Source: Casimicrobium huifangae
Lineage (GTDB): Bacteria; Pseudomonadota; Gammaproteobacteria; Burkholderiales; Casimicrobiaceae
Direction: 5' to 3'
DNA length: 64,000 bases
Assembly (NCBI RefSeq): GCF_009746125.1
Contig: NZ_CP041352.1
Coordinates: forward strand, 1,658,436 to 1,722,435
Shown: in pieces, positions 1 through 64,000 of the stretch
Layout: each line of letters begins with the position of its first letter
Position numbering within the stretch: the first letter of the stretch is position 1
The notes under the pieces: model-generated
The model's database searches: none
The model's input: only the letters and a program-made list of their open reading frames with translations
Told to the model about the DNA's origin: nothing
Made by a program: the position numbers and the translations under genes

Positions 1-444
1 CGGAATGGTGCCGAAAATCGCTCCGAGTTTGAGCAGATTATCGAAGTGCTTCTGCTGCTCCGCCGCCGGCAGGTTGGCGCGCATGCCGCCCAGCAGTCCT
101 TTCGAGAAGTCGTTGGAATTGACCTCGCGCAGCAGGGCCAGATGGATGCGCTTTGCCCCTTTGAGCGCGCCAATATCATTGCTGGTGTTGCGCTTCTGCG
201 GCAGGTAGAGCGATGCCACGTAGACGCGCACGAAACCCGCCGCCGCGTAGCGGATGCCAGCACCGTTGAGCACCAGCTCCTGGTTGGCCACGCGCACTTT
301 TTCGTCCACTTTCAGGCCTGCGACATCGAGCGCCCATGTGTTTTGCGTCGCGGCGGCGAGACCAGCCAGTGCCAGGGAAGCGAAAAGGGTACGGCTGCGA
401 CCGGCCACGCGAGTGGCGGCATTCGCAAGCATCGAGTTGTTCAT
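1..444 (-). CDS. Chalcone isomerase-like periplasmic protein, 3' end cut by window
   Basis: Reading from the ATG at 444 leftward there are 148 open codons and no stop, so the gene runs out of the window. The first 40 or so residues are a signal peptide (basic start, then an Ala/Leu-rich core around LFASLALAGLAAA). The next part, GAGIRYAAAGFVRVYVASLY, is the typical beginning of the bacterial chalcone-isomerase-like fold, which has no settled enzymatic role in bacteria. GGAGGA lies a few bases before the ATG. The gene stands alone, pointing away from the window. The family call rests on this motif only. Confidence 0.7.
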   Translation of the reverse strand, partial: MNNSMLANAATRVAGRSRTLFASLALAGLAAATQNTWALDVAGLKVDEKVRVANQELVLNGAGIRYAAAGFVRVYVASLYLPQKRNTSNDIGALKGAKRIHLALLREVNSNDFSKGLLGGMRANLPAAEQQKHFDNLLKLGAIFGTIP

Positions 445-559
445 AAATCCTCCGTTTGGGGTTTGGGTGCCGCATTCGTGGCGTGACACCTCAGACAATT
501 AGAAGCAGAGAATAGTTTAGGCAGTTTCGCGCCCGGCTGCCTGCAATCCGGGCAGGCAC

Positions 560-1186
560 TCAGCCAAGGCCGATGCGATCAAGCGGGCCGTTGCCAACGC
601 GCAACACTTCTGGCGCGTCACCGGTGAGATCAACCACGGTGGTAGCCAGTTCAGGGCTTTGCCCGGCATCAAGGATGAGCCCGAGGCTTGCCGGCATCCG
701 CTCGGCGATGGCTTCCGGGTCGTTCAGCGCCACGTCCTCATCTGGCGGGATCAGCGTGGCGGAAAGGATCGGCTCCCCTAGCTCGGTCAGCAGGGCCTGC
801 ACCACTGGGTGATCGGGTACCCGCAGACCCAAGGTGGCCCGCTTTGGATGCAGCAGCCGTTTTGGCACCTCGCGGGTGCCTTCGAGGATGAAGGTGTAAG
901 GCCCGGGGGTTGCCAGTTTCAGCAGCCGGAAGGCCCGGTTGTCGACGCGGGCGTACTTGCCAAGCTCGGACAGATCGGCGCAGACCAGCGTCAGGTGATG
1001 CTTGTCGTCCACACCGCGCAGTTGCCGCAGGCGTCGCAGGGCGTCGGCGTCGCCCAGATGACAGCCCAGCGCGTAGGAGCTGTCGGTCGGGTAGGCAATC
1101 ACGGCTCCGTCACGCAGCATCTGCGCTGCCTGCCGGACCAGACGAAGCTGAGGATTCTCTGGGTGAACGTAAAAACGTTGCGTCAT
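560..1186 (-). CDS. YrdC/Sua5-domain protein, YciO type
   Basis: This 208-residue protein is a single YrdC domain. PTDSSYALGC near residues 34-43 and the basic KRATLGLRVPDHP segment match the nucleotide-binding surface of the TsaC/Sua5 fold. Length and the start RFYVHPENPQLRLV are those of YciO rather than of TsaC (shorter) or Sua5 (extra domain). TsaC/Sua5 make threonylcarbamoyl-AMP for t6A in tRNA; YciO proteins are related, with a less certain role. It is divergent from the CysB-like gene, with about 90 bp between them. Confidence 0.85.
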   Translation of the reverse strand: MTQRFYVHPENPQLRLVRQAAQMLRDGAVIAYPTDSSYALGCHLGDADALRRLRQLRGVDDKHHLTLVCADLSELGKYARVDNRAFRLLKLATPGPYTFILEGTREVPKRLLHPKRATLGLRVPDHPVVQALLTELGEPILSATLIPPDEDVALNDPEAIAERMPASLGLILDAGQSPELATTVVDLTGDAPEVLRVGNGPLDRIGLG

Positions 1187-1278
1187 AATATGCGTATTCT
1201 ATCGCCGAATAAGTGAGCGCAGACGACGGGCGTCAGTACCGCCATCGCACTGCGCACTGATTGCAAGCTACACCCACA

Positions 1279-2205
1279 ATGAACCTGCAGCAAATCAAAT
1301 TCGTCTGTGCCGTTGTCGAGAGCGGTTTCAGTGTGTCCGAAGCGGCGGTGGCCTGCTACACCGCGCAGCCGGTGGTCAGCAAGCACATCAAGACGCTTGA
1401 AGACGAGCTCGGCCTGAAAATCTTTGAACGGCGCGGCAAGCGCTTTACCGGCCTGACGCAGGCGGGCGAGGAGGCCTATGCGATCGCGAAGCGGCTGAAC
1501 GGCGATGCCTCCAGCCTGAAGGCGCTGGCTTCCGACATGAGTAACGCCAAGGAGGGCGTATTGACCATCGCTACCACGCATACGCAGGCGCGCTACGTGT
1601 TGCCGCGCGTGGTGACGCAGTTCGGCGCCAAGTATCCTGGCGTCAAGCTCAAGCTCAAGCAGGGCAACCCCAAGCAGTGCGCCGACTGGGTGGCGGGCAG
1701 CGAAGCCGATCTGGCGATTGCCACCGAAGCGCTGTCGCTGGATCCGCTGCTGGTGACGCTGCCGTGCTATCGCTGGAACCGTTGCGTAATCGCGCCGCCG
1801 AAACACCCGCTGGCGAAGGAGAAAGTGCTTTCCATCGAGGCGCTGTCGAAATATCCGCTGATCACTTACGACACCGCATTCACCGGCCGCTCGCAGGTGG
1901 ATCGTGCCTTTGCCAGTGCCGGGTTTGCACCGAATGTGGCGCTCACCGCGCTCGACTCCGACGTGATCAAGACTTATGTACGGTTGAACGTTGGCGTCGG
2001 CATTCTTGCCGAGATGGCCTATGAACCGAAGGTGGACGCTGATCTCAAGCGCATGGATGCATCGCATCTGTTTGCACCCTCGATCACCCGTGTTGGCCTG
2101 CGCCGCAACGCGTTCCTGCGCCGCTTCGCCTATGATTTCATCGTGATGTTTGCACCGTCGCTGAAACGCACGGAAATTGAAGAGGCCGTTTTTGCCAAAG
2201 CCTGA
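1279..2205 (+). CDS. CysB-type LysR-family regulator
   Basis: A 308-residue LysR-type protein. The N-terminal helix-turn-helix (about 1-60) reads MNLQQIKFVCAVVESGF and VSKHIKTLEDELG, the CysB/Cbl style. The C-terminal half is a periplasmic-binding-like effector domain with TTHTQARYVLP, typical of CysB relatives that sense O-acetylserine or sulfur compounds. I prefer the ATG at 1279 to the in-frame TTG at 1261 because CysB proteins begin MNLQQ. The stop is directly followed by a drug-efflux gene, so the two are probably co-transcribed. Control of sulfur assimilation is likely from the family but not shown here. Confidence 0.88.
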   Translation: MNLQQIKFVCAVVESGFSVSEAAVACYTAQPVVSKHIKTLEDELGLKIFERRGKRFTGLTQAGEEAYAIAKRLNGDASSLKALASDMSNAKEGVLTIATTHTQARYVLPRVVTQFGAKYPGVKLKLKQGNPKQCADWVAGSEADLAIATEALSLDPLLVTLPCYRWNRCVIAPPKHPLAKEKVLSIEALSKYPLITYDTAFTGRSQVDRAFASAGFAPNVALTALDSDVIKTYVRLNVGVGILAEMAYEPKVDADLKRMDASHLFAPSITRVGLRRNAFLRRFAYDFIVMFAPSLKRTEIEEAVFAKA

Positions 2206-2206
2206 T

Positions 2207-3496
2207 GTGCCCGATGTTGTAGCTGCCCCGGCACCGTCCTCAACCCCCGAACCCCCGCCTTCTGCCAACGCTGAACTGATCGCCCGCTACGCCGATGGCC
2301 GTGAGCGACTCAAGCTCACCTGGTTGCTGGCGGCGCTGTCGATGCTGGGGCCGTTTTCGATCGACACTTATCTACCGGCGTTTCCGGCGATGGAAGCCGC
2401 GCTGCCGGCGACCGAAGTGCAGATGCAGCTCACGCTGACGGTCTACTTCATCGGCTTCGCCATTGTCTCCCTGTTTCACGGTGCGATCAGCGATTCGATC
2501 GGGCGCAAACCGGTGATCATCGGCACCATTGCCGTGCACGCGATGGGTTCGGTGGGCTGCGCGCTGTCGCAGTCGATCGAATCGCTGCTGGTGTTTCGTG
2601 CCTTGCAGGGCTGCTTCGCGGGGGCCGGCTTTGTGGTGGGACGGGCGGTCGTGCGCGACCTGTTTGCCGGCGACGAAGCACAGCGGCAACTGTCACGCAT
2701 CCAGATGCTTTTCGCGCTGGCGCCCATCGTGGCGCCGATTCTTGGCGGCTGGCTGGTGGCGCAACTGGCGTGGCCGGCAATCTTCTGGTTTCTCGGTGGC
2801 TACGGCCTGCTGCTGATCGTGTGGACGCAGATCGGACTGGTCGAGTCTCACCCGGCAGAGCACCGGCTGCTGCTGGCAGTGAAGCCGCTGGCCGCGACCT
2901 ACTGGCGAATGTTTTTCAATCGCGAATTCCAGTTGCTGGCGGCGATTCCGGGCATCAATTTCGTCGGATTTTTCACCTACATCGCGGGGGCGCCGGCCTT
3001 TCTGATGCGCCACCTCGGGCTGCGCAACACCGACTTTGCGGCGCTGTTCATCCCCGGCATCGCCGGGATCACGCTGGCGGCGTGGTGCTCCGGGCGCCTG
3101 GCCGGACGCGTCAGCCACCAGCGGCAAATGCGCTGGGGTTTCAGCGTGATGATCGGCGCCGCACTGGCCAATGTCGCTGTCAGCCTGTGGCTGCCGGCGG
3201 GCGTTGTCTGGAACATTGCTCCGATCGCGATCTATACCTTTGGCATGGCACTCGTCACCCCCTGCATTACGCTCAAGCTGCTCGATGCCTTCGCCCATGC
3301 CCGCGGCAGCGTGTCGGCGTTGCAGTCGTCCACCCACGTCGGGATGATGGCGCTGACCACGGCAGTCATCGTTCCCTTCGCGCAGCAAAGCCTGCAGCGG
3401 TTCGCCGCAGTGATGCTTGCCTCAGTGCTGATTGGGACCTTGTTGTGGAAAATCTATCTGGCTACGCACCCGCCAGCACCCACGCCCGCCACCTGA
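2207..3496 (+). CDS. Bcr/CflA-family MFS multidrug efflux transporter
   Basis: An inner-membrane carrier of about 430 residues and 12 predicted hydrophobic segments. The first helix, MLGPFSIDTYLPAFP, and the loop DSIGRKPVIIG after helix 2 are the signature of the Bcr/CflA drug:proton antiporters. The start is uncertain: a GTG at 2207, one base after the preceding regulator's stop, is taken here, but a TTG at 2177 inside the regulator is also in frame. Tight packing behind the CysB-like gene suggests one transcript. Substrate unknown. Confidence 0.85.
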   Translation: MPDVVAAPAPSSTPEPPPSANAELIARYADGRERLKLTWLLAALSMLGPFSIDTYLPAFPAMEAALPATEVQMQLTLTVYFIGFAIVSLFHGAISDSIGRKPVIIGTIAVHAMGSVGCALSQSIESLLVFRALQGCFAGAGFVVGRAVVRDLFAGDEAQRQLSRIQMLFALAPIVAPILGGWLVAQLAWPAIFWFLGGYGLLLIVWTQIGLVESHPAEHRLLLAVKPLAATYWRMFFNREFQLLAAIPGINFVGFFTYIAGAPAFLMRHLGLRNTDFAALFIPGIAGITLAAWCSGRLAGRVSHQRQMRWGFSVMIGAALANVAVSLWLPAGVVWNIAPIAIYTFGMALVTPCITLKLLDAFAHARGSVSALQSSTHVGMMALTTAVIVPFAQQSLQRFAAVMLASVLIGTLLWKIYLATHPPAPTPAT

Positions 3497-3511
3497 ACCG
3501 ATCCTCGCCTC

Positions 3512-3988
3512 ATGAAAACATCCGTGTTCCGCGCCTTTCTCGCCACTGCGTTCGCCGTCGGCAGCATGGCCTTGTTGCCGCAGCAGGCCGCCGCGCAGAT
3601 CAACAAAGGGCTCCCGCTGGTGGAGCTGACGATTGGCAAGGCGAAGCTCAAGGCAGAGGTGGCGGCTGACAACAACACGCGCACCGTCGGACTGATGAAC
3701 CGCTTTTCACTGCAGCCCGATCACGGCATGCTGTTCGTTTTCGCCCAGAGCCAGCCGCTGGCGTTCTGGATGAAGAACACCTATGTGCCACTGTCGATTG
3801 CCTACATCGACGCGCAGGGTGTGATCCTCAATATCCTCGACATGAAGCCACACGACGAGTCGACCCACCCGTCGGCCGGCGCCGCGCTCTACGCGCTGGA
3901 AATGAAGCAGGGCTGGTTCAAGGATCGCGGCATCGTGGCCGGCAATCGCGTCGAAGGGCTCGACAAGGCGGGCAAGGCCAGGCAGTAG
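3512..3988 (+). CDS. DUF192 family exported protein
   Basis: 158 residues with a clear signal peptide (MKTSVFRAFLATAFAVGSMA, cleavage near AAAQ). The mature part is one DUF192 domain: RTVGLMNR, HGMLFVF, FWMKNTYVPLSIAYID and the late VEGLDKAG. The family is widespread and of unknown function. It starts 15 bp after the MFS stop and may be in the same transcript. Most likely periplasmic. Confidence 0.88.
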   Translation: MKTSVFRAFLATAFAVGSMALLPQQAAAQINKGLPLVELTIGKAKLKAEVAADNNTRTVGLMNRFSLQPDHGMLFVFAQSQPLAFWMKNTYVPLSIAYIDAQGVILNILDMKPHDESTHPSAGAALYALEMKQGWFKDRGIVAGNRVEGLDKAGKARQ

Positions 3989-4239
3989 GGGCATCGGACC
4001 GGGCGGACCGCAGCTGCTATCGACGGCGCTACGGCCCGGAAATACCGGGGCCGTCGAACGACTACTGGCCAGCAACTTTTTCGCAGAAGCCATATCAAGG
4101 ATGGGCTCGAAGCGGGAAATCGTCAAAAGCCGACTTTACAGATAATGAGCCTGTAGCCCAAATCAAATAATGGTTTTAGCGAAAAGCCATTGGCTCCCGC
4201 CCCCGGCTTCGCAACGAGCCGTCATGAAACAATACGATC
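3989..4239. other. Intergenic region upstream of asparaginase
   Basis: About 250 bp without a convincing gene. It holds a strong GC hairpin near 4031-4054 (ACGGCCCGG pairing with CCGGGGCCGT, with one bulge) and a weaker AATGG/CCATT hairpin near 4170-4192. Neither is followed by a T-run, so neither is a classical terminator. The promoter of the asparaginase gene should lie here but no clear -35/-10 pair stands out. Confidence 0.4.
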
Positions 4240-5274
4240 ATGCAAAGCGAAGTTGTCCTGCCCAAACACGTCCCGATTGCTTACAGTACTCGTGGCAACT
4301 ATGTCGAAAACGTCTTCTATGGCTCGGTTGCGGTGGTTGACCGTGACGGCAAGCTGATCGCCCACGTTGGCGACGTCGACTATCCGATCTTTACCCGTTC
4401 TGCGCTGAAGCCCCTGCAGGCGTTGCCGCTGGTGGCCAATCCCCGCTTTGCCGAATACGGTCTGACGCCTGCCGAAATTGCGCTCCTGTGCTCCAGTCAC
4501 AATGGTGAACCGGTCCATGCCGAGACGGCTGGCCGCCTGCTGGCCAAGGTGGGGTTGACCGAAGCCGCCCTGCAATGCGGCAGCCACACGCCATACTGGT
4601 ATCAGTGGAACAACGAACGCCCCGATCCAGACAAGCGCTGGAGCCCGCTGTTCCACAACTGCTCGGGCAAGCATTCCGGCATGCTTCTGCAGGCGAAGCT
4701 GCTGGCGGCGCCGGCTGATCACTATCTCGACCCGGAAAGCCCGGTGCAACGGGCGATCCGCGACGCCGTTGGCTACGCCTGCGGTGCCGACGACCCTGCC
4801 GCCATGCCCTCGGGCACCGACGGCTGCAGCGCGCCAAACTTTGCGGTGCCGCTGGTCGGGCTGGCGCGGGCGTTTGCCTGGATGACGCGCGATGAGGCGG
4901 ACCCGCGCTACGGCACGGCGCCGAAAACGCTGTTCGAGGCCATGGCGGCGCACCCCGAGATGGTCTCCGGCGCCGGTCGCAACGATCTCGCGCTGGCCAC
5001 CGCCGGGCGCGGCGACTGGGCCAACAAGGTGGGCGCCGACGGCGTGCAGACACTGGCCAGCCGCTCGCGTGGCATCGGCATCGCTGCCAAGGTCAGCGAC
5101 GGCAACCTCAAGGCACTCATGGTCGCCTTTTGCAGCGTGCTGGAACAGCTTGGCATGCTTGATGATACGGCGAAGGCAGCGCTCGAATCGTGGTCGAGAG
5201 TGCCGATCAAGTCGATCCGTGGCATTGAAGTCGGCGCCATCGAACCCCATGTGCTGCTCAAGCGGACGGCGTAG
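4240..5274 (+). CDS. L-asparaginase II family protein
   Basis: 344 residues matching the asparaginase II family (the Rhizobium-type thermolabile enzymes, unrelated to E. coli AnsA/AnsB). Diagnostic stretches are FTRSALKPLQALPLV, CSSHNGEPVHAE, HNCSGKHSGML and GTDGCSAPNFAVPL, with conserved Ser/Lys and Cys residues. Expected reaction: asparagine to aspartate plus ammonia, in the cytoplasm. No signal peptide is present. It stands alone ahead of the sigma-E operon. The function rests on family membership. Confidence 0.88.
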   Translation: MQSEVVLPKHVPIAYSTRGNYVENVFYGSVAVVDRDGKLIAHVGDVDYPIFTRSALKPLQALPLVANPRFAEYGLTPAEIALLCSSHNGEPVHAETAGRLLAKVGLTEAALQCGSHTPYWYQWNNERPDPDKRWSPLFHNCSGKHSGMLLQAKLLAAPADHYLDPESPVQRAIRDAVGYACGADDPAAMPSGTDGCSAPNFAVPLVGLARAFAWMTRDEADPRYGTAPKTLFEAMAAHPEMVSGAGRNDLALATAGRGDWANKVGADGVQTLASRSRGIGIAAKVSDGNLKALMVAFCSVLEQLGMLDDTAKAALESWSRVPIKSIRGIEVGAIEPHVLLKRTA

Positions 5275-5303
5275 CTGGCTGGCAGTCAGTTGCGGGCAAC
5301 AAT

Positions 5304-5330
5304 GAACTTTGCCCCGATGGGCCGGTCATT
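5304..5330 (+). promoter_or_regulatory. Candidate sigma-E promoter of rpoE
   Basis: TGAACTT with its GAACTT core at 5304-5309 is followed after 16 bp by TCATTA. This fits the sigma-E type (-35 GGAACTT, -10 TCTRA/TCAAA) better than a sigma-70 promoter. Just downstream lies a perfect CCGGTC/GACCGG inverted repeat. The position about 65 bp before the rpoE ATG fits autoregulation. Confidence 0.45.
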
Positions 5331-5395
5331 AGCGTAGACCGGTCGCGTTGGCGCTGATATCGCCCGGCAGACAGAATAAAAAAGGGAACTCGCCG

Positions 5396-6004
5396 ATGAG
5401 CGACCGGGTGGTCGATCAGGAACTTGTTGAACGTGTACAGGCAGGTGACAAGCGTGCCTTTGACTTGCTCGTGCTCAAATACCAGCGCAAGGTGCAGCGG
5501 CTGGTGGCTCGCTTTGTGCGTGACCAGGGCGAGGTCGACGACGTGGTGCAGGAAGCGTTCATCAAGGCGTACCGCGCCCTGCCGACCTTTCGCGGCGACG
5601 CGGCGTTTTATACGTGGATTTATCGCATCGCCATCAATTGCGCCAAGAATTACCTTGCCAGCCCCGGCCGCCGCATCATCCCGCAGAGCGATCTGCTTTC
5701 CGAGGATGACGACGACGCGGAATCTTTTGACCGCAACGATGGTCTACACGATGTCGCAACCCCGGACGCCGAATACGCCAGCAAGCAGATTGCGGAAACG
5801 GTCAACCGGGCGATGGCGGCGCTGCCTGAGGATTTGCGGATGGCGGTGACGCTGCGGGAAATTGAGGGCTTGAGTTACGAAGAGATCGCAGAGGCGATGG
5901 ATTGTCCGATCGGAACGGTGCGCAGCCGCATCTTCCGGGCACGGGAGGCAATCGCGACCGAACTGCGACCGTTGTTGGGAACGCGGGAAGACAGGAGATG
6001 GTAG
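5396..6004 (+). CDS. rpoE: RNA polymerase sigma factor RpoE (sigma-E/AlgU)
   Basis: A 202-residue ECF sigma factor. Region 2 (about 10-90) has LVLKYQRKVQRLVARFV, DDVVQEAFIKAYRALPTFRG and FYTWIYRIAINCAKNYL; region 4 (about 135-190) has LREIEGLSYEEIAEAMDCP and GTVRSRIFRAREAI. It directs transcription of envelope-stress genes. The ATG at 5396 is preceded by AAAGGGAA; an upstream in-frame TTG would add unrelated residues. The anti-sigma gene follows after 2 bp, then rseB and mucD, the standard sigma-E operon order. Confidence 0.97.
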   Translation: MSDRVVDQELVERVQAGDKRAFDLLVLKYQRKVQRLVARFVRDQGEVDDVVQEAFIKAYRALPTFRGDAAFYTWIYRIAINCAKNYLASPGRRIIPQSDLLSEDDDDAESFDRNDGLHDVATPDAEYASKQIAETVNRAMAALPEDLRMAVTLREIEGLSYEEIAEAMDCPIGTVRSRIFRAREAIATELRPLLGTREDRRW

Positions 6005-6006
6005 GG

Positions 6007-6615
6007 ATGAACGGCAACATGGAAAGCGGCTCGGGCAACACCGATCTGCCGCTGGCAACCCGGGAGCAGATTTCGCGCTGGCTCGACGGCGACATTGCGT
6101 CGCATGAAATCGAACTGGCGATGACCACGCTGGCCAAGCAGGACGGCCGCTATTGCTGGGCCGAAATGCACTTCGTCGGCGATTGCATACGAGGGCTGGA
6201 AAACACGCCGCACGGCTGTGCCGACCGCATTCGCGCCGCCATCGCTGCCGAACCTGCGATCGTGGCACCGCTGGCCCGTCAGACGCGTGAGGCACGAGAA
6301 GCCGCGGAGCACAAACAGCGCGGCGTCATGGCAGCCATGTCGTCAATGGGTCGAGGTGGCCGTGCCTGGGCGACTGCTGCTGCGGTAGCGGCGGTTGGCT
6401 TTGTTGGCACCGTGGTCTACAAGGACATGGCGGCACCCGGTACGCCGGGGGCGGTCGCTACCGGGCCATCCGCAGTGGTGGCTACGCCGGTGGCGTCCCG
6501 CCCGGTACAGGATTTTTCGGCTTATGAGCAGGCGCATCGGGAAAGTGCCGATGTCGCCAGTATGTCGCCGATGCGGCAGTACCTGCGTCCAGCCGTCATC
6601 GTTCAGGGTCAGTAA
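6007..6615 (+). CDS. rseA: Anti-sigma-E factor RseA (MucA-like)
   Basis: 202 residues. The N-terminal cytosolic part (about 15-85; REQISRWLDGDIASHEIE, then RYCWAEMHFVGDCIRG) is the sigma-binding RseA_N domain. One membrane helix follows (AWATAAAVAAVGFVGTVVY, around residue 120), then a short periplasmic tail ending near MSPMRQYLRPA. It holds sigma-E at the membrane until stress-triggered proteolysis. The ATG at 6007 sits right after the rpoE stop and makes a protein of usual length. Confidence 0.93.
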   Translation: MNGNMESGSGNTDLPLATREQISRWLDGDIASHEIELAMTTLAKQDGRYCWAEMHFVGDCIRGLENTPHGCADRIRAAIAAEPAIVAPLARQTREAREAAEHKQRGVMAAMSSMGRGGRAWATAAAVAAVGFVGTVVYKDMAAPGTPGAVATGPSAVVATPVASRPVQDFSAYEQAHRESADVASMSPMRQYLRPAVIVQGQ

Positions 6616-6630
6616 GAGGGTTTCATCGCC

Positions 6631-7728
6631 GTGACTGCTGTGACCGTGACGACCCTGACGTCTATTGCTGCCCGTTTCGAGCGGGCAACCCGCTTCGCAG
6701 CCCGCCGTTTCGCTCGCGTGCCAATGCTCGCGGCGGCGCTGGTGGGCAGCTCCGGCGTGACGCTGACGAGCGTCGCCTGGGCGCAAAGCGGCGGCTTGCC
6801 CTTGCCCTCGTCGCAGGCAGTGAGTTCAGTGCCCAGTGTCGGGCAAATCCTGCAACAGGCGGCGAGCGCGGCCTCGTCGCTGAATTACTCCGGCACCATC
6901 ACTTACCAGCGTCGTGGCGCTGTCGAGACCTCACGTATCGTGCACCTGTTTGAAAACGGTGTCGAAATGGAACGCATCACGACGCTTGATGGGCCACCTT
7001 ACGAGGTGATTCGGGTCAACGACGAGCTGACCTGTTACTTGCCGGAAGCCCGCCTGATCCGCATTGAACCTCGCACTGGGCGGCAGGGCTTCCCTTCGCT
7101 GTTGCCCAAGCAGATGGCGACGCTGGCGCAGCAGTTCACGGTAAAGAAGCTCGAAATCGAACGCGTCGCCGGGCACGACGCCCAAGTGTGGATGTTCGAG
7201 CCCAATGATGAATTCCGTTTCTGGCACAAGCTCTGGACGGAGCTGAAGACCGGCCTCTGGCTGCGGGGGCGGGTGCTCGATGAGTCGGGCAAGGTGATTG
7301 AAGAAATTACGTTCAGCGATATCCGTATTGGTGGACGAATTGATCGTGAGCAGCTGAAGCCGACGCTGGTCAACAATGTTGCAAATTGGCGGGTTGATCG
7401 CAAACTGCCGATCAACGCGGTCAAGACTGATACTGGCTGGGTAGCGAAACTGTTACCGGCTGGTTTCGTCAAGATTGGCGAGACCTTCATGCGCGCGCTG
7501 CCCGGTCGTACCGAGCCGGTGTCGCAACTGGTTTATTCCGATGGCCTGACGTCCGTGTCCGTTTATGCTGCGCCCTTGGCCGCTGGTGAATCGCCAACGC
7601 TCGGCGCCAGCGTGCAGGGTTCGCATCAGGTATTCACTCGTCAGGCGAACGACCAGTTGATCACTGCATTCGGTGATGCCCGACCGGCAGCGGTAAAGGC
7701 GATCGCCAACTCGCTTGCCCGCAAGTAG
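6631..7728 (+). CDS. rseB: Sigma-E regulatory protein RseB (MucB-like)
   Basis: 365 residues with a GTG start and a signal-type N-terminus (core MLAAALVGSSGVTLTSVAWA). The body matches MucB/RseB: LNYSGTITYQRRG, RIVHLFENGVEMERI, the LolA-like lipid-sensing domain, then a C-terminal domain with LPAGFVKIGE and VYSDGLTSVSVY. In the periplasm RseB binds the RseA tail and blocks its cleavage until lipoprotein or LPS signals arrive. It lies 15 bp after rseA, in the same operon. Confidence 0.93.
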   Translation: MTAVTVTTLTSIAARFERATRFAARRFARVPMLAAALVGSSGVTLTSVAWAQSGGLPLPSSQAVSSVPSVGQILQQAASAASSLNYSGTITYQRRGAVETSRIVHLFENGVEMERITTLDGPPYEVIRVNDELTCYLPEARLIRIEPRTGRQGFPSLLPKQMATLAQQFTVKKLEIERVAGHDAQVWMFEPNDEFRFWHKLWTELKTGLWLRGRVLDESGKVIEEITFSDIRIGGRIDREQLKPTLVNNVANWRVDRKLPINAVKTDTGWVAKLLPAGFVKIGETFMRALPGRTEPVSQLVYSDGLTSVSVYAAPLAAGESPTLGASVQGSHQVFTRQANDQLITAFGDARPAAVKAIANSLARK

Positions 7729-7849
7729 CGCCAGGCGAAATTCCGGCCAACTTCGGCTTGGGATCAGTTTGCTTCAAGCAGAACAGATTTCAGATTTTTT
7801 TCGTTCAATGTCAATGTAGCGTTCACGTAAAGTTTTCAGGAGAAAAACC

Positions 7850-9400
7850 GTGAAAAAGTCAGTTATCGCTTCCCTCTTGGCCGTCGGCGCACTTGGCGTG
7901 ACGGTCGCTGCTTTCACCTCGCCGCATGGCGCTGCCGTCGCGCAGTCGCAGATTGTCGCGCAGAGCACTGCTGTCGCCCAGGCGCCGCAAGGACTGCCGG
8001 ATTTCGTTTCGCTTTACGAGCGAAACAGCCCATCGGTGGTGTCGATCAGTGTCAGCAGCACGCCGGGTCGAAACCGCGCGCGCGGCAACGACGACAACGC
8101 AACGCCGGACCGCGACGACATGGAAGAATTTTTCCGCCGCTACTTCGGGCAAGGGCAGGGGCGCGGTGCACCCCGCAATTTCCGTCGCCAGGGCGGCGGT
8201 TCGGGGTTCATCATTTCTTCCGACGGCATGATCGTCACCAATAGTCACGTGGTCGAAGATGCTGATGAAGTGCTGGTGAAACTGACTGACAAGCGTGAGT
8301 TCAAGGCCAAGGTTCTCGGATCTGACAAGCGCTCCGACGTCGCGGTCATCAAGATTGATGCGACCGGCTTGCCAGCGGTCAAGGTGGGCAATCCGACCAA
8401 CCTGAAGATCGGCGAGTGGGTGGCGGCTATCGGGCAGCCGCTTGGCTTCGAAAGCACCTTGACAACCGGCGTGGTCAGCGCCAAAGGTCGGGCCAGTCGC
8501 GGCAACGACGCGACAGGCGACCTCGTGCCGTTCATCCAGCACGATGCTGCCGTCAATCCGGGAAACTCGGGTGGTCCATTGTTCAACACGCGTGGAGAAG
8601 TGGTCGCCATCAATTCGATGATCGCGACGGTAAGCGGTGGCTTCCAGGGCATCTCGTTCGCCATCCCCATTGATTTGGCGATGGATGTGGTGGGGCAACT
8701 GCGCGCTGGCGGGTCGGTGAAGCGCGGCATGCTGGGTGTCAACATCGGGCCGGTGACACGTGATCTCGCCGATGCGTTTGGTCTCTCCAAACCGCAAGGC
8801 GCGCTTGTTGCGGGCGTAACGAAAGGCAGTGCGGCCGAGAAGGCTGGAATGAAGGAGGGCGACGTGGTCCTGAAGTTCAATGACCGCGCTGTCGAGGATT
8901 CGCGTGATCTGCCGCGCTTCGTTACTTCTGCTCGCCCCGGCACCCCTTCCAGGGTGCAGGTGTGGCGTGACGGCAAGACGGTGGAACTGAGTGTCACCCT
9001 CGATGAGTACAAGGACGCTACGCAAGTCGCATCGGTTCAGTCCAGTACCCCAGGAAAAAAGGAGCCGGCGAAGTCAGATGCCACCAGCGAAGGGCGGCTT
9101 GGTCTGATGCTGCGTCCGTTGACAGAAAAGGAGCGCGAGGCTGCGAAACTGGCGAATGGCGGCGCGGTTGTTGCCGATCTGTCCGACAAGTCAACGGCCG
9201 AGGCACTTGCCAAAGGCGACATCATCGTCGGCGTAACCCGCAAGGGCAAGTCAACTGCGGTGACCGGACCCGCGCAGCTGGCCGAGCTGATCAAAGGTGC
9301 AGAAAAGGGCTCCACGCTGGCCTTTAGGGTGAAGCGGCCGGCAGATCGTACCGGCAGCGAGTACAGCGAGTTCTTCGCGCCGGAGAAATTGCCGGAGTGA
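7850..9400 (+). CDS. mucD: Periplasmic Do-like serine protease MucD/DegQ
   Basis: 516 residues: signal peptide (1-30), trypsin-like domain (about 50-280) with the triad His in TNSHVVEDAD, Asp in RSDVAVIKID and Ser in NPGNSGGPLF, then two PDZ domains (about 290-385 and 415-505). A Gly/Arg-rich LA-loop-like insert (GQGQGRGAPRNFRRQGGG) precedes the His. It degrades misfolded periplasmic proteins. GTG start with CAGGAG upstream. A 121-bp gap after rseB could hold its own promoter, but the order rpoE-rseA-rseB-mucD is that of the alginate/sigma-E operon. Confidence 0.95.
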   Translation: MKKSVIASLLAVGALGVTVAAFTSPHGAAVAQSQIVAQSTAVAQAPQGLPDFVSLYERNSPSVVSISVSSTPGRNRARGNDDNATPDRDDMEEFFRRYFGQGQGRGAPRNFRRQGGGSGFIISSDGMIVTNSHVVEDADEVLVKLTDKREFKAKVLGSDKRSDVAVIKIDATGLPAVKVGNPTNLKIGEWVAAIGQPLGFESTLTTGVVSAKGRASRGNDATGDLVPFIQHDAAVNPGNSGGPLFNTRGEVVAINSMIATVSGGFQGISFAIPIDLAMDVVGQLRAGGSVKRGMLGVNIGPVTRDLADAFGLSKPQGALVAGVTKGSAAEKAGMKEGDVVLKFNDRAVEDSRDLPRFVTSARPGTPSRVQVWRDGKTVELSVTLDEYKDATQVASVQSSTPGKKEPAKSDATSEGRLGLMLRPLTEKEREAAKLANGGAVVADLSDKSTAEALAKGDIIVGVTRKGKSTAVTGPAQLAELIKGAEKGSTLAFRVKRPADRTGSEYSEFFAPEKLPE

Positions 9401-9459
9401 GTCCTGTCTGCCGGACATGCCGGGCAGCGCCGAAACGCTAAAATTAGCGGTTAGCCACG

Positions 9460-9506
9460 AAAAGGCCAACGGGATCGACCACCGAGTCGGCGCCCGGTGG
9501 CCTTTT
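9460..9506 (+). terminator. Terminator-like hairpin in the lepA leader
   Basis: AAAAGGCCA (9460-9468) pairs perfectly with TGGCCTTTT (9498-9506), with further CGGG/CCCG pairing inside, followed by CCATTTTTC. It ends only 13 bp before the lepA ATG. It could end the sigma-E operon transcript or act as a leader structure of lepA. No Shine-Dalgarno sequence is visible between it and the ATG. Confidence 0.6.
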
Positions 9507-9519
9507 CCATTTTTCTCGC

Positions 9520-11313
<1,794 letters not shown>

Positions 11314-11472
11314 TTGGCGCCCACCGCAGACCTTTGACGCCGCCGACAGACCTGTTGTCGCATTGCTGCCTGCGGTCGCCCTTTGTCGCGAAAAATGACA
11401 ATTAATTCCTGATTCCGCACATCGAGTTGGGTATCCCGGCGTCGCGCCTTCACCGCTTTTGACCGCACAAAT

Positions 11473-12363
11473 ATGAAGTACCTCCCATCGCTCGCTCTTG
11501 CCGTACTTGTCGTCACCGCGCTGCGCGGCGTTTTCAGCGGCGCTCCCGTCAACTTTCCGCTATTGCTGTTGCTGGCTGTTGTGGTCTGCGGTATCGCCTG
11601 GGCTGCAGACAAGTTTTTCCTCGCCAAGCGCCGGACGGCTGGAGAGCAGTTGCACTGGGGGGTGGAGGTGCCTGCCTCAATCTTTACAGTGTTGCTGGTG
11701 GTATTCCTGCTGCGTTCGTTCCTGGCAGAACCGTTTCGCATTCCATCCAGTTCGATGCGGCCAGGCCTGGTGACTGGCGACTTCATTCTGGTCAACAAAT
11801 TCAGCTATGGCATCCGACTGCCGGTGCTGGATAGCAAGGTAGTTGATACAGGCAGTCCGGCGCGCGGCGATGTGGCTGTGTTCAAGGCGCCACATGAGCC
11901 CGAAAAGGACTACATCAAGCGCATCATCGGTCTGCCCGGCGACACCATCGTCTACAAGGACAAGAAACTGACACTCAATGGCGAAGCAGTGCCACAGGTA
12001 GAAGATGGCACCTATAGCTACGTCGAATTTGGTCAGTTCCTGACGACCATCAAGTTCAGGGAAAAGCTTGGCACGCATGAGTACCTGATCGCACAATTTC
12101 CGCAGTTCCCGTCTTTCATCCCCAGTCAGAAGTATCCGGGCACCCCCGTCCCGACTTGCAGTGATGACGGCAATGCAGTGACGTGCAAGGTGCCGCCGGG
12201 GCACTATCTGGCGATGGGTGACAACCGCGACAACAGCCTTGACGGTCGCTACTGGGGTTTCGTTCCCGACAGTCATCTGCGCGGCAAGGCGTTCTTCATC
12301 TGGTTCAACTGGGACGACATTTCGTCGTTTGCTTTCAAGCGCGTGTTTCGCGGCATACAATAA
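11473..12363 (+). CDS. lepB: Signal peptidase I
   Basis: 296 residues with two N-terminal membrane helices (3-22 and 28-45), then another hydrophobic stretch (FTVLLVVFLLRSFLAEPF) leading into the catalytic box IPSSSMRPGLVTGDFILVNK; the Ser before Met is the nucleophile. The general-base Lys lies in DYIKRIIGLPGD, and GDNRDNSLDGRYWGFV is box E. It removes signal peptides at the periplasmic face of the inner membrane. The gap after lepA (about 160 bp) holds nothing recognisable. Confidence 0.96.
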   Translation: MKYLPSLALAVLVVTALRGVFSGAPVNFPLLLLLAVVVCGIAWAADKFFLAKRRTAGEQLHWGVEVPASIFTVLLVVFLLRSFLAEPFRIPSSSMRPGLVTGDFILVNKFSYGIRLPVLDSKVVDTGSPARGDVAVFKAPHEPEKDYIKRIIGLPGDTIVYKDKKLTLNGEAVPQVEDGTYSYVEFGQFLTTIKFREKLGTHEYLIAQFPQFPSFIPSQKYPGTPVPTCSDDGNAVTCKVPPGHYLAMGDNRDNSLDGRYWGFVPDSHLRGKAFFIWFNWDDISSFAFKRVFRGIQ

Positions 12364-12393
12364 TTCGTGATTGAACTACCGATAAAGGCACCT

Positions 12394-12756
12394 GTGAATT
12401 TCAAGCACCAGCGTGGTCTGAGTCTGATTGGTTTCATTTTGATCGCGGCGATCGTTGCCTTCGTGATGTTCACCGCGTTCCGCTGTGTTCCGGCCTGGAC
12501 AGAGTACTTTTCGCTGAAGAAAGTTTTGCAGCAGGTCGCGAACGAGTTTGGTGTTGAAGCCCAGGCACCCGCTATTCGAGCTTCGTTCGATCGGCGGGCA
12601 AGTATTGATGACCTGCCGGTCAGAGGTAAGGAGCTCGACATTCGCAAAGACAACGGGCGTATCAGCCTCTCGGTGACATACCAGCGCCAAGTTCCCGTCG
12701 CAGGCAATATGAGCCTGCTGTTTGACTTCGATGCGTCGGCTACAGGTAACCGATAG
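12394..12756 (+). CDS. DUF4845 membrane protein
   Basis: About 120 residues with one N-terminal membrane helix (GLSLIGFILIAAIVAFVMFT) and a small exported domain. DUF4845 proteins sit between lepB and rnc in many beta- and gammaproteobacteria; function unknown. The GTG at 12394 has AAAGG upstream and puts the basic KHQRG just before the helix; an in-frame GTG at 12367 is an alternative. The stop touches the rnc start. Confidence 0.82.
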   Translation: MNFKHQRGLSLIGFILIAAIVAFVMFTAFRCVPAWTEYFSLKKVLQQVANEFGVEAQAPAIRASFDRRASIDDLPVRGKELDIRKDNGRISLSVTYQRQVPVAGNMSLLFDFDASATGNR

Positions 12757-13416
12757 TTGAGTCTCGAAGCGTCCCTCGGCCATACCTTTCGCGAACCGCG
12801 TCTGCTGCGCGAGGCGTTGACGCATCGAAGTTTCGGCACGCCACACAATGAGCGCCTTGAATTCATCGGCGACGGCGTCCTGAACTGCACTATCGCGCTT
12901 GCCCTGTACGAAAAATTTCCAGAGTTGCCCGAGGGGCAGCTCTCGAGGATGCGTGCGAACCTGGTCAGCCAGCCAGCCTTGCACTCACTGGCGCAACGCC
13001 TGGACATTTCGCAGCATATTCGCATCGGTGAAGGTGAAGAGAAGAGCGGCGGACGAGAGCGGCCGTCCATGCTTGCCGATGCTTTGGAAGCCATTTTTGG
13101 TGCAATCCTGCTGGACTCCGGTTTTGATGCGGCGCAGGCTGCGATCAATCGCCTGTATGTAACGCGAATTGCCCAGGTGAATCCGCGCGAAGGCGGCAAG
13201 GATGCAAAAACCCGCTTGCAGGAGTTCATGCAATCCAAGCATTTGCCGTTGCCCACCTATAGCGTCGAACGTGTTGACGGCGAAGCCCACGCGCAGGTGT
13301 TCACCGTTCGCTGCAGTGTGCCCCAGGTGGATCAGGAAGCCGTTGGCCGTGGCTCGTCGAGGCGTGCGGCCGAGCAGCAGGCGGCCAATGCGGTGCTGAA
13401 CAAGCTTGGAGTCTGA
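12757..13416 (+). CDS. rnc: Ribonuclease III
   Basis: 219 residues. The RNase III domain holds the signature NERLEFIGDGVLN (about 29-41) and the second acidic cluster ADALEAIFGAILLD; the C-terminal double-stranded-RNA-binding domain runs from DAKTRLQEFMQSK to the end. It processes rRNA precursors and double-stranded RNA. Translation starts at TTG directly after the DUF4845 stop, pointing to translational coupling. era follows with 1 bp between stop and start. Confidence 0.96.
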   Translation: MSLEASLGHTFREPRLLREALTHRSFGTPHNERLEFIGDGVLNCTIALALYEKFPELPEGQLSRMRANLVSQPALHSLAQRLDISQHIRIGEGEEKSGGRERPSMLADALEAIFGAILLDSGFDAAQAAINRLYVTRIAQVNPREGGKDAKTRLQEFMQSKHLPLPTYSVERVDGEAHAQVFTVRCSVPQVDQEAVGRGSSRRAAEQQAANAVLNKLGV

Positions 13417-13417
13417 T

Positions 13418-14311
13418 GTGACTGAGCCAGTGGTCCTGCGCTGCGGCCAGATCGCCGTGGTTGGCAAACCGAACGTCGGCAAGTCAACGTTGCTGAATCG
13501 TCTGGTCGGTGAAAAGGTATCCATCACCTCACGCAAGGCGCAGACCACACGCCTGCCGTTGCGTGGCATCCTGACTACTGCGACTGCACAGTTCGTTTTT
13601 GTCGACACTCCCGGTTTCCAGACCAAGCACGGTGGCGAGATGAACAAGCGCCTCAACGGTAGCGTTCGTCGTACGCTGGAAGAGGTGGATGTCGTGCTTT
13701 GGGTGTGGGACGCCACGCGCCTCTCGGCCGCCGATCGCGCCGTGCTTGAGTTGATCCCGGCAAAAACGCCGGTGATCGCAGTGCCCAACAAAGTCGATCT
13801 GCTCAAGGATCGTGCCGCGTTGGCAGCTGCGGTGATGGAACTGTCGGCAGTCCGTGAGTTCGCGGCTGTAGTGCCAGTGGCGGCCAGCAAAGGAACGCAG
13901 ACCGACGCCTTGCTTGCCGAGATCGAGAAACTGCTTCCCGTCGGCGAACCAATGTTTGATGCCGACGACTTGACTGACAAGCCGGAGCGCTTTCTCGCCG
14001 CCGAAATCATCCGCGAGAAAATCTTTCGTCTCACCGGCGACGAACTGCCCTATCGCGCGGCGGTAATGATTGACAAGTTTGAGCATGAAGGCAATCTTCG
14101 CCGCATCTTCGCTGCGATCCTGGTGGACAAGTCGTCGCAACGGCCAATCCTGATCGGTGCCGGCGGCGAAGTGTTGAAGCGCATTGGCACCGAAGCGCGT
14201 CTTGACATGCAGAAACTCTTTGGCGGACCGGTCTACCTTGAGCTTTTTGTCAAGATCAAGAGTGGCTGGTCGGAGAACGCGGCAGTGCTGCGCGATCTGG
14301 GTATTACTTAG
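13418..14311 (+). CDS. era: GTPase Era
   Basis: 297 residues. GTPase motifs: VGKPNVGKSTLLNRLVGEK (G1), FVDTPGFQTKHG (G3), PNKVDLLKD (G4), VAASKGTQTD (G5). The C-terminal KH domain has HEGNLRRIFAAILVD and LIGAGGEVLKRIGTEAR. It binds 16S rRNA in 30S assembly. GTG start next to the rnc stop; rnc-era is the usual pair. Confidence 0.96.
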   Translation: MTEPVVLRCGQIAVVGKPNVGKSTLLNRLVGEKVSITSRKAQTTRLPLRGILTTATAQFVFVDTPGFQTKHGGEMNKRLNGSVRRTLEEVDVVLWVWDATRLSAADRAVLELIPAKTPVIAVPNKVDLLKDRAALAAAVMELSAVREFAAVVPVAASKGTQTDALLAEIEKLLPVGEPMFDADDLTDKPERFLAAEIIREKIFRLTGDELPYRAAVMIDKFEHEGNLRRIFAAILVDKSSQRPILIGAGGEVLKRIGTEARLDMQKLFGGPVYLELFVKIKSGWSENAAVLRDLGIT

Positions 14312-14323
14312 CGGCGTCGCCGC

Positions 14324-14477
14324 AGGACGAAAGACGAAGGACGAATGACGACCAACGTGCAACGATTTTCTGTCGCCGCGAAGTTGGCCCAAAGGTTGTT
14401 GCTTTGTTCGCACTGCGGGGAGCGGATTCCACGCAGACGCAGCACCCCCTCGTCATTCGTCTTTCGTCGTTCGTCCT
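14324..14477. repeat. Inverted repeat of tandem GACGAA units
   Basis: The left arm 14324-14350 is made of seven-base units (GACGAAA, GACGAAG, GACGAAT, GACGA). The right arm 14451-14477 is its reverse complement with two mismatches over 27 bp, and the loop is 100 nt. It fills the era-recO gap. Arms of this size suggest an inserted mobile-type repeat or a long stem in the mRNA. Confidence 0.75.
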
Positions 14478-14499
14478 GTCAAGCGCAAAGCGCTTGACA
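14477..14499 (+). promoter_or_regulatory. 10-bp hairpin ending at the recO start codon
   Basis: TGTCAAGCGC, loop AAA, GCGCTTGACA: a perfect 10-bp stem whose last base is the A of the recO ATG. No Shine-Dalgarno sequence is free in front of the start, so in RNA this stem would cover the place where a ribosome binds. Confidence 0.7.
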
Positions 14500-15314
14500 T
14501 GGCCGTTCAGGCGAAAAAATCCACCCCGCAGCGCGCATTCGTGCTGCACAGTTACGCTTATTCCGAATCCAGCCTGATTGTCGATCTCTTCACGCTCGAC
14601 AATGGTCGCATGGCGGCGATTGCCAAGGGGGCCAAGCGGCCGGCATCGAATCTGCGTGGTGCCTTGTTGTCGCTTCAGCCGCTGGAGGTTGTTTTCAGTG
14701 GTCGCGGCGAGGTGAAAACACTGACCCAGGCACAGTGGTTGCCGGGCCAGCCGTGGTTGACTGGTCGGGCGCTGATGTGCGGCATGTACCTCAACGAACT
14801 CGTGATCAAACTGCTGCCGCGCGAAGACCCGCACCCCCAGTTGTTTGAATCGTATGCCGCGACCCTGCTTACTCTGGCCGCCAGCGACGAGCACAGTGCG
14901 ATCCTGCGCGAATTTGAAGTCAGCTTGTTGATCGAAATGGGCTACGGTCTGGAGCTTACGCACGATGTGCGTACCGGTCAGCCGTTGAAGCCGGACGCGC
15001 TCTATCGGTACGACCCGATGTCAGGCCCGGCCGAGCAGGGCATCGGTGCCCTGGTCAGTGGTGCCGCGTTGCTTGCACTTGCCTGCGGCCGCTTTGAAAA
15101 CAATGCCATTGCGGCTGAGGCGCGTGACTTCGTGCGCAACATCATCAATTTTCATCTGGAGCGTCGCACGGTGCGCTCTTCCGGAGTGATGCACGATCTG
15201 CACCAGCTCTCCGAGCGACTGGACGCGAAGCCCGCCCGCAAGGCCGGTGCATCACACCGGGCCACCAGCGACGTTGGCGGTGCGGCCACAGCCGTCGCAG
15301 AAGGCGCGTCATGA
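14499..15314 (+). CDS. recO: DNA repair protein RecO
   Basis: 271 residues. The N-terminal OB fold contains RAFVLHSYAYSESSLIVDLF and IAKGAKRPASNLRGALL; the helical C-terminal part has LNELVIKLLPREDPHPQLFE and RDFVRNIINFHLERR. RecO loads RecA with RecF and RecR. The C-terminus has a low-complexity Ala-rich tail from about residue 245. It overlaps acpS by 4 bp (ATGA). The ATG lies at the end of a hairpin. pdxJ, often between recO and acpS in betaproteobacteria, is missing. Confidence 0.94.
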   Translation: MAVQAKKSTPQRAFVLHSYAYSESSLIVDLFTLDNGRMAAIAKGAKRPASNLRGALLSLQPLEVVFSGRGEVKTLTQAQWLPGQPWLTGRALMCGMYLNELVIKLLPREDPHPQLFESYAATLLTLAASDEHSAILREFEVSLLIEMGYGLELTHDVRTGQPLKPDALYRYDPMSGPAEQGIGALVSGAALLALACGRFENNAIAAEARDFVRNIINFHLERRTVRSSGVMHDLHQLSERLDAKPARKAGASHRATSDVGGAATAVAEGAS

Positions 15315-15730
15315 TTCTTGGCATCGGCACCGACATCGTCTCGATTGCCCGTATTCGTGACGCTCTCGACCGTCACGGCGCTCAGTTCGCGCAGCGGATA
15401 TTGAGTGACGCCGAGCTGCTCGTCCTGAATGACATCAAGGACCCTGCGCCCTGGCTGGCCAAACGTTGGGCAGCAAAAGAGGCATTCGGCAAGGCTGCGG
15501 GGATTGGGGTGCGCGCGCCGCTGACGCTGGCCGGTATTGGTATCGGCCACGATGATGCCGGACGTCCTTTGTTCGAACTGAGTAAGACTGTCGCTGTGCA
15601 CCTGAAAGGGCTCGGCGTCGAGCACACTCATCTTACCCTCTCTGACGAGCGGGACTACGCAGTAGCCTTCGTTGTGTTCGAAGGAAACGTGCCGAGCCAC
15701 CGCCGGTACGGTGAGACCCGCTTGCCCTGA
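15311..15730 (+). CDS. acpS: Holo-[acyl-carrier-protein] synthase
   Basis: 139 residues. ILGIGTDIVSIARIRDAL (2-19) carries the metal-binding Asp, and KRWAAKEAFGKAAG (about 54-67) the conserved Glu and Lys. It transfers phosphopantetheine from CoA to acyl carrier protein. The start overlaps the recO stop (ATGA), so the two are coupled. Slightly longer than the usual 125-130 residues because of its C-terminal tail. Confidence 0.95.
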   Translation: MILGIGTDIVSIARIRDALDRHGAQFAQRILSDAELLVLNDIKDPAPWLAKRWAAKEAFGKAAGIGVRAPLTLAGIGIGHDDAGRPLFELSKTVAVHLKGLGVEHTHLTLSDERDYAVAFVVFEGNVPSHRRYGETRLP

Positions 15731-15754
15731 TTGTTTCGACTGCACCTTCCGACC

Positions 15755-16747
15755 ATGCCACGCCAATCTTCAGCCGTTCCGAAATCACTTCTCGGCCCCA
15801 TCATGACGTCCATCGAGGGTACTGAGCTCACCGCCGAAGACCGCGAAGTGTTGCGCCATCCGCTGATCGGTGGTGTCATTTACTTCGCTCGCAACTTCGT
15901 CGACAAAGCTCAGCTCGCGGCGCTTTCCGCGGACATCAAATCGCTGCGCGATCCGGCACTGGTGATTGCGGTTGACCAGGAGGGTGGGCGTGTGCAGCGC
16001 TTCCGCGATGGTTTCACCGAGATCCCGCCGATGCGCTCACTGGGGGACCTGTGGACGACGCACGCACCCTCGGCCCGCGCCCGCGCGTTCGAGTTGGGCT
16101 TCACCATCGGCCACGAGCTGGGCGACGTTGGCGTTGACTTCAGTTTTGCGCCGGTGCTCGACCTCGACTATGGCGAATCCACAGTGATTGGTCATCGGGC
16201 TTTTCATCGTGATCCGATCGCGGTGTCCGCGCTGGCCACGGCGCTGATGCAAGGCTTGCGGGCCGAGGGCATGGCGGCTGTCGGGAAGCACTTTCCGGGG
16301 CATGGTTTCGTCAAAGGTGACACGCACTGGGAACGACCGACCGACGAGCGCACCTACGAACAGGTGGAGGCGGCGGATCTGATTCCGTTCCGCGAACTTG
16401 TTGCCGCAGGGCTGGACGGCGTCATGGCGGCACATCTGATTTTCCCGGCGATTGACGCACAACTCGCTGGCTTCTCGCCCTTCTGGCTGCAGAACGTGTT
16501 GCGCAACAAGCTGCACTTTCGCGGCGTGATTTTCACCGATGATCTCGGCATGGTCGCCGCACACGCCGTTGGCGATCTCACTGCGCGCGCCGAAGCGGCG
16601 ATTCAAGGCGGCGCTGACATCGTGCTGCCATGCAATGACCGCCCTGGCCTGATCGAATTGCTTGATCGCTGGAAGCCGGCGCCGGAATCGGGCCTCGCAC
16701 GCAAGTGGGAACGGATGCGCAAGAAGGCGCCGGGGCGGCGGCTGTAG
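15755..16747 (+). CDS. nagZ: Beta-N-acetylhexosaminidase NagZ
   Basis: A glycoside hydrolase family 3 protein of about 330 residues. Motifs: GGVIYFARNF, IAVDQEGGRVQRFRDGFTE, VGKHFPGHGFVKGDTHWERP (Asp-Thr-His gives the NagZ catalytic dyad) and IFTDDLGM with the nucleophile Asp. It trims GlcNAc from anhydromuramyl peptides in the cytoplasm during wall recycling. ATG 15755 is preferred to the TTG at 15731 that abuts acpS. Last gene of the rnc-era-recO-acpS run. Confidence 0.94.
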   Translation: MPRQSSAVPKSLLGPIMTSIEGTELTAEDREVLRHPLIGGVIYFARNFVDKAQLAALSADIKSLRDPALVIAVDQEGGRVQRFRDGFTEIPPMRSLGDLWTTHAPSARARAFELGFTIGHELGDVGVDFSFAPVLDLDYGESTVIGHRAFHRDPIAVSALATALMQGLRAEGMAAVGKHFPGHGFVKGDTHWERPTDERTYEQVEAADLIPFRELVAAGLDGVMAAHLIFPAIDAQLAGFSPFWLQNVLRNKLHFRGVIFTDDLGMVAAHAVGDLTARAEAAIQGGADIVLPCNDRPGLIELLDRWKPAPESGLARKWERMRKKAPGRRL

Positions 16748-16994
16748 CGCATCGCACCAGTGCGCAGAGCCTCCCTACAATCCGTCGCGTGAATTCATTG
16801 TTTGCAGTGCAGCGCCGATCGCAGCGGAAGTTGGCAGTCGGTTGCCCTGACATCTTTTCTTTGAAATGGCCTTTGGATGAGGCGTACCGCCCAATTTCGC
16901 GGAAACTCAACTTCTCAGCAAAATGGTCGCTAGCGCCCATGAAATGGTGCTTTGATGGAAAAGCCGTACGACCACCATGTGTCGGGAAGGTGCC
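16748..16994. other. nagZ-uvrC intergenic region
   Basis: About 245 bp without a convincing gene. A small inverted repeat GCGCA/TGCGC lies near 16749-16766, right after nagZ. Long frames on the opposite strand only mirror uvrC. The uvrC promoter should be here but I cannot point to one. Confidence 0.3.
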
Positions 16995-18827
16995 ATGACT
17001 GACGCCATTGACGACACCCTGAAATCCTTGCCGCAGCGCCCCGGCGTCTACCGCATGATTGGCGCCAACGCAGCGGGCGAAGAGAGCTTGCTCTACGTCG
17101 GCAAGGCGAAGAACCTGAAGAGTCGGGTTTCGAGCTATTTCGTCAAGAGTGGCCACAGCGCGCGCATCCAGATGATGATCGCGCAGATCCGGCGCATCGA
17201 GACGACTGTCACGCGCAGCGAGGCCGAGGCGCTGCTGCTCGAAAACAACCTGATCAAGACGCTGGAGCCGAAGTACAACGTCGTCTTCCGCGACGACAAG
17301 AGCTACCCCTACCTCTGCATCAGCGGCGACCCGTTCCCGCAACTGCGCTTCTTCCGCGGCAAGCCCGACAAGAAACATCAATACTTTGGCCCGTTCCCGA
17401 GCGCGTGGGCGGTGCGCGAGGGCATCAACACACTGCAGAAAGTTTTCCAGCTCCGCACCTGCGAGAACACCGTTTTTGCGCACCGCTCGCGGCCCTGCAT
17501 GCTGGCGCAGATCGGGCGCTGCACAGCGTCCTGCGTGGGGCAGATCAGCGAGGCCGACTACGCGGCCGACGTGAAGAGCGCAGCCATGTTCCTGCGCGGC
17601 CAGCAGGACGAAGTGACGCACGAGCTGAACGCGCAGATGGAGGCCGCGGCCGGTGAACTCGCATTCGAAAAGGCCGCCCGCATCCGCGACAAGATCGCGC
17701 GGCTCAACCGTCTCGTTAGCAAGCAGTTTGTATCCAGCGTCGCGGACCGCGATGTCGATGTGCTCGCGCTGGTGCAGACCGGTGGCATGATTGCGGTGAA
17801 CATCGTCGTCATCCGTGGCGGCCAGCATGTGGGCGACCGCACGCACTTTCCGGTGAAGAACGCCAGCTCCGAGCCGATGACCGACAAGGAGCTGACCGGG
17901 GTGCTGGAGAGCTTCATCGCGCAGCACTACATCGGCCGCGAAGTGCCCGGCATGATCGTCTCCACACTGGAGTTCGACGTCGAGGCGCTGGCCGAAGCGC
18001 TCTCCACGCAGGCCAACAGCAAGGTCAGCGTGCTCTGCAACCCCATCGGCGAAAAGCGCGTGTGGCTGCAAATGGCGGAGGAGAACGCGCGCCTCGCCAT
18101 CGCCGCGAAGCAGCGCCAGAGCGACACTGGCAACGAGCGCCTGCAGGCGCTGATCGTCGCGCTCGATCTGCCGGAAGGCACGCAGCGGCTGGAATGCTTC
18201 GACATCTCGCACACGATGGGCGAGGCCACGGTCGCCAGTTGCGTCGTATTCGACCAGAACGCCATGCAGACCGGCCAGTACCGCCGCTTCAACATCCAGA
18301 CGGTGAGCGATGGCGACGATTACGGTGCGATGAAAGAGGCGCTCACCCGCCGAGCTGCGCGTATCGCGAAAGAGGAAGTGCCGCACCCCGATGTGTGGGT
18401 GATTGATGGCGGCAAGGGGCAGGTGGGTATCGCCGCGCAGGTGCTCGCCGAGGCGGGCCTGCACGACATCGTTCTCTTCGGCTCTGCCAAGGGCGTGGAG
18501 CGCAAGAAGGGCATGGAGCAGATCGTGTTCCCCGACCGTGAAGACACGGTTCGTCTACCCGCCGATCATCCCGGCCTGCACCTCATCCAGCAGATGCAGG
18601 ACGAAGCGCACCGCTTTGCCATCCAGGGCCACCGCGCCAAACGCGCCAAAGCGCGGGAAGGCAGCGCGTTGGATGACATCGAAGGCATCGGCCCCCGCAA
18701 ACGCGCCGCGCTGCTAAAGCAGTTCGGCAGCGTACGCGGCATCGCCAGTGCCAGCGTAGAAGACATCAAGCGCGTGCCGGGGATTTCGAGTGAATTGGCT
18801 GAGCGAATTTATGGGGTGTTGCATTGA
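16995..18827 (+). CDS. uvrC: Excinuclease ABC subunit C
   Basis: 610 residues. An N-terminal GIY-YIG nuclease domain (PGVYRMIG, LLYVGKAKNLKSRVSSYF), a UVR motif near residue 200 (AAGELAFEKAARIRDKIARL), the RNase H-like nuclease core with RLECFDISHTMGEATVASCV and VIDGGKGQVGIA, and two C-terminal helix-hairpin-helix repeats (DIEGIGPRKRAALLKQFGS, KRVPGISSELAERIY). It makes both incisions in nucleotide excision repair. ATG 16995 follows GGAAGG; an earlier in-frame ATG at 16977 is less likely. Confidence 0.96.
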   Translation: MTDAIDDTLKSLPQRPGVYRMIGANAAGEESLLYVGKAKNLKSRVSSYFVKSGHSARIQMMIAQIRRIETTVTRSEAEALLLENNLIKTLEPKYNVVFRDDKSYPYLCISGDPFPQLRFFRGKPDKKHQYFGPFPSAWAVREGINTLQKVFQLRTCENTVFAHRSRPCMLAQIGRCTASCVGQISEADYAADVKSAAMFLRGQQDEVTHELNAQMEAAAGELAFEKAARIRDKIARLNRLVSKQFVSSVADRDVDVLALVQTGGMIAVNIVVIRGGQHVGDRTHFPVKNASSEPMTDKELTGVLESFIAQHYIGREVPGMIVSTLEFDVEALAEALSTQANSKVSVLCNPIGEKRVWLQMAEENARLAIAAKQRQSDTGNERLQALIVALDLPEGTQRLECFDISHTMGEATVASCVVFDQNAMQTGQYRRFNIQTVSDGDDYGAMKEALTRRAARIAKEEVPHPDVWVIDGGKGQVGIAAQVLAEAGLHDIVLFGSAKGVERKKGMEQIVFPDREDTVRLPADHPGLHLIQQMQDEAHRFAIQGHRAKRAKAREGSALDDIEGIGPRKRAALLKQFGSVRGIASASVEDIKRVPGISSELAERIYGVLH

Positions 18828-19672
18828 GTAGTGCCGACACCCCCGTTGCGGAACCTCAGCGAGACATGCAGCGGTTGCTTGGACGTTGCATGATACATCT
18901 GCAGCAGTATGAAAAATTGCTTAAGGCAATCCTTCGATCGAGTAGCGTAGTCACGAATCTGAGCATCGGGCAACCGCCCGACGTCGTGTGGCGGAACGAA
19001 TCCGAAGGCAGCACGCTCGGCATACTCGTGAAGAATTTTCTAGAGGAGATGATTCCGCGTAGTGTCGAATCGGACTTTGATTCGGGCAGCGGCGAAGACG
19101 CCGCGCCGCTGTGTGTGTCGTTCTCTACGGACTTTCGGTTTGTCATGGAGACGGACAGGCGTGCCTCTGTCGAGTACGGACTGCGGGAGCTTGTCAAAGT
19201 GCGAAACGGGTTGGTTCACTCCTTCATTGATCAATTCGACATTGGATCTGTCGAAGGTTGCCTCGCTGCCGCGGATTCGCTAAGGCAGACTTTTGAGCTG
19301 ATTGATGCGAAATTTCTTGAGTTGCGCGGTTATGCAGAGTCACTTGATCAGATGCGCAGGGCATGTGGTGAGTTCATCCAGCCGCCTAGGTTTCAAGACA
19401 TCTTCGACGGTATCAGGCCTGACGGTAAAGTAGATTGGCCGTCGGCAGGTATCGTTGCTGCCTTGCGGGAAGCAGCTGAGCAACTTGGAGGGCGCGAGTG
19501 GACGCCACTGAGTGAAGCGGTGGAGTGGATATTGGAAAAGTATCCTGAGCAGACACCGGGTCGATATGGCTGCCGGACTTGGCGACAAGTTGTTCAAGAG
19601 TCGAAGGCATTCAAGATCAAGCGTGAACCCAATGAGACTGGACAGCGGCATCACTATTACGGCAACCGCTAG
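18824..19672 (+). CDS. Putative HEPN ribonuclease fused to OST-HTH (LOTUS) domain
   Basis: 282 residues. The helical N-terminal part (about 15-170) contains VKVRNGLVHSF: Arg127 and His132 with Asn128 form the R-x4-H motif of HEPN RNases. The C-terminal part (about 205-272) reads WTPLSEAVEWILEKYP then RYGCRTWRQVVQESKAFKIK, the pattern of the OST-HTH/LOTUS fold, which binds RNA. A TTG start overlaps the uvrC stop. Base composition is clearly more AT-rich than uvrC (roughly 27 G/C in the 60 bases from 18901), suggesting transfer. It is followed by a repeat and a toxin-antitoxin pair. Domain calls are by eye; the substrate is unknown. Confidence 0.6.
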   Translation: MSSADTPVAEPQRDMQRLLGRCMIHLQQYEKLLKAILRSSSVVTNLSIGQPPDVVWRNESEGSTLGILVKNFLEEMIPRSVESDFDSGSGEDAAPLCVSFSTDFRFVMETDRRASVEYGLRELVKVRNGLVHSFIDQFDIGSVEGCLAAADSLRQTFELIDAKFLELRGYAESLDQMRRACGEFIQPPRFQDIFDGIRPDGKVDWPSAGIVAALREAAEQLGGREWTPLSEAVEWILEKYPEQTPGRYGCRTWRQVVQESKAFKIKREPNETGQRHHYYGNR

Positions 19673-19675
19673 CTA

Positions 19676-19782
19676 GTAGGGCGGAACGCTCGCGGTTCCG
19701 CCGAACGCGGTGGCGCGCTGTGACCGCGGCTGAACAGCCTTCGGCGGTGGCACGAGGCGGGACCGCAAGCGTCCCGCCCTAC
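19676..19782. repeat. BIME-like pair of inverted REP elements
   Basis: 19676-19702 (GTAGGGCGGAACG...) and 19756-19782 (...GTCCCGCCCTAC) are inverted copies of one palindromic unit; each can also fold on itself (GCGGAAC with GTTCCGC; GGCGGGAC with GTCCCGCC). A single further copy lies at 61595-61622. This is the layout of REP/BIME elements spread by RAYT transposases. Confidence 0.75.
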
Positions 19783-19783
19783 G

Positions 19784-19823
19784 TTGTTCTGCTTCGCTAT
19801 CAGTGCTAGTATTACCAAGTAAT
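19784..19823 (+). promoter_or_regulatory. Promoter and operator of the AbrB/PIN module
   Basis: TTGTTC (19784-19789), 17 bp, TAGTAT (19807-19812) forms a sigma-70-type promoter. ATTAC-CAA-GTAAT (19811-19823) is a perfect inverted repeat overlapping the -10 and presumed start, well placed for repression by the AbrB-type antitoxin. Confidence 0.55.
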
Positions 19824-19839
19824 GCAAAGTGGATAGATA

Positions 19840-20097
19840 ATGAAATCCGGCGCAACCTCTGTCACCTCCAAAGGCCAAGTGACAATCCCTGTTGAAGTGC
19901 GCGAGCAACTCGGCATCCGTGCCGGCAGCCGCATTGCGTTCCGGGTGACCGGCGCTACCGCCGAGCTTTCCGTGGTTAGCGGTGCGTTGACGGCAGAGCC
20001 CGTTGCCAGCGGCTTCGGTCTGGTGAAGCCGCGGCGCAATGCGGGCGGCAAGGCTGTCCCTGCCGATTTCGACGTAGCAAGCCTGCTCGGCAAATGA
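19840..20097 (+). CDS. AbrB/MazE-type antitoxin
   Basis: 85 residues. SVTSKGQVTIPVEVREQLGI (about 6-25) is the SpoVT-AbrB swapped-hairpin DNA-binding fold; the Pro-rich tail should wrap the toxin. It neutralises the PIN toxin encoded next and probably represses the operon through the ATTAC-CAA-GTAAT repeat. Its stop overlaps the toxin start (ATGA). Confidence 0.88.
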   Translation: MKSGATSVTSKGQVTIPVEVREQLGIRAGSRIAFRVTGATAELSVVSGALTAEPVASGFGLVKPRRNAGGKAVPADFDVASLLGK

Positions 20098-20516
20098 TTG
20101 GCCTCGACACGAATGTCCTCGCCCGCTACTACGTCGATGACGCCGCCGACAAGGAGGCCACGCGCCAGCGGCTGGCCGCAAGAGCGCTGATCGAGTCGGC
20201 GCGTCCACTGAAGGTCGCGAAGACGGTATTGCTTGAGCTGGAGTGGGTATTGCGCGGCTACTACGGCAACACGCGGGCAGAAATTGCACGAGTGCTTCAG
20301 CATTGCCTGTCGTTGCCGAATCTGACGGTGGAGGATCGGGCGGCGGTGGAGCGTGCGCTGGACGCGTATTCGCTCGGGCTCGATTTTGCCGATGCCCTGC
20401 ATCAGGCGAGCTACGCTGGTTGCGAGTTCGTGGCATCGTTTGATGACAAAGGCTTCGCACGAAAAGTGACGAAACATCGTCTGCTTCCCCCGGTGAAAGT
20501 ACCCGCAACAACATGA
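20094..20516 (+). CDS. PIN-domain toxin (VapC type)
   Basis: 140 residues, one PIN domain: MIGLDTNVLARYYVDD with the first acidic residue Asp5, the middle Glu in LLELEWVLRGYY, and the late acidic cluster LDFADALHQASYAGC and VASFDDKGFAR. VapC toxins cut tRNA or rRNA with Mg2+ or Mn2+. ATGA overlaps at both ends couple it to the antitoxin before it and the DUF4406-like gene after it. Confidence 0.9.
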   Translation: MIGLDTNVLARYYVDDAADKEATRQRLAARALIESARPLKVAKTVLLELEWVLRGYYGNTRAEIARVLQHCLSLPNLTVEDRAAVERALDAYSLGLDFADALHQASYAGCEFVASFDDKGFARKVTKHRLLPPVKVPATT

Positions 20517-20881
20517 ACACTAAGCCACAAATGATCCTCGTCGCCGGGCCCTATCGCTCCGGAACCAACGACGACCCGGTGAAGATCGCCGCGAACGTGG
20601 CGGCGATGACGGACGCTTCGCTTGCGCTGTTCCGTGCCGGGCATTTGCCGGTGATGGGCGAATGGTTTGCCTTGCCGCTGATTGAGCATGCAGGTGGCAG
20701 GCAGATCGGCGATGCGGTTTTCGATGAGATATTCCATCCGGTGTCGCGGCGGCTGGTGGCCAAATGCGATGCGGTGCTGCGCATCGGTGGTGCATCGGCC
20801 GGGGCCGATGAAATGGTCGCGCTTGGCCGTGAACATGGCAAAGCGATCTACTTCTCGATCACTGACATATCAGCGCCCTGA
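20513..20881 (+). CDS. DUF4406 / nucleoside 2-deoxyribosyltransferase-like protein
   Basis: 122 residues. MILVAGPYRSGTNDDPVKI at the start, FRAGHLPVMGEWFALPL in the middle and CDAVLRIGGASAGADEMVAL at the end match the Rossmann-like fold of nucleoside 2-deoxyribosyltransferase relatives (DUF4406). Such enzymes cleave or swap N-glycosidic bonds. It overlaps the PIN toxin stop by 4 bp, so the three genes form one translationally linked unit. Whether it takes part in the toxin system is not known. Confidence 0.65.
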   Translation: MNTKPQMILVAGPYRSGTNDDPVKIAANVAAMTDASLALFRAGHLPVMGEWFALPLIEHAGGRQIGDAVFDEIFHPVSRRLVAKCDAVLRIGGASAGADEMVALGREHGKAIYFSITDISAP

Positions 20882-20985
20882 AACACGCCGAAGGCATCAA
20901 CTTTCAGCTTTCGTCCTACACGCCAGACGCTGACCCTGCCAATAGAATCAAGCCAGTTGCTTCCTCCCGCATTCGCGGACTAACC

Positions 20986-22170
20986 GTGTTTCCAAATCCA
21001 GTTTCCCAGCGGCCGACCCTGTCGGTTGCTTGCCTGTTGCTTGCCTTGGGCGCCACATGTGCACGGGCGCAAAGTGTTCCGGTGCCACCACCTTACGAGC
21101 CGAAGCCGGTTCCCATCGCGAACCCGGCTGCCGCGAAAGCGGACCCCATCGCAACAGCGATTCGTTGCGCTGATGAAGGCGGTCCGCTCGGCGCCGTTCG
21201 CAAGTATCAGGGCACCTACAGCTTCACGCTTGATAACGACCTGTTCGCCAAACGCGATCAGGACTACTCCAACGGCTTCAAGTTCGCGTGGTCGTCACCG
21301 AATGTGCGCAGCTTTGCCGATGACGATTGCCTGCCGCCCTTGCTGCAGCAGGCCGGCAAGCTGTTCACCCAGGTCTATTCGCCTACGGTTGAACAGGGCA
21401 ATGTGACGATGACGCTGGGGCAGGCGATGTATACGCCGCGCGACCGCAAGGCCACGCAACTGATCGTCAATGATCGCCCCTATGCGGGCTGGTCGTACAT
21501 TGGCTTTGGCTACAACACGCGTTCGCCGTATCGGCTGGATTCGTACGAGATCAATCTTGGCGTGGTCGGTCCCTGGTCGCATGCGAAAGAGGCACAGGAT
21601 TTCGTGCACCGGACGCGGCATCTTGAACTGTTCAACGGCTGGCAGAACCAGCTGGGCAACGAGTTCGGCGCGCAGCTCGTGTTCGAGCGCAAGTTCCGCA
21701 AGGAATGGCTGCAGGACGCTGACAGCCGGTCCGGCCTTGGCTTTGACGTCATCCCGCACTTCGGGTTCTCGGTGGGAAATGTGGCAACCTACGCCAACGC
21801 CGGTATTGAAGTGCGTGCCGGCTGGGGTTTGCCGGATGATTTCGGCACGTCGCCCATTCGCCCCGCCGGCGACAACTCGGCACCGCGCGTGCGTGATGGC
21901 GTAAGCCAGTTCGTGCGGCAGTTCGGCGCGCACCTGTTTGCATCGGTGGACGGACGGGCGGTGGCCCGCAATATCTTTCTCGATGGCAATACCATTCGTG
22001 ATTCGCATTCGGTGAACAAAAAGCGCTGGGTGGGTGATGCGGCCGTCGGTATTGCTGCCAACTTCGGTGTTTACAAGATCGCCTTCGTCCGCGTGTTCCG
22101 CAGTCAGGAGTTCGCCGGCCAAGCCTCGGCGCCGCGTTACGGCTCGATCACCATTTCGGGGCCGCTGTAG
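20986..22170 (+). CDS. LpxR-family outer-membrane lipid A deacylase-like protein
   Basis: 394 residues with a GTG start and signal peptide (cleavage near ARAQ). The mature part matches DUF2219/LpxR: YSFTLDNDLFAKRDQDYSNG carries the Asn-Asp pair and Ser used by LpxR, YAGWSYIGFGYN and the later HAKEAQDFVHRTR give the conserved regions with a His. The end, RYGSITISGPL, reads as a closing beta strand. LpxR removes the 3'-acyloxyacyl chain of lipid A at the outer membrane. Activity is inferred from the family. Confidence 0.8.
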   Translation: MFPNPVSQRPTLSVACLLLALGATCARAQSVPVPPPYEPKPVPIANPAAAKADPIATAIRCADEGGPLGAVRKYQGTYSFTLDNDLFAKRDQDYSNGFKFAWSSPNVRSFADDDCLPPLLQQAGKLFTQVYSPTVEQGNVTMTLGQAMYTPRDRKATQLIVNDRPYAGWSYIGFGYNTRSPYRLDSYEINLGVVGPWSHAKEAQDFVHRTRHLELFNGWQNQLGNEFGAQLVFERKFRKEWLQDADSRSGLGFDVIPHFGFSVGNVATYANAGIEVRAGWGLPDDFGTSPIRPAGDNSAPRVRDGVSQFVRQFGAHLFASVDGRAVARNIFLDGNTIRDSHSVNKKRWVGDAAVGIAANFGVYKIAFVRVFRSQEFAGQASAPRYGSITISGPL

Positions 22171-22185
22171 TCCGCGCTGCTGCCC

Positions 22186-22779
22186 ATGAACGCAGAACAA
22201 CTGAAGCAGATCCGTGCCGAGCTCGCCCGTTACCGGGCCGAGACTCCATACGAGATCACGCGACAACATGCCGATGCCACATTGCGCTTGCTGGACCGCC
22301 ACGCCAAGCCGTGGCAACGTAGTGTGCTGGAGGGGCATCTGACGGCGTCGGCCTGGGTGCTTGATCGCTCTGGTCGCCATGTGGCGATGATTCACCATCG
22401 CAAGCTTGATCGCTGGCTGCAACCTGGTGGCCACATCGACGACACCGACCTCTCCTGGCGCGCCGCCGCGCAGCGCGAGTTGACTGAGGAAACTGGCCTT
22501 TCCCGCTTTGTACAACTTGCCGATGAGGAAAAGCTCTTTGATGTTGACGTGCATGGCATCCCAGCTCGCGCCGACGAGCCTGTACATCTTCACCATGATC
22601 TTCGCTTCCTGTTTGTGGCCGAGGTGGACGCCGATGCAGGCGTGACTGGCTCGCTGGCCCTGAACGCCGACGAATCCAACGACTGCCGCTGGTTTGCCCT
22701 CGCCGATATGGCGAACGACACATCGCTCGGCCCGGAGACCCATCGCATGATTGAATTGAGCGTCCGGCGCTTCGCCTGA
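22186..22779 (+). CDS. Nudix hydrolase
   Basis: 197 residues. The Nudix box is seen in GGHIDDTDLSWRAAAQREL continuing TEETGL, with Asp in place of the first Glu and one extra residue in the spacing. The N-terminal helices contain LLDRHAKPWQRSVLEGHLTA. It hydrolyses a nucleoside diphosphate linked to some other group; substrate unknown. It begins 15 bp after the LpxR-like gene. Confidence 0.85.
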   Translation: MNAEQLKQIRAELARYRAETPYEITRQHADATLRLLDRHAKPWQRSVLEGHLTASAWVLDRSGRHVAMIHHRKLDRWLQPGGHIDDTDLSWRAAAQRELTEETGLSRFVQLADEEKLFDVDVHGIPARADEPVHLHHDLRFLFVAEVDADAGVTGSLALNADESNDCRWFALADMANDTSLGPETHRMIELSVRRFA

Positions 22780-22806
22780 TCATCCAATTTTTGCCAGAGC
22801 ATCCGC

Positions 22807-23772
22807 ATGAATTACCTAGTTGTCCGATCCACCGTTTTGCTCTGCGGCTTCAGCGCTGCCATTGCGGCGCACGCCCAAGCCTGGCCGAACAAGCCAATCA
22901 AGTTTGTGGTGCCGTTCACCGCCGGTGGGGCCAACGATCTGATGGCGCGTGCTGCCGCCGAAGGGGCATCCAAGGTGCTGGGGCAGCCCGTGGTGATCGA
23001 CAACAAACCCGGTGCTGGCGGTTCGCTCGGCGCTGAACTGGTGGCCAAGAGCCCGCCCGATGGTTACACCTTCCTGATCAGCGCCGCCGGGGTGATCTCG
23101 AATCACATGATCAAGAAGTCGATGCCATTCAAGGAGTCTGATCTGGTGCCGGTCGCCATGATTGCACTGTCGCCGTCGATCATCGTCGCACCACCAAACG
23201 CGATCTACAGCAATCTCAAGGAGTTCGTCGAAGCGTCAAAGAAGAGCCCGGATGGTTTCAACTTTGCCACCGCCGGCACCGGCAGCACGCCACACTTCGT
23301 CGCCGAAATCCTGAAGAGCAAGTACGGCGCCAAGCTGCAGGTGGTTCCGTACAAGAGCGGTAACGAGAGTGCAACAGCGATCATGGCCGGGCAGGTGCAG
23401 GCGACCAGCGAGGCCAGCATCGTGTCTTTGCCCAAGATTGCCGGCGGCAAGATGAAGGCGCTGGCGAATACCTGGACCACGCGTATTTCGTCCTACAGCC
23501 AGTTGTCGACTGCGACCGAGCAGGGCTTCCCGGAGGTCAAGATTGCTCACTGGGCGGGTGTGCATGCGCCAGCAGGTGTAGCGCCGGAGATCATGGACAA
23601 GGTTGCCGCAGCCGTGGACGCTGCGATGAAAACGCCCGAGATCGCCAATCGCTTGAAGGCGTCAGGCATCGAGCCCATTGGCGGCACGCGGGCGTCGTTC
23701 AACCAGTTTGTCGGCGAGGAAAAGGCGCGACTGGCGGCGGTGGTGAAAGTGTCCGGAATGAAAGAGGATTGA
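22807..23772 (+). CDS. TctC/Bug-family solute receptor
   Basis: 321 residues with a signal peptide (cleavage near AHAQ). WPNKPIKFVVPFTAGGANDL, GQPVVIDNKPGAGGSLGAEL and the middle GTGSTPHFVAEIL are the Bug-receptor pattern; the ligand is usually a carboxylate held by two loops. No tctA/tctB membrane genes are near, so it is an orphan receptor as is common in Burkholderiales. Confidence 0.9.
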   Translation: MNYLVVRSTVLLCGFSAAIAAHAQAWPNKPIKFVVPFTAGGANDLMARAAAEGASKVLGQPVVIDNKPGAGGSLGAELVAKSPPDGYTFLISAAGVISNHMIKKSMPFKESDLVPVAMIALSPSIIVAPPNAIYSNLKEFVEASKKSPDGFNFATAGTGSTPHFVAEILKSKYGAKLQVVPYKSGNESATAIMAGQVQATSEASIVSLPKIAGGKMKALANTWTTRISSYSQLSTATEQGFPEVKIAHWAGVHAPAGVAPEIMDKVAAAVDAAMKTPEIANRLKASGIEPIGGTRASFNQFVGEEKARLAAVVKVSGMKED

Positions 23773-23777
23773 TTGTC

Positions 23778-24362
23778 GTGGCGAATGACATCAAACGGAT
23801 CGTTGTTTATTGCGGCGCCAATGTCGGCTTCAAGCCGGAGTACAAGGAGGCCGCTGTCGCGGTGGGCCGAATACTTGCGGAGGAAGGTATCGGCCTTGTC
23901 TACGGCGGTGGCGGCGTGGGATTGATGGGGGCGGTCGCCGATGCCGCCCTGGCTGCCGGCGGCGAGGTGATTGGCGTAATTCCGGAGGCGCTAAAGGCGC
24001 TGGAGGTTGAACACAAGAACCTCACCGCCATGCACGTGGTGCCGGACATGCATAGCCGCAAGGCGATGATGCTGGGCCTCGCCGATGCCGTGATTGCCAT
24101 GCCCGGCGGCTTTGGAACGCTGGACGAACTGTTCGAGGCGTTGACGTGGAGCCAACTCGATTACCACCGCAAGCTCTGCGGCTTGCTCAATGTCGCGGGT
24201 TACTACGATCACCTGATTGCCTGGGTTCGACATTCCGTAGACGTTGGACTGGTCAAGGCGGTCAATCACGACCTGCTGGTGCACGGTGAGACCGTCCAGG
24301 AATTGCTGCACGGCTTGCGCAGTCGCGAGTTCCCGTTGGCTCAGAAGTGGATGGGACGATAG
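23778..24362 (+). CDS. LOG-family (TIGR00730) protein, cytokinin riboside phosphoribohydrolase-like
   Basis: About 194 residues. A Rossmann-type fold with the two LOG signatures: YGGGGVGLMGAVAD and MPGGFGTLDELFEALTW. LOG proteins release a base from a nucleoside 5'-monophosphate; the bacterial physiological role is unclear. GTG 23778 is taken; a TTG at 23769 overlapping the receptor stop is possible. Confidence 0.88.
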   Translation: MANDIKRIVVYCGANVGFKPEYKEAAVAVGRILAEEGIGLVYGGGGVGLMGAVADAALAAGGEVIGVIPEALKALEVEHKNLTAMHVVPDMHSRKAMMLGLADAVIAMPGGFGTLDELFEALTWSQLDYHRKLCGLLNVAGYYDHLIAWVRHSVDVGLVKAVNHDLLVHGETVQELLHGLRSREFPLAQKWMGR

Positions 24363-24440
24363 CCGGATTCGCAAGCGACAGCACCCCCGGCGTCAGGGGG
24401 TTGTCAGGCCGCCGCCCTTGTCGCGTGCCAAAATGCGCAT

Positions 24441-25043
24441 ATGTCCCTCAATATCCCGACCACGCTGACCTGGATACGCATTGCGCTGATCCCCGCGTTC
24501 GTGGGCGTCTACTACTTGCCGCATGACTGGCTGACGCCGACGCAGCAGAACTGGACCGGGGCATGGATCTTCACCATTGCAGCCATTACTGATTGGGCGG
24601 ATGGTTTCGCGGCGCGTCGGCTGAAGCAATCGAGCGCCTTCGGGGCTTTTCTCGATCCGGTCGCGGACAAGTTGATGGTCGCTGCAGCGTTGCTGCTGCT
24701 GGTACAGATGAAGCGCGCCGACGCCGTGCTGGCGTTCATCATTGTCGGTCGTGAAATCGCAATCTCCGCACTTCGCGAGTGGATGGCAAAGATCGGGCAG
24801 GCGAAGAGTGTGGCCGTGAATACCGTCGGCAAGCTGAAGACGACCGCACAGCTCACCGCGTTGATCGCGCTGCTGCTGTATGAGCCGTTCTTCCCCGGCA
24901 TTCCCACGCCATTGCTCGGCAATGTGGCGCTTTGGGTGGCGGCCGGTCTGACGGTGTGGTCAATGTTTTATTACCTCAAGCTCGCCTGGCCGCATCTGAG
25001 CAAGCCGCAGCCGCTGATTGAAGATCGCGACGATGTGCGATAG
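24441..25043 (+). CDS. pgsA: CDP-diacylglycerol-glycerol-3-phosphate 3-phosphatidyltransferase
   Basis: 200 residues, four to five membrane helices. The CDP-alcohol phosphotransferase signature is complete: DWADGFAARRL, then FGAFLDPVADK, fitting D-G-x2-A-R-x8-G-x3-D-x3-D. It makes phosphatidylglycerophosphate at the inner membrane, the committed step to phosphatidylglycerol. Starts with MSLNIPTTLTWIRIALIP, typical for PgsA. A tRNA gene follows. Confidence 0.94.
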   Translation: MSLNIPTTLTWIRIALIPAFVGVYYLPHDWLTPTQQNWTGAWIFTIAAITDWADGFAARRLKQSSAFGAFLDPVADKLMVAAALLLLVQMKRADAVLAFIIVGREIAISALREWMAKIGQAKSVAVNTVGKLKTTAQLTALIALLLYEPFFPGIPTPLLGNVALWVAAGLTVWSMFYYLKLAWPHLSKPQPLIEDRDDVR

Positions 25044-25065
25044 CTGGATCGAAGTGTCTGCTCAG

Positions 25066-25095
25066 TTGCAGGCTTCGATGATTTATGGCTATAAT
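25066..25095 (+). promoter_or_regulatory. Promoter of tRNA-Asn
   Basis: TTGCAG (25066-25071), 18 bp, TATAAT (25090-25095). The -10 is a perfect consensus and lies 13 bp before the tRNA 5' end. Confidence 0.75.
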
Positions 25096-25108
25096 TCAAA
25101 GCTTCGAT

Positions 25109-25184
25109 TCCCCGATAGCTCAGTCGGTAGAGCGCCGGACTGTTAATCCGTAGGTCCCTGGTTCGAGCCCAGGTCGGGGAGCCA
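25109..25184 (+). tRNA. tRNA-Asn(GTT)
   Basis: 76 nt folding as a standard cloverleaf: acceptor stem TCCCCGA with TCGGGGA, D-arm AGCTCAGTCGGTAGAGC, anticodon loop CTGTTAA with GTT at 25142-25144, T-arm CCTGGTTCGAGCCCAGG, discriminator G and encoded CCA (25182-25184). The anticodon region CGGACTGTTAATCCGTA is the usual tRNA-Asn sequence. Confidence 0.97.
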
Positions 25185-25196
25185 AATCGAATAATG

Positions 25197-25222
25197 AAAA
25201 GCCCGCCTTGAGCGGGCTTTTT
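25197..25222 (+). terminator. Rho-independent terminator after tRNA-Asn
   Basis: AAAAGCCCGC, loop CTTGA, GCGGGCTTTTT: a perfect 10-bp stem followed by a T-run, 12 bp after the tRNA. Confidence 0.93.
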
Positions 25223-25270
25223 CATTGGCTGCGAGATAGCGACGCCAACGCGATATTGGGCCTATACTCG

Positions 25271-25296
25271 CAAAATGGACGAAACAGTACATTTTG
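25271..25296. promoter_or_regulatory. Operator over the TetR-gene start codon
   Basis: CAAAAT-N14-ATTTTG, extended to a perfect 9-bp inverted repeat CGCAAAATG (25269-25277) / CATTTTGCG (25290-25298). The left arm contains the ATG of the TetR gene. The same 26-bp layout occurs at 26115-26140. Confidence 0.65.
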
Positions 25297-26030
25297 CGCA
25301 TTCCGAAAATCTGCCCACAACGACGCGGTCCGGCCGAGCCCGTGGCACCGCCCGGCATTCGGCGACTTCCACGGCGCAATCCGGGGCGAAGGCGGCGGCT
25401 CAACGAGAGCGCACCCGCACCAACGATCCGGAACGCACCAAGGCTGAAATCCTCGCCGTAGCAAAGGCCGAATTCGCCGAGAAGGGACTCGACGGTGCGC
25501 GGATCGACGAGATCGCGGCCGCAACCCGCACCAGCAAGCGGATGATCTACTACTACTTCGGCAGCAAAGAAGGGCTCTACGTTGCTGTTTTAGAGGCGGC
25601 GTACCGCGAGACGCGCGAGGCCGAAGCCGAGTTGCGACTGGACGACTTTACGCCGGAAGATGCGCTGCGCAAGCTGGTGGGGCGCGCTTTCGACCGCTGC
25701 ATGCAGAACCAGTGGTACGTGCGGCTGGTGGCCAACGAGAATATCCAGCGCGGAAAGTACATCGCCGAGAGCAAAGCCATTCAGCAGCTCAATGTTCCAG
25801 TGATCGATACCATCCGCCGGCTTTACGAGCGCGGCGTCAGGCAGGGCAGTTTCCGGTCTGGCATCGACGCCGTCGACCTGCACGCCTCCATTTCCGCGTT
25901 GACTTTTTTCAATGTATCGAACCAGCATACGTTCGGCTGCATTTTCCAGATTGACTGGCAGAACGTGCAGACCATCACGGCTCGGCGCGACAGCATTATT
26001 GAGATGATCGTCCGGTTTGTTCGCAAGTAA
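25275..26030 (+). CDS. TetR-family regulator of the TRAP/shikimate-dehydrogenase-like cluster
   Basis: 251 residues. A disordered N-terminus of about 55 residues rich in Thr, Arg and Ala precedes the TetR helix-turn-helix (TKAEILAVAKAEFAEKG, IDEIAAATRTSKRMIYYYF). The C-terminal ligand domain contains RAFDRCMQNQWYVRLVANEN and a TetR_C-like end. A CAAAAT-N14-ATTTTG repeat lies over its start codon and another before the downstream TRAP operon, so it probably controls itself and those genes. The effector may be a hydroaromatic acid (inference). Confidence 0.88.
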   Translation: MDETVHFAHSENLPTTTRSGRARGTARHSATSTAQSGAKAAAQRERTRTNDPERTKAEILAVAKAEFAEKGLDGARIDEIAAATRTSKRMIYYYFGSKEGLYVAVLEAAYRETREAEAELRLDDFTPEDALRKLVGRAFDRCMQNQWYVRLVANENIQRGKYIAESKAIQQLNVPVIDTIRRLYERGVRQGSFRSGIDAVDLHASISALTFFNVSNQHTFGCIFQIDWQNVQTITARRDSIIEMIVRFVRK

Positions 26031-26114
26031 GGCCGGAGCTGCGCCATCATGAAATGCTCTGGCAGGTGCCCGTCATCAGCATGCTTTGCAACGCCCGAAA
26101 CTGCTGATATATTC

Positions 26115-26140
26115 CAAAATTAACCATTTGGTACATTTTG
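26115..26140. promoter_or_regulatory. TetR operator upstream of the TRAP operon
   Basis: CAAAAT (26115-26120), 14 bp, ATTTTG (26135-26140). It shares GTACATTTTG and an AC at spacer positions 3-4 with the repeat at 25271-25296. It lies about 65 bp before the dctQ start. Confidence 0.62.
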
Positions 26141-26203
26141 TTGTGAGCGCAGGGGTGGAGGCCCGTCAACTGCAGCACAACGTAACGGCGACAAGGAGGA
26201 ACG

Positions 26204-26743
26204 ATGCTGGAACGAGTCATCGACGGCTACTGCAAAGCCATTGGCTACCTCATCGCGGCAATGCTTGCGGTCATGGTTGTGCTGGTCTTCGGCAACGTAG
26301 TCATGCGCTACGCATTCAATTCCGGATTCACGATCTCGGAAGAGCTTTCGCGCTGGCTGTTCGTATGGTTGACCTTTCTGGGCGCCGTGGTCGCGTTGCG
26401 CAGTAACTCACACCTCGGCACAGACATGCTGGTGGGGCGTCTGGGGCCAGCCGGAAAGCGCATCTGCATGGGCATTGCGCTGGCGCTGATGCTCTATTGC
26501 CTGTGGTTGCTGTTCAAGGGGTCCTACGATCAGACGATCATCAACTGGTCGTCAACCAGCGCCGTGATGGAGGTGTCGATGGCGTGGTTCTACTCGGCGG
26601 GAATGGTGATGGCCGTCCTGGGGGCACTCATCGTGCTGAGCGATTTGTGGCGACTGGTCACCGGCAAACTGGACGACGACCATCTCGTCCTGATGCAGGA
26701 GTCAGAAGAAGCTCCGCATACGCCCGCCAACGCCGGCAAATAG
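26204..26743 (+). CDS. TRAP transporter small membrane subunit (DctQ type)
   Basis: 179 residues with four membrane helices. VFGNVVMRYAFNSGF and EELSRWLFVWLTFLGAVVAL are the DctQ hallmark. It pairs with the large subunit encoded 9 bp downstream. AAGGAGG stands in front of the ATG. The transporter imports an organic acid using an ion gradient and a periplasmic receptor. Confidence 0.93.
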   Translation: MLERVIDGYCKAIGYLIAAMLAVMVVLVFGNVVMRYAFNSGFTISEELSRWLFVWLTFLGAVVALRSNSHLGTDMLVGRLGPAGKRICMGIALALMLYCLWLLFKGSYDQTIINWSSTSAVMEVSMAWFYSAGMVMAVLGALIVLSDLWRLVTGKLDDDHLVLMQESEEAPHTPANAGK

Positions 26744-26752
26744 GGGCGCGCC

Positions 26753-28030
26753 ATGACAATCGCAATTTTCGTTGGTTCGCTGCTACTTGCAATGGCGCTG
26801 GGTGTGCCCATCGCATTCTCCCTGTTGCTCTGCGGCGCCGCGCTGATGTGGCATCTCGGCATGTTCGACGCGCAAATCCTCGCGCAGAACGTCATTGAAG
26901 GAGCCAACAGTTTTCCCCTGCTTGCGGTGCCGTTCTTCATGCTTGCCGGCGAGGTGATGAATGCCGGTGGCCTGTCGCGCCGGATTGTCAACTTTGCGAT
27001 GGCACTGGTTGGCCATGTCAAGGGTGGCCTGGGCTACGTCACCATTGTTGCAGCGGTGATCATGGCGGCGTTGTCCGGGTCGGCCGTGGCCGATGCAGCA
27101 GCGTTGACGGCACTGCTGCTGCCGATGATGGTGGCGGCCGGCCATGACCGCGCTCGATCCGCCGGGCTGATCGCGTCAGCCGGCATCATTGCGCCGATCA
27201 TTCCGCCAAGCATCGGCTTCGTGATCTTCGGTGTGACCGCGAATGTGTCCGTATCCAAACTCTTCATGGCTGGCATTGTTCCGGGCATCTGGCTGGCGCT
27301 GGCGCTGTGGGTTACCTGGTGGTGGCTGGTTCGCAAGGAGAAAGTCACGCCGCCGCCGCGGCAATCCAGGAGCGAGGTGTTCAAGGCCTTTCGCGAGGCG
27401 ACCTGGGCACTCGTCCTGCCGTTCATCATTGTCTTTGGTCTCAAGTTTGGCATCTTCACGCCCACCGAAGCAGCGGTGGTCGCCGCTGTCTACGCGATCT
27501 TTGTGTCGCTCGTTGTCTACCGTGAGCTGAGTTTCCGGCAGCTGGTGCCGTTGTTTATTGCTGCAGCTACGACCTGCGCTGTGGTGATGTTTCTGGTTGC
27601 TGCGGCAATGGTTTCGGCGTGGCTGATCACTGTCGCCAACCTGCCGGCACAGCTGGTTGATTTGCTGCGGCCACTCATGGACAACCCCAAACTGCTGATG
27701 GTTGCGATCATGGTGATAACGATGATCGTAGGTACAGCGCTGGACATGACACCAACCATCCTGCTGCTGACGCCGGTGCTGATGCCGGTGGTCAAAGCCG
27801 CCGGCATCGACCCGGTCTACTTTGGTGTGCTGTTCATTATCAATAACGCGATTGGTCTGGTCACGCCGCCGGTAGGTACGGTGCTCAACGCGGTGGCTGG
27901 CGTTGGCAAAGTCAGCATGGATGATGTGACGAAAGGCGTCATGCCGTTCATGATTGCGCAGTTCGTCATCATGTTCCTGATGGTCGCCTTCCCGCAACTG
28001 GTCATGGTTCCGGCACGCTGGTTCTATTAA
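26753..28030 (+). CDS. TRAP transporter large membrane subunit (DctM type)
   Basis: 425 residues, about 12 membrane segments. Family landmarks: NSFPLLAVPFFMLAGEVMN, LSGSAVADAAAL, IIAPIIPPSIGFVIFGV and NNAIGLVTPPVGTVLNAV. It forms the transport path with the DctQ subunit. The receptor gene follows after 60 bp. Confidence 0.95.
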   Translation: MTIAIFVGSLLLAMALGVPIAFSLLLCGAALMWHLGMFDAQILAQNVIEGANSFPLLAVPFFMLAGEVMNAGGLSRRIVNFAMALVGHVKGGLGYVTIVAAVIMAALSGSAVADAAALTALLLPMMVAAGHDRARSAGLIASAGIIAPIIPPSIGFVIFGVTANVSVSKLFMAGIVPGIWLALALWVTWWWLVRKEKVTPPPRQSRSEVFKAFREATWALVLPFIIVFGLKFGIFTPTEAAVVAAVYAIFVSLVVYRELSFRQLVPLFIAAATTCAVVMFLVAAAMVSAWLITVANLPAQLVDLLRPLMDNPKLLMVAIMVITMIVGTALDMTPTILLLTPVLMPVVKAAGIDPVYFGVLFIINNAIGLVTPPVGTVLNAVAGVGKVSMDDVTKGVMPFMIAQFVIMFLMVAFPQLVMVPARWFY

Positions 28031-28090
28031 TTTTTTCGTATCTGCGGTTACTAATTTTTGCCCGTTACTCAAACTCACTGGAGGAAATCA

Positions 28091-29101
28091 ATGAAACACA
28101 TGTTGTTGAAGGCCGTGGCGCTTGGCGTCACCGCGATCGCGATGGCTGCCGCATCGGCACAAGACATCAAGGAGCGTGCATTCAAGTTCCATCTCGCCGG
28201 CCCGGAAGGCAATCACCCGGCCTCGCCAGGAATGAAGAAATTCGCTGAGCTGGTCAGTCAGCGCTCGGGCGGCAAGATGAAGGTGAACCTGTTTTTCAAC
28301 AGCGCCTTGGGCACGGATCAGGCGGTGGTGTCATCGCTCAAGGGCGGCACTGTCGAACTGGCGGTAATGAACACCGGCATTCTCGCCAGTGAAGCCAAGG
28401 AACTGGCGATATTTGACTTCCCGTTCCTGTTTGCCAACGAGAAAGAGTCTGATGCAGTTGTCGACGGTGCTATCGGCAAGAAGATGCATGCCCTGCTTGA
28501 GCCGAAGGGTATTGTCGGACTTGCTTATTGGGAGCTGGGTTATCGTCAGATCACCAACAGCAAGCGGGCGCTCAACAAGGTCGAGGATATCGAAGGCCTG
28601 AAGCTGCGTGTGATCCCGAACCCGATCAATGTCGCCTGGGTAAAGGCGCTGGGTGCGAACCCGACGCCGATGCCGTTCGCTGAGGTTTACGGCGGGCTCG
28701 AGCAGAAAGCAATCGATGGTCAGGAGAACCCGATTGGTGTGATCGCTGCCAACAAGTTCTGGGAGGTCCAGAAGTTTATGGCCATCACCAACCATCAGTA
28801 CAACCCGCAGTCCGTGCTGTTCAGCAAGAAGGTTTGGGACACCCTGTCTTCAGCGGAGAAGAAGATTCTCGATGACGCCGCGCACGAGTCCGCACTGGTG
28901 CAGCGCAAAGAGTCGCGGGCACAGGTTGCAGGCAATCTTGAGCTGCTGAAGAAGAACGGCATGACCGTCACTTCGTTTGGCCCGGCCGAAGTTGCCAAGC
29001 TGCGCGAGAAGATGAAGCCGGTGATCGCCCAGTTCACCGCCAACGTGGGTGAGCCGCTGGTCAATGAAATGAACGCTGAACTGGCGAAGATGCGCAAGTA
29101 A
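28091..29101 (+). CDS. TRAP transporter substrate-binding protein (DctP type)
   Basis: 336 residues with a signal peptide (MKHMLLKAVALGVTAIAMAA, cleavage after ASA). The fold motifs are GPEGNHPASPGMKKFAELV, LGTDQAVVSSLKGG, GYRQITNSKRAL, GLKLRVIPNP and QENPIGVI; the Arg in KLRVIPNP should bind the ligand carboxylate. GGAGG precedes ATG 28091. With the oxidoreductases downstream the ligand may be a quinate- or shikimate-like acid (inference). Confidence 0.93.
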   Translation: MKHMLLKAVALGVTAIAMAAASAQDIKERAFKFHLAGPEGNHPASPGMKKFAELVSQRSGGKMKVNLFFNSALGTDQAVVSSLKGGTVELAVMNTGILASEAKELAIFDFPFLFANEKESDAVVDGAIGKKMHALLEPKGIVGLAYWELGYRQITNSKRALNKVEDIEGLKLRVIPNPINVAWVKALGANPTPMPFAEVYGGLEQKAIDGQENPIGVIAANKFWEVQKFMAITNHQYNPQSVLFSKKVWDTLSSAEKKILDDAAHESALVQRKESRAQVAGNLELLKKNGMTVTSFGPAEVAKLREKMKPVIAQFTANVGEPLVNEMNAELAKMRK

Positions 29102-29118
29102 GCCTTTGTACAAGCGGT

Positions 29119-29140
29119 CCCTCTGCCTGATTGCAGAGGG
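29119..29140 (+). other. Stem-loop after dctP
   Basis: CCCTCTGC, loop CTGATT, GCAGAGGG: a perfect 8-bp stem 17 bp after the dctP stop. There is no T-run, so it may protect the receptor mRNA end rather than stop transcription. Confidence 0.5.
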
Positions 29141-29250
29141 CTCTGCATGCGGTGTTCGCCGCTCAGGCAGTCACGCTTGAAGGGGTTGAGTGCCGCCCCA
29201 GAGCTGGTGCGCGGGCCGATTTTGGCTAGCGTTCAATGCCCGGAAGAATC

Positions 29251-30294
29251 ATGAGCAAGACACGTATTGCGGTTGCGGGGGCTGGTCTGATTGGCCGTAG
29301 CCATATCAATGTCGTTCAGGCGAGCGCAACGGTCGAACTGACTGCTGTCGTCGACCCGTCACCTCAAGCTGATGCAATCGCCAACGCCGCTGGCGTCCCG
29401 CTTTACCGTACGCTGGAAGACTTGCTTCAACAGAAGCGACCCGACGGCATCGTTCTGGCCACTCCGAACCAACTGCATGTGCCACAGGCGTTGCAATGCA
29501 TTGAAGCTGGAGTCGCCTGCCTGCTTGAGAAGCCGATTGCGCCAACGGTCGCGGAGGCTGAAGCGCTGGTCACGGCGGCAGACATGCGCGGCGCGCGCCT
29601 GCTGATCGGACATCATCGGGCCCACAGTCCGATCATGGCCAAGGCATGCGCTGTCGTGCAATCGGGCCAGCTTGGCCGTGTTGTGGGTGTGATGGGCAGC
29701 GCGACCTTCTTCAAGCCCGATCACTATTTTGACGATGGACCCTGGCGACGCGAAGTCGGTGGTGGACCTATCCTTATCAACATGATCCACGAGGTGCACA
29801 ACCTGCGGATGCTGTGCGGGGAAGTGACTGCGGTGCAGGCGATCAAGTCACATGCCCTACGCGGCTTTGCCGTGGAGGACACCGTCGCCATCAGCCTGCA
29901 ATTTGCCAGCGGAGCGCTTGGCAGTTTCCTGCTGTCCGATGTCGCGGCGTCGGCGCGGAGCTGGGAGCACACCTCGCAGGAAAACAAGGCGTACCCAACG
30001 TATGAGGACGAGGACTGCTATGTGATTAGCGGCACCGACGGCACTTTGTCGGTCCCGACGATGCGTCTGAAGACCTATCCGCGCGCTGAGGATCGCTCAT
30101 GGTGGAAGCCGTTCGAGGTTGGCGTCGTGGGCATGGTGCGAGAGGACCCGCTGAAGCGGCAGATGGAGCATTTCGGCGCGGTTGTCAGGGGCGAAGTGGC
30201 TCCGCTGGTGTCTGCCCGTGACGGCTTGCAGAATCTGCGCGTGACTGAGGCAATCACTCTCGCGGCCGCGACTGGTCAACTCGTTCGCATATAG
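29251..30294 (+). CDS. Gfo/Idh/MocA-family oxidoreductase
   Basis: About 347 residues. The N-terminal NAD(P)-binding Rossmann fold begins RIAVAGAGLIGRSHINVVQ; EKPIAPTVAEAEALV is the conserved Lys-Pro motif that lies at the active site. The C-terminal domain has the GGGPILINMIHEVHNLRML helix with the usual Asp/His region. ATG 29251 follows GGAAG; an ATG at 29236 is also in frame. It probably oxidises a ring hydroxyl of the imported compound (inference from context). Confidence 0.88.
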   Translation: MSKTRIAVAGAGLIGRSHINVVQASATVELTAVVDPSPQADAIANAAGVPLYRTLEDLLQQKRPDGIVLATPNQLHVPQALQCIEAGVACLLEKPIAPTVAEAEALVTAADMRGARLLIGHHRAHSPIMAKACAVVQSGQLGRVVGVMGSATFFKPDHYFDDGPWRREVGGGPILINMIHEVHNLRMLCGEVTAVQAIKSHALRGFAVEDTVAISLQFASGALGSFLLSDVAASARSWEHTSQENKAYPTYEDEDCYVISGTDGTLSVPTMRLKTYPRAEDRSWWKPFEVGVVGMVREDPLKRQMEHFGAVVRGEVAPLVSARDGLQNLRVTEAITLAAATGQLVRI

Positions 30295-30334
30295 CCCCGG
30301 CACGCTTGAACGGCGCGCGATAATTCCCAATCCC

Positions 30335-31171
30335 ATGATTACCGGCAACACAGAACTCATCGCTCACATCGGTTACCCGACGCACAGCTTCAAGGCGCCG
30401 ATGATTTACAACCCGTACTTTGACAGCATTGGCGTCAACGCCTGCGTCGTCCCCATGGGCTGCAAGCCCGATGACTTTCCTGCCTTCCTGCGAGCCGTAT
30501 TTTCGCTGACCAATATCCGTGGCGCGCTGATTACGATGCCCCACAAGGTCGCTGTGGTGGATCTGGTTGATCGCGTCACGCCAACGGTCTCGGTCGCAGG
30601 GTCGTGCAACGCGGTGCGAATCGGCGCGGATGGCAGGCTCGAAGGCGACATGTTTGATGGCGAAGGCTTCGTTCGCGGTGTCAAACGCAAGGGCATCACC
30701 GTGGCAGGTGCCAGCGTGCTGGTGGTGGGTAGCGGCGGTGTCGGCTCTGCGATTGCAGCATCGTTCGCGGCCGCAGGCGTCTCCCGCATTGCGTTGTTCG
30801 ACGTGAATACCGTTTCGATGGAGGCGTTGGCCGCGAGACTGAGACAGCACTACCCTGCGCTTGATGTGCAAACCGGTAGCAATGATCCCGCTGGCTTTGA
30901 CATCGCGCTGAACGCGACGCCAATGGGAATGAACCCCGGTGATCCACTCCCCATGGACGTGTCGCGCATCGCATCAACCACGTTTGTCGGTGAAGTGGTC
31001 ATGCGCGCCGAAACGACAGCGTTCCTCGCGGCCGTACAGGCACGTGGCTGCCGCGTCCAGGTTGGCACCGACATGCTGTTCGAGCAGATCCCGGCCTATC
31101 TCGAATACTTCGGATTTCCGACGACCACGGCGGACACGCTGCGCAACGTCGCGCAGATCAAGTACGCGTGA
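30335..31171 (+). CDS. Shikimate dehydrogenase-like protein (AroE family)
   Basis: 278 residues. The N-terminal substrate domain has HIGYPTHSFKAPMIYN where true AroE has HSxSP, so one of the two shikimate-binding Ser is not kept. The catalytic Lys is present in TMPHKVAVVD and the Asp in GDMFDGEGF (AroE usually NTD). The NAD(P) domain is VLVVGSGGVGSAIAASFAAAG. These changes place it among SDH-like enzymes rather than the biosynthetic AroE. Neighbouring transporter and Gfo/Idh genes point to catabolism of hydroaromatic acids. Confidence 0.85.
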   Translation: MITGNTELIAHIGYPTHSFKAPMIYNPYFDSIGVNACVVPMGCKPDDFPAFLRAVFSLTNIRGALITMPHKVAVVDLVDRVTPTVSVAGSCNAVRIGADGRLEGDMFDGEGFVRGVKRKGITVAGASVLVVGSGGVGSAIAASFAAAGVSRIALFDVNTVSMEALAARLRQHYPALDVQTGSNDPAGFDIALNATPMGMNPGDPLPMDVSRIASTTFVGEVVMRAETTAFLAAVQARGCRVQVGTDMLFEQIPAYLEYFGFPTTTADTLRNVAQIKYA

Positions 31172-31241
31172 GCAGGGCGGTGCGACCGCAAAGGCTGCAG
31201 AGTGCGCGTCAGTCGCGCCCGGCGGCAGGAGCTGGTGACTG

Positions 31242-32186
31242 ATGGTTGCCATACTGTCAGTCACCGCCCCGATCTTCGTACTGATGGCGATCGGCTATCT
31301 CGCCGTTCGTTCCGGGCTGCTGTCGAAGACTGACAATCAGGCGCTGGGTCGGTTTGTCCTCTACTTTTGCATTCCGGCGCTGCTGTTCCGCGCGTTTGCA
31401 CAGCGGCGACTGGGCGAAGTGTTTGACGCCAGTTATCTAGTTGCCTACGGTGCAGGCTCGATGGCAGCGTTCGTCACGGTGTTGTTGCTTGCGCGGCTGT
31501 GGCGGGGCAATATCAAGGCGATGAGCGGGATGCAGGCGATGGGAGCCTGCTCGTCGAATAGTGCGTTCATCGGCTACCCGATCGCGGTCCAGGTGTTCGG
31601 GCCGGTCGCGGGGGTGGCGCTCGCACTGTGCACGCTGATCGAAAACCTTATCACGATCCCCTGGGGGCTGGCCTATGCGGAGGGCGGTTCCGGTAACACG
31701 CAGCGCTGGCAACAAGCGCTCCTGCAATCGTTACGTGGGCTCGTGCGCAATCCGATGATCTACGGCATTGGCGCCGGCATCGTGTTCTCGGCGCTGAGCA
31801 TCCCATTGCCATCGTTTGCCTCGTCAACACTTGGATTGCTGGCGACTGCTTCCAGTCCGGTCGCCCTGTTCGTGATTGGTGGCTCGCTGGTCGGGCTGCA
31901 ACTGGACGGGCAGCGTACCGATATCGCCATTGTGGTCATCGGCAAGTTGCTGCTGCATCCACTTGCGGTGGCTGGCACGTTGTTGTTGCTTCCCGCGACC
32001 GATCCACTATTGGCCAAGGCTGCCGTGCTCTACGCCGCTGTGCCGATGCTCAGTATCTACGCGGTGCTGGCACAGCGACACGGTCAACAGGGCTTTTGTG
32101 CAGCAACCCTGCTGGCGACCACCGTTGCATCCTTCGCTACCATCACTGCCTGGCTTTGGTGGCTGGACGCGGCACCACTGCGTTAG
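31242..32186 (+). CDS. AEC (auxin efflux carrier) family transporter
   Basis: 314 residues with about ten membrane helices. PIFVLMAIGYLAVRSGLLS at the start, ACSSNSAFIGYPIAVQVFG in the middle and NPMIYGIGAGIVFSAL leading to the second half are typical of AEC carriers. In bacteria these move malate, malonate or similar acids. It is the last plus-strand gene of the cluster; whether it exports an intermediate is unknown. Confidence 0.88.
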   Translation: MVAILSVTAPIFVLMAIGYLAVRSGLLSKTDNQALGRFVLYFCIPALLFRAFAQRRLGEVFDASYLVAYGAGSMAAFVTVLLLARLWRGNIKAMSGMQAMGACSSNSAFIGYPIAVQVFGPVAGVALALCTLIENLITIPWGLAYAEGGSGNTQRWQQALLQSLRGLVRNPMIYGIGAGIVFSALSIPLPSFASSTLGLLATASSPVALFVIGGSLVGLQLDGQRTDIAIVVIGKLLLHPLAVAGTLLLLPATDPLLAKAAVLYAAVPMLSIYAVLAQRHGQQGFCAATLLATTVASFATITAWLWWLDAAPLR

Positions 32187-32198
32187 CCGCGCACCGCG

Positions 32199-33533
<1,335 letters not shown>

Positions 33534-33582
33534 CTACGTCAGGTCGCCCGAGCTGGCATCTGATCCGCCTTTCTTCGCGAAT

Positions 33583-34014
33583 TCATGTTTGGCCTGGCAA
33601 CGACTTGTTGATCCATTGGATGATTTCGGCAGCGCGCATCGCGCCCGCTTGCCGCGAAATTTCGCGACCGTCGTGGAAAAGGATGACGGTTGGAATGCTG
33701 CGGATGCCCCACTCCGATGCCGTTTGCGGCTCCGCGTCGGTATCGACCTTCGCGAATCGAACGCCTGGCAACTGTCTGGCAGCCAGTTCGAACTGCGGCG
33801 CCATCATGCGACACGGCCCGCACCAGCTCGCCCAGAAGTCAACCACGACGGGCTGTTCGGTGTGTTTGATGTAAGAAGCGAAAGTGAGATCGGTCAGCGC
33901 GAACGGGGCTGGCGCGGCGACAGGCGTTTTGCAGACACCGCAAACCGGGTTGTCACCCAGTCGCTCATCGGGTACACGATTCACGGCTGCGCATTTTGGG
34001 CAAACGAGATGCAT
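33583..34014 (-). CDS. trxC: Thioredoxin 2
   Basis: 143 residues. The N-terminal zinc-ribbon MHLVCPKCAAVNRVP plus NPVCGVCK (two CxxC pairs) followed by a thioredoxin domain with WASWCGPCRMMAPQFE and the cis-Pro in IRSIPTVILF defines TrxC. It reduces disulfides and persulfides in the cytoplasm. Placed between a DUF2892 gene and the sulfide:quinone reductase-like gene, it fits a reactive-sulfur response. Confidence 0.93.
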   Translation of the reverse strand: MHLVCPKCAAVNRVPDERLGDNPVCGVCKTPVAAPAPFALTDLTFASYIKHTEQPVVVDFWASWCGPCRMMAPQFELAARQLPGVRFAKVDTDAEPQTASEWGIRSIPTVILFHDGREISRQAGAMRAAEIIQWINKSLPGQT

Positions 34015-34037
34015 GAAGATGCTCTGTGCGCGACTGC

Positions 34038-34247
34038 TCAGCAGCCTGACTTCACACCAAATTTGCGCAGGATGCTTTCCATCAGACACCAGCGGGTGAG
34101 TGCGCTCTGCAGCAGATTGGCACCAACGAACGCGGTAAACGCAAGCCACCACTGGCTCACAAAAATCGGGCTGCCCGGGATACCGAGTGCCAGCGACAGC
34201 AGGATGAAGGTGCCTGCAATGAAACGAACAACTTGCCATGAGGTCAT
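34038..34247 (-). CDS. DUF2892 membrane protein
   Basis: 69 residues with two membrane helices: RFIAGTFILLSLALGIPGSP and WWLAFTAFVGANLLQSALT, ending in CLMESILRKFGVK. DUF2892 domains are found alone or fused to rhodanese (YgaP) in sulfur and persulfide modules. It starts 11 bp after the RND pump stop and precedes trxC, clearly in the same operon. Confidence 0.88.
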   Translation of the reverse strand: MTSWQVVRFIAGTFILLSLALGIPGSPIFVSQWWLAFTAFVGANLLQSALTRWCLMESILRKFGVKSGC

Positions 34248-34258
34248 GGGATTACTCC

Positions 34259-37200
34259 TTAAGCGGTTTGCGGGGACGAATCGGAAACGGATAGCGCGCC
34301 GCCGGTGATTGCCGACAGGCGATTGCGGTAGGCCACGTAGTAGAGGATCGGGATGACGACCAGCGTAAGGATGGTCGAGACAAATATTCCGAAGATCAGT
34401 GAGATCGCGAGGCCGTTGAAGATCGGGTCATCGAGAATGAAGAACGCGCCCAGCATCGCTGCCACGCCGGTCAACATGATTGGCTGCGCGCGGGTGATCG
34501 CCGAATGCACGATGGCGTCGGCAAAAGCCACACCGGCGCGCACCTGCAGATTGATGAAGTCCACCAGCAGGATTGAGTTGCGCACGATGATGCCTGCCAG
34601 CGCGATCATGCCGATCATGCTGGTCGCGGTGTACTGCGAACCAAGCAGTGCGTGGCCGGGCATGACACCAATGATGGTGAGCGGAATCGGTGCCATGATG
34701 ATCAGCGGCGTCAGGTACGAACCAAACTGCGCTACCACCAGCAGATAGATGAGGATCAGGCCGACCGCATAGGCTGCGCCCATGTCGCGGAATGTCTCGA
34801 AAGTGATCTGCCACTCGCCGTCCCATTTGATCGCGTAGTCGCGATAAGCCTCGGCAGGCGGTTTGATGAAGTATTCGACCAGTCCGCCGCCATTGGGCGC
34901 CTGGATCGCCGCGATCTCGCTGCGCATGCTGAACATGCCGTAGAGCGGCGAATCGAGCTTGCCCGCCATGTCACCGACCACGAAATTCACCGGCAGCAAG
35001 TCCTTGTGATACACCGGCTGTTCGCGCTCGGTGTCGCTCACGGTGACCAGCTCGCGAATGGCAACGAGCTTGCCCTCCGTGCTGCGTACCGCCAACTGCA
35101 ACAGCGCATCGAGATCGCCGTGGCGCTCAGCGGGGAGCTGCAACGTCGCGGCGGCCGGGTATTTGCCGGCGTCGTGCAGCCAGGCCGTGGCCTCGCCGGC
35201 GAGCCCGGCACGCAGGGTAGTCACGATGGCCTGTTGCGGCACGCCCAGCATGGCGGCCTTGCGACGATCCACGATCAGCAGCTTCTTCGGCGCGCTGGCG
35301 ATGCTGCTGTCGTCAACATCGACCACGCCGGTGGTTTTCTCGAACACCGTACGCACTGTTTTCGCCACGTTACGCCGACCGTCGGCTTCGGGACCATAAA
35401 TCTCGGCCACGATGGGCGCCAGCACGGGTGGGCCGGGCGGTACCTCCACTACCTTTACGTTGGCACCAAAGCGGGCCGCGATCTTCTGCAGGTGCAGACG
35501 CACTCGGGTGGCGATGGCATGGCTCTTTTCGCTGCGCGCGTGTTTGTCGAGCAGATTGACCTGCAGGTCGCCCACTTCGCCGCCGGCACGCAGGTAATAC
35601 TGGCGTACGAGGCCGTTGAAGTTGATCGGTGCCGATGTGCCGGCATAGGCCTGATAGTCGGTGACTTCGGGCACAGTGCGCAGATAGGCGCCCAGCTCAT
35701 GCATCACGGCGGCAGTCTGCTCGACGGGGGTGCCGGCTGGCATGTCGACGACGACCTGGAACTCGCTCTTGTTGTCGAAGGGTAGCATCTTGAGTTGCAC
35801 CAGCCCCAGCACCGGCAGCAGCACCGAAAGCGCGATGAGACCCGCCACGCCCAGTGCGAGCAGTTTGCGATTGCGGCCGCCGCGCTTCGCGTCCAGCAGC
35901 GGGCGGAACACGCGCTCGAACAGCGGTGCCAGCTTTGCGGCCAGGCCATGCCCAGCCGCGTGCGAGCCGGTGGACGTGTGTCCCGTCGCTTTCATCCATA
36001 GTCTGGCGAGCCACGGCGTCACTACGAACGCAATCGCGAGCGAGAGCAGCATGCCCATGCTGGCGTTAATGGGGATCGGGCTCATGTACGGCCCCATCAG
36101 CCCCGACACAAAGGCCATCGGCAGCAGCGCTGCAATAACGGTGAGCGTGGCAAGGATGGTCGGGCCGCCCACCTCATCGACAGCACCGGGGATGATCTGT
36201 GCGAGTGTTTTGCCGGGGTGCAGTTGCTGGTGGCGGTGGATGTTTTCCACCACCACGATCGCGTCATCGACCAGGATGCCGATCGAGAAAATCAGCGCGA
36301 ACAGCGACACCCGGTTCAATGTGAAGCCCCACGCCCACGAGGCGAACAGCGTGGCGGTCAGCGTCAGGATCACCGCTGCGCCAACAATGGCGGCTTCGCG
36401 GCGGCCGAGAGCAAAGAACACCAGCGCGACCACCGAGATCGTCGCGAACAGCAGTTTCTGGATCAGCTTCTGCGCCTTGTCGTTGGCGGTGGCGCCGTAG
36501 TTGCGTGTCTCGGCGACTTCGACATCCGCCGGGATCACCGTGTTGCGCAAGCTCTCCACGCGCTTCATCACGGCGTTGGCGACGTCGATGGCGTTCTCGC
36601 CGGGCTTCTTGGTGACACTCACGGTCACAGCGGGATATTCGGCGCCCGGCTTGCCATCCTTGTCTGCCGTGCCGTGCCAGACATAGCGGCTGGCTGGTAG
36701 TGCGCCGTCGCGAATGCTTGCCACGTCGCGCAGAAACACCGGTTTGCCGGCACGCGCCGTGACCACCAGATCACCGACTTCGCTGGCCTGCCGCAGGAAC
36801 GGACCCGATTCGACGGCCACCGCCTTGTTGCCACTGAGCAGGTCACCCACCGGCAAGCCCAGGTTGGCCGATTGCAGCGTGTTGCGCAAGTCGCCTACCG
36901 TCACGCCGACGGCGGCCATGCGCGTTGGGTCGATTTCGACCACTATGGCGCGTCCAGGACCACCCACTGTCACCACCTCACGGGTGCCGTTCACCCGTTT
37001 GATGTCCGTCTCAATGCTGTGCGCCACGCGTTCCAGATCGAAGGCGCCCGTGTCGGCTGTTTTGCTGAACAGTGTCAGCGTGACAATCGGTACGTCATCG
37101 ATGCCTTTCGGCTTGATGATCGGGTCGAGCACGCCCAGACCCTTCGGCAGCCAGTCAGCGTTCGAATTCACGGTGTCGTACAGTCGTACCAGCGCCTCGG

Positions 37201-37555
37201 TGCGCCCAACCCCTACCTTGAATTGCACTGTGATCACCGCGAGGCCAGGTCGCGAGATCGACATCACGTGCTCGACGCCCGAAATCTGCGCCAGCACCTG
37301 CTCGGCCGGGCCGGCGACCATCTGCTCCACGTCCCGCACTGCCGCGCCGGGAAACGGGATCAGCACATTGGCCATGGTGACGTTGATCTGCGGCTCTTCT
37401 TCCCGCGGGGTGACGAGCACGGCAAAGACACCGAGCAGCAAGGCGACCAGCGCGAGGAGTGGCGTGATCTGTGCACTCTGGAAGAACGCGGCGATACGAC
37501 CCGACATCCCCATCGGTGCCGCGCTGTCTGTTCGGGTTGAAGTCACTTGCGACAT
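34259..37555 (-). CDS. RND efflux pump inner-membrane subunit
   Basis: 1098 residues, normal RND length. After the first helix (ITPLLALVALLLGVFAVLV) comes a large periplasmic loop (AAVRDVEQMVAGPAEQVLAQ), then helices 2-6 with the Asp-Asp proton relay in FSIGILVDDAIVVVENIHRH, the second loop and helices 7-12. It exports substrates by proton exchange with the adaptor encoded upstream. No outer-membrane channel gene is in the operon, so a shared TolC-type channel is expected. Metal or drug class not assigned. Confidence 0.93.
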   Translation of the reverse strand: MSQVTSTRTDSAAPMGMSGRIAAFFQSAQITPLLALVALLLGVFAVLVTPREEEPQINVTMANVLIPFPGAAVRDVEQMVAGPAEQVLAQISGVEHVMSISRPGLAVITVQFKVGVGRTEALVRLYDTVNSNADWLPKGLGVLDPIIKPKGIDDVPIVTLTLFSKTADTGAFDLERVAHSIETDIKRVNGTREVVTVGGPGRAIVVEIDPTRMAAVGVTVGDLRNTLQSANLGLPVGDLLSGNKAVAVESGPFLRQASEVGDLVVTARAGKPVFLRDVASIRDGALPASRYVWHGTADKDGKPGAEYPAVTVSVTKKPGENAIDVANAVMKRVESLRNTVIPADVEVAETRNYGATANDKAQKLIQKLLFATISVVALVFFALGRREAAIVGAAVILTLTATLFASWAWGFTLNRVSLFALIFSIGILVDDAIVVVENIHRHQQLHPGKTLAQIIPGAVDEVGGPTILATLTVIAALLPMAFVSGLMGPYMSPIPINASMGMLLSLAIAFVVTPWLARLWMKATGHTSTGSHAAGHGLAAKLAPLFERVFRPLLDAKRGGRNRKLLALGVAGLIALSVLLPVLGLVQLKMLPFDNKSEFQVVVDMPAGTPVEQTAAVMHELGAYLRTVPEVTDYQAYAGTSAPINFNGLVRQYYLRAGGEVGDLQVNLLDKHARSEKSHAIATRVRLHLQKIAARFGANVKVVEVPPGPPVLAPIVAEIYGPEADGRRNVAKTVRTVFEKTTGVVDVDDSSIASAPKKLLIVDRRKAAMLGVPQQAIVTTLRAGLAGEATAWLHDAGKYPAAATLQLPAERHGDLDALLQLAVRSTEGKLVAIRELVTVSDTEREQPVYHKDLLPVNFVVGDMAGKLDSPLYGMFSMRSEIAAIQAPNGGGLVEYFIKPPAEAYRDYAIKWDGEWQITFETFRDMGAAYAVGLILIYLLVVAQFGSYLTPLIIMAPIPLTIIGVMPGHALLGSQYTATSMIGMIALAGIIVRNSILLVDFINLQVRAGVAFADAIVHSAITRAQPIMLTGVAAMLGAFFILDDPIFNGLAISLIFGIFVSTILTLVVIPILYYVAYRNRLSAITGGALSVSDSSPQTA

Positions 37556-37569
37556 GGGTGTGCTCCAGA

Positions 37570-38739
37570 TCAGCGAATGCGCGCCGCGAGCTGCGGCTCG
37601 GTGACCACGCGCTCGCCATCGCTGAGTCCGGAGAGCACCTCAACCTTGTCGCCCTCGCTGCGGCCGAGTCGTACCTGGCGCAGCAGCGGCTGGTTGCTGC
37701 TGCTCAGCACGTAGAGACTGGTCAATTCGCTGCGACGCACGATGGCGCTTGCTGGCACGGAGATTCGGGCGGCCGCAGCGGCACTCTTGCTGGCAATCCA
37801 GACGCGGGCGAACATGCCAGGCGTAACGCCGACGAGATCGCCCGACAGGTCGAGGCGCACTTGTGAGGTATGTGTGCTGGCGTCCACGGTTGGCAACACC
37901 TGTGTGCGCACCGTTGCGGGCCATTGCGCTGCTGCCGGCAGGCCGGGGAGCTCGGCTTTGGCCGCAGGCGCGCTGCCCGTGGGCAAACCGTTCAGGGCGG
38001 TTTGTGGCACCGCAGCAGTGACTCGCAGCGCGGTCGGGTCGTAGATCGTGACCAGAGAGCGCCCTGGCATCGCCATGTCACCGAGCGTGACTGGCACCTC
38101 CGACACCACACCCGCATAGGGCGCGCGGACCACGTGGAAACCGGTTTGCGTGCGGGCAGCACCTGCCTGCGCCAACTGCGCGTTGACCTGCGCTTCGGTG
38201 GCCTTGAACTGTGCCTGCGCACGCTCCAGAGCAGCCGGACTGATGTAGTTCTTCTGAAAGAGTTGCTGCTGGCGCGCAAGGTCCGCCTTCGCTACATCCA
38301 GCGACGCGCGCGCAGCCTGCACCTGCGCCTCGCTGGCGACCGCCGCTTGATCAGCAGCACGGGCGTCGATACGCAGCAGGACTTGACCTGCCTTCACGCG
38401 GTCGCCCGCCTTGACGTCCAGTTGCACGATGGCGCCAGGCACCTGCGCGGCGATCACTGTCTGACGTACGGCCTCAACCACCCCGTCATACGCAGCCTGT
38501 TCGCCGTTGGTCGCGCCACGCGCCACGACGGTTGGCAGCATCGAGGCGGTACTCGCTTCCGAATTCGATTTCGCCGGGGCACCTCCGCTGGACTGCGCGA
38601 GCGACGCTGATGTAATGGCAATCTCCGCAGTTAGCCCCACAAGCACGAACGCGATGACGCGCCGCGACTGGCCACGGTGCGGCGGGAGCGAAAGTCGAAA
38701 TTGGCGAAATGAGCGAAACATCTTCATGGCGGTGTTCAC
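37570..38739 (-). CDS. RND efflux periplasmic adaptor (membrane fusion protein)
   Basis: 389 residues. N-terminal membrane/signal segment VIAFVLVGLTAEIAITSASL, biotinyl-lipoyl-like half motifs IVQLDVKAGDRVKAGQVLLR and VRAPYAGVVSEVPVTLGDMA around an alpha-helical hairpin (ASLDVAKADLARQQQLFQ), then beta-barrel and membrane-proximal domains (VRLGRSEGDKVEVLSGLSDG). It links the RND subunit to an outer-membrane channel. First gene of the operon, divergent from the ArsR regulator. Confidence 0.92.
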   Translation of the reverse strand: MNTAMKMFRSFRQFRLSLPPHRGQSRRVIAFVLVGLTAEIAITSASLAQSSGGAPAKSNSEASTASMLPTVVARGATNGEQAAYDGVVEAVRQTVIAAQVPGAIVQLDVKAGDRVKAGQVLLRIDARAADQAAVASEAQVQAARASLDVAKADLARQQQLFQKNYISPAALERAQAQFKATEAQVNAQLAQAGAARTQTGFHVVRAPYAGVVSEVPVTLGDMAMPGRSLVTIYDPTALRVTAAVPQTALNGLPTGSAPAAKAELPGLPAAAQWPATVRTQVLPTVDASTHTSQVRLDLSGDLVGVTPGMFARVWIASKSAAAAARISVPASAIVRRSELTSLYVLSSSNQPLLRQVRLGRSEGDKVEVLSGLSDGERVVTEPQLAARIR

Positions 38740-38761
38740 ATCGTGAAGTTTGATGTATTAT

Positions 38762-38793
38762 TTGCGCAAGTAGTTAAATAGTCAAGTGCGTAA
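38762..38793. promoter_or_regulatory. Candidate ArsR operator in the divergent promoter region
   Basis: TTGCGCA (38762-38768), 18 bp, TGCGTAA (38787-38793): an inverted repeat with one mismatch, in an AT-rich 104-bp region between the adaptor gene and the arsR-type gene. Position suits a regulator acting on both promoters. Confidence 0.4.
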
Positions 38794-38843
38794 TTGTGAG
38801 ATTGGTCAAATATTTGTCGATCAAGACGTCTTGAGGCAACATC

Positions 38844-39245
38844 GTGACTTTGAACCCAGCTCCGTGCCCGGCAATGAATGGACTCCCTCCCGAAGCGCTC
38901 ACTCAGGTAGCGGCCTACTTTCAGGCTCTGTCAGAGCCAACCCGCCTGCAAATCCTGAATCTGCTGCGTGAGAAGGAGCGCAATGTCGGCGAACTGGCCG
39001 AGCTTTGCGGCTACACCTCCGCCAATATTTCCCGGCACCTGAGCCTGTTGACGCAGCATGGTCTGGTCGCCCGCGAGAGCCGCGGCAATAGTGCCTACTA
39101 CCGGATTGCCGACACGTCGATCTATGAGCTGTGCGATCTGGTGTGCGGCAACATCGCACGCAAACTCGATCGTGCGGCCGAAGAGCGGGCGCTATTTGTG
39201 TCGCCAGCTGCGGCTATTGCGAGCAAGGCGGCGAATGCCGGCTAG
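38844..39245 (+). CDS. ArsR-family transcriptional regulator
   Basis: 133 residues, GTG start. The winged helix covers about 20-95: FQALSEPTRLQILNLLREK, NVGELAELCGYTSANISRHL, LLTQHGLVARESRGNSAYY. Cysteines at 55, 97 and 101 could form a metal or thiol-sensing site; they do not match the cysteine spacing I know for SqrR/BigR. It is divergent from the RND-trxC-SQR operon and probably represses it. Inducer unknown. Confidence 0.88.
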   Translation: MTLNPAPCPAMNGLPPEALTQVAAYFQALSEPTRLQILNLLREKERNVGELAELCGYTSANISRHLSLLTQHGLVARESRGNSAYYRIADTSIYELCDLVCGNIARKLDRAAEERALFVSPAAAIASKAANAG

Positions 39246-39339
39246 CGACCGGCGCAGAGTCATTCGCTGGATTCGCACCGCGCAAGCTTTGGAATTCCCG
39301 TTCTAATCGCCAGTCGGGCTGTTTGCGACAATTGTCAGC

Positions 39340-40014
39340 ATGGGCAATCTGTATCTTGTACGGCACGGTCAGGCGTCATTCGGCGCTGCGGACTACGACA
39401 ACCTGAGCGAACTGGGTCAGCGTCAGAGCGTTCGTCTGGGGGAGCACTTTCGCGAGCAGGGGCAGCAGTTCGACGTGGTGCTGACCGGTACGCTGAAGCG
39501 GCACCGGCAGACCTTTGCCGGTATCGCGGAGGGCATGCAACTTGGAGCGGTTGAGGCGCGGGAGTTGCCCGGGCTCAACGAGTTCGACGGCGACGCGGTC
39601 ATCCGCGCCATCCATCCCGAGCCGCTGCAGCGGCCGACGACACCAGATGGCGTGCGCGCACATTTTCGCCTGCTGCGGGAAGGCATTGCAGCATGGATGC
39701 AGGGGCGTACCGCGCCCGAGGGCATGATCAGCTATGCGGCGTTCCGTGCCGGCGTGCAGGACGCCATCGACCACGTTCGCGCTGAACACGCTGATGTTGA
39801 CGTACTGATCGTGTCCAGCGGTGGGCCGATTTCGACTGCGGTCGGGCTGGTGCTGGGTACGACGCCGGAGACCACCATCGATCTCAACATGCGCATGCGC
39901 AACAGTGCAGTGACCGAATTCGCAGTCACACCGAAGCGGCACGCGCTCATCACCTACAACACGCTGCCACATCTCGAAGCGCCCGCGTACCGGTCGTGGA
40001 TCACTCACGCATGA
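39340..40014 (+). CDS. Histidine phosphatase family protein
   Basis: 224 residues. LYLVRHGQASFGAADYDNLS at the start carries the RHG with the phospho-accepting His; VVLTGTLKRHRQT and a late VLIVSSGGPIS (Gly in place of the usual second His) mark the phosphoglycerate-mutase fold. The loss of the second His may change or weaken activity. It stands alone in front of creB, with about 100 bp between. Confidence 0.83.
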   Translation: MGNLYLVRHGQASFGAADYDNLSELGQRQSVRLGEHFREQGQQFDVVLTGTLKRHRQTFAGIAEGMQLGAVEARELPGLNEFDGDAVIRAIHPEPLQRPTTPDGVRAHFRLLREGIAAWMQGRTAPEGMISYAAFRAGVQDAIDHVRAEHADVDVLIVSSGGPISTAVGLVLGTTPETTIDLNMRMRNSAVTEFAVTPKRHALITYNTLPHLEAPAYRSWITHA

Positions 40015-40117
40015 GCGCGGGCAGGGCGGCGACATCCGCCGATGTGTACCGCTGCGGGTAGGTGCTTGATATACGTTGGCCTTGCCGCCGGCGGCGAACG
40101 GAAGCAACCGATGGCAT

Positions 40118-40864
40118 ATGCTCAGGCCAGATCCTTTGCAACCGAAACCGCGTATTTCTACCCACGACATTACGGACAAGCCACGCATCCTCATCGTCGA
40201 GGATGAGGACGCGATCGCCGAGACGCTGGCCTACGCCCTGCGCACCGATGGCTTTACGCCGGTGCATGTGCGACTGCTGGCGGACGCCCGACGCGAGCTC
40301 AGTGGTGCGGGAGCGGCACCAGCGCTGGTGATCCTCGACGTTGGTTTGCCGGATGGCACCGGTTTTGACCTGTGCCGCGAAATTCGTGCGACGCCCGGGA
40401 GGAGTGACCTGCCGATCATCCTGCTTACGGCGCGCAGCGAGGAGGTTGATCGCGTGGTTGGGCTGGAGCTGGGGGCCGACGATTACGTGGTCAAACCGTT
40501 TAGTCCACGCGAGGTGAGCCTGCGGGTGCGCACGGTGTTGCGACGGGTGTCTTCAGCGGTACCGCCGCCGCCAGCCCCAGCTCGGTTCGTTGTTGATGCC
40601 CCAGGGCAACGGGTCCTGTTTGCTGGCGAGGTGCTCAACCTGACGCGCCGCGAATATTTGCTACTGCGGACACTGCTTGAGCGGCCGGGCCGAATCTGCT
40701 CGCGTGACATGCTGCTTGATGCAGCATGGGGGACGGATGCAGAAAGTGGTGATCGTACTGTGGATACCCACATCAAGACTTTACGTGCGAAGCTCAAGGC
40801 CTTGCGCATTGACCTCGACCCGATCACGACGCATCGGGGCCTCGGGTACAGCATTACCGACTGA
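40118..40864 (+). CDS. creB: Response regulator CreB
   Basis: About 248 residues. Receiver domain with the acidic pair in ILIVEDEDAIAETLAYAL, phospho-Asp in VILDVGLPDGTGFDLC and Lys in GADDYVVKPFSPREV; OmpR-type winged helix with FAGEVLNLTRREYLLLRTLL and DRTVDTHIKTLRAKL. The ATG at 40118 is the best start; in-frame codons before it would add an unrelated leader. creC and creD follow, and a cre tag sits before creD. Confidence 0.9.
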   Translation: MLRPDPLQPKPRISTHDITDKPRILIVEDEDAIAETLAYALRTDGFTPVHVRLLADARRELSGAGAAPALVILDVGLPDGTGFDLCREIRATPGRSDLPIILLTARSEEVDRVVGLELGADDYVVKPFSPREVSLRVRTVLRRVSSAVPPPPAPARFVVDAPGQRVLFAGEVLNLTRREYLLLRTLLERPGRICSRDMLLDAAWGTDAESGDRTVDTHIKTLRAKLKALRIDLDPITTHRGLGYSITD

Positions 40865-40870
40865 TCAATC

Positions 40871-42298
40871 ATGCACTTGGGCATCCGTCTGCTGTTTGCG
40901 GTTTTTGCCATCATCGGATTGGCCGCGTTCTTTGTGCTGACGGTGTTCGTGAACGAAATCAAGCCGTCGGTCGCGGAGGTCATGGAAGACATGATGATCG
41001 ACTCGGCACACATGCTCGCGGAGCTGGCAGCGCCCGAACTGGCGAAGGGAACGATCAACAGCGGTGACTTCGCACGGGCACTGAAGGCCTACAACGCCCG
41101 CAACCCGGAAGCGCAGGTCCACGGCTTCCGCAAGGAGAGCGTGGACTTTCGCGTCTATGTCACCGACGGCCAGGGCGTCGTGCAGTTTGACTCGGAGAAC
41201 CGCGCAGTTGGGCAGGACTTTTCAAGGTGGCGCGACATTCTGCTGACGCTCAGAGGCCAGTATGGCGCCCGCACCAGCACGGCGACGGTGAACGACGTCG
41301 ATACGTCGGTGTTTCACGTTGCGGCGCCGATCGTACGCGATGGCAGGACAATAGGCGTGCTGAGCCTGGCCAAGGCGACCAGCACGGTCGCGCCGTTCGT
41401 TGAGCGAGCGGAACGAAAGATTCTTGCTGGCGGCGCCTGGCTGCTTGCGCTCTCCCTGATTGTGGGCGTAGCAGCAACGCTCTGGATTGTGAGCGGCGTA
41501 CGCCGTCTGGCGCGTTATGCCGACGCGGTGGATGCCGGGCGCCGCTCGGCCGTGCCGGCCTTGCCGGGCGAGCTGGGCAAACTGGCGCGGTCAATGGGCG
41601 CGATGCGCGAGCGTCTGGAAGGGCAGCGCTACGTCGAGAACACGGTCCGTGCGCTGACGCACGAACTGAAGTCCCCCATCGCTGCCATACGAGGCGCGGG
41701 CGAACTGCTGCGCGAGCCGATGAGTGATGCGGATCGCGTTCATTTCGCGGACAACGTGGTGTCGCAGAGCGAGCGCATGCATTCCACGGTAGAGCGTCTG
41801 CTGGAGCTCTCGAAACTTGAGCAGTTGGCTGCACCGGCGCAGCTAGCGCGCATCAATCTTTCAGCGTTGTTCGATCAAGCGCGTGCTCACTGCGCGGCGC
41901 ACGCCGATCAGGCCGGCGTGCAGGTGGTCTGTGATGATTCATCGGCCGACGTGATGGGTGACCGCGAGAGCCTGCAGCTCGCGGTGGATAACCTGCTGCA
42001 CAACGCAATCGAATTTTCACCGTGCGGCGGCCTGGTGCGGTTGACAGCCAGTACAGTCGGAACCACCGTTTGCATTGACGTCGGTGACGATGGTCCCGGG
42101 TTTGCGCCCTTCGTGCAGGAGCGGATCGGTGAGCGATTCATCTCGACGCCACGTCCGGATGGGCGCCCCAAGGGCAGCGGACTGGGGCTCGCAATTGCCC
42201 GGCAGGTCGCGCTGCTGCACGGCGGTGACTTGCGCGTCGAGTGCACCAGCGCGCCGACGATCGTGCGATTGTCGATTCCATCGGGTACTGGCATCTAG
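40871..42298 (+). CDS. creC: Sensor histidine kinase CreC
   Basis: 475 residues. Helix 1 (LLFAVFAIIGLAAFFVLTVF), a periplasmic sensor of about 150 residues, helix 2 (AGGAWLLALSLIVGVAATLW), then HisKA with RALTHELKSPIAAIRGAGEL (phospho-His), N box NLLHNAIEFSP, G boxes DVGDDGPGFAP and GSGLGLAIARQV. The start IRLLFAVFAIIGLAAFFVL is very CreC-like. It starts 6 bp after creB. The signal is linked in E. coli to growth state and carbon source. Confidence 0.92.
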   Translation: MHLGIRLLFAVFAIIGLAAFFVLTVFVNEIKPSVAEVMEDMMIDSAHMLAELAAPELAKGTINSGDFARALKAYNARNPEAQVHGFRKESVDFRVYVTDGQGVVQFDSENRAVGQDFSRWRDILLTLRGQYGARTSTATVNDVDTSVFHVAAPIVRDGRTIGVLSLAKATSTVAPFVERAERKILAGGAWLLALSLIVGVAATLWIVSGVRRLARYADAVDAGRRSAVPALPGELGKLARSMGAMRERLEGQRYVENTVRALTHELKSPIAAIRGAGELLREPMSDADRVHFADNVVSQSERMHSTVERLLELSKLEQLAAPAQLARINLSALFDQARAHCAAHADQAGVQVVCDDSSADVMGDRESLQLAVDNLLHNAIEFSPCGGLVRLTASTVGTTVCIDVGDDGPGFAPFVQERIGERFISTPRPDGRPKGSGLGLAIARQVALLHGGDLRVECTSAPTIVRLSIPSGTGI

Positions 42299-42360
42299 AA
42301 CACCTTCCCCGGCACTTGGCAGTGGATTGCCGTTGGGCGACCTCCGCTCGAAGCACGTAC

Positions 42361-42376
42361 TTCACACAGACTTCAC
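42361..42376 (+). promoter_or_regulatory. cre tag (CreB binding site) before creD
   Basis: TTCAC-ACAGAC-TTCAC matches exactly the direct repeat TTCAC-N6-TTCAC known for CreB-controlled promoters. It lies 68 bp before the creD ATG, with creB and creC directly upstream. Confidence 0.85.
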
Positions 42377-42443
42377 ACGCTTCATTTTCTGCGCACATTC
42401 GCGGCTGATATTGCGCTCTGTTTCCAACGAATGGAGTGCAACG

Positions 42444-43793
42444 ATGCGGCGGTTCTCATTGCTGGTGAAGGCGGTTTCACTGGCGGCGGTGTTACTGGTG
42501 TTGATGATGGGTTTGTCGATGATCGGCGGACTGGCCAACGAGCGCGTGGCGTATCGGGCGCAGGCGGCGGCAAGTATCGAAGGCAGCCTCGCTGGCGCAC
42601 AAACACTGGCCGGGATGGTGCTGACCCGCCGGTGCGTCGAGACTTTCGAGGCCACGGTGATAAAGGACAAGGAAAAGACGGTGGAGCGCAGCGAAGTGCG
42701 GACCGTTCTCCGCTCGCTGCCACAGTCATCCTCATGGACGACAGAGAGCAAGATCGAACCGCGCTACCGCGGGCTCTACAAGGTGAATTCGTACGCATTG
42801 AACGCTGAAGAAGTGGTGGACTGGAAGACCGCAAGGGATCTGGCAGTCTTGCCGCTGAAAGCACCCGCTGTTGCCGTTCGCTGCGATGCGCCGCTGATCG
42901 AGTTCACGGTCACCGATCCGCGCGGTATCCGGGCGGTTCGGCTGCGTGGCCCCAATGGTGATCTTGAGGTCAAACCCAGCACAAATGGTGGAACTTTCAA
43001 CCGGGGGTTTGAGGCGAAGCTGCCGGTGGCTGAAAGTGCGCTGGATGCACCGCTGCGCTTGCGCCTTGTCGTGGATCTGGTCGGTATCGAATCAGTCGGC
43101 TTTGTTCCCCTGGCGGTGGACAACACGGTCACACTGAAATCGGACTGGCCGCACCCTTCATTTGGTGGTGAATTTCTACCCTTGACGCGAACCGTATCGG
43201 CGCAGGGATTTGACGCGCGCTGGAGCGTCTCTTCGCTCGCCGCTCAGGCCCGCTCGCAGCTCGGCAGCAGCGCGGCAGGCTGTGCGCAGACGCGCTCGTC
43301 GACGAAGGGATGTCTGCAATCCTTCGGCGTGGACTTCATTGACCCGGTCAATCCGGCGTCACTGTCGGACCGCGCAACGAAGTACGGCATTCTCTTCATC
43401 GTTCTCACCTTTGCCGGCATTGTGCTGCTGGAGGTGTTGAAGGGGCAGGCCGTGCATCCGGTGCAGTATTTGCTGATCGGTGCGGCGATGGCCGTGTTCT
43501 TCCTGCTGCTATTGAGTTTGTCCGAGCACATCGCCTTCATCAAGGCGTATGTGACAGCGGCTGTGGCCTGCGTGGCCCTGCTGACGGTGTATGCGAAGGC
43601 AGTCCTGGGCGGCTGGCAGCGAGCGCTACCGATGTCGGCGGGGCTTGCGGTGCTCTACTGCGTTTTGTATATGGTGCTGCAGTCGGAGCAGCATGCACTG
43701 CTGGCCGGCTCGCTGCTGGTGTTCGCGGTGCTTGCAGGGGTGATGTTGCTGACGCGCCACGTCAAGTGGGGAGGCCTCAATGAAGGCGCCTGA
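42444..43793 (+). CDS. creD: Inner-membrane protein CreD
   Basis: 449 residues. One N-terminal helix (AVSLAAVLLVLMMGLSMIGG), a long periplasmic domain (YRGLYKVNSYALNAEEVVDW, PLIEFTVTDPRGIRAV) and a cluster of C-terminal helices with LIGAAMAVFFLLLLSLSEHI and LCVLYMVLQ-like repeats, the CreD pattern and length. Known as an envelope protein strongly induced by CreBC. The cre tag upstream supports control by the neighbouring pair. Confidence 0.93.
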   Translation: MRRFSLLVKAVSLAAVLLVLMMGLSMIGGLANERVAYRAQAAASIEGSLAGAQTLAGMVLTRRCVETFEATVIKDKEKTVERSEVRTVLRSLPQSSSWTTESKIEPRYRGLYKVNSYALNAEEVVDWKTARDLAVLPLKAPAVAVRCDAPLIEFTVTDPRGIRAVRLRGPNGDLEVKPSTNGGTFNRGFEAKLPVAESALDAPLRLRLVVDLVGIESVGFVPLAVDNTVTLKSDWPHPSFGGEFLPLTRTVSAQGFDARWSVSSLAAQARSQLGSSAAGCAQTRSSTKGCLQSFGVDFIDPVNPASLSDRATKYGILFIVLTFAGIVLLEVLKGQAVHPVQYLLIGAAMAVFFLLLLSLSEHIAFIKAYVTAAVACVALLTVYAKAVLGGWQRALPMSAGLAVLYCVLYMVLQSEQHALLAGSLLVFAVLAGVMLLTRHVKWGGLNEGA

Positions 43794-44043
43794 CCCTTGG
43801 TGTGCCACCGGGTGGCAACCGCCAGCCATCAGCGATGACCGGCAATTGCGCCTGGCGTGGCGGGCGTTGGTGGATGCACAACTGGCGATGTTGTCGCGCG
43901 CCAGCCAGGCCATTCCCGCCGAACTGCGATTAGCGGCAAAGCGGCCCGGGCGGCCGCGTCGCCAACGTCGGAGGGCAGAGTATGTCGGCTATGCCAGCAG
44001 CAACGCCGCAATGCCAAGCAGTGCCGGCAGGGCCTGGATATAG
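43780..44043 (+). CDS. Small possible gene overlapping the end of creD
   Basis: 87 codons from an ATG 14 bp inside creD, preceded by GGGAGG. The first half (DRQLRLAWRALVDAQLAMLS) reads like a real helix, the later part is a basic Arg/Pro stretch. Its 3' end overlaps the DUF1304 gene on the other strand, which argues against the C-terminal portion. Function unknown; it may be spurious. Confidence 0.3.
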   Translation: MKAPDPWCATGWQPPAISDDRQLRLAWRALVDAQLAMLSRASQAIPAELRLAAKRPGRPRRQRRRAEYVGYASSNAAMPSSAGRAWI

Positions 44044-44348
44044 AGGATCTTTTTGGTCGCCGTAGCCGCGCCGTAGAGGCCAGCGACCAGCACGCAGGCG
44101 AGAAAGAACAGCTTGATCTCGTAGCCCGCTGCGTCGCCCTTGATCAGACCCCAGATCAGCCCAGCCGCGAGAAAGCCGTTGTACAGCCCCTGATTGGCGG
44201 CAAGCGCCTTCGACTGCTGTGCGAAGTCGGCAGTGATGCCGAAGGCCTTTTGCCCTTTCGGTGTGGTCCACAGGAACATCTCGAGGTAGACGATGTAGAT
44301 GTGGATCAGCGCAACCAGTGCGACGATGACGTTGGCGACGGTTTTCAT
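43989..44348 (-). CDS. DUF1304 membrane protein
   Basis: 119 residues with four membrane helices. IVALVALIHIYIVYLEMFLW, the middle NQGLYNGFLAAGLIWG and a final AL-rich helix are the DUF1304 pattern. Function unknown. Convergent with the small frame after creD. Confidence 0.88.
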   Translation of the reverse strand: MKTVANVIVALVALIHIYIVYLEMFLWTTPKGQKAFGITADFAQQSKALAANQGLYNGFLAAGLIWGLIKGDAAGYEIKLFFLACVLVAGLYGAATATKKILYIQALPALLGIAALLLA

Positions 44349-44687
44349 GGCAGTTTATTTCCTGTTTTTGTTCGGCGCCGACGTTGCAGCACGGAGTCAG
44401 GCGGGAGGGGCGCAACGCTACCGCGGAAGCGAGCGTCAGGCAAGCGTTGCGCTGCGTATGAATTGTCGGACGCTGTCTTCGGTATGCTTCTGGCTGATCG
44501 CTGGACAAGGCGGCTTTTTCATAGAATGACGTCAGGATGCGGCCTCAGCGCAAATATTGGCAAAAGTCGATTTCACGTTATTTTTGGCTTAAGCCCTTGT
44601 CGAATAAGGATTCGGTGAAAAAGCTGATAGCCAAATTCGCCTGCCGTTCCCCTTCAATTCCGGTAACCACCCGTCCGAATCGCTTCC
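44349..44687. other. Intergenic region between DUF1304 gene and aroB
   Basis: 339 bp. It contains a 10-bp perfect stem-loop, GCGCAACGCT (44410-44419) with AGCGTTGCGC (44443-44452), 23-nt loop. The stretch 44540-44640 is AT-rich and should contain the aroB promoter, although no strong -35/-10 pair is evident. No credible gene seen. Confidence 0.45.
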
Positions 44688-45785
44688 ATGCAAACAGTCC
44701 AGGTCTCGCTCGCTGATCGTCCGTATCCGATTCACATTGGCCCGCATCTGATGGGCAGCGCCGACGCCCTGAAACCGTTCATCTCCGGCACCACGGTCGC
44801 CGTCGTCACCAACGAGACGCTGGCGCCACTGTTCCTGAAGCGGGTGAGCGATTCGGCGCGCGCGCTGGGCAAGCAGGTGGTGGAGATCATTCTTCCGGAC
44901 GGCGAGGCCTTCAAGACGGCGGAATCGCTGGACACCATCTATTCCGTCATGCTGGCAGCGAAGTGCGACCGCAAGACGACCATTCTCGCGCTCGGCGGCG
45001 GCGTCATCGGTGACGTTGCCGGCTATGCCGCTGCGACGTACCAGCGCGGCATTCCCTTCGTGCAGATGCCTACCACGCTGCTGGCGCAGGTGGATTCGTC
45101 GGTGGGTGGCAAGACGGCGATCAACCATCCACTGGGCAAAAACATGATCGGTGCTTTCTATCAGCCGCAGGCGGTGTTGTCCGACACTGCCGCCCTGAAA
45201 AGCCTGCCGCCACGTGAATACGCCTCTGGTCTTGCCGAGATCATCAAGCATGCGCTGATCTTCGACGCACCGCATCTGGCGGAGCTGGAGCGCGACGTCG
45301 ACAAGCTCATCACCCGCGATGACGATACCCTGGCGCGGGTGATCGCCCATTCCTGCCGCATCAAGGCCGACGTCGTGAAGCGCGACGAGCGCGAGACGCT
45401 GGGTATTCGTGCTCTGCTCAATCTGGGCCACACCTTCGGTCACGCCATCGAAACGGAAATGGGTTACGGCGCCTGGATGCACGGCGAGGCAGTGGCGGCC
45501 GGCTGCGTGCTGGCAGCCGAGTTGTCGCAGGAGCTGGGGCACATTTCGACAGCGGATGTGACCCGCGTCCGGGCTTTGTTCACTGCAGTGAGACTGCCGA
45601 TCGCGCTGCCCGAGTGTGATCCGCGCAAGCTGATCGCGCACATGCAGCGCGACAAGAAGAACGAAGGTGGCGCCGTGACGCTGGTGTTGCTGAAGCGCCT
45701 GGGCGAGGCCTACCTGTATCGCAGCGTTGCCGAAGACCGCCTGCTTGAGTTCCTGCAGACGCGTAGCGCCGTGGCGGACGCCTGA
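44688..45785 (+). CDS. aroB: 3-dehydroquinate synthase
   Basis: 365 residues. NAD-binding and active-site motifs: ILPDGEAFKTAESLDTIY, ALGGGVIGDVAGYAAATYQR, MPTTLLAQVDSSVGGKTAIN, KNMIGAFYQPQAVLSD, LNLGHTFGHAIETEMGYGAW (zinc His) and HGEAVAAGCVLAAELS. It makes 3-dehydroquinate in the shikimate pathway. It has no aroK next to it, unlike the usual aroKB pair. A PcaR-like gene lies opposite it just downstream. Confidence 0.96.
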   Translation: MQTVQVSLADRPYPIHIGPHLMGSADALKPFISGTTVAVVTNETLAPLFLKRVSDSARALGKQVVEIILPDGEAFKTAESLDTIYSVMLAAKCDRKTTILALGGGVIGDVAGYAAATYQRGIPFVQMPTTLLAQVDSSVGGKTAINHPLGKNMIGAFYQPQAVLSDTAALKSLPPREYASGLAEIIKHALIFDAPHLAELERDVDKLITRDDDTLARVIAHSCRIKADVVKRDERETLGIRALLNLGHTFGHAIETEMGYGAWMHGEAVAAGCVLAAELSQELGHISTADVTRVRALFTAVRLPIALPECDPRKLIAHMQRDKKNEGGAVTLVLLKRLGEAYLYRSVAEDRLLEFLQTRSAVADA

Positions 45786-45809
45786 GGCTGCGGCGGCTGA
45801 CAACGTGGG

Positions 45810-46634
45810 CTAGAGCCGGCTACGCAACTGCTCCGCCGCAGCCTTGAGCGGCGGTACGCAGCGCCGCACTGACACCGCTGGCGTCATCGACGAAATCGCC
45901 ATTGACGCGCTGATAGCACCGACCGCCGCACCTGTGCTGTCAATCAACGGTACAGCAACACCGCGCAGTCCAAGCTCAAACTGACCTTCGGTGACGCAAT
46001 ACCCCTGTTTGCGGACTTTAGTCAGCTCGCGGCGCAGTGCTTCCTTGTCAGTCACGGTGAATGGCGTGAAGGCGCCGAGTGGCGTGCGCGCCAGCCAGCG
46101 TTCCAGATCGTCCGGCGGCAGATAGCTCAGCAGCAAACGGCCGGCGGCCGACGTGTGCGCGGGCAGGCGGGTGCCAGGCTCGATTAGCGTGGAGAGCAGC
46201 TTCGGCGCGCTGACGCGACCGATGTAGACCGCATCCGCGTCCTCCAGAACTGCCAGATTGGTCGATTCGCCGATGGTGTTGGTGAGCGTCTGCAGCACCG
46301 GCATCACCGTACGCGGCAGCCGGGCCGACGCCAGATAGGAGTGCCCCAGCCGCATCACCTTCGGCGTCAGCCAGAAAGCCTTGCCATCGGTGGCCATGTA
46401 GCCAAGCGCACTGAGTGTCATCAGATAGCGCCGCGCGGCAGCACGGCTCAGGTCCAGCCGTTGCGCGAGCTCGCTCTGTGTGAGCTTTGGCGTGGTGTCG
46501 TCGAACGCGCAGATCACCTCCAGCCCCTTGCGCAGGCCGTCGATCATGTCGGCACGCGAGACTTCCAGACTAACCGTCGTTGACGGCGTCGCCGGATGTT
46601 CGTGCGAGTCTGTGCTGGGTGATGGGCTCTTCAC
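45810..46634 (-). CDS. PcaR/PobR-like IclR-family regulator
   Basis: 274 residues. After a 25-residue flexible start the helix-turn-helix reads GLEVICAFDDTTPKLTQSEL and LDLSRAAARRYLMTLSALGY, the PcaR/PobR style, and FWLTPKVMRLGHSYLASARL continues it. The effector domain has TSAAGRLLLSYLPPDD and LGLRGVAVPLIDSTG. PcaR proteins respond to 3-oxoadipate or protocatechuate. Two PcaR-like boxes lie in the 250-bp divergent region before the dehydratase operon. Confidence 0.85.
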   Translation of the reverse strand: MKSPSPSTDSHEHPATPSTTVSLEVSRADMIDGLRKGLEVICAFDDTTPKLTQSELAQRLDLSRAAARRYLMTLSALGYMATDGKAFWLTPKVMRLGHSYLASARLPRTVMPVLQTLTNTIGESTNLAVLEDADAVYIGRVSAPKLLSTLIEPGTRLPAHTSAAGRLLLSYLPPDDLERWLARTPLGAFTPFTVTDKEALRRELTKVRKQGYCVTEGQFELGLRGVAVPLIDSTGAAVGAISASMAISSMTPAVSVRRCVPPLKAAAEQLRSRL

Positions 46635-46740
46635 GTCTTTCCGATAACAAATGAGGCGAATGAATCCTGCGCGTCTGCCGTCTTGCGCCTCGGCGACGCT
46701 GCCTGACAGGAACTTTCGCTTGACTCAAATCAAGTACTGT

Positions 46741-46775
46741 GTTCTATTATCGCACACTTGTTCGTTAATCGCACA
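46741..46775 (+). promoter_or_regulatory. Two tandem PcaR-like boxes
   Basis: GTTCTATTATCGCACA (46741-46756) and GTTCGTTAATCGCACA (46760-46775) are direct repeats, 13 of 16 bases equal, 19 bp apart. Both resemble the PcaR box as I recall it (GTTCGATAATCGCAC). The spacing would place one near -35 and the other near -10 of a promoter for the gene starting at 46886. Confidence 0.65.
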
Positions 46776-46885
46776 AAAAATAACAAGATCGCAAGCTTAA
46801 CAAATGCGTAGCAGGGGGCGAAATGAGCTTCGCCAGCTGCCCTTCGAAAAATTGGCACAGGCACAAATGACAGGGTATCCATGCA

Positions 46886-47785
46886 ATGACTGAAACTGTC
46901 AGCAAACAAAAGAGCGGCACGACTCCCCCGGCCAACCCTCTGGGCGTAGCGGGCATTGAGTACGTCGAATACGCAACACATGAACCGCAGAGCTTTGGCG
47001 CTGCGCTCGAAAAGTTGGGTTTCGTTGCCGTGGCCCGTCATCGCAGCCGTGAGATCGTGCTCTACCGCGCCGGCGGCATGAATGTGATTGTCAATGCCGA
47101 CCCGGCCGTCGCCGGTGTCGCAGGCGGCGATGATGATGAACCGCAGACGCCACGTCTGAAGGCCTTCGCGTTGCGTGTGCGCGATGCGGCTGCAGCGTAC
47201 GAACACTGCGTGGAAAAGGGCGCATGGCCAATCGTGCCGCGCGTCGGTGCGATGGAACTCAACATTCCCGGCATTTCGGGGGTCGGTGACAGCATCATCT
47301 ATTTCGTCGATCGCTATCAGGAATTTTCGATCTACGACGTTGATTTCAAGAAGCTGCCGTCAGCGGCCGAAGCGCACCCGGCGATCGCCGGTATGCACTT
47401 CTTCGGCATCGTGCAGTCCATCGAGGAAGGCCGTACCCGCGAGTGGGTGGACTTCTACCGCGAACTGTTCGGCTTTCTGGTGCTGCCCCAGGGGCAGTAT
47501 TTCGGTGTGCTGCCGAAAGGCACGCTGCTGGAAAGCCCGTGTCTGCAGTTCTATCTGCAGCTGGTCGAACCGCCGGAGCAGGCCGCCGTGCTGGCGTGGC
47601 AGGAAAAGCTCACGCGTGTTGGTTTTGGTGCGCCTGACATCACGGAGCTGGTCAGCCAGTTGCGCGCGCGAGGCGTCAATTTCGTCGAGAGCGATTCGGT
47701 GCACACCAGTGATCGTGGCGCCGTCACCTATCTGGGCGGGACGTCGTTCGAGTTCGTCAAGAGCCATCTGCCCGCAACGGAGTAG
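46886..47785 (+). CDS. HPPD-like VOC-fold protein, partner of 3-dehydroshikimate dehydratase
   Basis: 299 residues, two VOC halves: GIEYVEYATHEPQSFGAALE and GMHFFGIVQSIEEGRTREWV, resembling 4-hydroxyphenylpyruvate dioxygenase and the C-terminal half of QuiC-type dehydratases. Two of the three HPPD metal ligands can be placed (His171, Glu289 in TSFEFVKS); at the third, HPPD's QHIA region, the sequence is LTRVGFGAPDI without His. So dioxygenase activity is doubtful. The sugar-isomerase-fold dehydratase follows 3 bp later: in relatives the two are one fused protein. Confidence 0.75.
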   Translation: MTETVSKQKSGTTPPANPLGVAGIEYVEYATHEPQSFGAALEKLGFVAVARHRSREIVLYRAGGMNVIVNADPAVAGVAGGDDDEPQTPRLKAFALRVRDAAAAYEHCVEKGAWPIVPRVGAMELNIPGISGVGDSIIYFVDRYQEFSIYDVDFKKLPSAAEAHPAIAGMHFFGIVQSIEEGRTREWVDFYRELFGFLVLPQGQYFGVLPKGTLLESPCLQFYLQLVEPPEQAAVLAWQEKLTRVGFGAPDITELVSQLRARGVNFVESDSVHTSDRGAVTYLGGTSFEFVKSHLPATE

Positions 47786-47788
47786 CGC

Positions 47789-48676
47789 GTGAATCTCGGC
47801 GACTTCTCCATGGACACCATCACCCTGCCGGGCTCGCTGGAAAGCAAGCTTGATGCAGCGAACGCAGCGGGCTTCAGCCAGATCACGCTGTGGGCGAAGG
47901 ATCTGGCGGGCCATCCCGATGGTTACGAGGCGGCGCTCAACGAGGTGCGGCTCTCCGGTTTGCGCGTCAATGGCATCCAGGTGATGCGTGACTACGAAGG
48001 CCTGTCCGGGCCGTTGCACCGCTACAAGGTGGAAACGGTCAAGACCATGCTCAAGCTGTGCGAGGCCGTCGGCGCCGAGCGTTTGCTGATTTGCTCATCC
48101 ACTTCTGCCCATGCTTCGGGCGACGTTGACCACATCGCCGCCGACCTGCGCAAGGTTGCCATGCTGGCGACGCCGCTCGGCATCCGGGTCGGCTATGAAG
48201 CGCTGTCGTGGGGCCGTCACGTCAGCGACTTCGAGTTGTCCTGGGAGATTGTGCAGCGTGCTGATCGCGCCAATCTCGGTGTCTGCATCGACGCCTTTCA
48301 TGTGTTGGCCAACTGCGGCCTCAATGGCACCAATTTCGATGCGCTGGCCACCATTCCGGGCGAACGTATCGCCTTCGTGCAGTTGTCGGATTTTCTGTGG
48401 AAGGCCGTTCGCACGCCGGAAGAACGCATCGAGACGGCGCGCCACCTGCGTGTGTTCCCCGGCGAAGGAGTGCACAGCGCAGAGCTGTCACGCATGATCC
48501 GCATGATTGATCGTTCCGGCTACCGCGGCGACTGGAGTTTTGAAGTCTTCAACGACGACTACCTGCAGATGCCCGTCGACATCGTGGCGCAGCGCGCGCG
48601 AGATGCCGCCATGTGGGTGGCGGCGCAGAGCGAACGGCGCAGTCTGCCGCGGACACTGGTTCGTGGCAGCCACTAA
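47789..48676 (+). CDS. Probable 3-dehydroshikimate dehydratase (TIM-barrel)
   Basis: 295 residues of the xylose-isomerase-like TIM-barrel family, GTG start. Metal ligands fit the QuiC/AroZ order: Glu137 (GYEALSWGRH), Asp168 (CIDAFHVL), Gln198 (AFVQLSDFLW) and Glu252 (WSFEVFNDDY). It should convert 3-dehydroshikimate to protocatechuate. Gene order (PcaR-like regulator, VOC protein, this gene, importer, pcaIJF) supports that over sugar metabolism. In pseudomonads it is fused to the VOC protein; here separate. Confidence 0.8.
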   Translation: MNLGDFSMDTITLPGSLESKLDAANAAGFSQITLWAKDLAGHPDGYEAALNEVRLSGLRVNGIQVMRDYEGLSGPLHRYKVETVKTMLKLCEAVGAERLLICSSTSAHASGDVDHIAADLRKVAMLATPLGIRVGYEALSWGRHVSDFELSWEIVQRADRANLGVCIDAFHVLANCGLNGTNFDALATIPGERIAFVQLSDFLWKAVRTPEERIETARHLRVFPGEGVHSAELSRMIRMIDRSGYRGDWSFEVFNDDYLQMPVDIVAQRARDAAMWVAAQSERRSLPRTLVRGSH

Positions 48677-48696
48677 GAACACCAAGGAGGATTTAC

Positions 48697-49572
48697 ATGA
48701 CTGATTTCATGCAGCTCCTGCTGAGCGGCGTGGCCACGGGGGCGATCTATGCGATGGCCGCCCTCGGCTTCACGCTGCTCTGGCAGGCCGCTGGCACCAT
48801 CAATTTTGCGCAGGGCGAGTTCGTCATGCTGCCAGCGTTTGCCATGCTGATTGGCATGTCGTTCGGTCTGCCGCTGTGGGCGTCGTTCATCGTCGCGGTC
48901 GCGCTGTCGGTCGTGGTGCTCGGTGCCGCGTTCAAACGCTGGATTGTTGACCCGATGCGCGGCAGCGGTGTCGTGGCTGTTGTGGTGGCGACCCTGGGTC
49001 TGTCGATTGGCCTCAAGTCGCTGGTCAAGGCGGGTTACAGCGCCGAGCCGCATCCATTTCCGAGCATCTTTGGCGATGAAGTGTTCAAGCTGGCAGGCGT
49101 CACCGTGTCGTATGCCGACGTCGGAGCGCTGGTGTTTGCCGGGCTGATGGTGGTCGGCCTGCAGACGTTCCTGAACCGGACGATTACCGGTCGTGCCATG
49201 CAGGCGGTGGCGCAGAACACCTTCTCCGCCGAAGCGCTAGGCATCAACGTCAAGCGGATGATTTTCTATACGTTTGCGATCAACGCCATTCTGGTGTGCG
49301 TGACGGCGCTGCTGATTACGCCGACCTATCTCGCCAAGTTCGATATGGGTGACAACATCGGCCTGAAGGCGTTCTTCGCGGCGATCATCGGCGGCTTCAA
49401 CAATTCGCGCGGTGCACTGCTGGGCGGTGTGCTGGTCGGTGTGCTCGAAAATCTGGCGGGCGCCTACATCACGCCAGCGTACAAGGATGGTGTCGCGCTG
49501 TTGCTGTTTCTCGCCGTGATCCTGGTCAAGCCGGACGGTTTGCTTGGTACACCGCAGGAAAGGAAGGTCTGA
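48697..49572 (+). CDS. Branched-chain-type ABC permease (LivH)
   Basis: About 291 residues, eight or so helices. QLLLSGVATGAIYAMAALGF at the start and AAGTINFAQGEFVMLPAF are LivH signatures; later NRTITGRAMQAVAQN and GGFNNSRGALLGGVLVG. ATG 48697 follows AAGGAGG. It begins the importer that follows the dehydratase gene. Substrate is likely an aromatic or hydroaromatic acid rather than leucine (context inference). Confidence 0.92.
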   Translation: MTDFMQLLLSGVATGAIYAMAALGFTLLWQAAGTINFAQGEFVMLPAFAMLIGMSFGLPLWASFIVAVALSVVVLGAAFKRWIVDPMRGSGVVAVVVATLGLSIGLKSLVKAGYSAEPHPFPSIFGDEVFKLAGVTVSYADVGALVFAGLMVVGLQTFLNRTITGRAMQAVAQNTFSAEALGINVKRMIFYTFAINAILVCVTALLITPTYLAKFDMGDNIGLKAFFAAIIGGFNNSRGALLGGVLVGVLENLAGAYITPAYKDGVALLLFLAVILVKPDGLLGTPQERKV

Positions 49573-49574
49573 CG

Positions 49575-50579
49575 ATGTCAAAACAGCATCTGGCCTTTCT
49601 CACGGTTGCCGTCGCCGCACTGGCGATCGCCCCTGCGCTGCTCAAAACCTACGGGCTCTATCTGTTGACGCTGTGGCTTGTCTACATCATCGCTGCAATG
49701 GGGCTCAACCTGACTGTCGGCTACGCCGGCCTCAAGTCGCTTTGCCATGCCGGATTCATGGGAGTGGGGGCGTATACCGTCGCCATCATGATGAAGGCGG
49801 GCTTCTCGTTCTGGCTTGCCAGTCCGGTCGCGATTGTGCTTTGCTTCGTGCTCGGGCTGGTCATCGGTTTCCCGGCATTGCGCGTGCAATTGCACTATCT
49901 GGGCTTTGCGACACTGGGCTTCAATCTGTTGCTGGTGCTGTTCTTCCGCAACGAAGAATGGCTGACTGGCGGTACCTTCGGCATCCAGAACATCAAGCGC
50001 CCGGAGCTTTTCGGTTTTTCCTTTGAAGGCAATCTGGCGTTCTACTTTCTGGTGCTGCTGATCACGCTGGTCGCTGGTGCCGTGCTGGCTGCGCTGCTGC
50101 GCTCGCCGTGGGGACGGGCGTTCGCGGCGTTGCGCGACAACCCGATTCGCGCGGAAAGTACGGGCGTGAATATCACCGCCTACACGCTGATGTCGTTCGC
50201 GATCGGCGCCGCCTATGCCGGTATCGCCGGGGCGCTGTTCGCGCCGCTGGTGAACTTCATCGAACCGGCACCGTTCGGCATTGCCAACTCGCTCCTGTTC
50301 CTGATGATGGTGGTCGTGGGTGGCTCCGGACGCTTCTACGGGCCAGTGCTCGGTGCCGCGATCGCACTGCTGCTGCCCGAGTATTTGCGCTTCCTGAAGG
50401 ACTGGTATCTCGCCGTGTTTGGCTTCGCGGCCGTCATCATGATGATCTGGCTGCCGGGCGGACTGCTTTCGTTGCGCGAAGCGCTGCTGCTGCGCAAGGC
50501 CAAGCGGGAGGCGAAGCAGAAAGAGCTGTCGGAACGCGCTGCAGCGGCAGCCGGCAAAGGCACGGTGGAGGCAGCATGA
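49575..50579 (+). CDS. Branched-chain-type ABC permease (LivM)
   Basis: 334 residues. YIIAAMGLNLTVGYAGLKSL, HAGFMGVGAYTVAIMM, SPWGRAFAALRDNPIRAEST and MMVVVGGSGRFYGPVLGAA are LivM landmarks. The last 30 residues are charged (KREAKQKELSERAAAAA). Starts 2 bp after livH and overlaps the ATPase gene (ATGA). Confidence 0.93.
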   Translation: MSKQHLAFLTVAVAALAIAPALLKTYGLYLLTLWLVYIIAAMGLNLTVGYAGLKSLCHAGFMGVGAYTVAIMMKAGFSFWLASPVAIVLCFVLGLVIGFPALRVQLHYLGFATLGFNLLLVLFFRNEEWLTGGTFGIQNIKRPELFGFSFEGNLAFYFLVLLITLVAGAVLAALLRSPWGRAFAALRDNPIRAESTGVNITAYTLMSFAIGAAYAGIAGALFAPLVNFIEPAPFGIANSLLFLMMVVVGGSGRFYGPVLGAAIALLLPEYLRFLKDWYLAVFGFAAVIMMIWLPGGLLSLREALLLRKAKREAKQKELSERAAAAAGKGTVEAA

Positions 50580-51316
50580 GCATCCTTTCAGTTCATGACA
50601 TCAAGAAGAGCTACGGCGCCATCCAGGCGGTCAGCGGTGTCAGCTTCAACGTCGAGCCTGGTGAAATTCTTGGCGTGATCGGTCCCAATGGCAGCGGCAA
50701 GACGACGCTGTTCAATTCGATTCTCGGCCAGATCAAGCCGGACAGTGGTCGCGTCGAGTTTGAAGGCGTGGACATCTCCGGCAACTCGCCGCTGGAAATG
50801 TCGCGCCTTGGAATCGGCCGTACCTTCCAGAACCTGCAGGTGTTCGGCAAGCTGTCGCTGCGCGACAACCTGATTGCCGCAGCGCAGGAATTTCACGGTA
50901 CCTTCTGGGGCCGCATGTTTGCACCGCCGGACAACGGTCTGCGCGAGCGGGCCGACGAAATGATCGAGATGTTCCGGCTCAAGCACGTAGCCGATTTGCC
51001 CGCCGGCAGCCTGTCGTACGGGCAGCAGAAGCTGGTGGATATCGCCATGGCTTTCATGCCGGCGCCGCGTCTGGTGCTGCTCGACGAGCCCTGCGCCGGC
51101 GTCAATCCCTCGCTGGTTGACGGGCTGCGCGAGCTGCTGGTCGAACTGAACAAAAAACAGGGCGGCAGCTTTGTCGTGATCGAACACAACATGGACTTCG
51201 TCATGAAGCTCTGTCACCGCATCGTTTGCATGGTGGAAGGCAAAGTGCTCGCAGTCGGCAAGCCCGAAGAAATCCAGAACAACCGCGAAGTGCTGGAGGC
51301 CTACCTTGGCAACTAA
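50576..51316 (+). CDS. ABC transporter ATPase (LivG)
   Basis: 246 residues. Walker A GPNGSGKTTLFNSILG, signature LSYGQQKLVDIAMAFM, Walker B LVLLDEPCAGVNPSL and switch His VIEHNMDFVM. The Ser-Tyr-Gly-Gln variant of the signature (usual Ser-Gly-Gly) is seen in LivG proteins. It overlaps the preceding permease gene and the following ATPase gene. Confidence 0.94.
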   Translation: MSILSVHDIKKSYGAIQAVSGVSFNVEPGEILGVIGPNGSGKTTLFNSILGQIKPDSGRVEFEGVDISGNSPLEMSRLGIGRTFQNLQVFGKLSLRDNLIAAAQEFHGTFWGRMFAPPDNGLRERADEMIEMFRLKHVADLPAGSLSYGQQKLVDIAMAFMPAPRLVLLDEPCAGVNPSLVDGLRELLVELNKKQGGSFVVIEHNMDFVMKLCHRIVCMVEGKVLAVGKPEEIQNNREVLEAYLGN

Positions 51317-52061
51317 TCCCGCTTCCGCCGCGCCACGCAGCGAATCGCTGATCCAGTTCGATGCTGTTGTCGCTGGCTACACGCATCTCACCATCCTGAA
51401 TAAGCTGACGCTTGACGCCCGCAAGGGCGAAATTACCCTGCTGATCGGCCCGAATGGCGCCGGCAAGTCGACGGTGCTGAAAACCCTGTTCGGGATGCTG
51501 ACGCCGCGTTCCGGTGAAGTTCGCTTTGGTGGCAAGGTGATCAACGGACGCACACCGCGGCAACTGCTCGGCGAAGGCATGGCCTTCGTGCCGCAGGGAC
51601 GCAACCTGTTTGGCTCGTTGAGCGTATTGCACAACCTCGAACTGGGCGGCCTGCAACTGCCCAAGAAGCTGCTGCGCGAACGCATTGATGAAGTGATGGA
51701 GCTCTTCCCGCGTCTCAAGCAACGCATCGACTCGCGGGCCGCGTCACTGTCCGGCGGCGAGCAGAAGCAGCTCGAGATTGGCCGTGCGCTGCTGGTCAAA
51801 CCGGAAGTGATCCTGATTGACGAACCCTCCATCGGGCTGGCGCCGATCATCGTGCAGGACGTCATGCAACTGCTGCGCAAACTGGCCGATTCGGGCAAGA
51901 GCGTGCTGATGGTGGAGCAGAATGTGCGCACCGCACTCAAGTTTTCGGATCGGGCGCTGGCGCTGGAGATGGGCCGGCTGGCCGTGGATCGACCGGCGTC
52001 CGAGCTGCTGAATGATCCGAACCTGAACCGGCTGTTTCTGGGCGGTCACGCCAAAACCTAG
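51306..52061 (+). CDS. ABC transporter ATPase (LivF)
   Basis: 251 residues, TTG start inside the end of livG. Walker A GPNGAGKSTVLKTLFG, signature LSGGEQKQLEIGRAL, Walker B VILIDEPSIGLAPI, switch His replaced by Gln in MVEQNVRTAL as usual in LivF. The receptor gene follows 82 bp later. Confidence 0.93.
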   Translation: MATNPASAAPRSESLIQFDAVVAGYTHLTILNKLTLDARKGEITLLIGPNGAGKSTVLKTLFGMLTPRSGEVRFGGKVINGRTPRQLLGEGMAFVPQGRNLFGSLSVLHNLELGGLQLPKKLLRERIDEVMELFPRLKQRIDSRAASLSGGEQKQLEIGRALLVKPEVILIDEPSIGLAPIIVQDVMQLLRKLADSGKSVLMVEQNVRTALKFSDRALALEMGRLAVDRPASELLNDPNLNRLFLGGHAKT

Positions 52062-52143
52062 TGCCTCAGGGAATTCCCTGTCGGCGCATCGAAATTCGCT
52101 ACGTTACCAATCGTCGTCAAGACACTTTCAACTGGAGGAAGAC

Positions 52144-53277
52144 ATGAACAAGAAACTCGCACAGGCGATGGGCCTGACAGCAGCACTGCTGGCAGCGTCT
52201 GCCTATGCACAGAACATCAAAGTGGCGCAAGTCGTCGAGCTGTCGGGCGGCGGCACCGCAGCGGGCACCATGTATCGCAACGGGGCCAAGCTGGCGATCA
52301 ACGAAATCAACGCTGCGGGCGGCGTGATGGGCAAAAAGATCGAATCGGTCGAAATGGACACCCAGTCGCAGCCCGCCATTGCCAAGGCGATGACCGTCAA
52401 GGCCATTGACGAGAAAGTCACTGCCATTTTTGGCCCGGTATTCTCCGGTTCCATTCTGGTCAGCCAGACCGAGAGCCAGAAGGCCAATATCCCCAACTTC
52501 ACCGGTGGTGAGGCGTCGAATGTGACGGCCCAGGGCAATCCGTACATCTTCCGCTCCTCGTTCAATCAGGCGATGGGCATGCCGAAAGTGGCGAACTATC
52601 TGGCCAACGATCTCAAGGCGAAGTCGGTCGCCGTGGTGTTTGTCAACAATGACTTCGGCAAGGGTGGTCGTGACGCCATCATCAAGGAGCTCGGTGCCCG
52701 CAATGTCAAGGTTGCGGCCGATATTTCCACCGATCCGGGCCAGGTCGACATGTCCTCTGCCGTGCTGCGTGCCAAGCAGGCCAACGCCGATGCGCTGTTC
52801 GCCTACCTTAACGAGGAAGAATCAGCTCGCCTGCTGAAAGAGCTGCGCAAACAGGGCTACGACAAGCCGATGGTTGGTGAAACCACGCTGATGGGCGCCA
52901 AGGTGATTGAGCTTGCCGGCTCTGCAGCCAACGGTGTGCGCGGCCATGTGGGCCTGACGGCAGACGCCCCGATGTTCAAGGACTTCGGCGCCAAGTTCGA
53001 GAAAGAATTCAAGACCAAGCCGGATCACAACGGCATCAAGGGCTACTTCTCGGCCTACATGCTGAAGGCTGCGATCGAAAAGGCCAAGAGCACCGACGGC
53101 AAGGCGATTGCCGCTGCGATGAAGAACGCCTGCTTCAAGGTCAAGGACAATCCCGGCATCCTGCTTGACGTCTGCTTCGACGACAAGGGTGACATCGACC
53201 GTGAGAGCTTCCTGGTCGAAGTGAAGGATGGCAAGCAGGTAGTGACGCAAACGCTGCCGATGCTGAACAAGCGCTGA
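52144..53277 (+). CDS. ABC transporter substrate-binding protein (LivK type)
   Basis: 377 residues with a signal peptide (GLTAALLAASAYAQN). VVELSGGGTAAGTMYRNGAK, AINEINAAGGVMGKKIESVE, GPVFSGSILVSQTES and AVVFVNNDFGKGGRDAIIKE are the type-I periplasmic receptor pattern. The gene closes the importer operon and is followed by a terminator. The ligand is probably an acid of the protocatechuate/shikimate group (inference). Confidence 0.92.
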   Translation: MNKKLAQAMGLTAALLAASAYAQNIKVAQVVELSGGGTAAGTMYRNGAKLAINEINAAGGVMGKKIESVEMDTQSQPAIAKAMTVKAIDEKVTAIFGPVFSGSILVSQTESQKANIPNFTGGEASNVTAQGNPYIFRSSFNQAMGMPKVANYLANDLKAKSVAVVFVNNDFGKGGRDAIIKELGARNVKVAADISTDPGQVDMSSAVLRAKQANADALFAYLNEEESARLLKELRKQGYDKPMVGETTLMGAKVIELAGSAANGVRGHVGLTADAPMFKDFGAKFEKEFKTKPDHNGIKGYFSAYMLKAAIEKAKSTDGKAIAAAMKNACFKVKDNPGILLDVCFDDKGDIDRESFLVEVKDGKQVVTQTLPMLNKR

Positions 53278-53296
53278 TCACCAGTCGCTGACACAA

Positions 53297-53322
53297 AAAA
53301 GGCTCGCTTCGGCGGGCCTTTT
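53297..53322 (+). terminator. Rho-independent terminator after the receptor gene
   Basis: AAAAGGCTCGC, TTCG loop closed by C-G, then GCGGGCCTTTT: an 11-bp stem with one T-G wobble and a stable UUCG-type loop, 19 bp after the stop. Confidence 0.9.
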
Positions 53323-53399
53323 CTTCATTGGCGATTGCCAGCGAGCCGCCAATGGCACTTTCGAGCGGGCAATCGAAACGCGACTTCTACAATCGTTGC

Positions 53400-54080
53400 A
53401 TGATCGACAAAACGCAAGCTTCGGTCGCAACGGCGGTTGCGGATGTTCCGGATGGTGCCACCGTAATGATTGGTGGCTTTGGCGGGGCCGGCATGCCGGT
53501 GGCGCTGGTTGATGGCCTGATTGTCCAGGGGGCGCGTGATCTCACTATCGTGGCCAACAATGCTGGCAATGGCGAAACCGGAATCGCCGCACTGCTCAAG
53601 GCAGGGCGGGTGCGCAAGGTGATCTGCTCGTTTCCGCGGCAGGCCGACTCCTACGTGTTCGATGCGCTGTATCGAGCCGGCAAGGTTGAGCTGGAGCTGG
53701 TGCCGCAGGGCAATCTGGCCGAACGCATCCGCGCTGCCGGCGCCGGTATCGGTGGCTTCTTTACCCGCGTGGGTTACGGTACGCCGCTCGCCGCCGGCAA
53801 GGAAGTGCGCGAGATTGACGGCCAGATGTATGTCTACGAGTCGCCGATCCGCGCCGACTTCGCGTTGATCAAGGCCGAGCTGGGCGATCGCTGGGGCAAC
53901 CTTACCTATCGCAAGTCAGCACGCAACTTTGGTCCGCTGATGGCGATGGCGGCGACTGTGACGATCGCTTCGGTGCACGAGGTGGTGCCGCTCGGTGACA
54001 TCCATCCCGAGCACGTGGTGACGCCCGGTATCTTCGTGCAGCGTATTGTCGAAGTGCAGCGGATGGAGATGGCGGCATGA
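53400..54080 (+). CDS. pcaI: 3-oxoacid (3-oxoadipate) CoA-transferase subunit A
   Basis: 226 residues. MIGGFGGAGMPVALVDGLI near the start is the CoA-transferase family I alpha motif; GFFTRVGYGTPLAAGKEVRE and the end HPEHVVTPGIFVQRIVEV match PcaI/ScoA. ATG 53400 is chosen for length; a longer frame upstream has no family support. It overlaps subunit B by 4 bp, and the thiolase follows, so 3-oxoadipate is the likely substrate. Confidence 0.88.
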   Translation: MIDKTQASVATAVADVPDGATVMIGGFGGAGMPVALVDGLIVQGARDLTIVANNAGNGETGIAALLKAGRVRKVICSFPRQADSYVFDALYRAGKVELELVPQGNLAERIRAAGAGIGGFFTRVGYGTPLAAGKEVREIDGQMYVYESPIRADFALIKAELGDRWGNLTYRKSARNFGPLMAMAATVTIASVHEVVPLGDIHPEHVVTPGIFVQRIVEVQRMEMAA

Positions 54081-54718
54081 GTTACCAGCGCCTCAGCCGT
54101 GACCAGCTCGCTGCGCGCATCGCGCGTGACATGCCCGACGGCGCCTACGTGAACCTTGGCATCGGCATGCCGACGCTGGTGGCCAACCACCTGCCACTTG
54201 ATCGCGAAATCATCCTGCAGAGCGAGAACGGCCTGCTCGGTATGGGGCCGGCGCCGGTGCCGAATGAGGTGGACTTTGATCTGATCAATGCCGGCAAGCA
54301 ACCGGTGACGCTCTTGCGCGGCGGCTCGTACTTTCACAGCGCCGACTCATTTGCGATGATGCGCGCCGGACACCTCGATATTTCCGTGCTCGGTGCCTTT
54401 CAGGTCGCAGCAAACGGTGATCTGGCCAACTGGCACACAGGCAATGCCGACGATATTCCGGCGGTGGGCGGTGCGATGGATCTGGCCGTTGGCGCCAAGC
54501 AGACCTGGGTGATGATGGAGCATTTCACCCGAGATGGCCAGTGCAAACTGGTCGAACGCTGCAGTTATCCGCTGACCGGCCTTGCCTGTGTGACCCGTGT
54601 CTACACGGACCTCGCGGTCGTTGATGTCACCGCCAACGGCTTTGCGCTGGTCGAAACTGTTGATGGCCTGTCGCGTAGCGAGCTGGAAGCGCGCTCCGGC
54701 CTCTCATTTGTCGCCTGA
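54077..54718 (+). CDS. pcaJ: 3-oxoacid (3-oxoadipate) CoA-transferase subunit B
   Basis: 213 residues. LQSENGLLGMGPAPVPNEVD holds the Glu that forms the CoA thioester; GMPTLVANHLPLDREIILQ and HLDISVLGAFQVAANGDLAN are typical. Works with subunit A, moving CoA from succinyl-CoA to 3-oxoadipate. Thiolase gene follows after 31 bp. Confidence 0.9.
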   Translation: MSYQRLSRDQLAARIARDMPDGAYVNLGIGMPTLVANHLPLDREIILQSENGLLGMGPAPVPNEVDFDLINAGKQPVTLLRGGSYFHSADSFAMMRAGHLDISVLGAFQVAANGDLANWHTGNADDIPAVGGAMDLAVGAKQTWVMMEHFTRDGQCKLVERCSYPLTGLACVTRVYTDLAVVDVTANGFALVETVDGLSRSELEARSGLSFVA

Positions 54719-54749
54719 CTACTCACCACTTTTTGAACGAGCTGCTGCC

Positions 54750-55952
<1,203 letters not shown>

Positions 55953-56119
55953 GGCTGTGGCCCTTGTGCCCTGATTGCCCATCGAGGCAGTCAACTCGTC
56001 AGTACCACGGCGCCTGACAGCTAACTGACCACTGAATGGGTGACACTGCGAAGGTTGCCACGCGCCTTGGCGCGTGCTTTTTCGCATGTCAGATACCAAG
56101 TTGTTTCAGGAGGAACTTG

Positions 56120-57103
56120 ATGAATCGCTTTGCCCGACTGTTTTCCCGCACCGCGCTGGCTGTTGCATTCGCCACAGCTGCAGTGGCCGGGCACGCCCAG
56201 GACGCAGCCAGCTATCCGAACAAACCGGTCAAGATCATCGTGCCGTTTGCACCCGGTGGAGGATCGGACTTCATGGGGCGTCTGCTGGCCAAGCAGCTGA
56301 CTGAAAAACTCGGCCAGCCGTTCATCGTTGAGAACAAACCCGGCGCTGGCGGCAACCTCGGTGCCGAGATCGCCGTGAAGTCGCCGGCTGACGGCTACAC
56401 GCTGATGCTCACCGCCGCCAGCTACACGGTCAATCCGTTTGTCTACAAGGTGCCGTTCGACTCGCTGAAGGACATCACGCCGATCGCGCAGTTGGCGCGC
56501 GGGCCGTTCATCATCGCCGTCACGCCGTCGCTGCCCGCAAAGACGCTCAAGGAGCTGGTTGATCTGGCGAAAAAGCAGCCGGGCAAGCTCTCATACGCAT
56601 CGGCCGGCAGCGGCAGCATCACCCATGTGGCGAGCGAATATTTCATGGACCAGGCCGGCATTGACGTCGTCCATGTTCCGTACAAAGGCACCTCGCCCGC
56701 ACTGACTGACACCATCGCTGGCAACACGCAGATCGTGTTCGGCACCGTGGCGTCCACCATTCCGCACGTCAAGGGCGGCAAGCTGCGCGCACTCGCGGTC
56801 AGCACGCCGAAGCGACTGCCAGCCCTGCCCGATGTGCCGACCGCGATGGAGCTTGGCTACAAGGACTATCAAGTCGTCAACTGGCACGGTCTGATCGGCC
56901 CCAAAGGCATGCCGGCCGACATCGTTGCCAAACTCAACAAAGCGGTCAACGAGACGATGGGCGCCAAGTCGATGGAGTCCAATCTTGAGAGCGACGGCCT
57001 GACAGCGTCGCCGGGAACGGCGGCAGACTTTGGCGCGCAGCTCGCGTCTGAAAGTGCTCGCTGGGGCGCCATCGTCAAGAAGCGCAACATCAAGGCGGAA
57101 TAG
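56120..57103 (+). CDS. TctC/Bug-family solute receptor
   Basis: 327 residues with signal peptide (cleavage near GHAQ). SYPNKPVKIIVPFAPGGGSD, GQPFIVENKPGAGGNLGAEI and SAGSGSITHVASEYFMDQ are the Bug-receptor pattern. AGGAGG lies before ATG 56120. No membrane subunits are near. Placed after pcaF, so an aromatic or dicarboxylic ligand is possible. Confidence 0.9.
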   Translation: MNRFARLFSRTALAVAFATAAVAGHAQDAASYPNKPVKIIVPFAPGGGSDFMGRLLAKQLTEKLGQPFIVENKPGAGGNLGAEIAVKSPADGYTLMLTAASYTVNPFVYKVPFDSLKDITPIAQLARGPFIIAVTPSLPAKTLKELVDLAKKQPGKLSYASAGSGSITHVASEYFMDQAGIDVVHVPYKGTSPALTDTIAGNTQIVFGTVASTIPHVKGGKLRALAVSTPKRLPALPDVPTAMELGYKDYQVVNWHGLIGPKGMPADIVAKLNKAVNETMGAKSMESNLESDGLTASPGTAADFGAQLASESARWGAIVKKRNIKAE

Positions 57104-57251
57104 CGATCAGCTTTTTCGCGAAAGCCCCATTCGAATTGGGCTGGATGGTCGATTCAGCCCAGAGTCGGTTTGTGGCGAAAATGTCTGGTGAGCCCGGTGC
57201 TGTTGCCGGTTTCAACAGAAAGCTGACCTGACCGACGTCTGGTTTGCCTGT

Positions 57252-58163
57252 CTACGACGACATCCTTGCCAGCACGTCGGCCCGGGTCGGCGCGCCAATC
57301 CGGCCGCCGAACACCTCGCACTTGAGGCTTGCCGCAACGCAGGAAAAGCGTGCCGCATCGGCCGCGCTCTGGCCCTCGGCAAGCGCCAGCGCATAGGCAC
57401 CGTGGAACACATCGCCGGCGCCCAGCGTGTCAATGGCGTTGACCTTGACGCCCGCAGCGTGCCCCACCTTGCCGTCCTGCAGCCAGTAGAAGCCTTCCGC
57501 GCCTCGCGTCACGCCGACGAAGGCGTGCGGCAGGGCCGCCTGGGCGCGCACCAACTGTCCACCCGCGTCGCCGGTGCCAACGTGGGCGTCGAGCCCGGTT
57601 TCGCTGTACAGCACATGCGTCGCCCGTTGCGCCAGATCCTCGAGCACGCCGGGCGCGCCGACCTCGGCATCGAGAATCGCCGGGATGCCAGCCGCGCGCG
57701 CGGCGTCGAGCACCGCCGCTGCGCCCTCGGGCCAGCGCACTTCGGTCAGCACGGTGGCGAACTCGCCGGCGCGGATGCGCTCCAGCGGCAGCCATGAAGC
57801 CTCAGTCGGCATGGCCGGGTCGTGACGCGGAATCACGATGCGTTCGCCATCGCCGTCCACCACCACGGTGCAGAACGAGCCCTTGACGCCTGTGACCAGC
57901 CGCACGCCAGAGCAATCGAGCCCGGCTTCGGTGAGCGATTTGATCGCGGCGTGACCATTGGCGTCATCGCCGACCCGCGCCCAGAACGCTGCCTTGCCAC
58001 CCAGTCTGACCACGGCGCAGGCAGCGGTGGCGCTCATGCCATCACCAATCTGGATGGCGATGTCCGGGATGATCTTGGCCGAGCCACGCGGCAGATGCGC
58101 CACGCGGAAGATGGTGGTCCACGCGCAGGCGCCGACGCAGAGAATGGGTTTGCTGGCAGTCAC
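57252..58163 (-). CDS. PfkB-family carbohydrate kinase
   Basis: 303 residues. The first PfkB signature region is IGDGMSATAACAVVRLGGKA; the second, NAIDTLGAGDVFHGAYALAL, holds the catalytic Asp. The end FGGRIGAPTRADVL is usual for ribokinase relatives. It phosphorylates a sugar or nucleoside; substrate unknown. It is convergent with the Bug receptor. Confidence 0.9.
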   Translation of the reverse strand: MTASKPILCVGACAWTTIFRVAHLPRGSAKIIPDIAIQIGDGMSATAACAVVRLGGKAAFWARVGDDANGHAAIKSLTEAGLDCSGVRLVTGVKGSFCTVVVDGDGERIVIPRHDPAMPTEASWLPLERIRAGEFATVLTEVRWPEGAAAVLDAARAAGIPAILDAEVGAPGVLEDLAQRATHVLYSETGLDAHVGTGDAGGQLVRAQAALPHAFVGVTRGAEGFYWLQDGKVGHAAGVKVNAIDTLGAGDVFHGAYALALAEGQSAADAARFSCVAASLKCEVFGGRIGAPTRADVLARMSS

Positions 58164-58321
58164 GTTGTTGAATCGAAAGGATGTTGCAAATTGCCGTGCG
58201 GACGACGCGTTTTGTCCGCCGAGCTTAACGGCCTGACGATGTTATGCACGAACGCTGTCGTACGCCGCGCGTGTCGCGAGATGGCCTTGACTCGTCATTG
58301 ATTTCTCCAACGGCGTTCATG

Positions 58322-58345
58322 GTTCGACAGGCTCACCACGAACGG
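58322..58345. repeat. Copy of the widespread TTCGACAGGCTCA repeat
   Basis: GTTCGACAGGCTCACCACGA followed by ACGG, with GTTCG/CGAAC ends pairing. This short interspersed sequence is seen in many unrelated bacterial genomes. It lies in the 207-bp gap between the kinase and the MFS gene, which otherwise shows nothing. Confidence 0.6.
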
Positions 58346-58370
58346 AGAATTGAAGGCCATCCGTGCGGTA

Positions 58371-59669
58371 TCAAATGTCGCTGCGCGCAGCTGCCCGCAG
58401 CGTGGCGCCGCGATGCGCTGGCGGCAGCCCGGTCGCGAACACGGCGCTGCCGGCGAACAGCAGGGCGGAGATCCCCAGCGGCGCCACGACCGCGCCAAAC
58501 GCGACCGGCACCACCACCGAGACACTGTTGCTCAATACCGAGCGCAGGCCCACTGCCTCGCCGCCGCGTCCGGCCGGCGATGCTGCGTGCAGCAGTGACA
58601 GCAGATTGGGCTGGCTCATGCCGACTGCAGCGCCGAAGATCAGGCCAAGCGTCATCAGCATCGGGGCCACCGCCGCCCACGGCAGCGCAATGAACACGCA
58701 CACGATGACCGCCAGCGACACGCGCAGAATCTGCCACTCGTTGGCCCGCTGCGAGAGCCAGGGCATGGCAGCGCGTGCCGCAAAAGTCCCCACCGCAAAC
58801 AGCGAGAACACGGTGCCAATGACCGATGCCGAGTAGCCCAGACGCACACCGAGCACCGGCAGCATCACGATGAACAGATCCCACGACGACGCGGTGATCA
58901 TGTTCACCCAATAGATGCGGCGCATCTCAGGGATCGCCAGCAAGTCCAGCACACGCGGCTTCTGCTGCACCTCCCTGACGTCGTCTTCCTCATTGCTCGC
59001 GACTTCGGCTTCGGGGTCGGCGTGCGGTCCCGGCAGGCCTTTGGTGCGGGTGTAGACCAGCCACGCCGCAGCACAGGCAAACACGGCGAGGGCCGCGAAG
59101 GCAGCGCGAAAGCTTAGTGCGTCGATCAGGACGCCAGCGATGAATGGGCCCAATGTGCTCGACGCCGAATGCCCGAGAGCGAACCAGCCGAAATTGGCGA
59201 GCCGCTCCGACGGTGACGCGTTCTCAACCAGATGACCGACGGTGTGTTGCGCAGCAACCGACAGCACATTGAAACCGAAGCCGATTGTGACTGCCATGAC
59301 CAGCAGCGTCGGCAAGGTCAGATACACGACCGGGAGCCACGCCCCGAACAGCACCAGCGAAATGCCCAGCCGCATCACGCGCGGCGCGCCCACGCGGTCT
59401 ACCCAGCGCCCGATCGCCAGCGACGTCAGCACCGGGATCGCCGAGAACAGCGCCATGAACACGCCCACCAGATATTCCGGGTTGCCGGTCTTCAGCACGT
59501 AGAGCGAGCCGGAAACGCGTCCACCCGACAGCGCCATGTGGCCAGTCAGGTTGATCAGGATGAGCGGGAGCAGAAACGGCGGAAACCGCGACGTGAGTGA
59601 AGCAAGCACTACGGCATTGTAGGCGTGTGGCTTGCGGTAGTTGAGCGTCGGTTTCTGTAGGAGCGGCAC
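58371..59669 (-). CDS. MFS transporter
   Basis: Up to 432 residues and about 12 membrane helices; FMALFSAIPVLTSLAIGRWV and the following DRVGAPRVMRLG loop are MFS features, and a charged loop (DPEAEVASNEEDDVREVQQK) separates the halves. The start is uncertain: the longest frame begins with a GTG inside the repeat at 59656-59678, and a GTG at 59609 just before the first helix is more likely. Substrate unknown. Confidence 0.82.
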   Translation of the reverse strand: MPLLQKPTLNYRKPHAYNAVVLASLTSRFPPFLLPLILINLTGHMALSGGRVSGSLYVLKTGNPEYLVGVFMALFSAIPVLTSLAIGRWVDRVGAPRVMRLGISLVLFGAWLPVVYLTLPTLLVMAVTIGFGFNVLSVAAQHTVGHLVENASPSERLANFGWFALGHSASSTLGPFIAGVLIDALSFRAAFAALAVFACAAAWLVYTRTKGLPGPHADPEAEVASNEEDDVREVQQKPRVLDLLAIPEMRRIYWVNMITASSWDLFIVMLPVLGVRLGYSASVIGTVFSLFAVGTFAARAAMPWLSQRANEWQILRVSLAVIVCVFIALPWAAVAPMLMTLGLIFGAAVGMSQPNLLSLLHAASPAGRGGEAVGLRSVLSNSVSVVVPVAFGAVVAPLGISALLFAGSAVFATGLPPAHRGATLRAAARSDI

Positions 59670-59725
59670 CGCCGCGACCTTGGCCTTTGCACCGCGAAGT
59701 GGGTCGCGGCATAGCCGCTCCTACA
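59656..59725. repeat. REP-like inverted repeat between MFS gene and recQ
   Basis: TGTAGGAGCGGC-ACC-GCCGCGAC (59656-59678) and the inverted GTCGCGGC-ATA-GCCGCTCCTACA (59703-59725), 24 bp apart. It closely resembles the REP elements of Pseudomonas and Xanthomonas (TGTAGGAGCGGC family). Confidence 0.75.
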
Positions 59726-59756
59726 ATACTGGTTACAAATTCAGTGTTCCGCCACC

Positions 59757-61598
59757 TTGTCCACTACCGCTCTCGACATCCTCAAGACCACCTTCGGCTA
59801 TCCGTCGTTCCGCGGACCACAGGCAGACATCATCGATCACGTTGGCGGTGGCGGAGATGCGCTGGTGCTGATGCCGACCGGCGGCGGCAAATCACTCTGT
59901 TATCAAATCCCGGCACTGTTGCGTGACGGCGTGGCCATCGTCGTCTCGCCGCTGATCGCGCTGATGCAGGATCAGGTAGATGCGCTGCGCGAGCTGGGCA
60001 TCACAGCATCATTTCTGAATTCGTCGCTGAGCGGCGAAGAGGCGAATCGCGTCGAGCGCCAGATGCTCGCCGGCGACATCAAGCTGCTGTACGTGGCGCC
60101 GGAGCGCCTGATCACCTCGCGCTTCCTCGATCTGCTTGATCGCCTGCGCGACGATGGCAAGCTCTCGCTGTTCGCCATCGATGAAGCACATTGCGTGTCG
60201 CAGTGGGGGCATGATTTCCGCTCCGACTACCTCGAACTGGCGGTGCTTGCTGCACGCTATCCGGGTGTGCCGCGCATTGCGCTCACCGCGACAGCCGATG
60301 CGCTGACCCGTGTCGAAATCCGCGCCCGGCTCAAGCTTGATGACGCTCGCGAGTTTGTCTCCAGCTTCGACCGACCGAACATTCGCTACCTGATCACGGA
60401 GCGCGTTGACGAACGCGCCCAGTTGCGCGCCTTCCTGCGCGAACACGCAGGCGAATCGGGCATCGTCTATTGCCTGTCGCGCAAGAAGGTCGACGCGACG
60501 GCCGACTGGCTCAATGCCGAGATGACCAAGGCACTGCCGTATCACGCAGGCATGGACCAGGACGTGCGCCGGCGCAACCAGTCGCGCTTCCTGCGCGAGG
60601 AGGGCATCGTGATGGTGGCAACCATCGCGTTTGGCATGGGCATCGACAAACCCGATGTGCGCTTCGTGGCGCATCTCGATTTGCCCAAGAGCGTCGAGGG
60701 CTACTACCAGGAGACCGGGCGCGCAGGCCGCGACGGCGACGAGTCCGAGGCGCTGATGATCTACGGTCTCGCCGACGTCGTGCAACAGCGGCGCTTCATC
60801 GAGCAGAGCGAAGCAAGCGAGGAATTCAAGCGCGCGGGCCGCGCCAAGCTGGACGCGCTGCTGGGGCTTTGCGAGACAACGGCCTGCCGCCGAGGCCGCC
60901 TATTGGCTTACTTCGGCGAGACGCAACCTGAGGGGCACGCCTGCGGCAACTGCGACACCTGTCTTAACCCGCCACAAACCTGGGACGCCACCGAACTGGT
61001 GCGCATGGCGCTATCGGCCATCTATCGCACCGGCCAGCGCTACGGTGCCACTTACGTTATCGAAGTGCTCATGGGCAAGACCACGACCCAGATGCGCGAC
61101 CGTGGTCACGACACCTCGCCAGTGCACGGCATCGGCAAGGAGCACGACGAAGCGACGTGGCGCAATGTGTTCCGGCAGATCGTGACGCACGGCTGGGCTG
61201 AGATCGACGTCGAGGCGTATGGCGCGCTGCATCTGACGCCTGCCGCGCGCCCTGTGCTGCGCGGCGAAGTGCCAGCGATGCTGCGCCAACAACTGGCAGT
61301 TGCGGCGAGCAAGACCAAGAGCAAACGCGGCAGCAAGGCGAAGATCGGCAAGGACGGCAAGGTGGAAGCAGACCTCACCACTGACGACGAAGCCCTCTAC
61401 GAAAAGCTCAAGGCCTGGCGCCTCGACACCGCCAGAGAAGAAAACGTCCCGGCGTTTGTCATCCTGCACGATAGCGTGCTGCGCGAGATAGCGCGGTCAC
61501 GGCCGCGAGACAAGGTTGCGCTATCCGCAATCAGCGGGATTGGCGAGAGCAAGTTGGCGCGGTTTGGCGAGGCGTTGGTGGGGATCGTCGCGGGGTAG
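59757..61598 (+). CDS. recQ: ATP-dependent DNA helicase RecQ
   Basis: 613 residues. Helicase motifs: [19 protein letters not shown] (I), [17 protein letters not shown] (II, DEAH), [11 protein letters not shown] (III), [18 protein letters not shown] (IV), [20 protein letters not shown] (V), [16 protein letters not shown] (VI). A zinc-binding RQC region follows ([22 protein letters not shown]), then a Lys-rich linker and a C-terminal HRDC domain. TTG start at 59757; a REP-like repeat lies upstream. Its TAG stop lies inside another repeat. Confidence 0.95.
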
Positions 61599-61622
61599 GG
61601 CGGAACGCTTGCGGTTCCGCGG
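61595..61622. repeat. Single REP-like element overlapping the recQ stop
   Basis: GTAGGGCGGAACGCTTGCGG then TTCCGC. It differs by one base (C to T in the loop) from the left unit of the pair at 19676-19702. The recQ TAG is bases 2-4 of the repeat. Confidence 0.72.
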
Positions 61623-61706
61623 GATGCGTTGGTGTTTCGTGTAGTGGTTGAAGTGCCTGCGGCGAGGATATGAGGTGAAACCTCTCAGGTTTCGCCCATC
61701 GAGCTA

Positions 61707-62615
61707 TCAGGTCGCTTGTGTCATGCTCACCACTGATCTCTTCGTTAAGTTGGCTAGCTTTCGATTTCGCTTTTGCAACCCAATTCTTACGTCATCCCAT
61801 TCAAGTCCCAGAGGTACGGACTTTATTAGGCGTTGATCATCATCTAACTCGATCGCCGACAGGGTAGCAAGACTCTTGTCGTAAAGCTGCGCATACCTTG
61901 CATGCAGGGATTCGACATAATCTCTTGCTCCTACGACTTCCGCCTGGATGGTCCCTCTAGCGAAGCAATGTATCTCGCTGATCGCCTCTACGTATTGCCG
62001 TAACGCGTGAGGTATTTCAACCTCTAATGGCATTTCAGCCAAGATGTTTGCCTTAAACCTTCCGTCTTCACGCAATTTCTCGCGGGTTGCTACCAAGCGA
62101 ATGGAAAACTCCATGTAACGATGGTCTGGGCCGTCCTGCCACCGTGACTGATACGTTGTAAGGTGAATCGGAATACCCCTATGTTGAACATAGTTCCGTA
62201 GCGCCTCCATGAATCGGTACTCAAAGTGCGCGTCATATTGGTCGGCGCATTTCGCCTTAAGGCGTTCCTTTCGGGCATGGGATTCGTCGGCCGTTTCACC
62301 AATCATGTGCTGCGGGAGTTGATCCAGGTATAGACGCGCGGCGGAGAGAAAATTGACCAATCTCGCGTTCAGGGCAACACGATTTTCGAAGAACTTGTCA
62401 TACGTATCCAAATCCCGTACAGCGTTACTTAATACTTGAGTTAACGCTGTCTGCTCAAATTCGATGAAATTAGAAAGTAGGATTTCGTACTTTTCTTCGA
62501 TAGACAGTGCGTTGCGCAGAGTACTTTGTGATCGCTGTGCCTTGTGGAATTCATCGCGCGATATAGCGTATTCCGGCATCAGGGCCAACACTTGCTTTCG
62601 AACCAGATACTTCAT
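61707..62615 (-). CDS. Putative HEPN-domain protein
   Basis: 302 residues, mostly helical, no membrane segments or signal. FMEALRNYVQHRGIPIH contains Arg140-Asn141-x3-His145, the R-x4-H form of HEPN RNases. DNA is much more AT-rich than its surroundings (about 25 G/C in the 60 bases from 61741), suggesting import from elsewhere. It lies 13 bp downstream of an antitoxin gene on the same strand. Otherwise unrecognised; the motif alone is thin evidence. Confidence 0.5.
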   Translation of the reverse strand: MKYLVRKQVLALMPEYAISRDEFHKAQRSQSTLRNALSIEEKYEILLSNFIEFEQTALTQVLSNAVRDLDTYDKFFENRVALNARLVNFLSAARLYLDQLPQHMIGETADESHARKERLKAKCADQYDAHFEYRFMEALRNYVQHRGIPIHLTTYQSRWQDGPDHRYMEFSIRLVATREKLREDGRFKANILAEMPLEVEIPHALRQYVEAISEIHCFARGTIQAEVVGARDYVESLHARYAQLYDKSLATLSAIELDDDQRLIKSVPLGLEWDDVRIGLQKRNRKLANLTKRSVVSMTQAT

Positions 62616-62628
62616 CGGTGAACAGATT

Positions 62629-62928
62629 TCAGCGGGGTTGGATTGCAGTTGCGTGCAACTTAAGCCCCAGCGCGCTGACCACCTTCATGATCGTCGCAAA
62701 CTCCGGATTGCCTTCTAAGGACAGGGCCTTGTAAAGGCTCTCGCGCCCGAGCCCGGTATCGCGTGCGATTTGCGCCATGCCCTTTGCGCGGGCAATGTCG
62801 CCGAGCGCGGCAGCGATGAGCGACGGATCACCTTCCTCGAATGCAGCCTCAAGATATGCGGCGATATCGTCCTCGGTCTCAAGGTGCTCCGCAGGATCCC
62901 ACGGATGGGTTTTCAATGTGCTTGCCAT
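62629..62928 (-). CDS. HigA-type antitoxin (addiction-module antidote)
   Basis: 99 residues. N-terminal LETEDDIAAYLEAAFEEGDP and the helix-turn-helix MAQIARDTGLGRESLYKAL, with NPEFATIMKVVSALGLKL, match the putative addiction-module antidote family. Lies 9 bp after the toxin gene; toxin-first order is that of HigBA-like pairs. It should bind the toxin and repress its own promoter. Confidence 0.88.
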   Translation of the reverse strand: MASTLKTHPWDPAEHLETEDDIAAYLEAAFEEGDPSLIAAALGDIARAKGMAQIARDTGLGRESLYKALSLEGNPEFATIMKVVSALGLKLHATAIQPR

Positions 62929-62937
62929 GACGCTCTC

Positions 62938-63228
62938 CTAAGCGATGCGGGCCAGTTCAAGGGCGGTCTTGATGTCACGATCCTGTGTCCGCTTGTCGCC
63001 GCCCGCAAGCAGGATCACAACGGTTTGTCCGCGCCGGACAAAGTAAACACGGTAACCCGGACCATAGTCGATGCGAAGTTCGGACACGCCTTCGCCGACA
63101 GCCTTCACATCGCCGGGATTGCCCAACGACAGGCGGCGAATGCGGATGTCGATTCGTGCCCGCACTTGCCGATCTCTGAGTGACGCAAACCACTCCACAT
63201 AGGTCTCAGTTTGCCGGACTTCGATCAT
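62938..63228 (-). CDS. RelE/HigB-type toxin
   Basis: 96 residues. TETYVEWFASLRDRQVRARI, the ELRIDYGPGYRVYFVRRG core and LLAGGDKRTQDRDIKTAL are typical of the RelE/ParE-fold, phage Gp49-like addiction toxins. Such toxins cleave ribosome-bound mRNA. First gene of the pair. Confidence 0.9.
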   Translation of the reverse strand: MIEVRQTETYVEWFASLRDRQVRARIDIRIRRLSLGNPGDVKAVGEGVSELRIDYGPGYRVYFVRRGQTVVILLAGGDKRTQDRDIKTALELARIA

Positions 63229-63236
63229 GCATTATT

Positions 63237-63252
63237 GTATCGCATAGGATAC
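63237..63252. promoter_or_regulatory. Inverted repeat before the HigBA-type pair
   Basis: GTATC-GCATAG-GATAC, a perfect 5-bp-arm inverted repeat 9 bp before the toxin ATG (minus strand). The minus-strand TACAAT (63239-63234) beside it could be the -10. Confidence 0.45.
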
Positions 63253-63364
63253 GAATGTCGCTACTCGGCAGTTTTTGCCTGGAGAAGCGAAGCGCGTCCG
63301 GTTTCCTGTGGTGACGTGGCTGGTATCAATTTGCCTTGACGCGCTTCGCTTCTCAAGGCTACGT

Positions 63365-64000
63365 TCAAGCGCCCAGACAGGCCTCGGCGGCACCTTCTGC
63401 GTGCAGTCGCGTGGTGTCGAACAGTGGCACAGTGGCGTCGCGTTCGCTGACGAGCAGCGAAATTTCCGTACAGCCGAGGATGATCACCTGCGCGCCGCGT
63501 TCGACGAGTTTGGCCATGATTCGGCGGTATTCGTCGCGTGACTCGTCGTGTATCTCGCCGAGGCAGAGTTCTTCGTAGATGACACGGTGGACGGTGGCGC
63601 GATCAGCATCGTCAGGGACGATGACGTTCAATCCATGCTTGCTCACCAGCCGGTCACGGTAGAACGCCTGCTCCATCGTGAAGCGGGTGCCGAGCAGACC
63701 GACAGTGCTGTGGCCGGCGGCTTTGATGGCGGCAGCGGTCGGGTCGGCGATATGCAGCAGGGGGATGTCAACCGCGCGCTCGATGGCATCGGCCACCTTG
63801 TGCATGGTGTTGGTGCAGAGCACGATGAAGTCGGCGCCGGCAGCCTGCAAGCGACGCGCCGCGTCGGCCATCGCTTCACCTGCAGCGGCCCAATCGCCCG
63901 CGTGCTGCATGCACTCGATCTCGTGAAAGTCCACGCTGACCAGCACCAGCTTTGCAGAATGAAGCCCGCCCAGCCGCGCCTTCACCTCCTCATTGATGAT
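63365..64000 (-). CDS. Aspartate/glutamate racemase family protein, 5' end cut by window
   Basis: The frame is open to the window edge, so the start (normally about 20 residues further) is missing. ADFIVLCTNTMHKVADAIE and QVIILGCTEISLLV carry the two catalytic Cys of amino-acid racemases; FHEIECMQHAGDW is typical of the YgeA-like group. It interconverts L- and D-aspartate or similar acids. Confidence 0.88.
   Translation of the reverse strand: MINEEVKARLGGLHSAKLVLVSVDFHEIECMQHAGDWAAAGEAMADAARRLQAAGADFIVLCTNTMHKVADAIERAVDIPLLHIADPTAAAIKAAGHSTVGLLGTRFTMEQAFYRDRLVSKHGLNVIVPDDADRATVHRVIYEELCLGEIHDESRDEYRRIMAKLVERGAQVIILGCTEISLLVSERDATVPLFDTTRLHAEGAAEACLGA

Follow-up and report, generated by a model that had tools for sequence, protein, structure and literature searches.

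A mobile gene behind uvrC in Casimicrobium huifangae encodes a putative HEPN endoribonuclease joined to an OST-HTH/LOTUS domain

What does the gene that follows uvrC so closely in Casimicrobium huifangae encode, and does its product act with its neighbours or on its own? The window, meaning the whole 64,000-nucleotide stretch analysed here, carries at positions 18,824–19,672 of the forward strand an open reading frame of 282 residues, for which an earlier note had proposed an imported, RNA-targeting effector built from a HEPN domain and a LOTUS domain. The reading frame is as that note gave it, and the motif R127-N-G-L-V-H132 lies at the residues named there. Its TTG start (18,824–18,826) and the TGA stop of uvrC (18,825–18,827) share the letters TTGA, so that the two genes do overlap, by 4 nt. 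The next in-frame start is an ATG at residue 15, and the TTG start is probably right because initiation at this ATG would lose the conserved Q12 that lies upstream of it. No promoter-like site was found upstream of the gene. With a GC content of 54.2% (GC3 0.587), it is indeed richer in AT than uvrC (63.6%, GC3 0.841) and the genes downstream (60–64%). With modest confidence, we lean towards regarding it as a self-contained, horizontally mobile gene for a HEPN endoribonuclease that its LOTUS domain would aim or license and that would be used in conflict.

The C-terminal part of the protein can be assigned directly. Residues 205–271 (19,436–19,636, forward strand) match the Pfam OST-HTH profile with an E-value of 4e-07 and 30.2 bits (cut-off 23.8), and the same profile is matched in 31 of 32 homologues. 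The model of this domain has the winged-helix fold of the OST-HTH domain of NE0665 (2kpm; TMt 0.59, rmsd 1.9 Å, probability 1.00) and also matches a second structure, 2kzv; the sole hit in a sequence search of the PDB with the window protein was likewise a weak OST-HTH one. The LOTUS half of the earlier proposal is therefore upheld both by the profile and by the fold. RNA binding has been predicted for OST-HTH domains (PMC2848206) and, by analogy, residues 205–282 of the window protein would bind RNA.

The family is widely but unevenly distributed. No relative of the gene was found in 99 related genomes, and 369 genomes of the class yielded another close relative and a HEPN-only one. The latter, a protein of 188 residues (L091:1480-2046, reverse strand), is devoid of OST-HTH and carries its R-N-x3-H motif as RNRLIH. 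Ten plasmid records carry relatives, none occurs in 50,697 phage records, and an ICE-borne homologue used as query matched no E. coli genome at the nucleotide level. Genome contigs contained at least 145 related loci, 80 of which were kept, nearly all of them from Proteobacteria. Absence from the 99 relatives, together with the presence of related loci elsewhere, supports the suggestion that the gene was imported. Within the family the window protein forms an isolated long branch, and purifying selection is seen in the nine pairs compared (dN/dS 0.03–0.46). One copy, which shares 40% identity with the window protein, lies on a Nocardiaceae-labelled MAG contig binned as Actinomycetota (L088) and could reflect either long-range transfer or mis-binning. 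Another, on a plasmid of Rhodobacter sp. CZR27 (L006), is split across two annotated genes and appears to be broken; a transposase is found nearby.

Clustering of neighbouring genes placed 42 of 88 examined loci in an ICE-type (conjugative element) context. In the examples inspected, the gene lies between a STY4528-type replication gene and a PFL_4669/topoisomerase block, and an annotated P. veronii plasmid shows the order STY4528 replication protein, family gene, PFL_4669, topoisomerase III. A further 18 of the 88 loci belong to an element that encodes a serine recombinase and a DUF2924 protein, in some cases with a gene for a HEXXH-type peptidase. The HEXXH-motif neighbour had been considered as a tandem paralogue and was rejected as a clustering artefact. 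Defence-type genes are also encountered: type I HsdR is found close to four loci, of which one has the order HsdM-HsdS-gene-HsdR-YgjP, one or more lie near a CBASS set (E1/E2, DncV-like cyclase and patatin), and others near a DNA methyltransferase, Nmad3 or HipA. Some copies occupy chromosomal sites in whose vicinity no element gene is found. Beyond mobile-element backbone genes, no partner gene recurs widely in the 88 loci, and neither a conserved antitoxin nor a recurrent small partner gene was found among them; no nucleotidyltransferase antitoxin was seen among annotated or scanned neighbours. What the earlier note called an undescribed system is thus better regarded as a single gene, of which the domain architecture appears to be undescribed.

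The position of so many copies beside the replication gene and the PFL_4669/topoisomerase block of ICE-type elements raises the question of whether the enzyme serves the element itself, cutting transcripts for replication or partition and thereby tuning copy number or transfer. Location in a replication and maintenance block counts against the conflict reading, since it fits element housekeeping equally well. Such a regulator is nevertheless unlikely. The same type of ICE also occurs without the gene, including in the host's own genome, where an ICE-type backbone (G000:C1:126676-127890, L149) has an empty slot of about 330 bp between the flanking genes, holding no relative, even though a copy is present elsewhere in that genome. 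The slot is accordingly accessory. Moreover, other copies reside in RM operons, in CBASS neighbourhoods and at the chromosomal sites that lack element genes.

In the window, the resident uvrC (16,977–18,827, forward strand) provides context rather than a partner. Among the 88 family loci, uvrC is present in that of the window only, and in sister species it is followed each time by different, unrelated DNA (L100–L112), for instance BrnT/BrnA in L101 and a Schlafen AlbA_2 protein (SLFN_AlbA_2/NB-ARC) in L106; in several of them this cargo resembles defence or toxin genes. The 3′ side of uvrC thus appears to be a site that receives variable cargo within the genus, and the gene sits in it, from position 18,828 onward. 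A functional tie to uvrC was rejected on these grounds: the coupling described in the earlier note is true of the local DNA and does not extend to any other family locus. The tail of uvrC was also considered as a special attachment site and rejected, its last 21 nt being not unusually conserved (72nd percentile) and having no second copy in the window. In one sister species the gene directly after uvrC (L109:3356-4102, forward strand) encodes a protein of 248 residues with the motif RNELAH and no Pfam match, accompanied by a BrnA-like gene; it may be an independent HEPN protein occupying this site.

Downstream of the gene, the toxin–antitoxin unit reported earlier was found as a VapBC-type pair, in which Pfam identifies an AbrB/MazE-type antitoxin and a PIN toxin. 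Between this pair and the gene lies a palindromic repeat of 113 bp (19,673–19,785) with a very stable predicted folding (z −5.6). It has 26 matches in the genome, including partial and reverse-strand ones, several of which are full-length at 78–83% identity, and three copies follow uvrC in another relative (L108). HEPN toxins are common in toxin–antitoxin systems (PMC3710099), and the position of the gene upstream of the VapBC-type pair might suggest that it encodes the toxin of such a unit, controlled either by these genes or by its own LOTUS winged helix acting as an autorepressor. This is improbable, as no other family locus contains the pair, for which reason it was rejected as a partner, and no small partner gene recurs. 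In addition, VapB has a promoter-like site of its own and is separated from the gene by the 113-bp repeat.

The nature of the N-terminal domain (residues 1–190; 18,824–19,393, forward strand) is less immediately apparent. AlphaFold2 models show helices at residues 9–41, 52–60, 65–76, 110–137 and 143–185. R127-N-G-L-V-H132 (19,202–19,219, forward strand), which corresponds to the Rx4H catalytic motif of HEPN domains, has its R127 and H132 near the end of helix 110–137, and E30-x3-K34 (18,911–18,925, forward strand) corresponds to the acidic/basic motif of the same type. In catalytic HEPN domains, Rx4-6H has its R–H at the end of helix 3 and is accompanied by a polar residue after the arginine and, commonly though not universally, by Ex3[KR] (PMC3710099); the acidic residue belongs to helix 2 in the published scheme, whereas in the present model it lies in the first long helix. 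R127, N128 and H132, which the earlier note had put forward as the active-site motif, and E30-x3-K34 are invariant in an alignment of 32 sequences, and the three motif residues and E30 remain so down to homologues 33% identical to the window protein. RN-x-[LI]-V-H is present in all 87 loci where the motif region is readable, so that the Arg/His pair, the loss of which in homologues the earlier note had considered decisive, is retained throughout. This conservation is partly selected, because the homologues were collected with two search patterns, of which one contained the LVH stretch. Free of this selection are the HEPN-only relative and an unbiased tblastn search, in which R127, N128 and H132 are again invariant among seven aligned sequences, the window protein included.

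The N-terminal half has no significant match in Pfam, NCBIfam, PADLOC or PHROGs. Below threshold, all ten N-terminal domains tested match the HEPN family DUF3644 over the motif region (E 0.002–0.14), the best reaching 18.4 bits against a gathering cut-off of 27.6, and some of them match RiboL-PSP HEPN. Sub-threshold matches to the Swt1 HEPN profile occur among the homologues, and the HepT-like profile is weakly matched by five of 32 family members. A profile–profile comparison (hhalign) with RiboL-PSP HEPN places R/H on R/H with a score of 22.3, a fourfold excess over the highest-scoring of 41 controls (5.5); its probability is only 17% despite an E-value of 3e-4. The fold search with the N-domain model found no significant match to solved HEPN structures, or to any other fold; the HEPN toxins 7ae8, 7bxo and 6m6u appeared with E-values above 1 among unrelated helical bundles. 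A PDB sequence search with the N-domain returned nothing and a viral fold search nothing significant. Taken as a whole, the comparison makes HEPN identity well supported but not structurally proven, and the invariant motifs, the hhalign E-value and the OST-HTH match bear out the combined HEPN and LOTUS reading. A subset of HEPN domains is believed to lack catalytic activity (PMC3710099), and the fold might have been retained here for RNA binding only; such domains, however, usually lose R/H, and with R127, N128, H132 and E30 all invariant we regard this as quite improbable. That the domain is an unrelated helical bundle with a coincidental RNxxxH, as the lack of a significant Pfam or fold match might suggest, is very improbable in view of the two invariant motifs, the weak match of ten out of ten N-domains to a HEPN family at the right place and the margin of the profile–profile score over its controls.

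Returning to a self-contained, mobile endoribonuclease, we infer for the window protein an RNase activity, dimerization, RNA specificity and a defence role. Residues 1–190 would form a HEPN domain, probably dimerizing, in which R127, N128 and H132 with E30 and K34 would cut RNA independently of metal and leave a 2′,3′-cyclic phosphate. By analogy with NYN-OST-HTH proteins, the OST-HTH domain most likely supplies RNA recognition to the endoribonuclease: residues 205–282 would bind a class of RNA and either deliver the substrate or free the nuclease once the bound RNA appears. Since no antitoxin is conserved, activity is presumed to be limited by the requirement for a suitable RNA and by low expression, as would be expected from a TTG start directly behind uvrC with no promoter-like site upstream. 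The gene probably has a role in conflict, be it among mobile elements or against phage, and its likeliest use would be to cut RNA of a phage, a plasmid or the host upon entry of a competitor. It is a tentative possibility, and a more specific one, that the protein is a one-gene immune effector in which LOTUS senses invader or damaged RNA and licenses HEPN to cut RNA. If so, an RNA-sensing effector of this kind would be a portable defence for mobile elements, dispensing with guide RNA, second messenger and antitoxin.

In animals, LOTUS domains organise the RNA of germ granules, while their bacterial relatives, and the role of these, are little studied. A compact HEPN-LOTUS RNase spread by ICEs would provide a tractable system for finding out which RNA bacterial LOTUS domains recognise, and might prove to be a conflict effector of a new, single-gene kind. 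NCBI names some homologues 'OST-HTH/LOTUS domain-containing protein', so that the presence of OST-HTH in them is already known; the HEPN half and the HEPN-LOTUS pairing appear to be undescribed in the open-access literature, where no published description of such a fusion was found. No OST-HTH fusion is mentioned in the main text of the HEPN survey (PMC3710099), nor does the survey that defined OST-HTH (PMC2848206) describe the present pairing. The window protein matches none of the PADLOC models, and its homologues give only scattered weak matches.

Several known families come close to one or the other half of the protein. With DUF3644/EC042_2821 and RiboL-PSP-HEPN it shares Rx4H and, in the profile alignment, an upstream conserved acidic residue. 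EC042_2821-type proteins also occur in RM operons, sometimes with a fused N-terminal wHTH (PMC3710099). However, the similarity to these families stays below Pfam thresholds, and the partner domain of the window protein is a C-terminal OST-HTH, with neither a DNase nor an L-PSP domain as partner. The MntA-HepT (MNT-HEPN) toxin–antitoxin system has in common the HEPN RNase motif and the weak HepT-like match noted above, but the window protein possesses an additional OST-HTH domain and its neighbours are uvrC and VapBC-type genes, not a nucleotidyltransferase. A parallel in overall design is offered by the bacterial NYN/LK-nuclease-OST-HTH proteins of the Limkain b1 type, in which an N-terminal RNase and a C-terminal OST-HTH domain are likewise encoded by a single gene without conserved partners (PMC2848206), and the C-terminal domains of the two groups are detectably related. 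Almost all bacterial versions of OST-HTH are fused to DUF88/NYN (PMC2848206). None of the 32 family members matches the NYN domain, and in contrast to the Limkain b1-type proteins, the present family would have a HEPN rather than a PIN/NYN domain as its RNase, and it travels with mobile elements, conjugative ones among them.

Follow-up and report, generated by a model that had tools for sequence, protein, structure and literature searches.

An AroE-like protein beside a predicted quinate-type TRAP transporter in Casimicrobium huifangae: a separate shikimate dehydrogenase-family clade with a predicted role in quinate catabolism

Introduction

The locus studied here raises the question of which acid is handled by a shikimate dehydrogenase (SDH)-family protein that is encoded beside a TRAP transporter and departs from AroE at residues around the substrate. 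The protein, termed AroEL, is encoded at 30335-31171 (+) of a 64,000-nucleotide stretch of the Casimicrobium huifangae genome (contig NZ_CP041352.1), which is referred to as the window. An earlier note on this DNA had described HSFKAP in place of HSxSP and GDMFD in place of GxNTD, with the catalytic Lys and Asp retained, and had proposed a different hydroaromatic acid as substrate, matched to the linked TRAP receptor and Gfo/Idh enzyme. Other SDH-family enzymes classically act on quinate, which is common in plants, so that "different" is to be read as different from shikimate only. Database entries for AroEL-type genes carry the label "shikimate dehydrogenase" and even "ThiF family adenylyltransferase", and no paper on the AroEL clade or its substrate was found in the open-licence PMC literature.

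Results and discussion

Assignment of AroEL to the SDH fold family

The ORF is single and intact, starts 40 bases past the Gfo/Idh gene and encodes 278 aa. Its annotation as an SDH-family, predicted NAD+-dependent catabolic quinate/shikimate dehydrogenase draws on Pfam, a residue table, a tree, AlphaFold2 and Foldseek. Membership of the broad shikimate dehydrogenase fold family was given by Pfam Shikimate_dh_N (PF08501; 53.2 bits, cut-off 27) together with the two-domain fold, both of which were found. Among the NCBIfam matches listed (best 25 of 34 families), AroEL stayed below every cut-off: the best AroE score among them was 139.5 bits (cut-off 252), the AroE equivalog level of TIGR00507 was not reached (127.6 bits, cut-off 200.2), and neither were the levels of the YdiB model NF009390 (85.9 bits, cut-off 349) and the QsuD model NF010631 (92.2 bits, cut-off 515). 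The AlphaFold2 model (mean pLDDT 95.2, pTM 0.91) had 4k28 as its top Foldseek match (E 9.5e-28). In VIA-align, YdiB-type entries, 3tnl and 4k28 were tied at Z 32.7-33.4 (1npd, YdiB, 33.4; 4k28, 32.7), followed by 2nlo (29.7) and 3jyo (29.4); 3pwz, which is P. putida Ael1 by its structure title, was a weaker match (Foldseek rank 45, Z 28.2). With both programs, the matches to SDH entries spanned nearly the whole length of AroEL.

The window genome consists of one contig of 4.47 Mb, in which a search with the AroEL protein returned three SDH-family genes, namely AroEL, a 38% identical paralogue and a 25% identical gene. The 25% gene, with its HSKSP, NTD and NRT motifs and its grouping beside E. 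coli AroE (100/100), was taken as the biosynthetic AroE of the genome. In the SDH tree, which was built without a RifI sequence and without 3pwz, the AroE clade comprised seven rows (E. coli, the genome's own AroE and five Comamonadaceae; 100/100). The clade of AroEL (27 sampled rows, 100/99) comprised Comamonadaceae, other Burkholderiales, rhizobia and Roseobacteraceae; it was sister to L007_b, L082_b and L088_b (100/97) and nested in a 41-row superclade with 4k28 (100/99), apart from AroE, YdiB and QsuD. The phylogeny that the earlier note had named as a check thus placed AroEL outside the biosynthetic AroE clade, in a genome that has its own AroE, and a role as biosynthetic AroE was rejected by the NCBIfam cut-offs and the tree placement.

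Active site and pocket residues

Equivalent residues were taken from a MAFFT alignment mapped onto E. coli AroE, and conservation was read from 84 family ORFs of at least 60% identity, the window's included (18 of 102 members, of lower identity, were left out). HSFKAP occupies residues 17-22 of AroEL and GDMFD residues 104-108; both motifs as well as the catalytic Lys71 and Asp108 are present as first described, and the altered residues recur in the 84 ORFs more than chance would allow. The alignment to IAHSKSP of E. coli AroE is ungapped, on which ground a Lys insertion in HSFKAP was rejected, and the HS of AroEL is shifted by one. The replacement of HSxSP is accordingly real, but not letter for letter: Ser14, Lys15 and Ser16 of E. 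coli AroE correspond to Phe19, Lys20 and Ala21. The Lys of HSFKAP is the ordinary "x" of SxS, as found in the HSKSP of E. coli AroE and of the window genome's own AroE. GDMFD is likewise a real change from GxNTD, but its Thr to Phe step is not diagnostic, as ENFDG occurs in Comamonadaceae AroE proteins grouping with E. coli AroE, and the motif was rejected as proof of a new substrate on that account. Since this Phe and the Lys both occur in ordinary AroE, the motifs alone do not show a new substrate.

Beyond the motifs, Asn59 is replaced by Leu65, Thr87 by Ala93, Asn100 by Met106, Thr101 by Phe107 and Tyr215 by Met223, so that several polar substrate-side positions (Asn59, Asn100, Tyr215) have turned non-polar. 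Kept are Thr61 (Thr67), Lys65 (Lys71), Asn86 (Asn92), Asp102 (Asp108) and Gln244 (Gln251), and with them the active-site set Lys71, Asp108, Asn92 and Gln251. Phe19, Lys20 and Phe107 are each found in 84/84 family ORFs; at residue 21, 50 of them have Ser and 34 have Ala, which makes the window's Ala21 one of two natural states. Ser14, Ser16 and Tyr215 of AroE face the substrate carboxylate. The carboxylate-side residues of AroE, YdiB and QsuD are not conserved in AroEL (Phe, Ala or Ser, and Met), and the acid group must therefore be held in some other way, for which the invariant Lys20 is a candidate ligand. Taken by itself, this loss in the alignment argues for another substrate. AroEL lacks the second mark of biosynthetic AroE as well, with Asp156-Val-Asn in place of the NRT motif. 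For plant enzymes, PMC7752791 associates NRT with NADP and a DID motif with NAD; by that rule, Asp156 in place of NRT makes NAD+ the likely cofactor of AroEL.

The operon and the pathway genes of the genome

The genes upstream of AroEL encode a TetR-family regulator (TetR_C_29; 25275-26030, +; PF17938 136 bits, PF00440 52 bits), likely that of the operon, the TRAP small permease DctQ (26204-26743, +; PF04290 112 bits), the TRAP large permease DctM (26753-28030, +; PF06808 411 bits), the TRAP receptor DctP, predicted to be of quinate type (28088-29101, +, start uncertain, ORF opening at 28058; PF03480 298 bits), and a Gfo/Idh/MocA oxidoreductase as a putative accessory partner (29251-30294, +, start uncertain, ORF opening at 29236; PF01408 98.5 bits), which is 45.8-47.2% identical to the Gfo/Idh proteins of the Rhizobium locus L006 and the Marinovum locus L008. 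An ARAGORN call of a tRNA-Ser inside dctM was taken as a false positive. Directly 3' of AroEL, a Mem_trans (auxin-efflux-carrier-type) permease is encoded (31242-32186, +; PF03547 89 bits), the family of which (F48) also follows AroEL in L039, L079 and L084.

Further downstream lie genes for an IclR-type PcaR/PcaU/PobR-like regulator (45810-46634, -; TIGR02431 270.2 bits, just below the cut-off of 284.75) and, 15.7 kb from AroEL, for a split QuiC-type pair, consisting of an HPPD/glyoxalase-like half (46886-47785, +; NF042435 82.6 bits, QuiC positions 288-476) and a TIM-barrel half, the predicted 3-dehydroshikimate dehydratase (47789-48676, +; NF042435 163.4 bits, positions 4-250). The pair was found by searching the genome with a fused homologue, and neither half reaches the NF042435 cut-off of 1200, which is set for the fused QuiC. 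The window also encodes PcaI-type and PcaJ-type 3-oxoacid CoA-transferase subunits A (53400-54080, +; TIGR02429 374.6 bits, cut-off 128.5) and B (54077-54718, +; TIGR02428 287.1 bits, cut-off 243.55) and the 3-oxoadipyl-CoA thiolase PcaF (54747-55952, +; TIGR02430 720.3 bits, cut-off 597). An intradiol dioxygenase (PF00775) was not found in the genome, so that PcaIJF are not explained by the protocatechuate 3,4-branch; a PQQ dehydrogenase (TIGR03074) was not found in the genome either.

Elsewhere, one of the two AroQ genes of the genome directly follows a second DctP (L094), outside the AroEL operon. A probable protocatechuate 4,5-cleavage cluster at C1:3085-3095 kb holds a LigB-type dioxygenase (NF009903 580.8 bits, cut-off 317; against the fused-enzyme model NF009912 554.4, cut-off 837), LigK (416.8, cut-off 304.5) and a hydrolase that scored below the cut-off of its model. 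These genes allow a route to be drawn from quinate through 3-dehydroquinate, 3-dehydroshikimate and protocatechuate to 4,5-cleavage; its first step must fall to AroEL, the Gfo/Idh enzyme, the 38% paralogue, AroE or something outside the searches.

LigB-type dioxygenases in the genome also enter the case for AroEL oxidising 3-dehydroshikimate to gallate, as some plant SDHs do. Plant DQD/SDH proteins form gallate through changes at Asn406/Thr407/Gln582, according to PMC7752791, and in AroEL the Thr position is occupied by Ala93; AroEL keeps Asn92 and Gln251, however, and the neighbouring QuiC-type genes would use the same substrate for protocatechuate, which leaves gallate formation scarcely credible.

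Gene neighbourhoods of AroEL

A scan of bacterial genomes confirmed at least 586 relatives and yielded 80 loci, of which 79 were analysed (L047 was dropped, as no AroEL ORF was assigned there); neighbour families were all-against-all BLAST clusters with representatives named by Pfam. AroQ and/or a QuiC-type gene was present within 5 kb of AroEL in 74/79 loci, and in 54 of the 57 that extend 4 kb or more to each side of it; the five loci with neither within 5 kb were L026, L035, L060, L063 and L068. By family, the counts within 5 kb in the 79 loci were 46 for the type II dehydroquinate dehydratase AroQ, 45 for the TIM-barrel QuiC half, 43 for the HPPD-like half, 4 for a QuiC fusion, 53 for TetR, 51 for DctQ, 61 for DctM, 59 for DctP and 62 for any TRAP gene. 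A random 10-kb stretch would hold AroQ in well under 1% of cases (two AroQ genes per 4.47 Mb), a figure that is no statistical test because many of the loci are related. The Gfo/Idh enzyme named earlier as a linked partner does adjoin AroEL in the window, but with a homologue within 5 kb in 7/79 loci it is a minor one.

Rearranged alphaproteobacterial clusters still keep the link of AroEL to the pathway. The Rhizobium locus L006 combines an ABC importer with AroQ, Gfo/Idh and AroEL and has QuiC and pca genes close by; the Marinovum locus L008 has TRAP, AroQ, Gfo/Idh divergent from AroEL, and a QuiC-type gene in the vicinity. In L007, pca genes and a QuiC-type fusion surround AroEL. The IclR-DctP-AroQ trio to which the second DctP of the window genome (L094) belongs also stands beside the AroEL operons of L027 and L064. 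AroQ and QuiC-type fusions were absent from the plasmid stretches read for Terrarubrum (L005) and Ponticoccus (L004), the latter of which encodes a TIM-barrel protein of no assigned class as well as a TRAP receptor. Of six AroEL stretches examined for 18 markers, two (L138, L139) showed no other marker. AroEL is a distinct, well-supported SDH-family clade in a quinate/shikimate catabolic setting.

These neighbourhoods bear on the proposal that AroEL has a sugar acid or polyol as its substrate and is linked to aromatic catabolism only incidentally. The 5-ketofructose reductase 7cok/7col shares the AroEL fold family, and relatives of 36-42% identity (L107, L108) are found in sugar-acid-type operons with genes for a KDG-type aldolase, an aldehyde dehydrogenase and an altronate dehydratase. 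Such relatives, however, form a separate branch outside the AroEL clade (94/88), and the pathway genes beside 74/79 AroEL loci likewise make the proposal very unlikely. The genome's own 38% paralogue and L110, both deeper relatives, adjoin FAD enzyme genes.

Transporter homology and QsuD in the same operon slot

According to PMC3454389, the TRAP receptor SMb20036 of S. meliloti has a Kd of 5.9e-9 M for D-quinate and one of 1.0e-4 M for shikimate, D-quinate induces it 8.7-fold, and the TRAP genes SMb20034-36 are followed by SMb20037, annotated AroE. Shikimate uptake in R. leguminosarum occurs by an MFS transporter according to PMC3333776, which is neutral for the reading of AroEL. On pSymB of S. 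meliloti 1021 (NC_003078), TetR, DctQ, DctM, DctP and SDH genes were found in that order, the window proteins being 48% (TetR), 49% (DctQ), 67% (DctM) and 47% (DctP) identical to their counterparts; the cluster was equated with SMb20034-37 by gene order and plasmid. Homology to the S. meliloti quinate receptor points to a hydroaromatic acid other than shikimate. The pSymB SDH is 52% identical to the C. glutamicum quinate dehydrogenase 3jyo and falls into the QsuD clade.

A QsuD-type SDH (47-51% identical to 3jyo) was present in four of seven further DctP neighbourhoods, together with a split QuiC pair and AroQ in Vitreoscilla (L118), with a QuiC fusion in Rhizobium (L119), with QuiC and AroQ in Azospirillum (L123), and in Azoarcus (L120). 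A fifth (L122) had AroQ and QuiC and no SDH in the stretch, and two of the seven (L121, L124) had no quinate gene. QsuD was also found with a DctM of 65% and a DctP of 50% identity in G026. Apart mainly from the type of dehydrogenase and the position of AroQ, the Vitreoscilla locus resembles a typical Limnohabitans locus, and its QsuD-linked receptor branched as sister to AroEL-linked DctPs in the receptor tree (13 rows, 100/99). The window DctP was joined with SMb20036 in a 25-row group that excludes 7bbr, at a support of only 83/91 and with an outgroup that did not form one side of a branch; L039 and L042 have AroEL-linked DctPs of a different type. The alternation of QsuD and AroEL beside the same TRAP type is the main reason for taking AroEL to be a dehydrogenase of quinate, or of quinate and shikimate, in the slot of QsuD.

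To count both enzymes, 150 genomes of the host's order were searched at 1e-60 for AroEL and 1e-45 for QsuD, and one of 13 AroEL-matching genomes (G006, 42% identical) was set aside. AroEL was present in 12 genomes, QsuD in 16 and both in 1, with 1.28 expected (P(<=1) 0.63), and strict mutual exclusion was rejected on this overlap. At 1e-45 the window genome, which carries AroEL, yielded no match to QsuD; at 1e-60 its congener G081, which carries QsuD in a TetR-QsuD stretch with PcaI and PcaF, yielded none to AroEL. Three (L129, L132, L133) of nine QsuD stretches contained no other marker. The genome with both enzymes, G143, carries them about 10 kb apart, AroEL adjoining a QuiC pair and QsuD adjoining AroQ and a different TRAP, so that the two need not be equivalent; this layout would fit a division of labour between shikimate and quinate.

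The arrangement in G143 speaks for AroEL as a catabolic dehydrogenase of shikimate, not quinate, feeding 3-dehydroshikimate to the QuiC pair, as do many loci in which AroEL is followed by HPPD-like and TIM-barrel QuiC genes with no AroQ near (L009, L014, L028). Against this stand AroQ within 5 kb in 46/79 loci and the more than 15,000-fold preference of the S. meliloti receptor for quinate, and we hold shikimate as the sole acid to be rather unlikely; an enzyme with both activities would fit all contexts. The co-occurrence in G143 can also be taken, with the replaced carboxylate-side residues and the Gfo/Idh gene beside AroEL in the window and 7/79 loci, as a sign of another hydroaromatic or cyclitol acid, such as a quinate or shikimate epimer or dihydro derivative, that feeds into the 3-dehydroquinate/3-dehydroshikimate route as well, quinate itself being handled by QsuD or Gfo/Idh. 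Many clusters, however, have only AroEL, AroQ and a QuiC-type gene, with no second such dehydrogenase within 5 kb, and the transporter homology points to quinate; we give such an acid a limited, though not negligible, chance.

Proposed function

Transporter homology and pathway neighbours together point to quinate, and we consider it probable that AroEL works in catabolism as an NAD+-dependent dehydrogenase of quinate, and perhaps of shikimate too, that occupies the slot of QsuD with a rebuilt carboxylate-binding side; the substrate, the direction of the reaction, the preference for NAD+, the part of Lys20 and the displacement of QsuD are what we infer. The direction of the earlier proposal, an acid matched to the TRAP receptor, was right in this respect, with quinate as the likely acid and no new compound called for.

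In the proposed mechanism, quinate would be taken up by the TRAP system (window 26.2-29.1 kb), and AroEL would oxidise its C3 hydroxyl, possibly also that of shikimate, by the Lys71/Asp108 pair with hydride transfer to NAD+, to give 3-dehydroquinate. The type II dehydratase encoded elsewhere, next to the second DctP, would convert this to 3-dehydroshikimate, the split QuiC pair (window 46.9-48.7 kb) would form protocatechuate, and the latter would pass to 4,5-cleavage. AroEL would thereby take the operon slot held by QsuD in related operons and would grip the carboxylate without the two serines and the tyrosine, Lys20 being a candidate.

More tentatively, the branch on the side of RifI2/4k28 may have become a catabolic quinate dehydrogenase independently and displaced QsuD in Burkholderiales, binding the carboxylate without the serine pair and the tyrosine, for example by Lys20. 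This is a possible history rather than a likely one; if true, it would add a further origin of quinate oxidation in the SDH fold and a second way to bind the same acid. The quinate reading, if true, would name the quinate entry enzyme of Comamonadaceae (Limnohabitans, Polaromonas, Rhodoferax, Ramlibacter), some rhizobia and marine Roseobacteraceae, and would provide a clean case of a distant paralogue swapped within one operon with its substrate grip rebuilt, so that the binding determinants could be tested by residue swaps.

Comparison with known systems

The closest solved relative in sequence and structure is 4k28, an SDH-family protein of P. putida with 34-36% identity to AroEL. It has Val for Ser14, Thr for Tyr215 and Asp in place of the Asn in the NRT motif of AroE, but unlike AroEL it keeps Ser16 and Asn100, and AroEL forms a deep branch of its own. 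We take 4k28 to be P. putida RifI2, which is reportedly NAD-preferring, weak on shikimate and only in traces active on quinate. YdiB of E. coli has the fold and the catalytic Lys, Asp, Asn and Gln in common with AroEL, but is 30% identical, belongs to a separate clade and has canonical SxS and NTD.

Plant quinate dehydrogenases are SDH relatives altered at a carboxylate-side serine, Ser338, which corresponds by alignment to the position of Ala21; Thr381Gly confers quinate activity and Ser338Gly improves it, as PMC7752791 reports. The equivalent of Thr381 (Thr67) is kept in AroEL, unlike in the plant quinate dehydrogenases, and the plant enzymes are DQD/SDH fusions, biosynthetic or cytosolic, in contrast to AroEL.

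QsuD (C. glutamicum 3jyo/2nlo; S. meliloti SMb20037) shares the fold of AroEL, with Z of 29.7 (2nlo) and 29.4 (3jyo), its place in the operon, next to this type of TRAP system and to AroQ/QuiC genes, and an Asp ending the second nucleotide-binding strand. The two differ in sequence (31% identity to 3jyo), belong to separate clades, and QsuD keeps Ser14, Thr/Ser16, NTD and Tyr215 where AroEL has Phe, Ala/Ser, MFD and Met. As an operon, S. meliloti SMb20034-37 has the TetR-DctQ-DctM-DctP-dehydrogenase order of the window at 47-67% identity; its dehydrogenase is of QsuD type, and the window adds the Gfo/Idh gene.

Annotation of AroEL, its homologues and the neighboring genes

The genes downstream of the split QuiC pair (HPPD-like and TIM-barrel halves, predicted 3-dehydroshikimate dehydratase) encode a branched-chain-type ABC importer and PcaI/PcaJ/PcaF (window 48613-55952). 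Despite the presence of PcaI/PcaJ/PcaF, which belong to the 3-oxoadipate branch, no intradiol dioxygenase (PF00775) was found in the own genome. Within the dctM coding region, a tRNA-Ser (gct) was called by ARAGORN at window 27078-27174, which is probably a false positive.

The gene for AroEL, the predicted quinate dehydrogenase (window 30335-31171, plus strand), has a counterpart in Ponticoccus (L004 9001-9834) annotated as 'ThiF family adenylyltransferase'. Since the window protein also exceeds the Pfam cut-off for PF00899 ThiF (34.4 vs 28.1), via its nucleotide-binding loop, this mis-annotation is systematic. The Neorhizobium homologue (L106 7001-7825; 54% identical) carries ETCST at the position of GDMFD in the others, and the catalytic Asp is missing in that frame; a compensating frameshift pair or a sequence error is the likely cause.

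Related gene sets

A second DctP (TRAP receptor) and type II dehydroquinate dehydratase (AroQ) are encoded elsewhere in the genome as an overlapping two-gene unit (L094 8734-10205, G000:C1 about 735733-737204), adjoined by an IclR-type regulator; the same trio was also found adjacent to AroEL operons at two further loci (L027, L064). Both AroEL and the C. glutamicum-type quinate/shikimate dehydrogenase QsuD occur in one genome (G143:C1:1350000-1376000, L126 and L127), where the split QuiC pair adjoins AroEL and AroQ adjoins QsuD about 10 kb off, a naturally occurring setting for testing if shikimate and quinate are divided between AroEL and QsuD.

The own genome also encodes an AroEL paralogue, 38% identical, with the motifs GDPIAQVKSP and GDIFDG (whole gene set: L091 6146-13052, G000:C1 about 2642145-2649051). 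A large FAD-type dehydrogenase ORF stands on either side of the paralogue, the two belonging to one family; the set further comprises ORFs for an IclR-type regulator, a TIM-barrel protein and a product of 248 aa. This set may represent a second hydroaromatic route; it resembles a comparable FAD–AroE-like–FAD arrangement at another locus (L130), which adjoins QsuD and QuiC.
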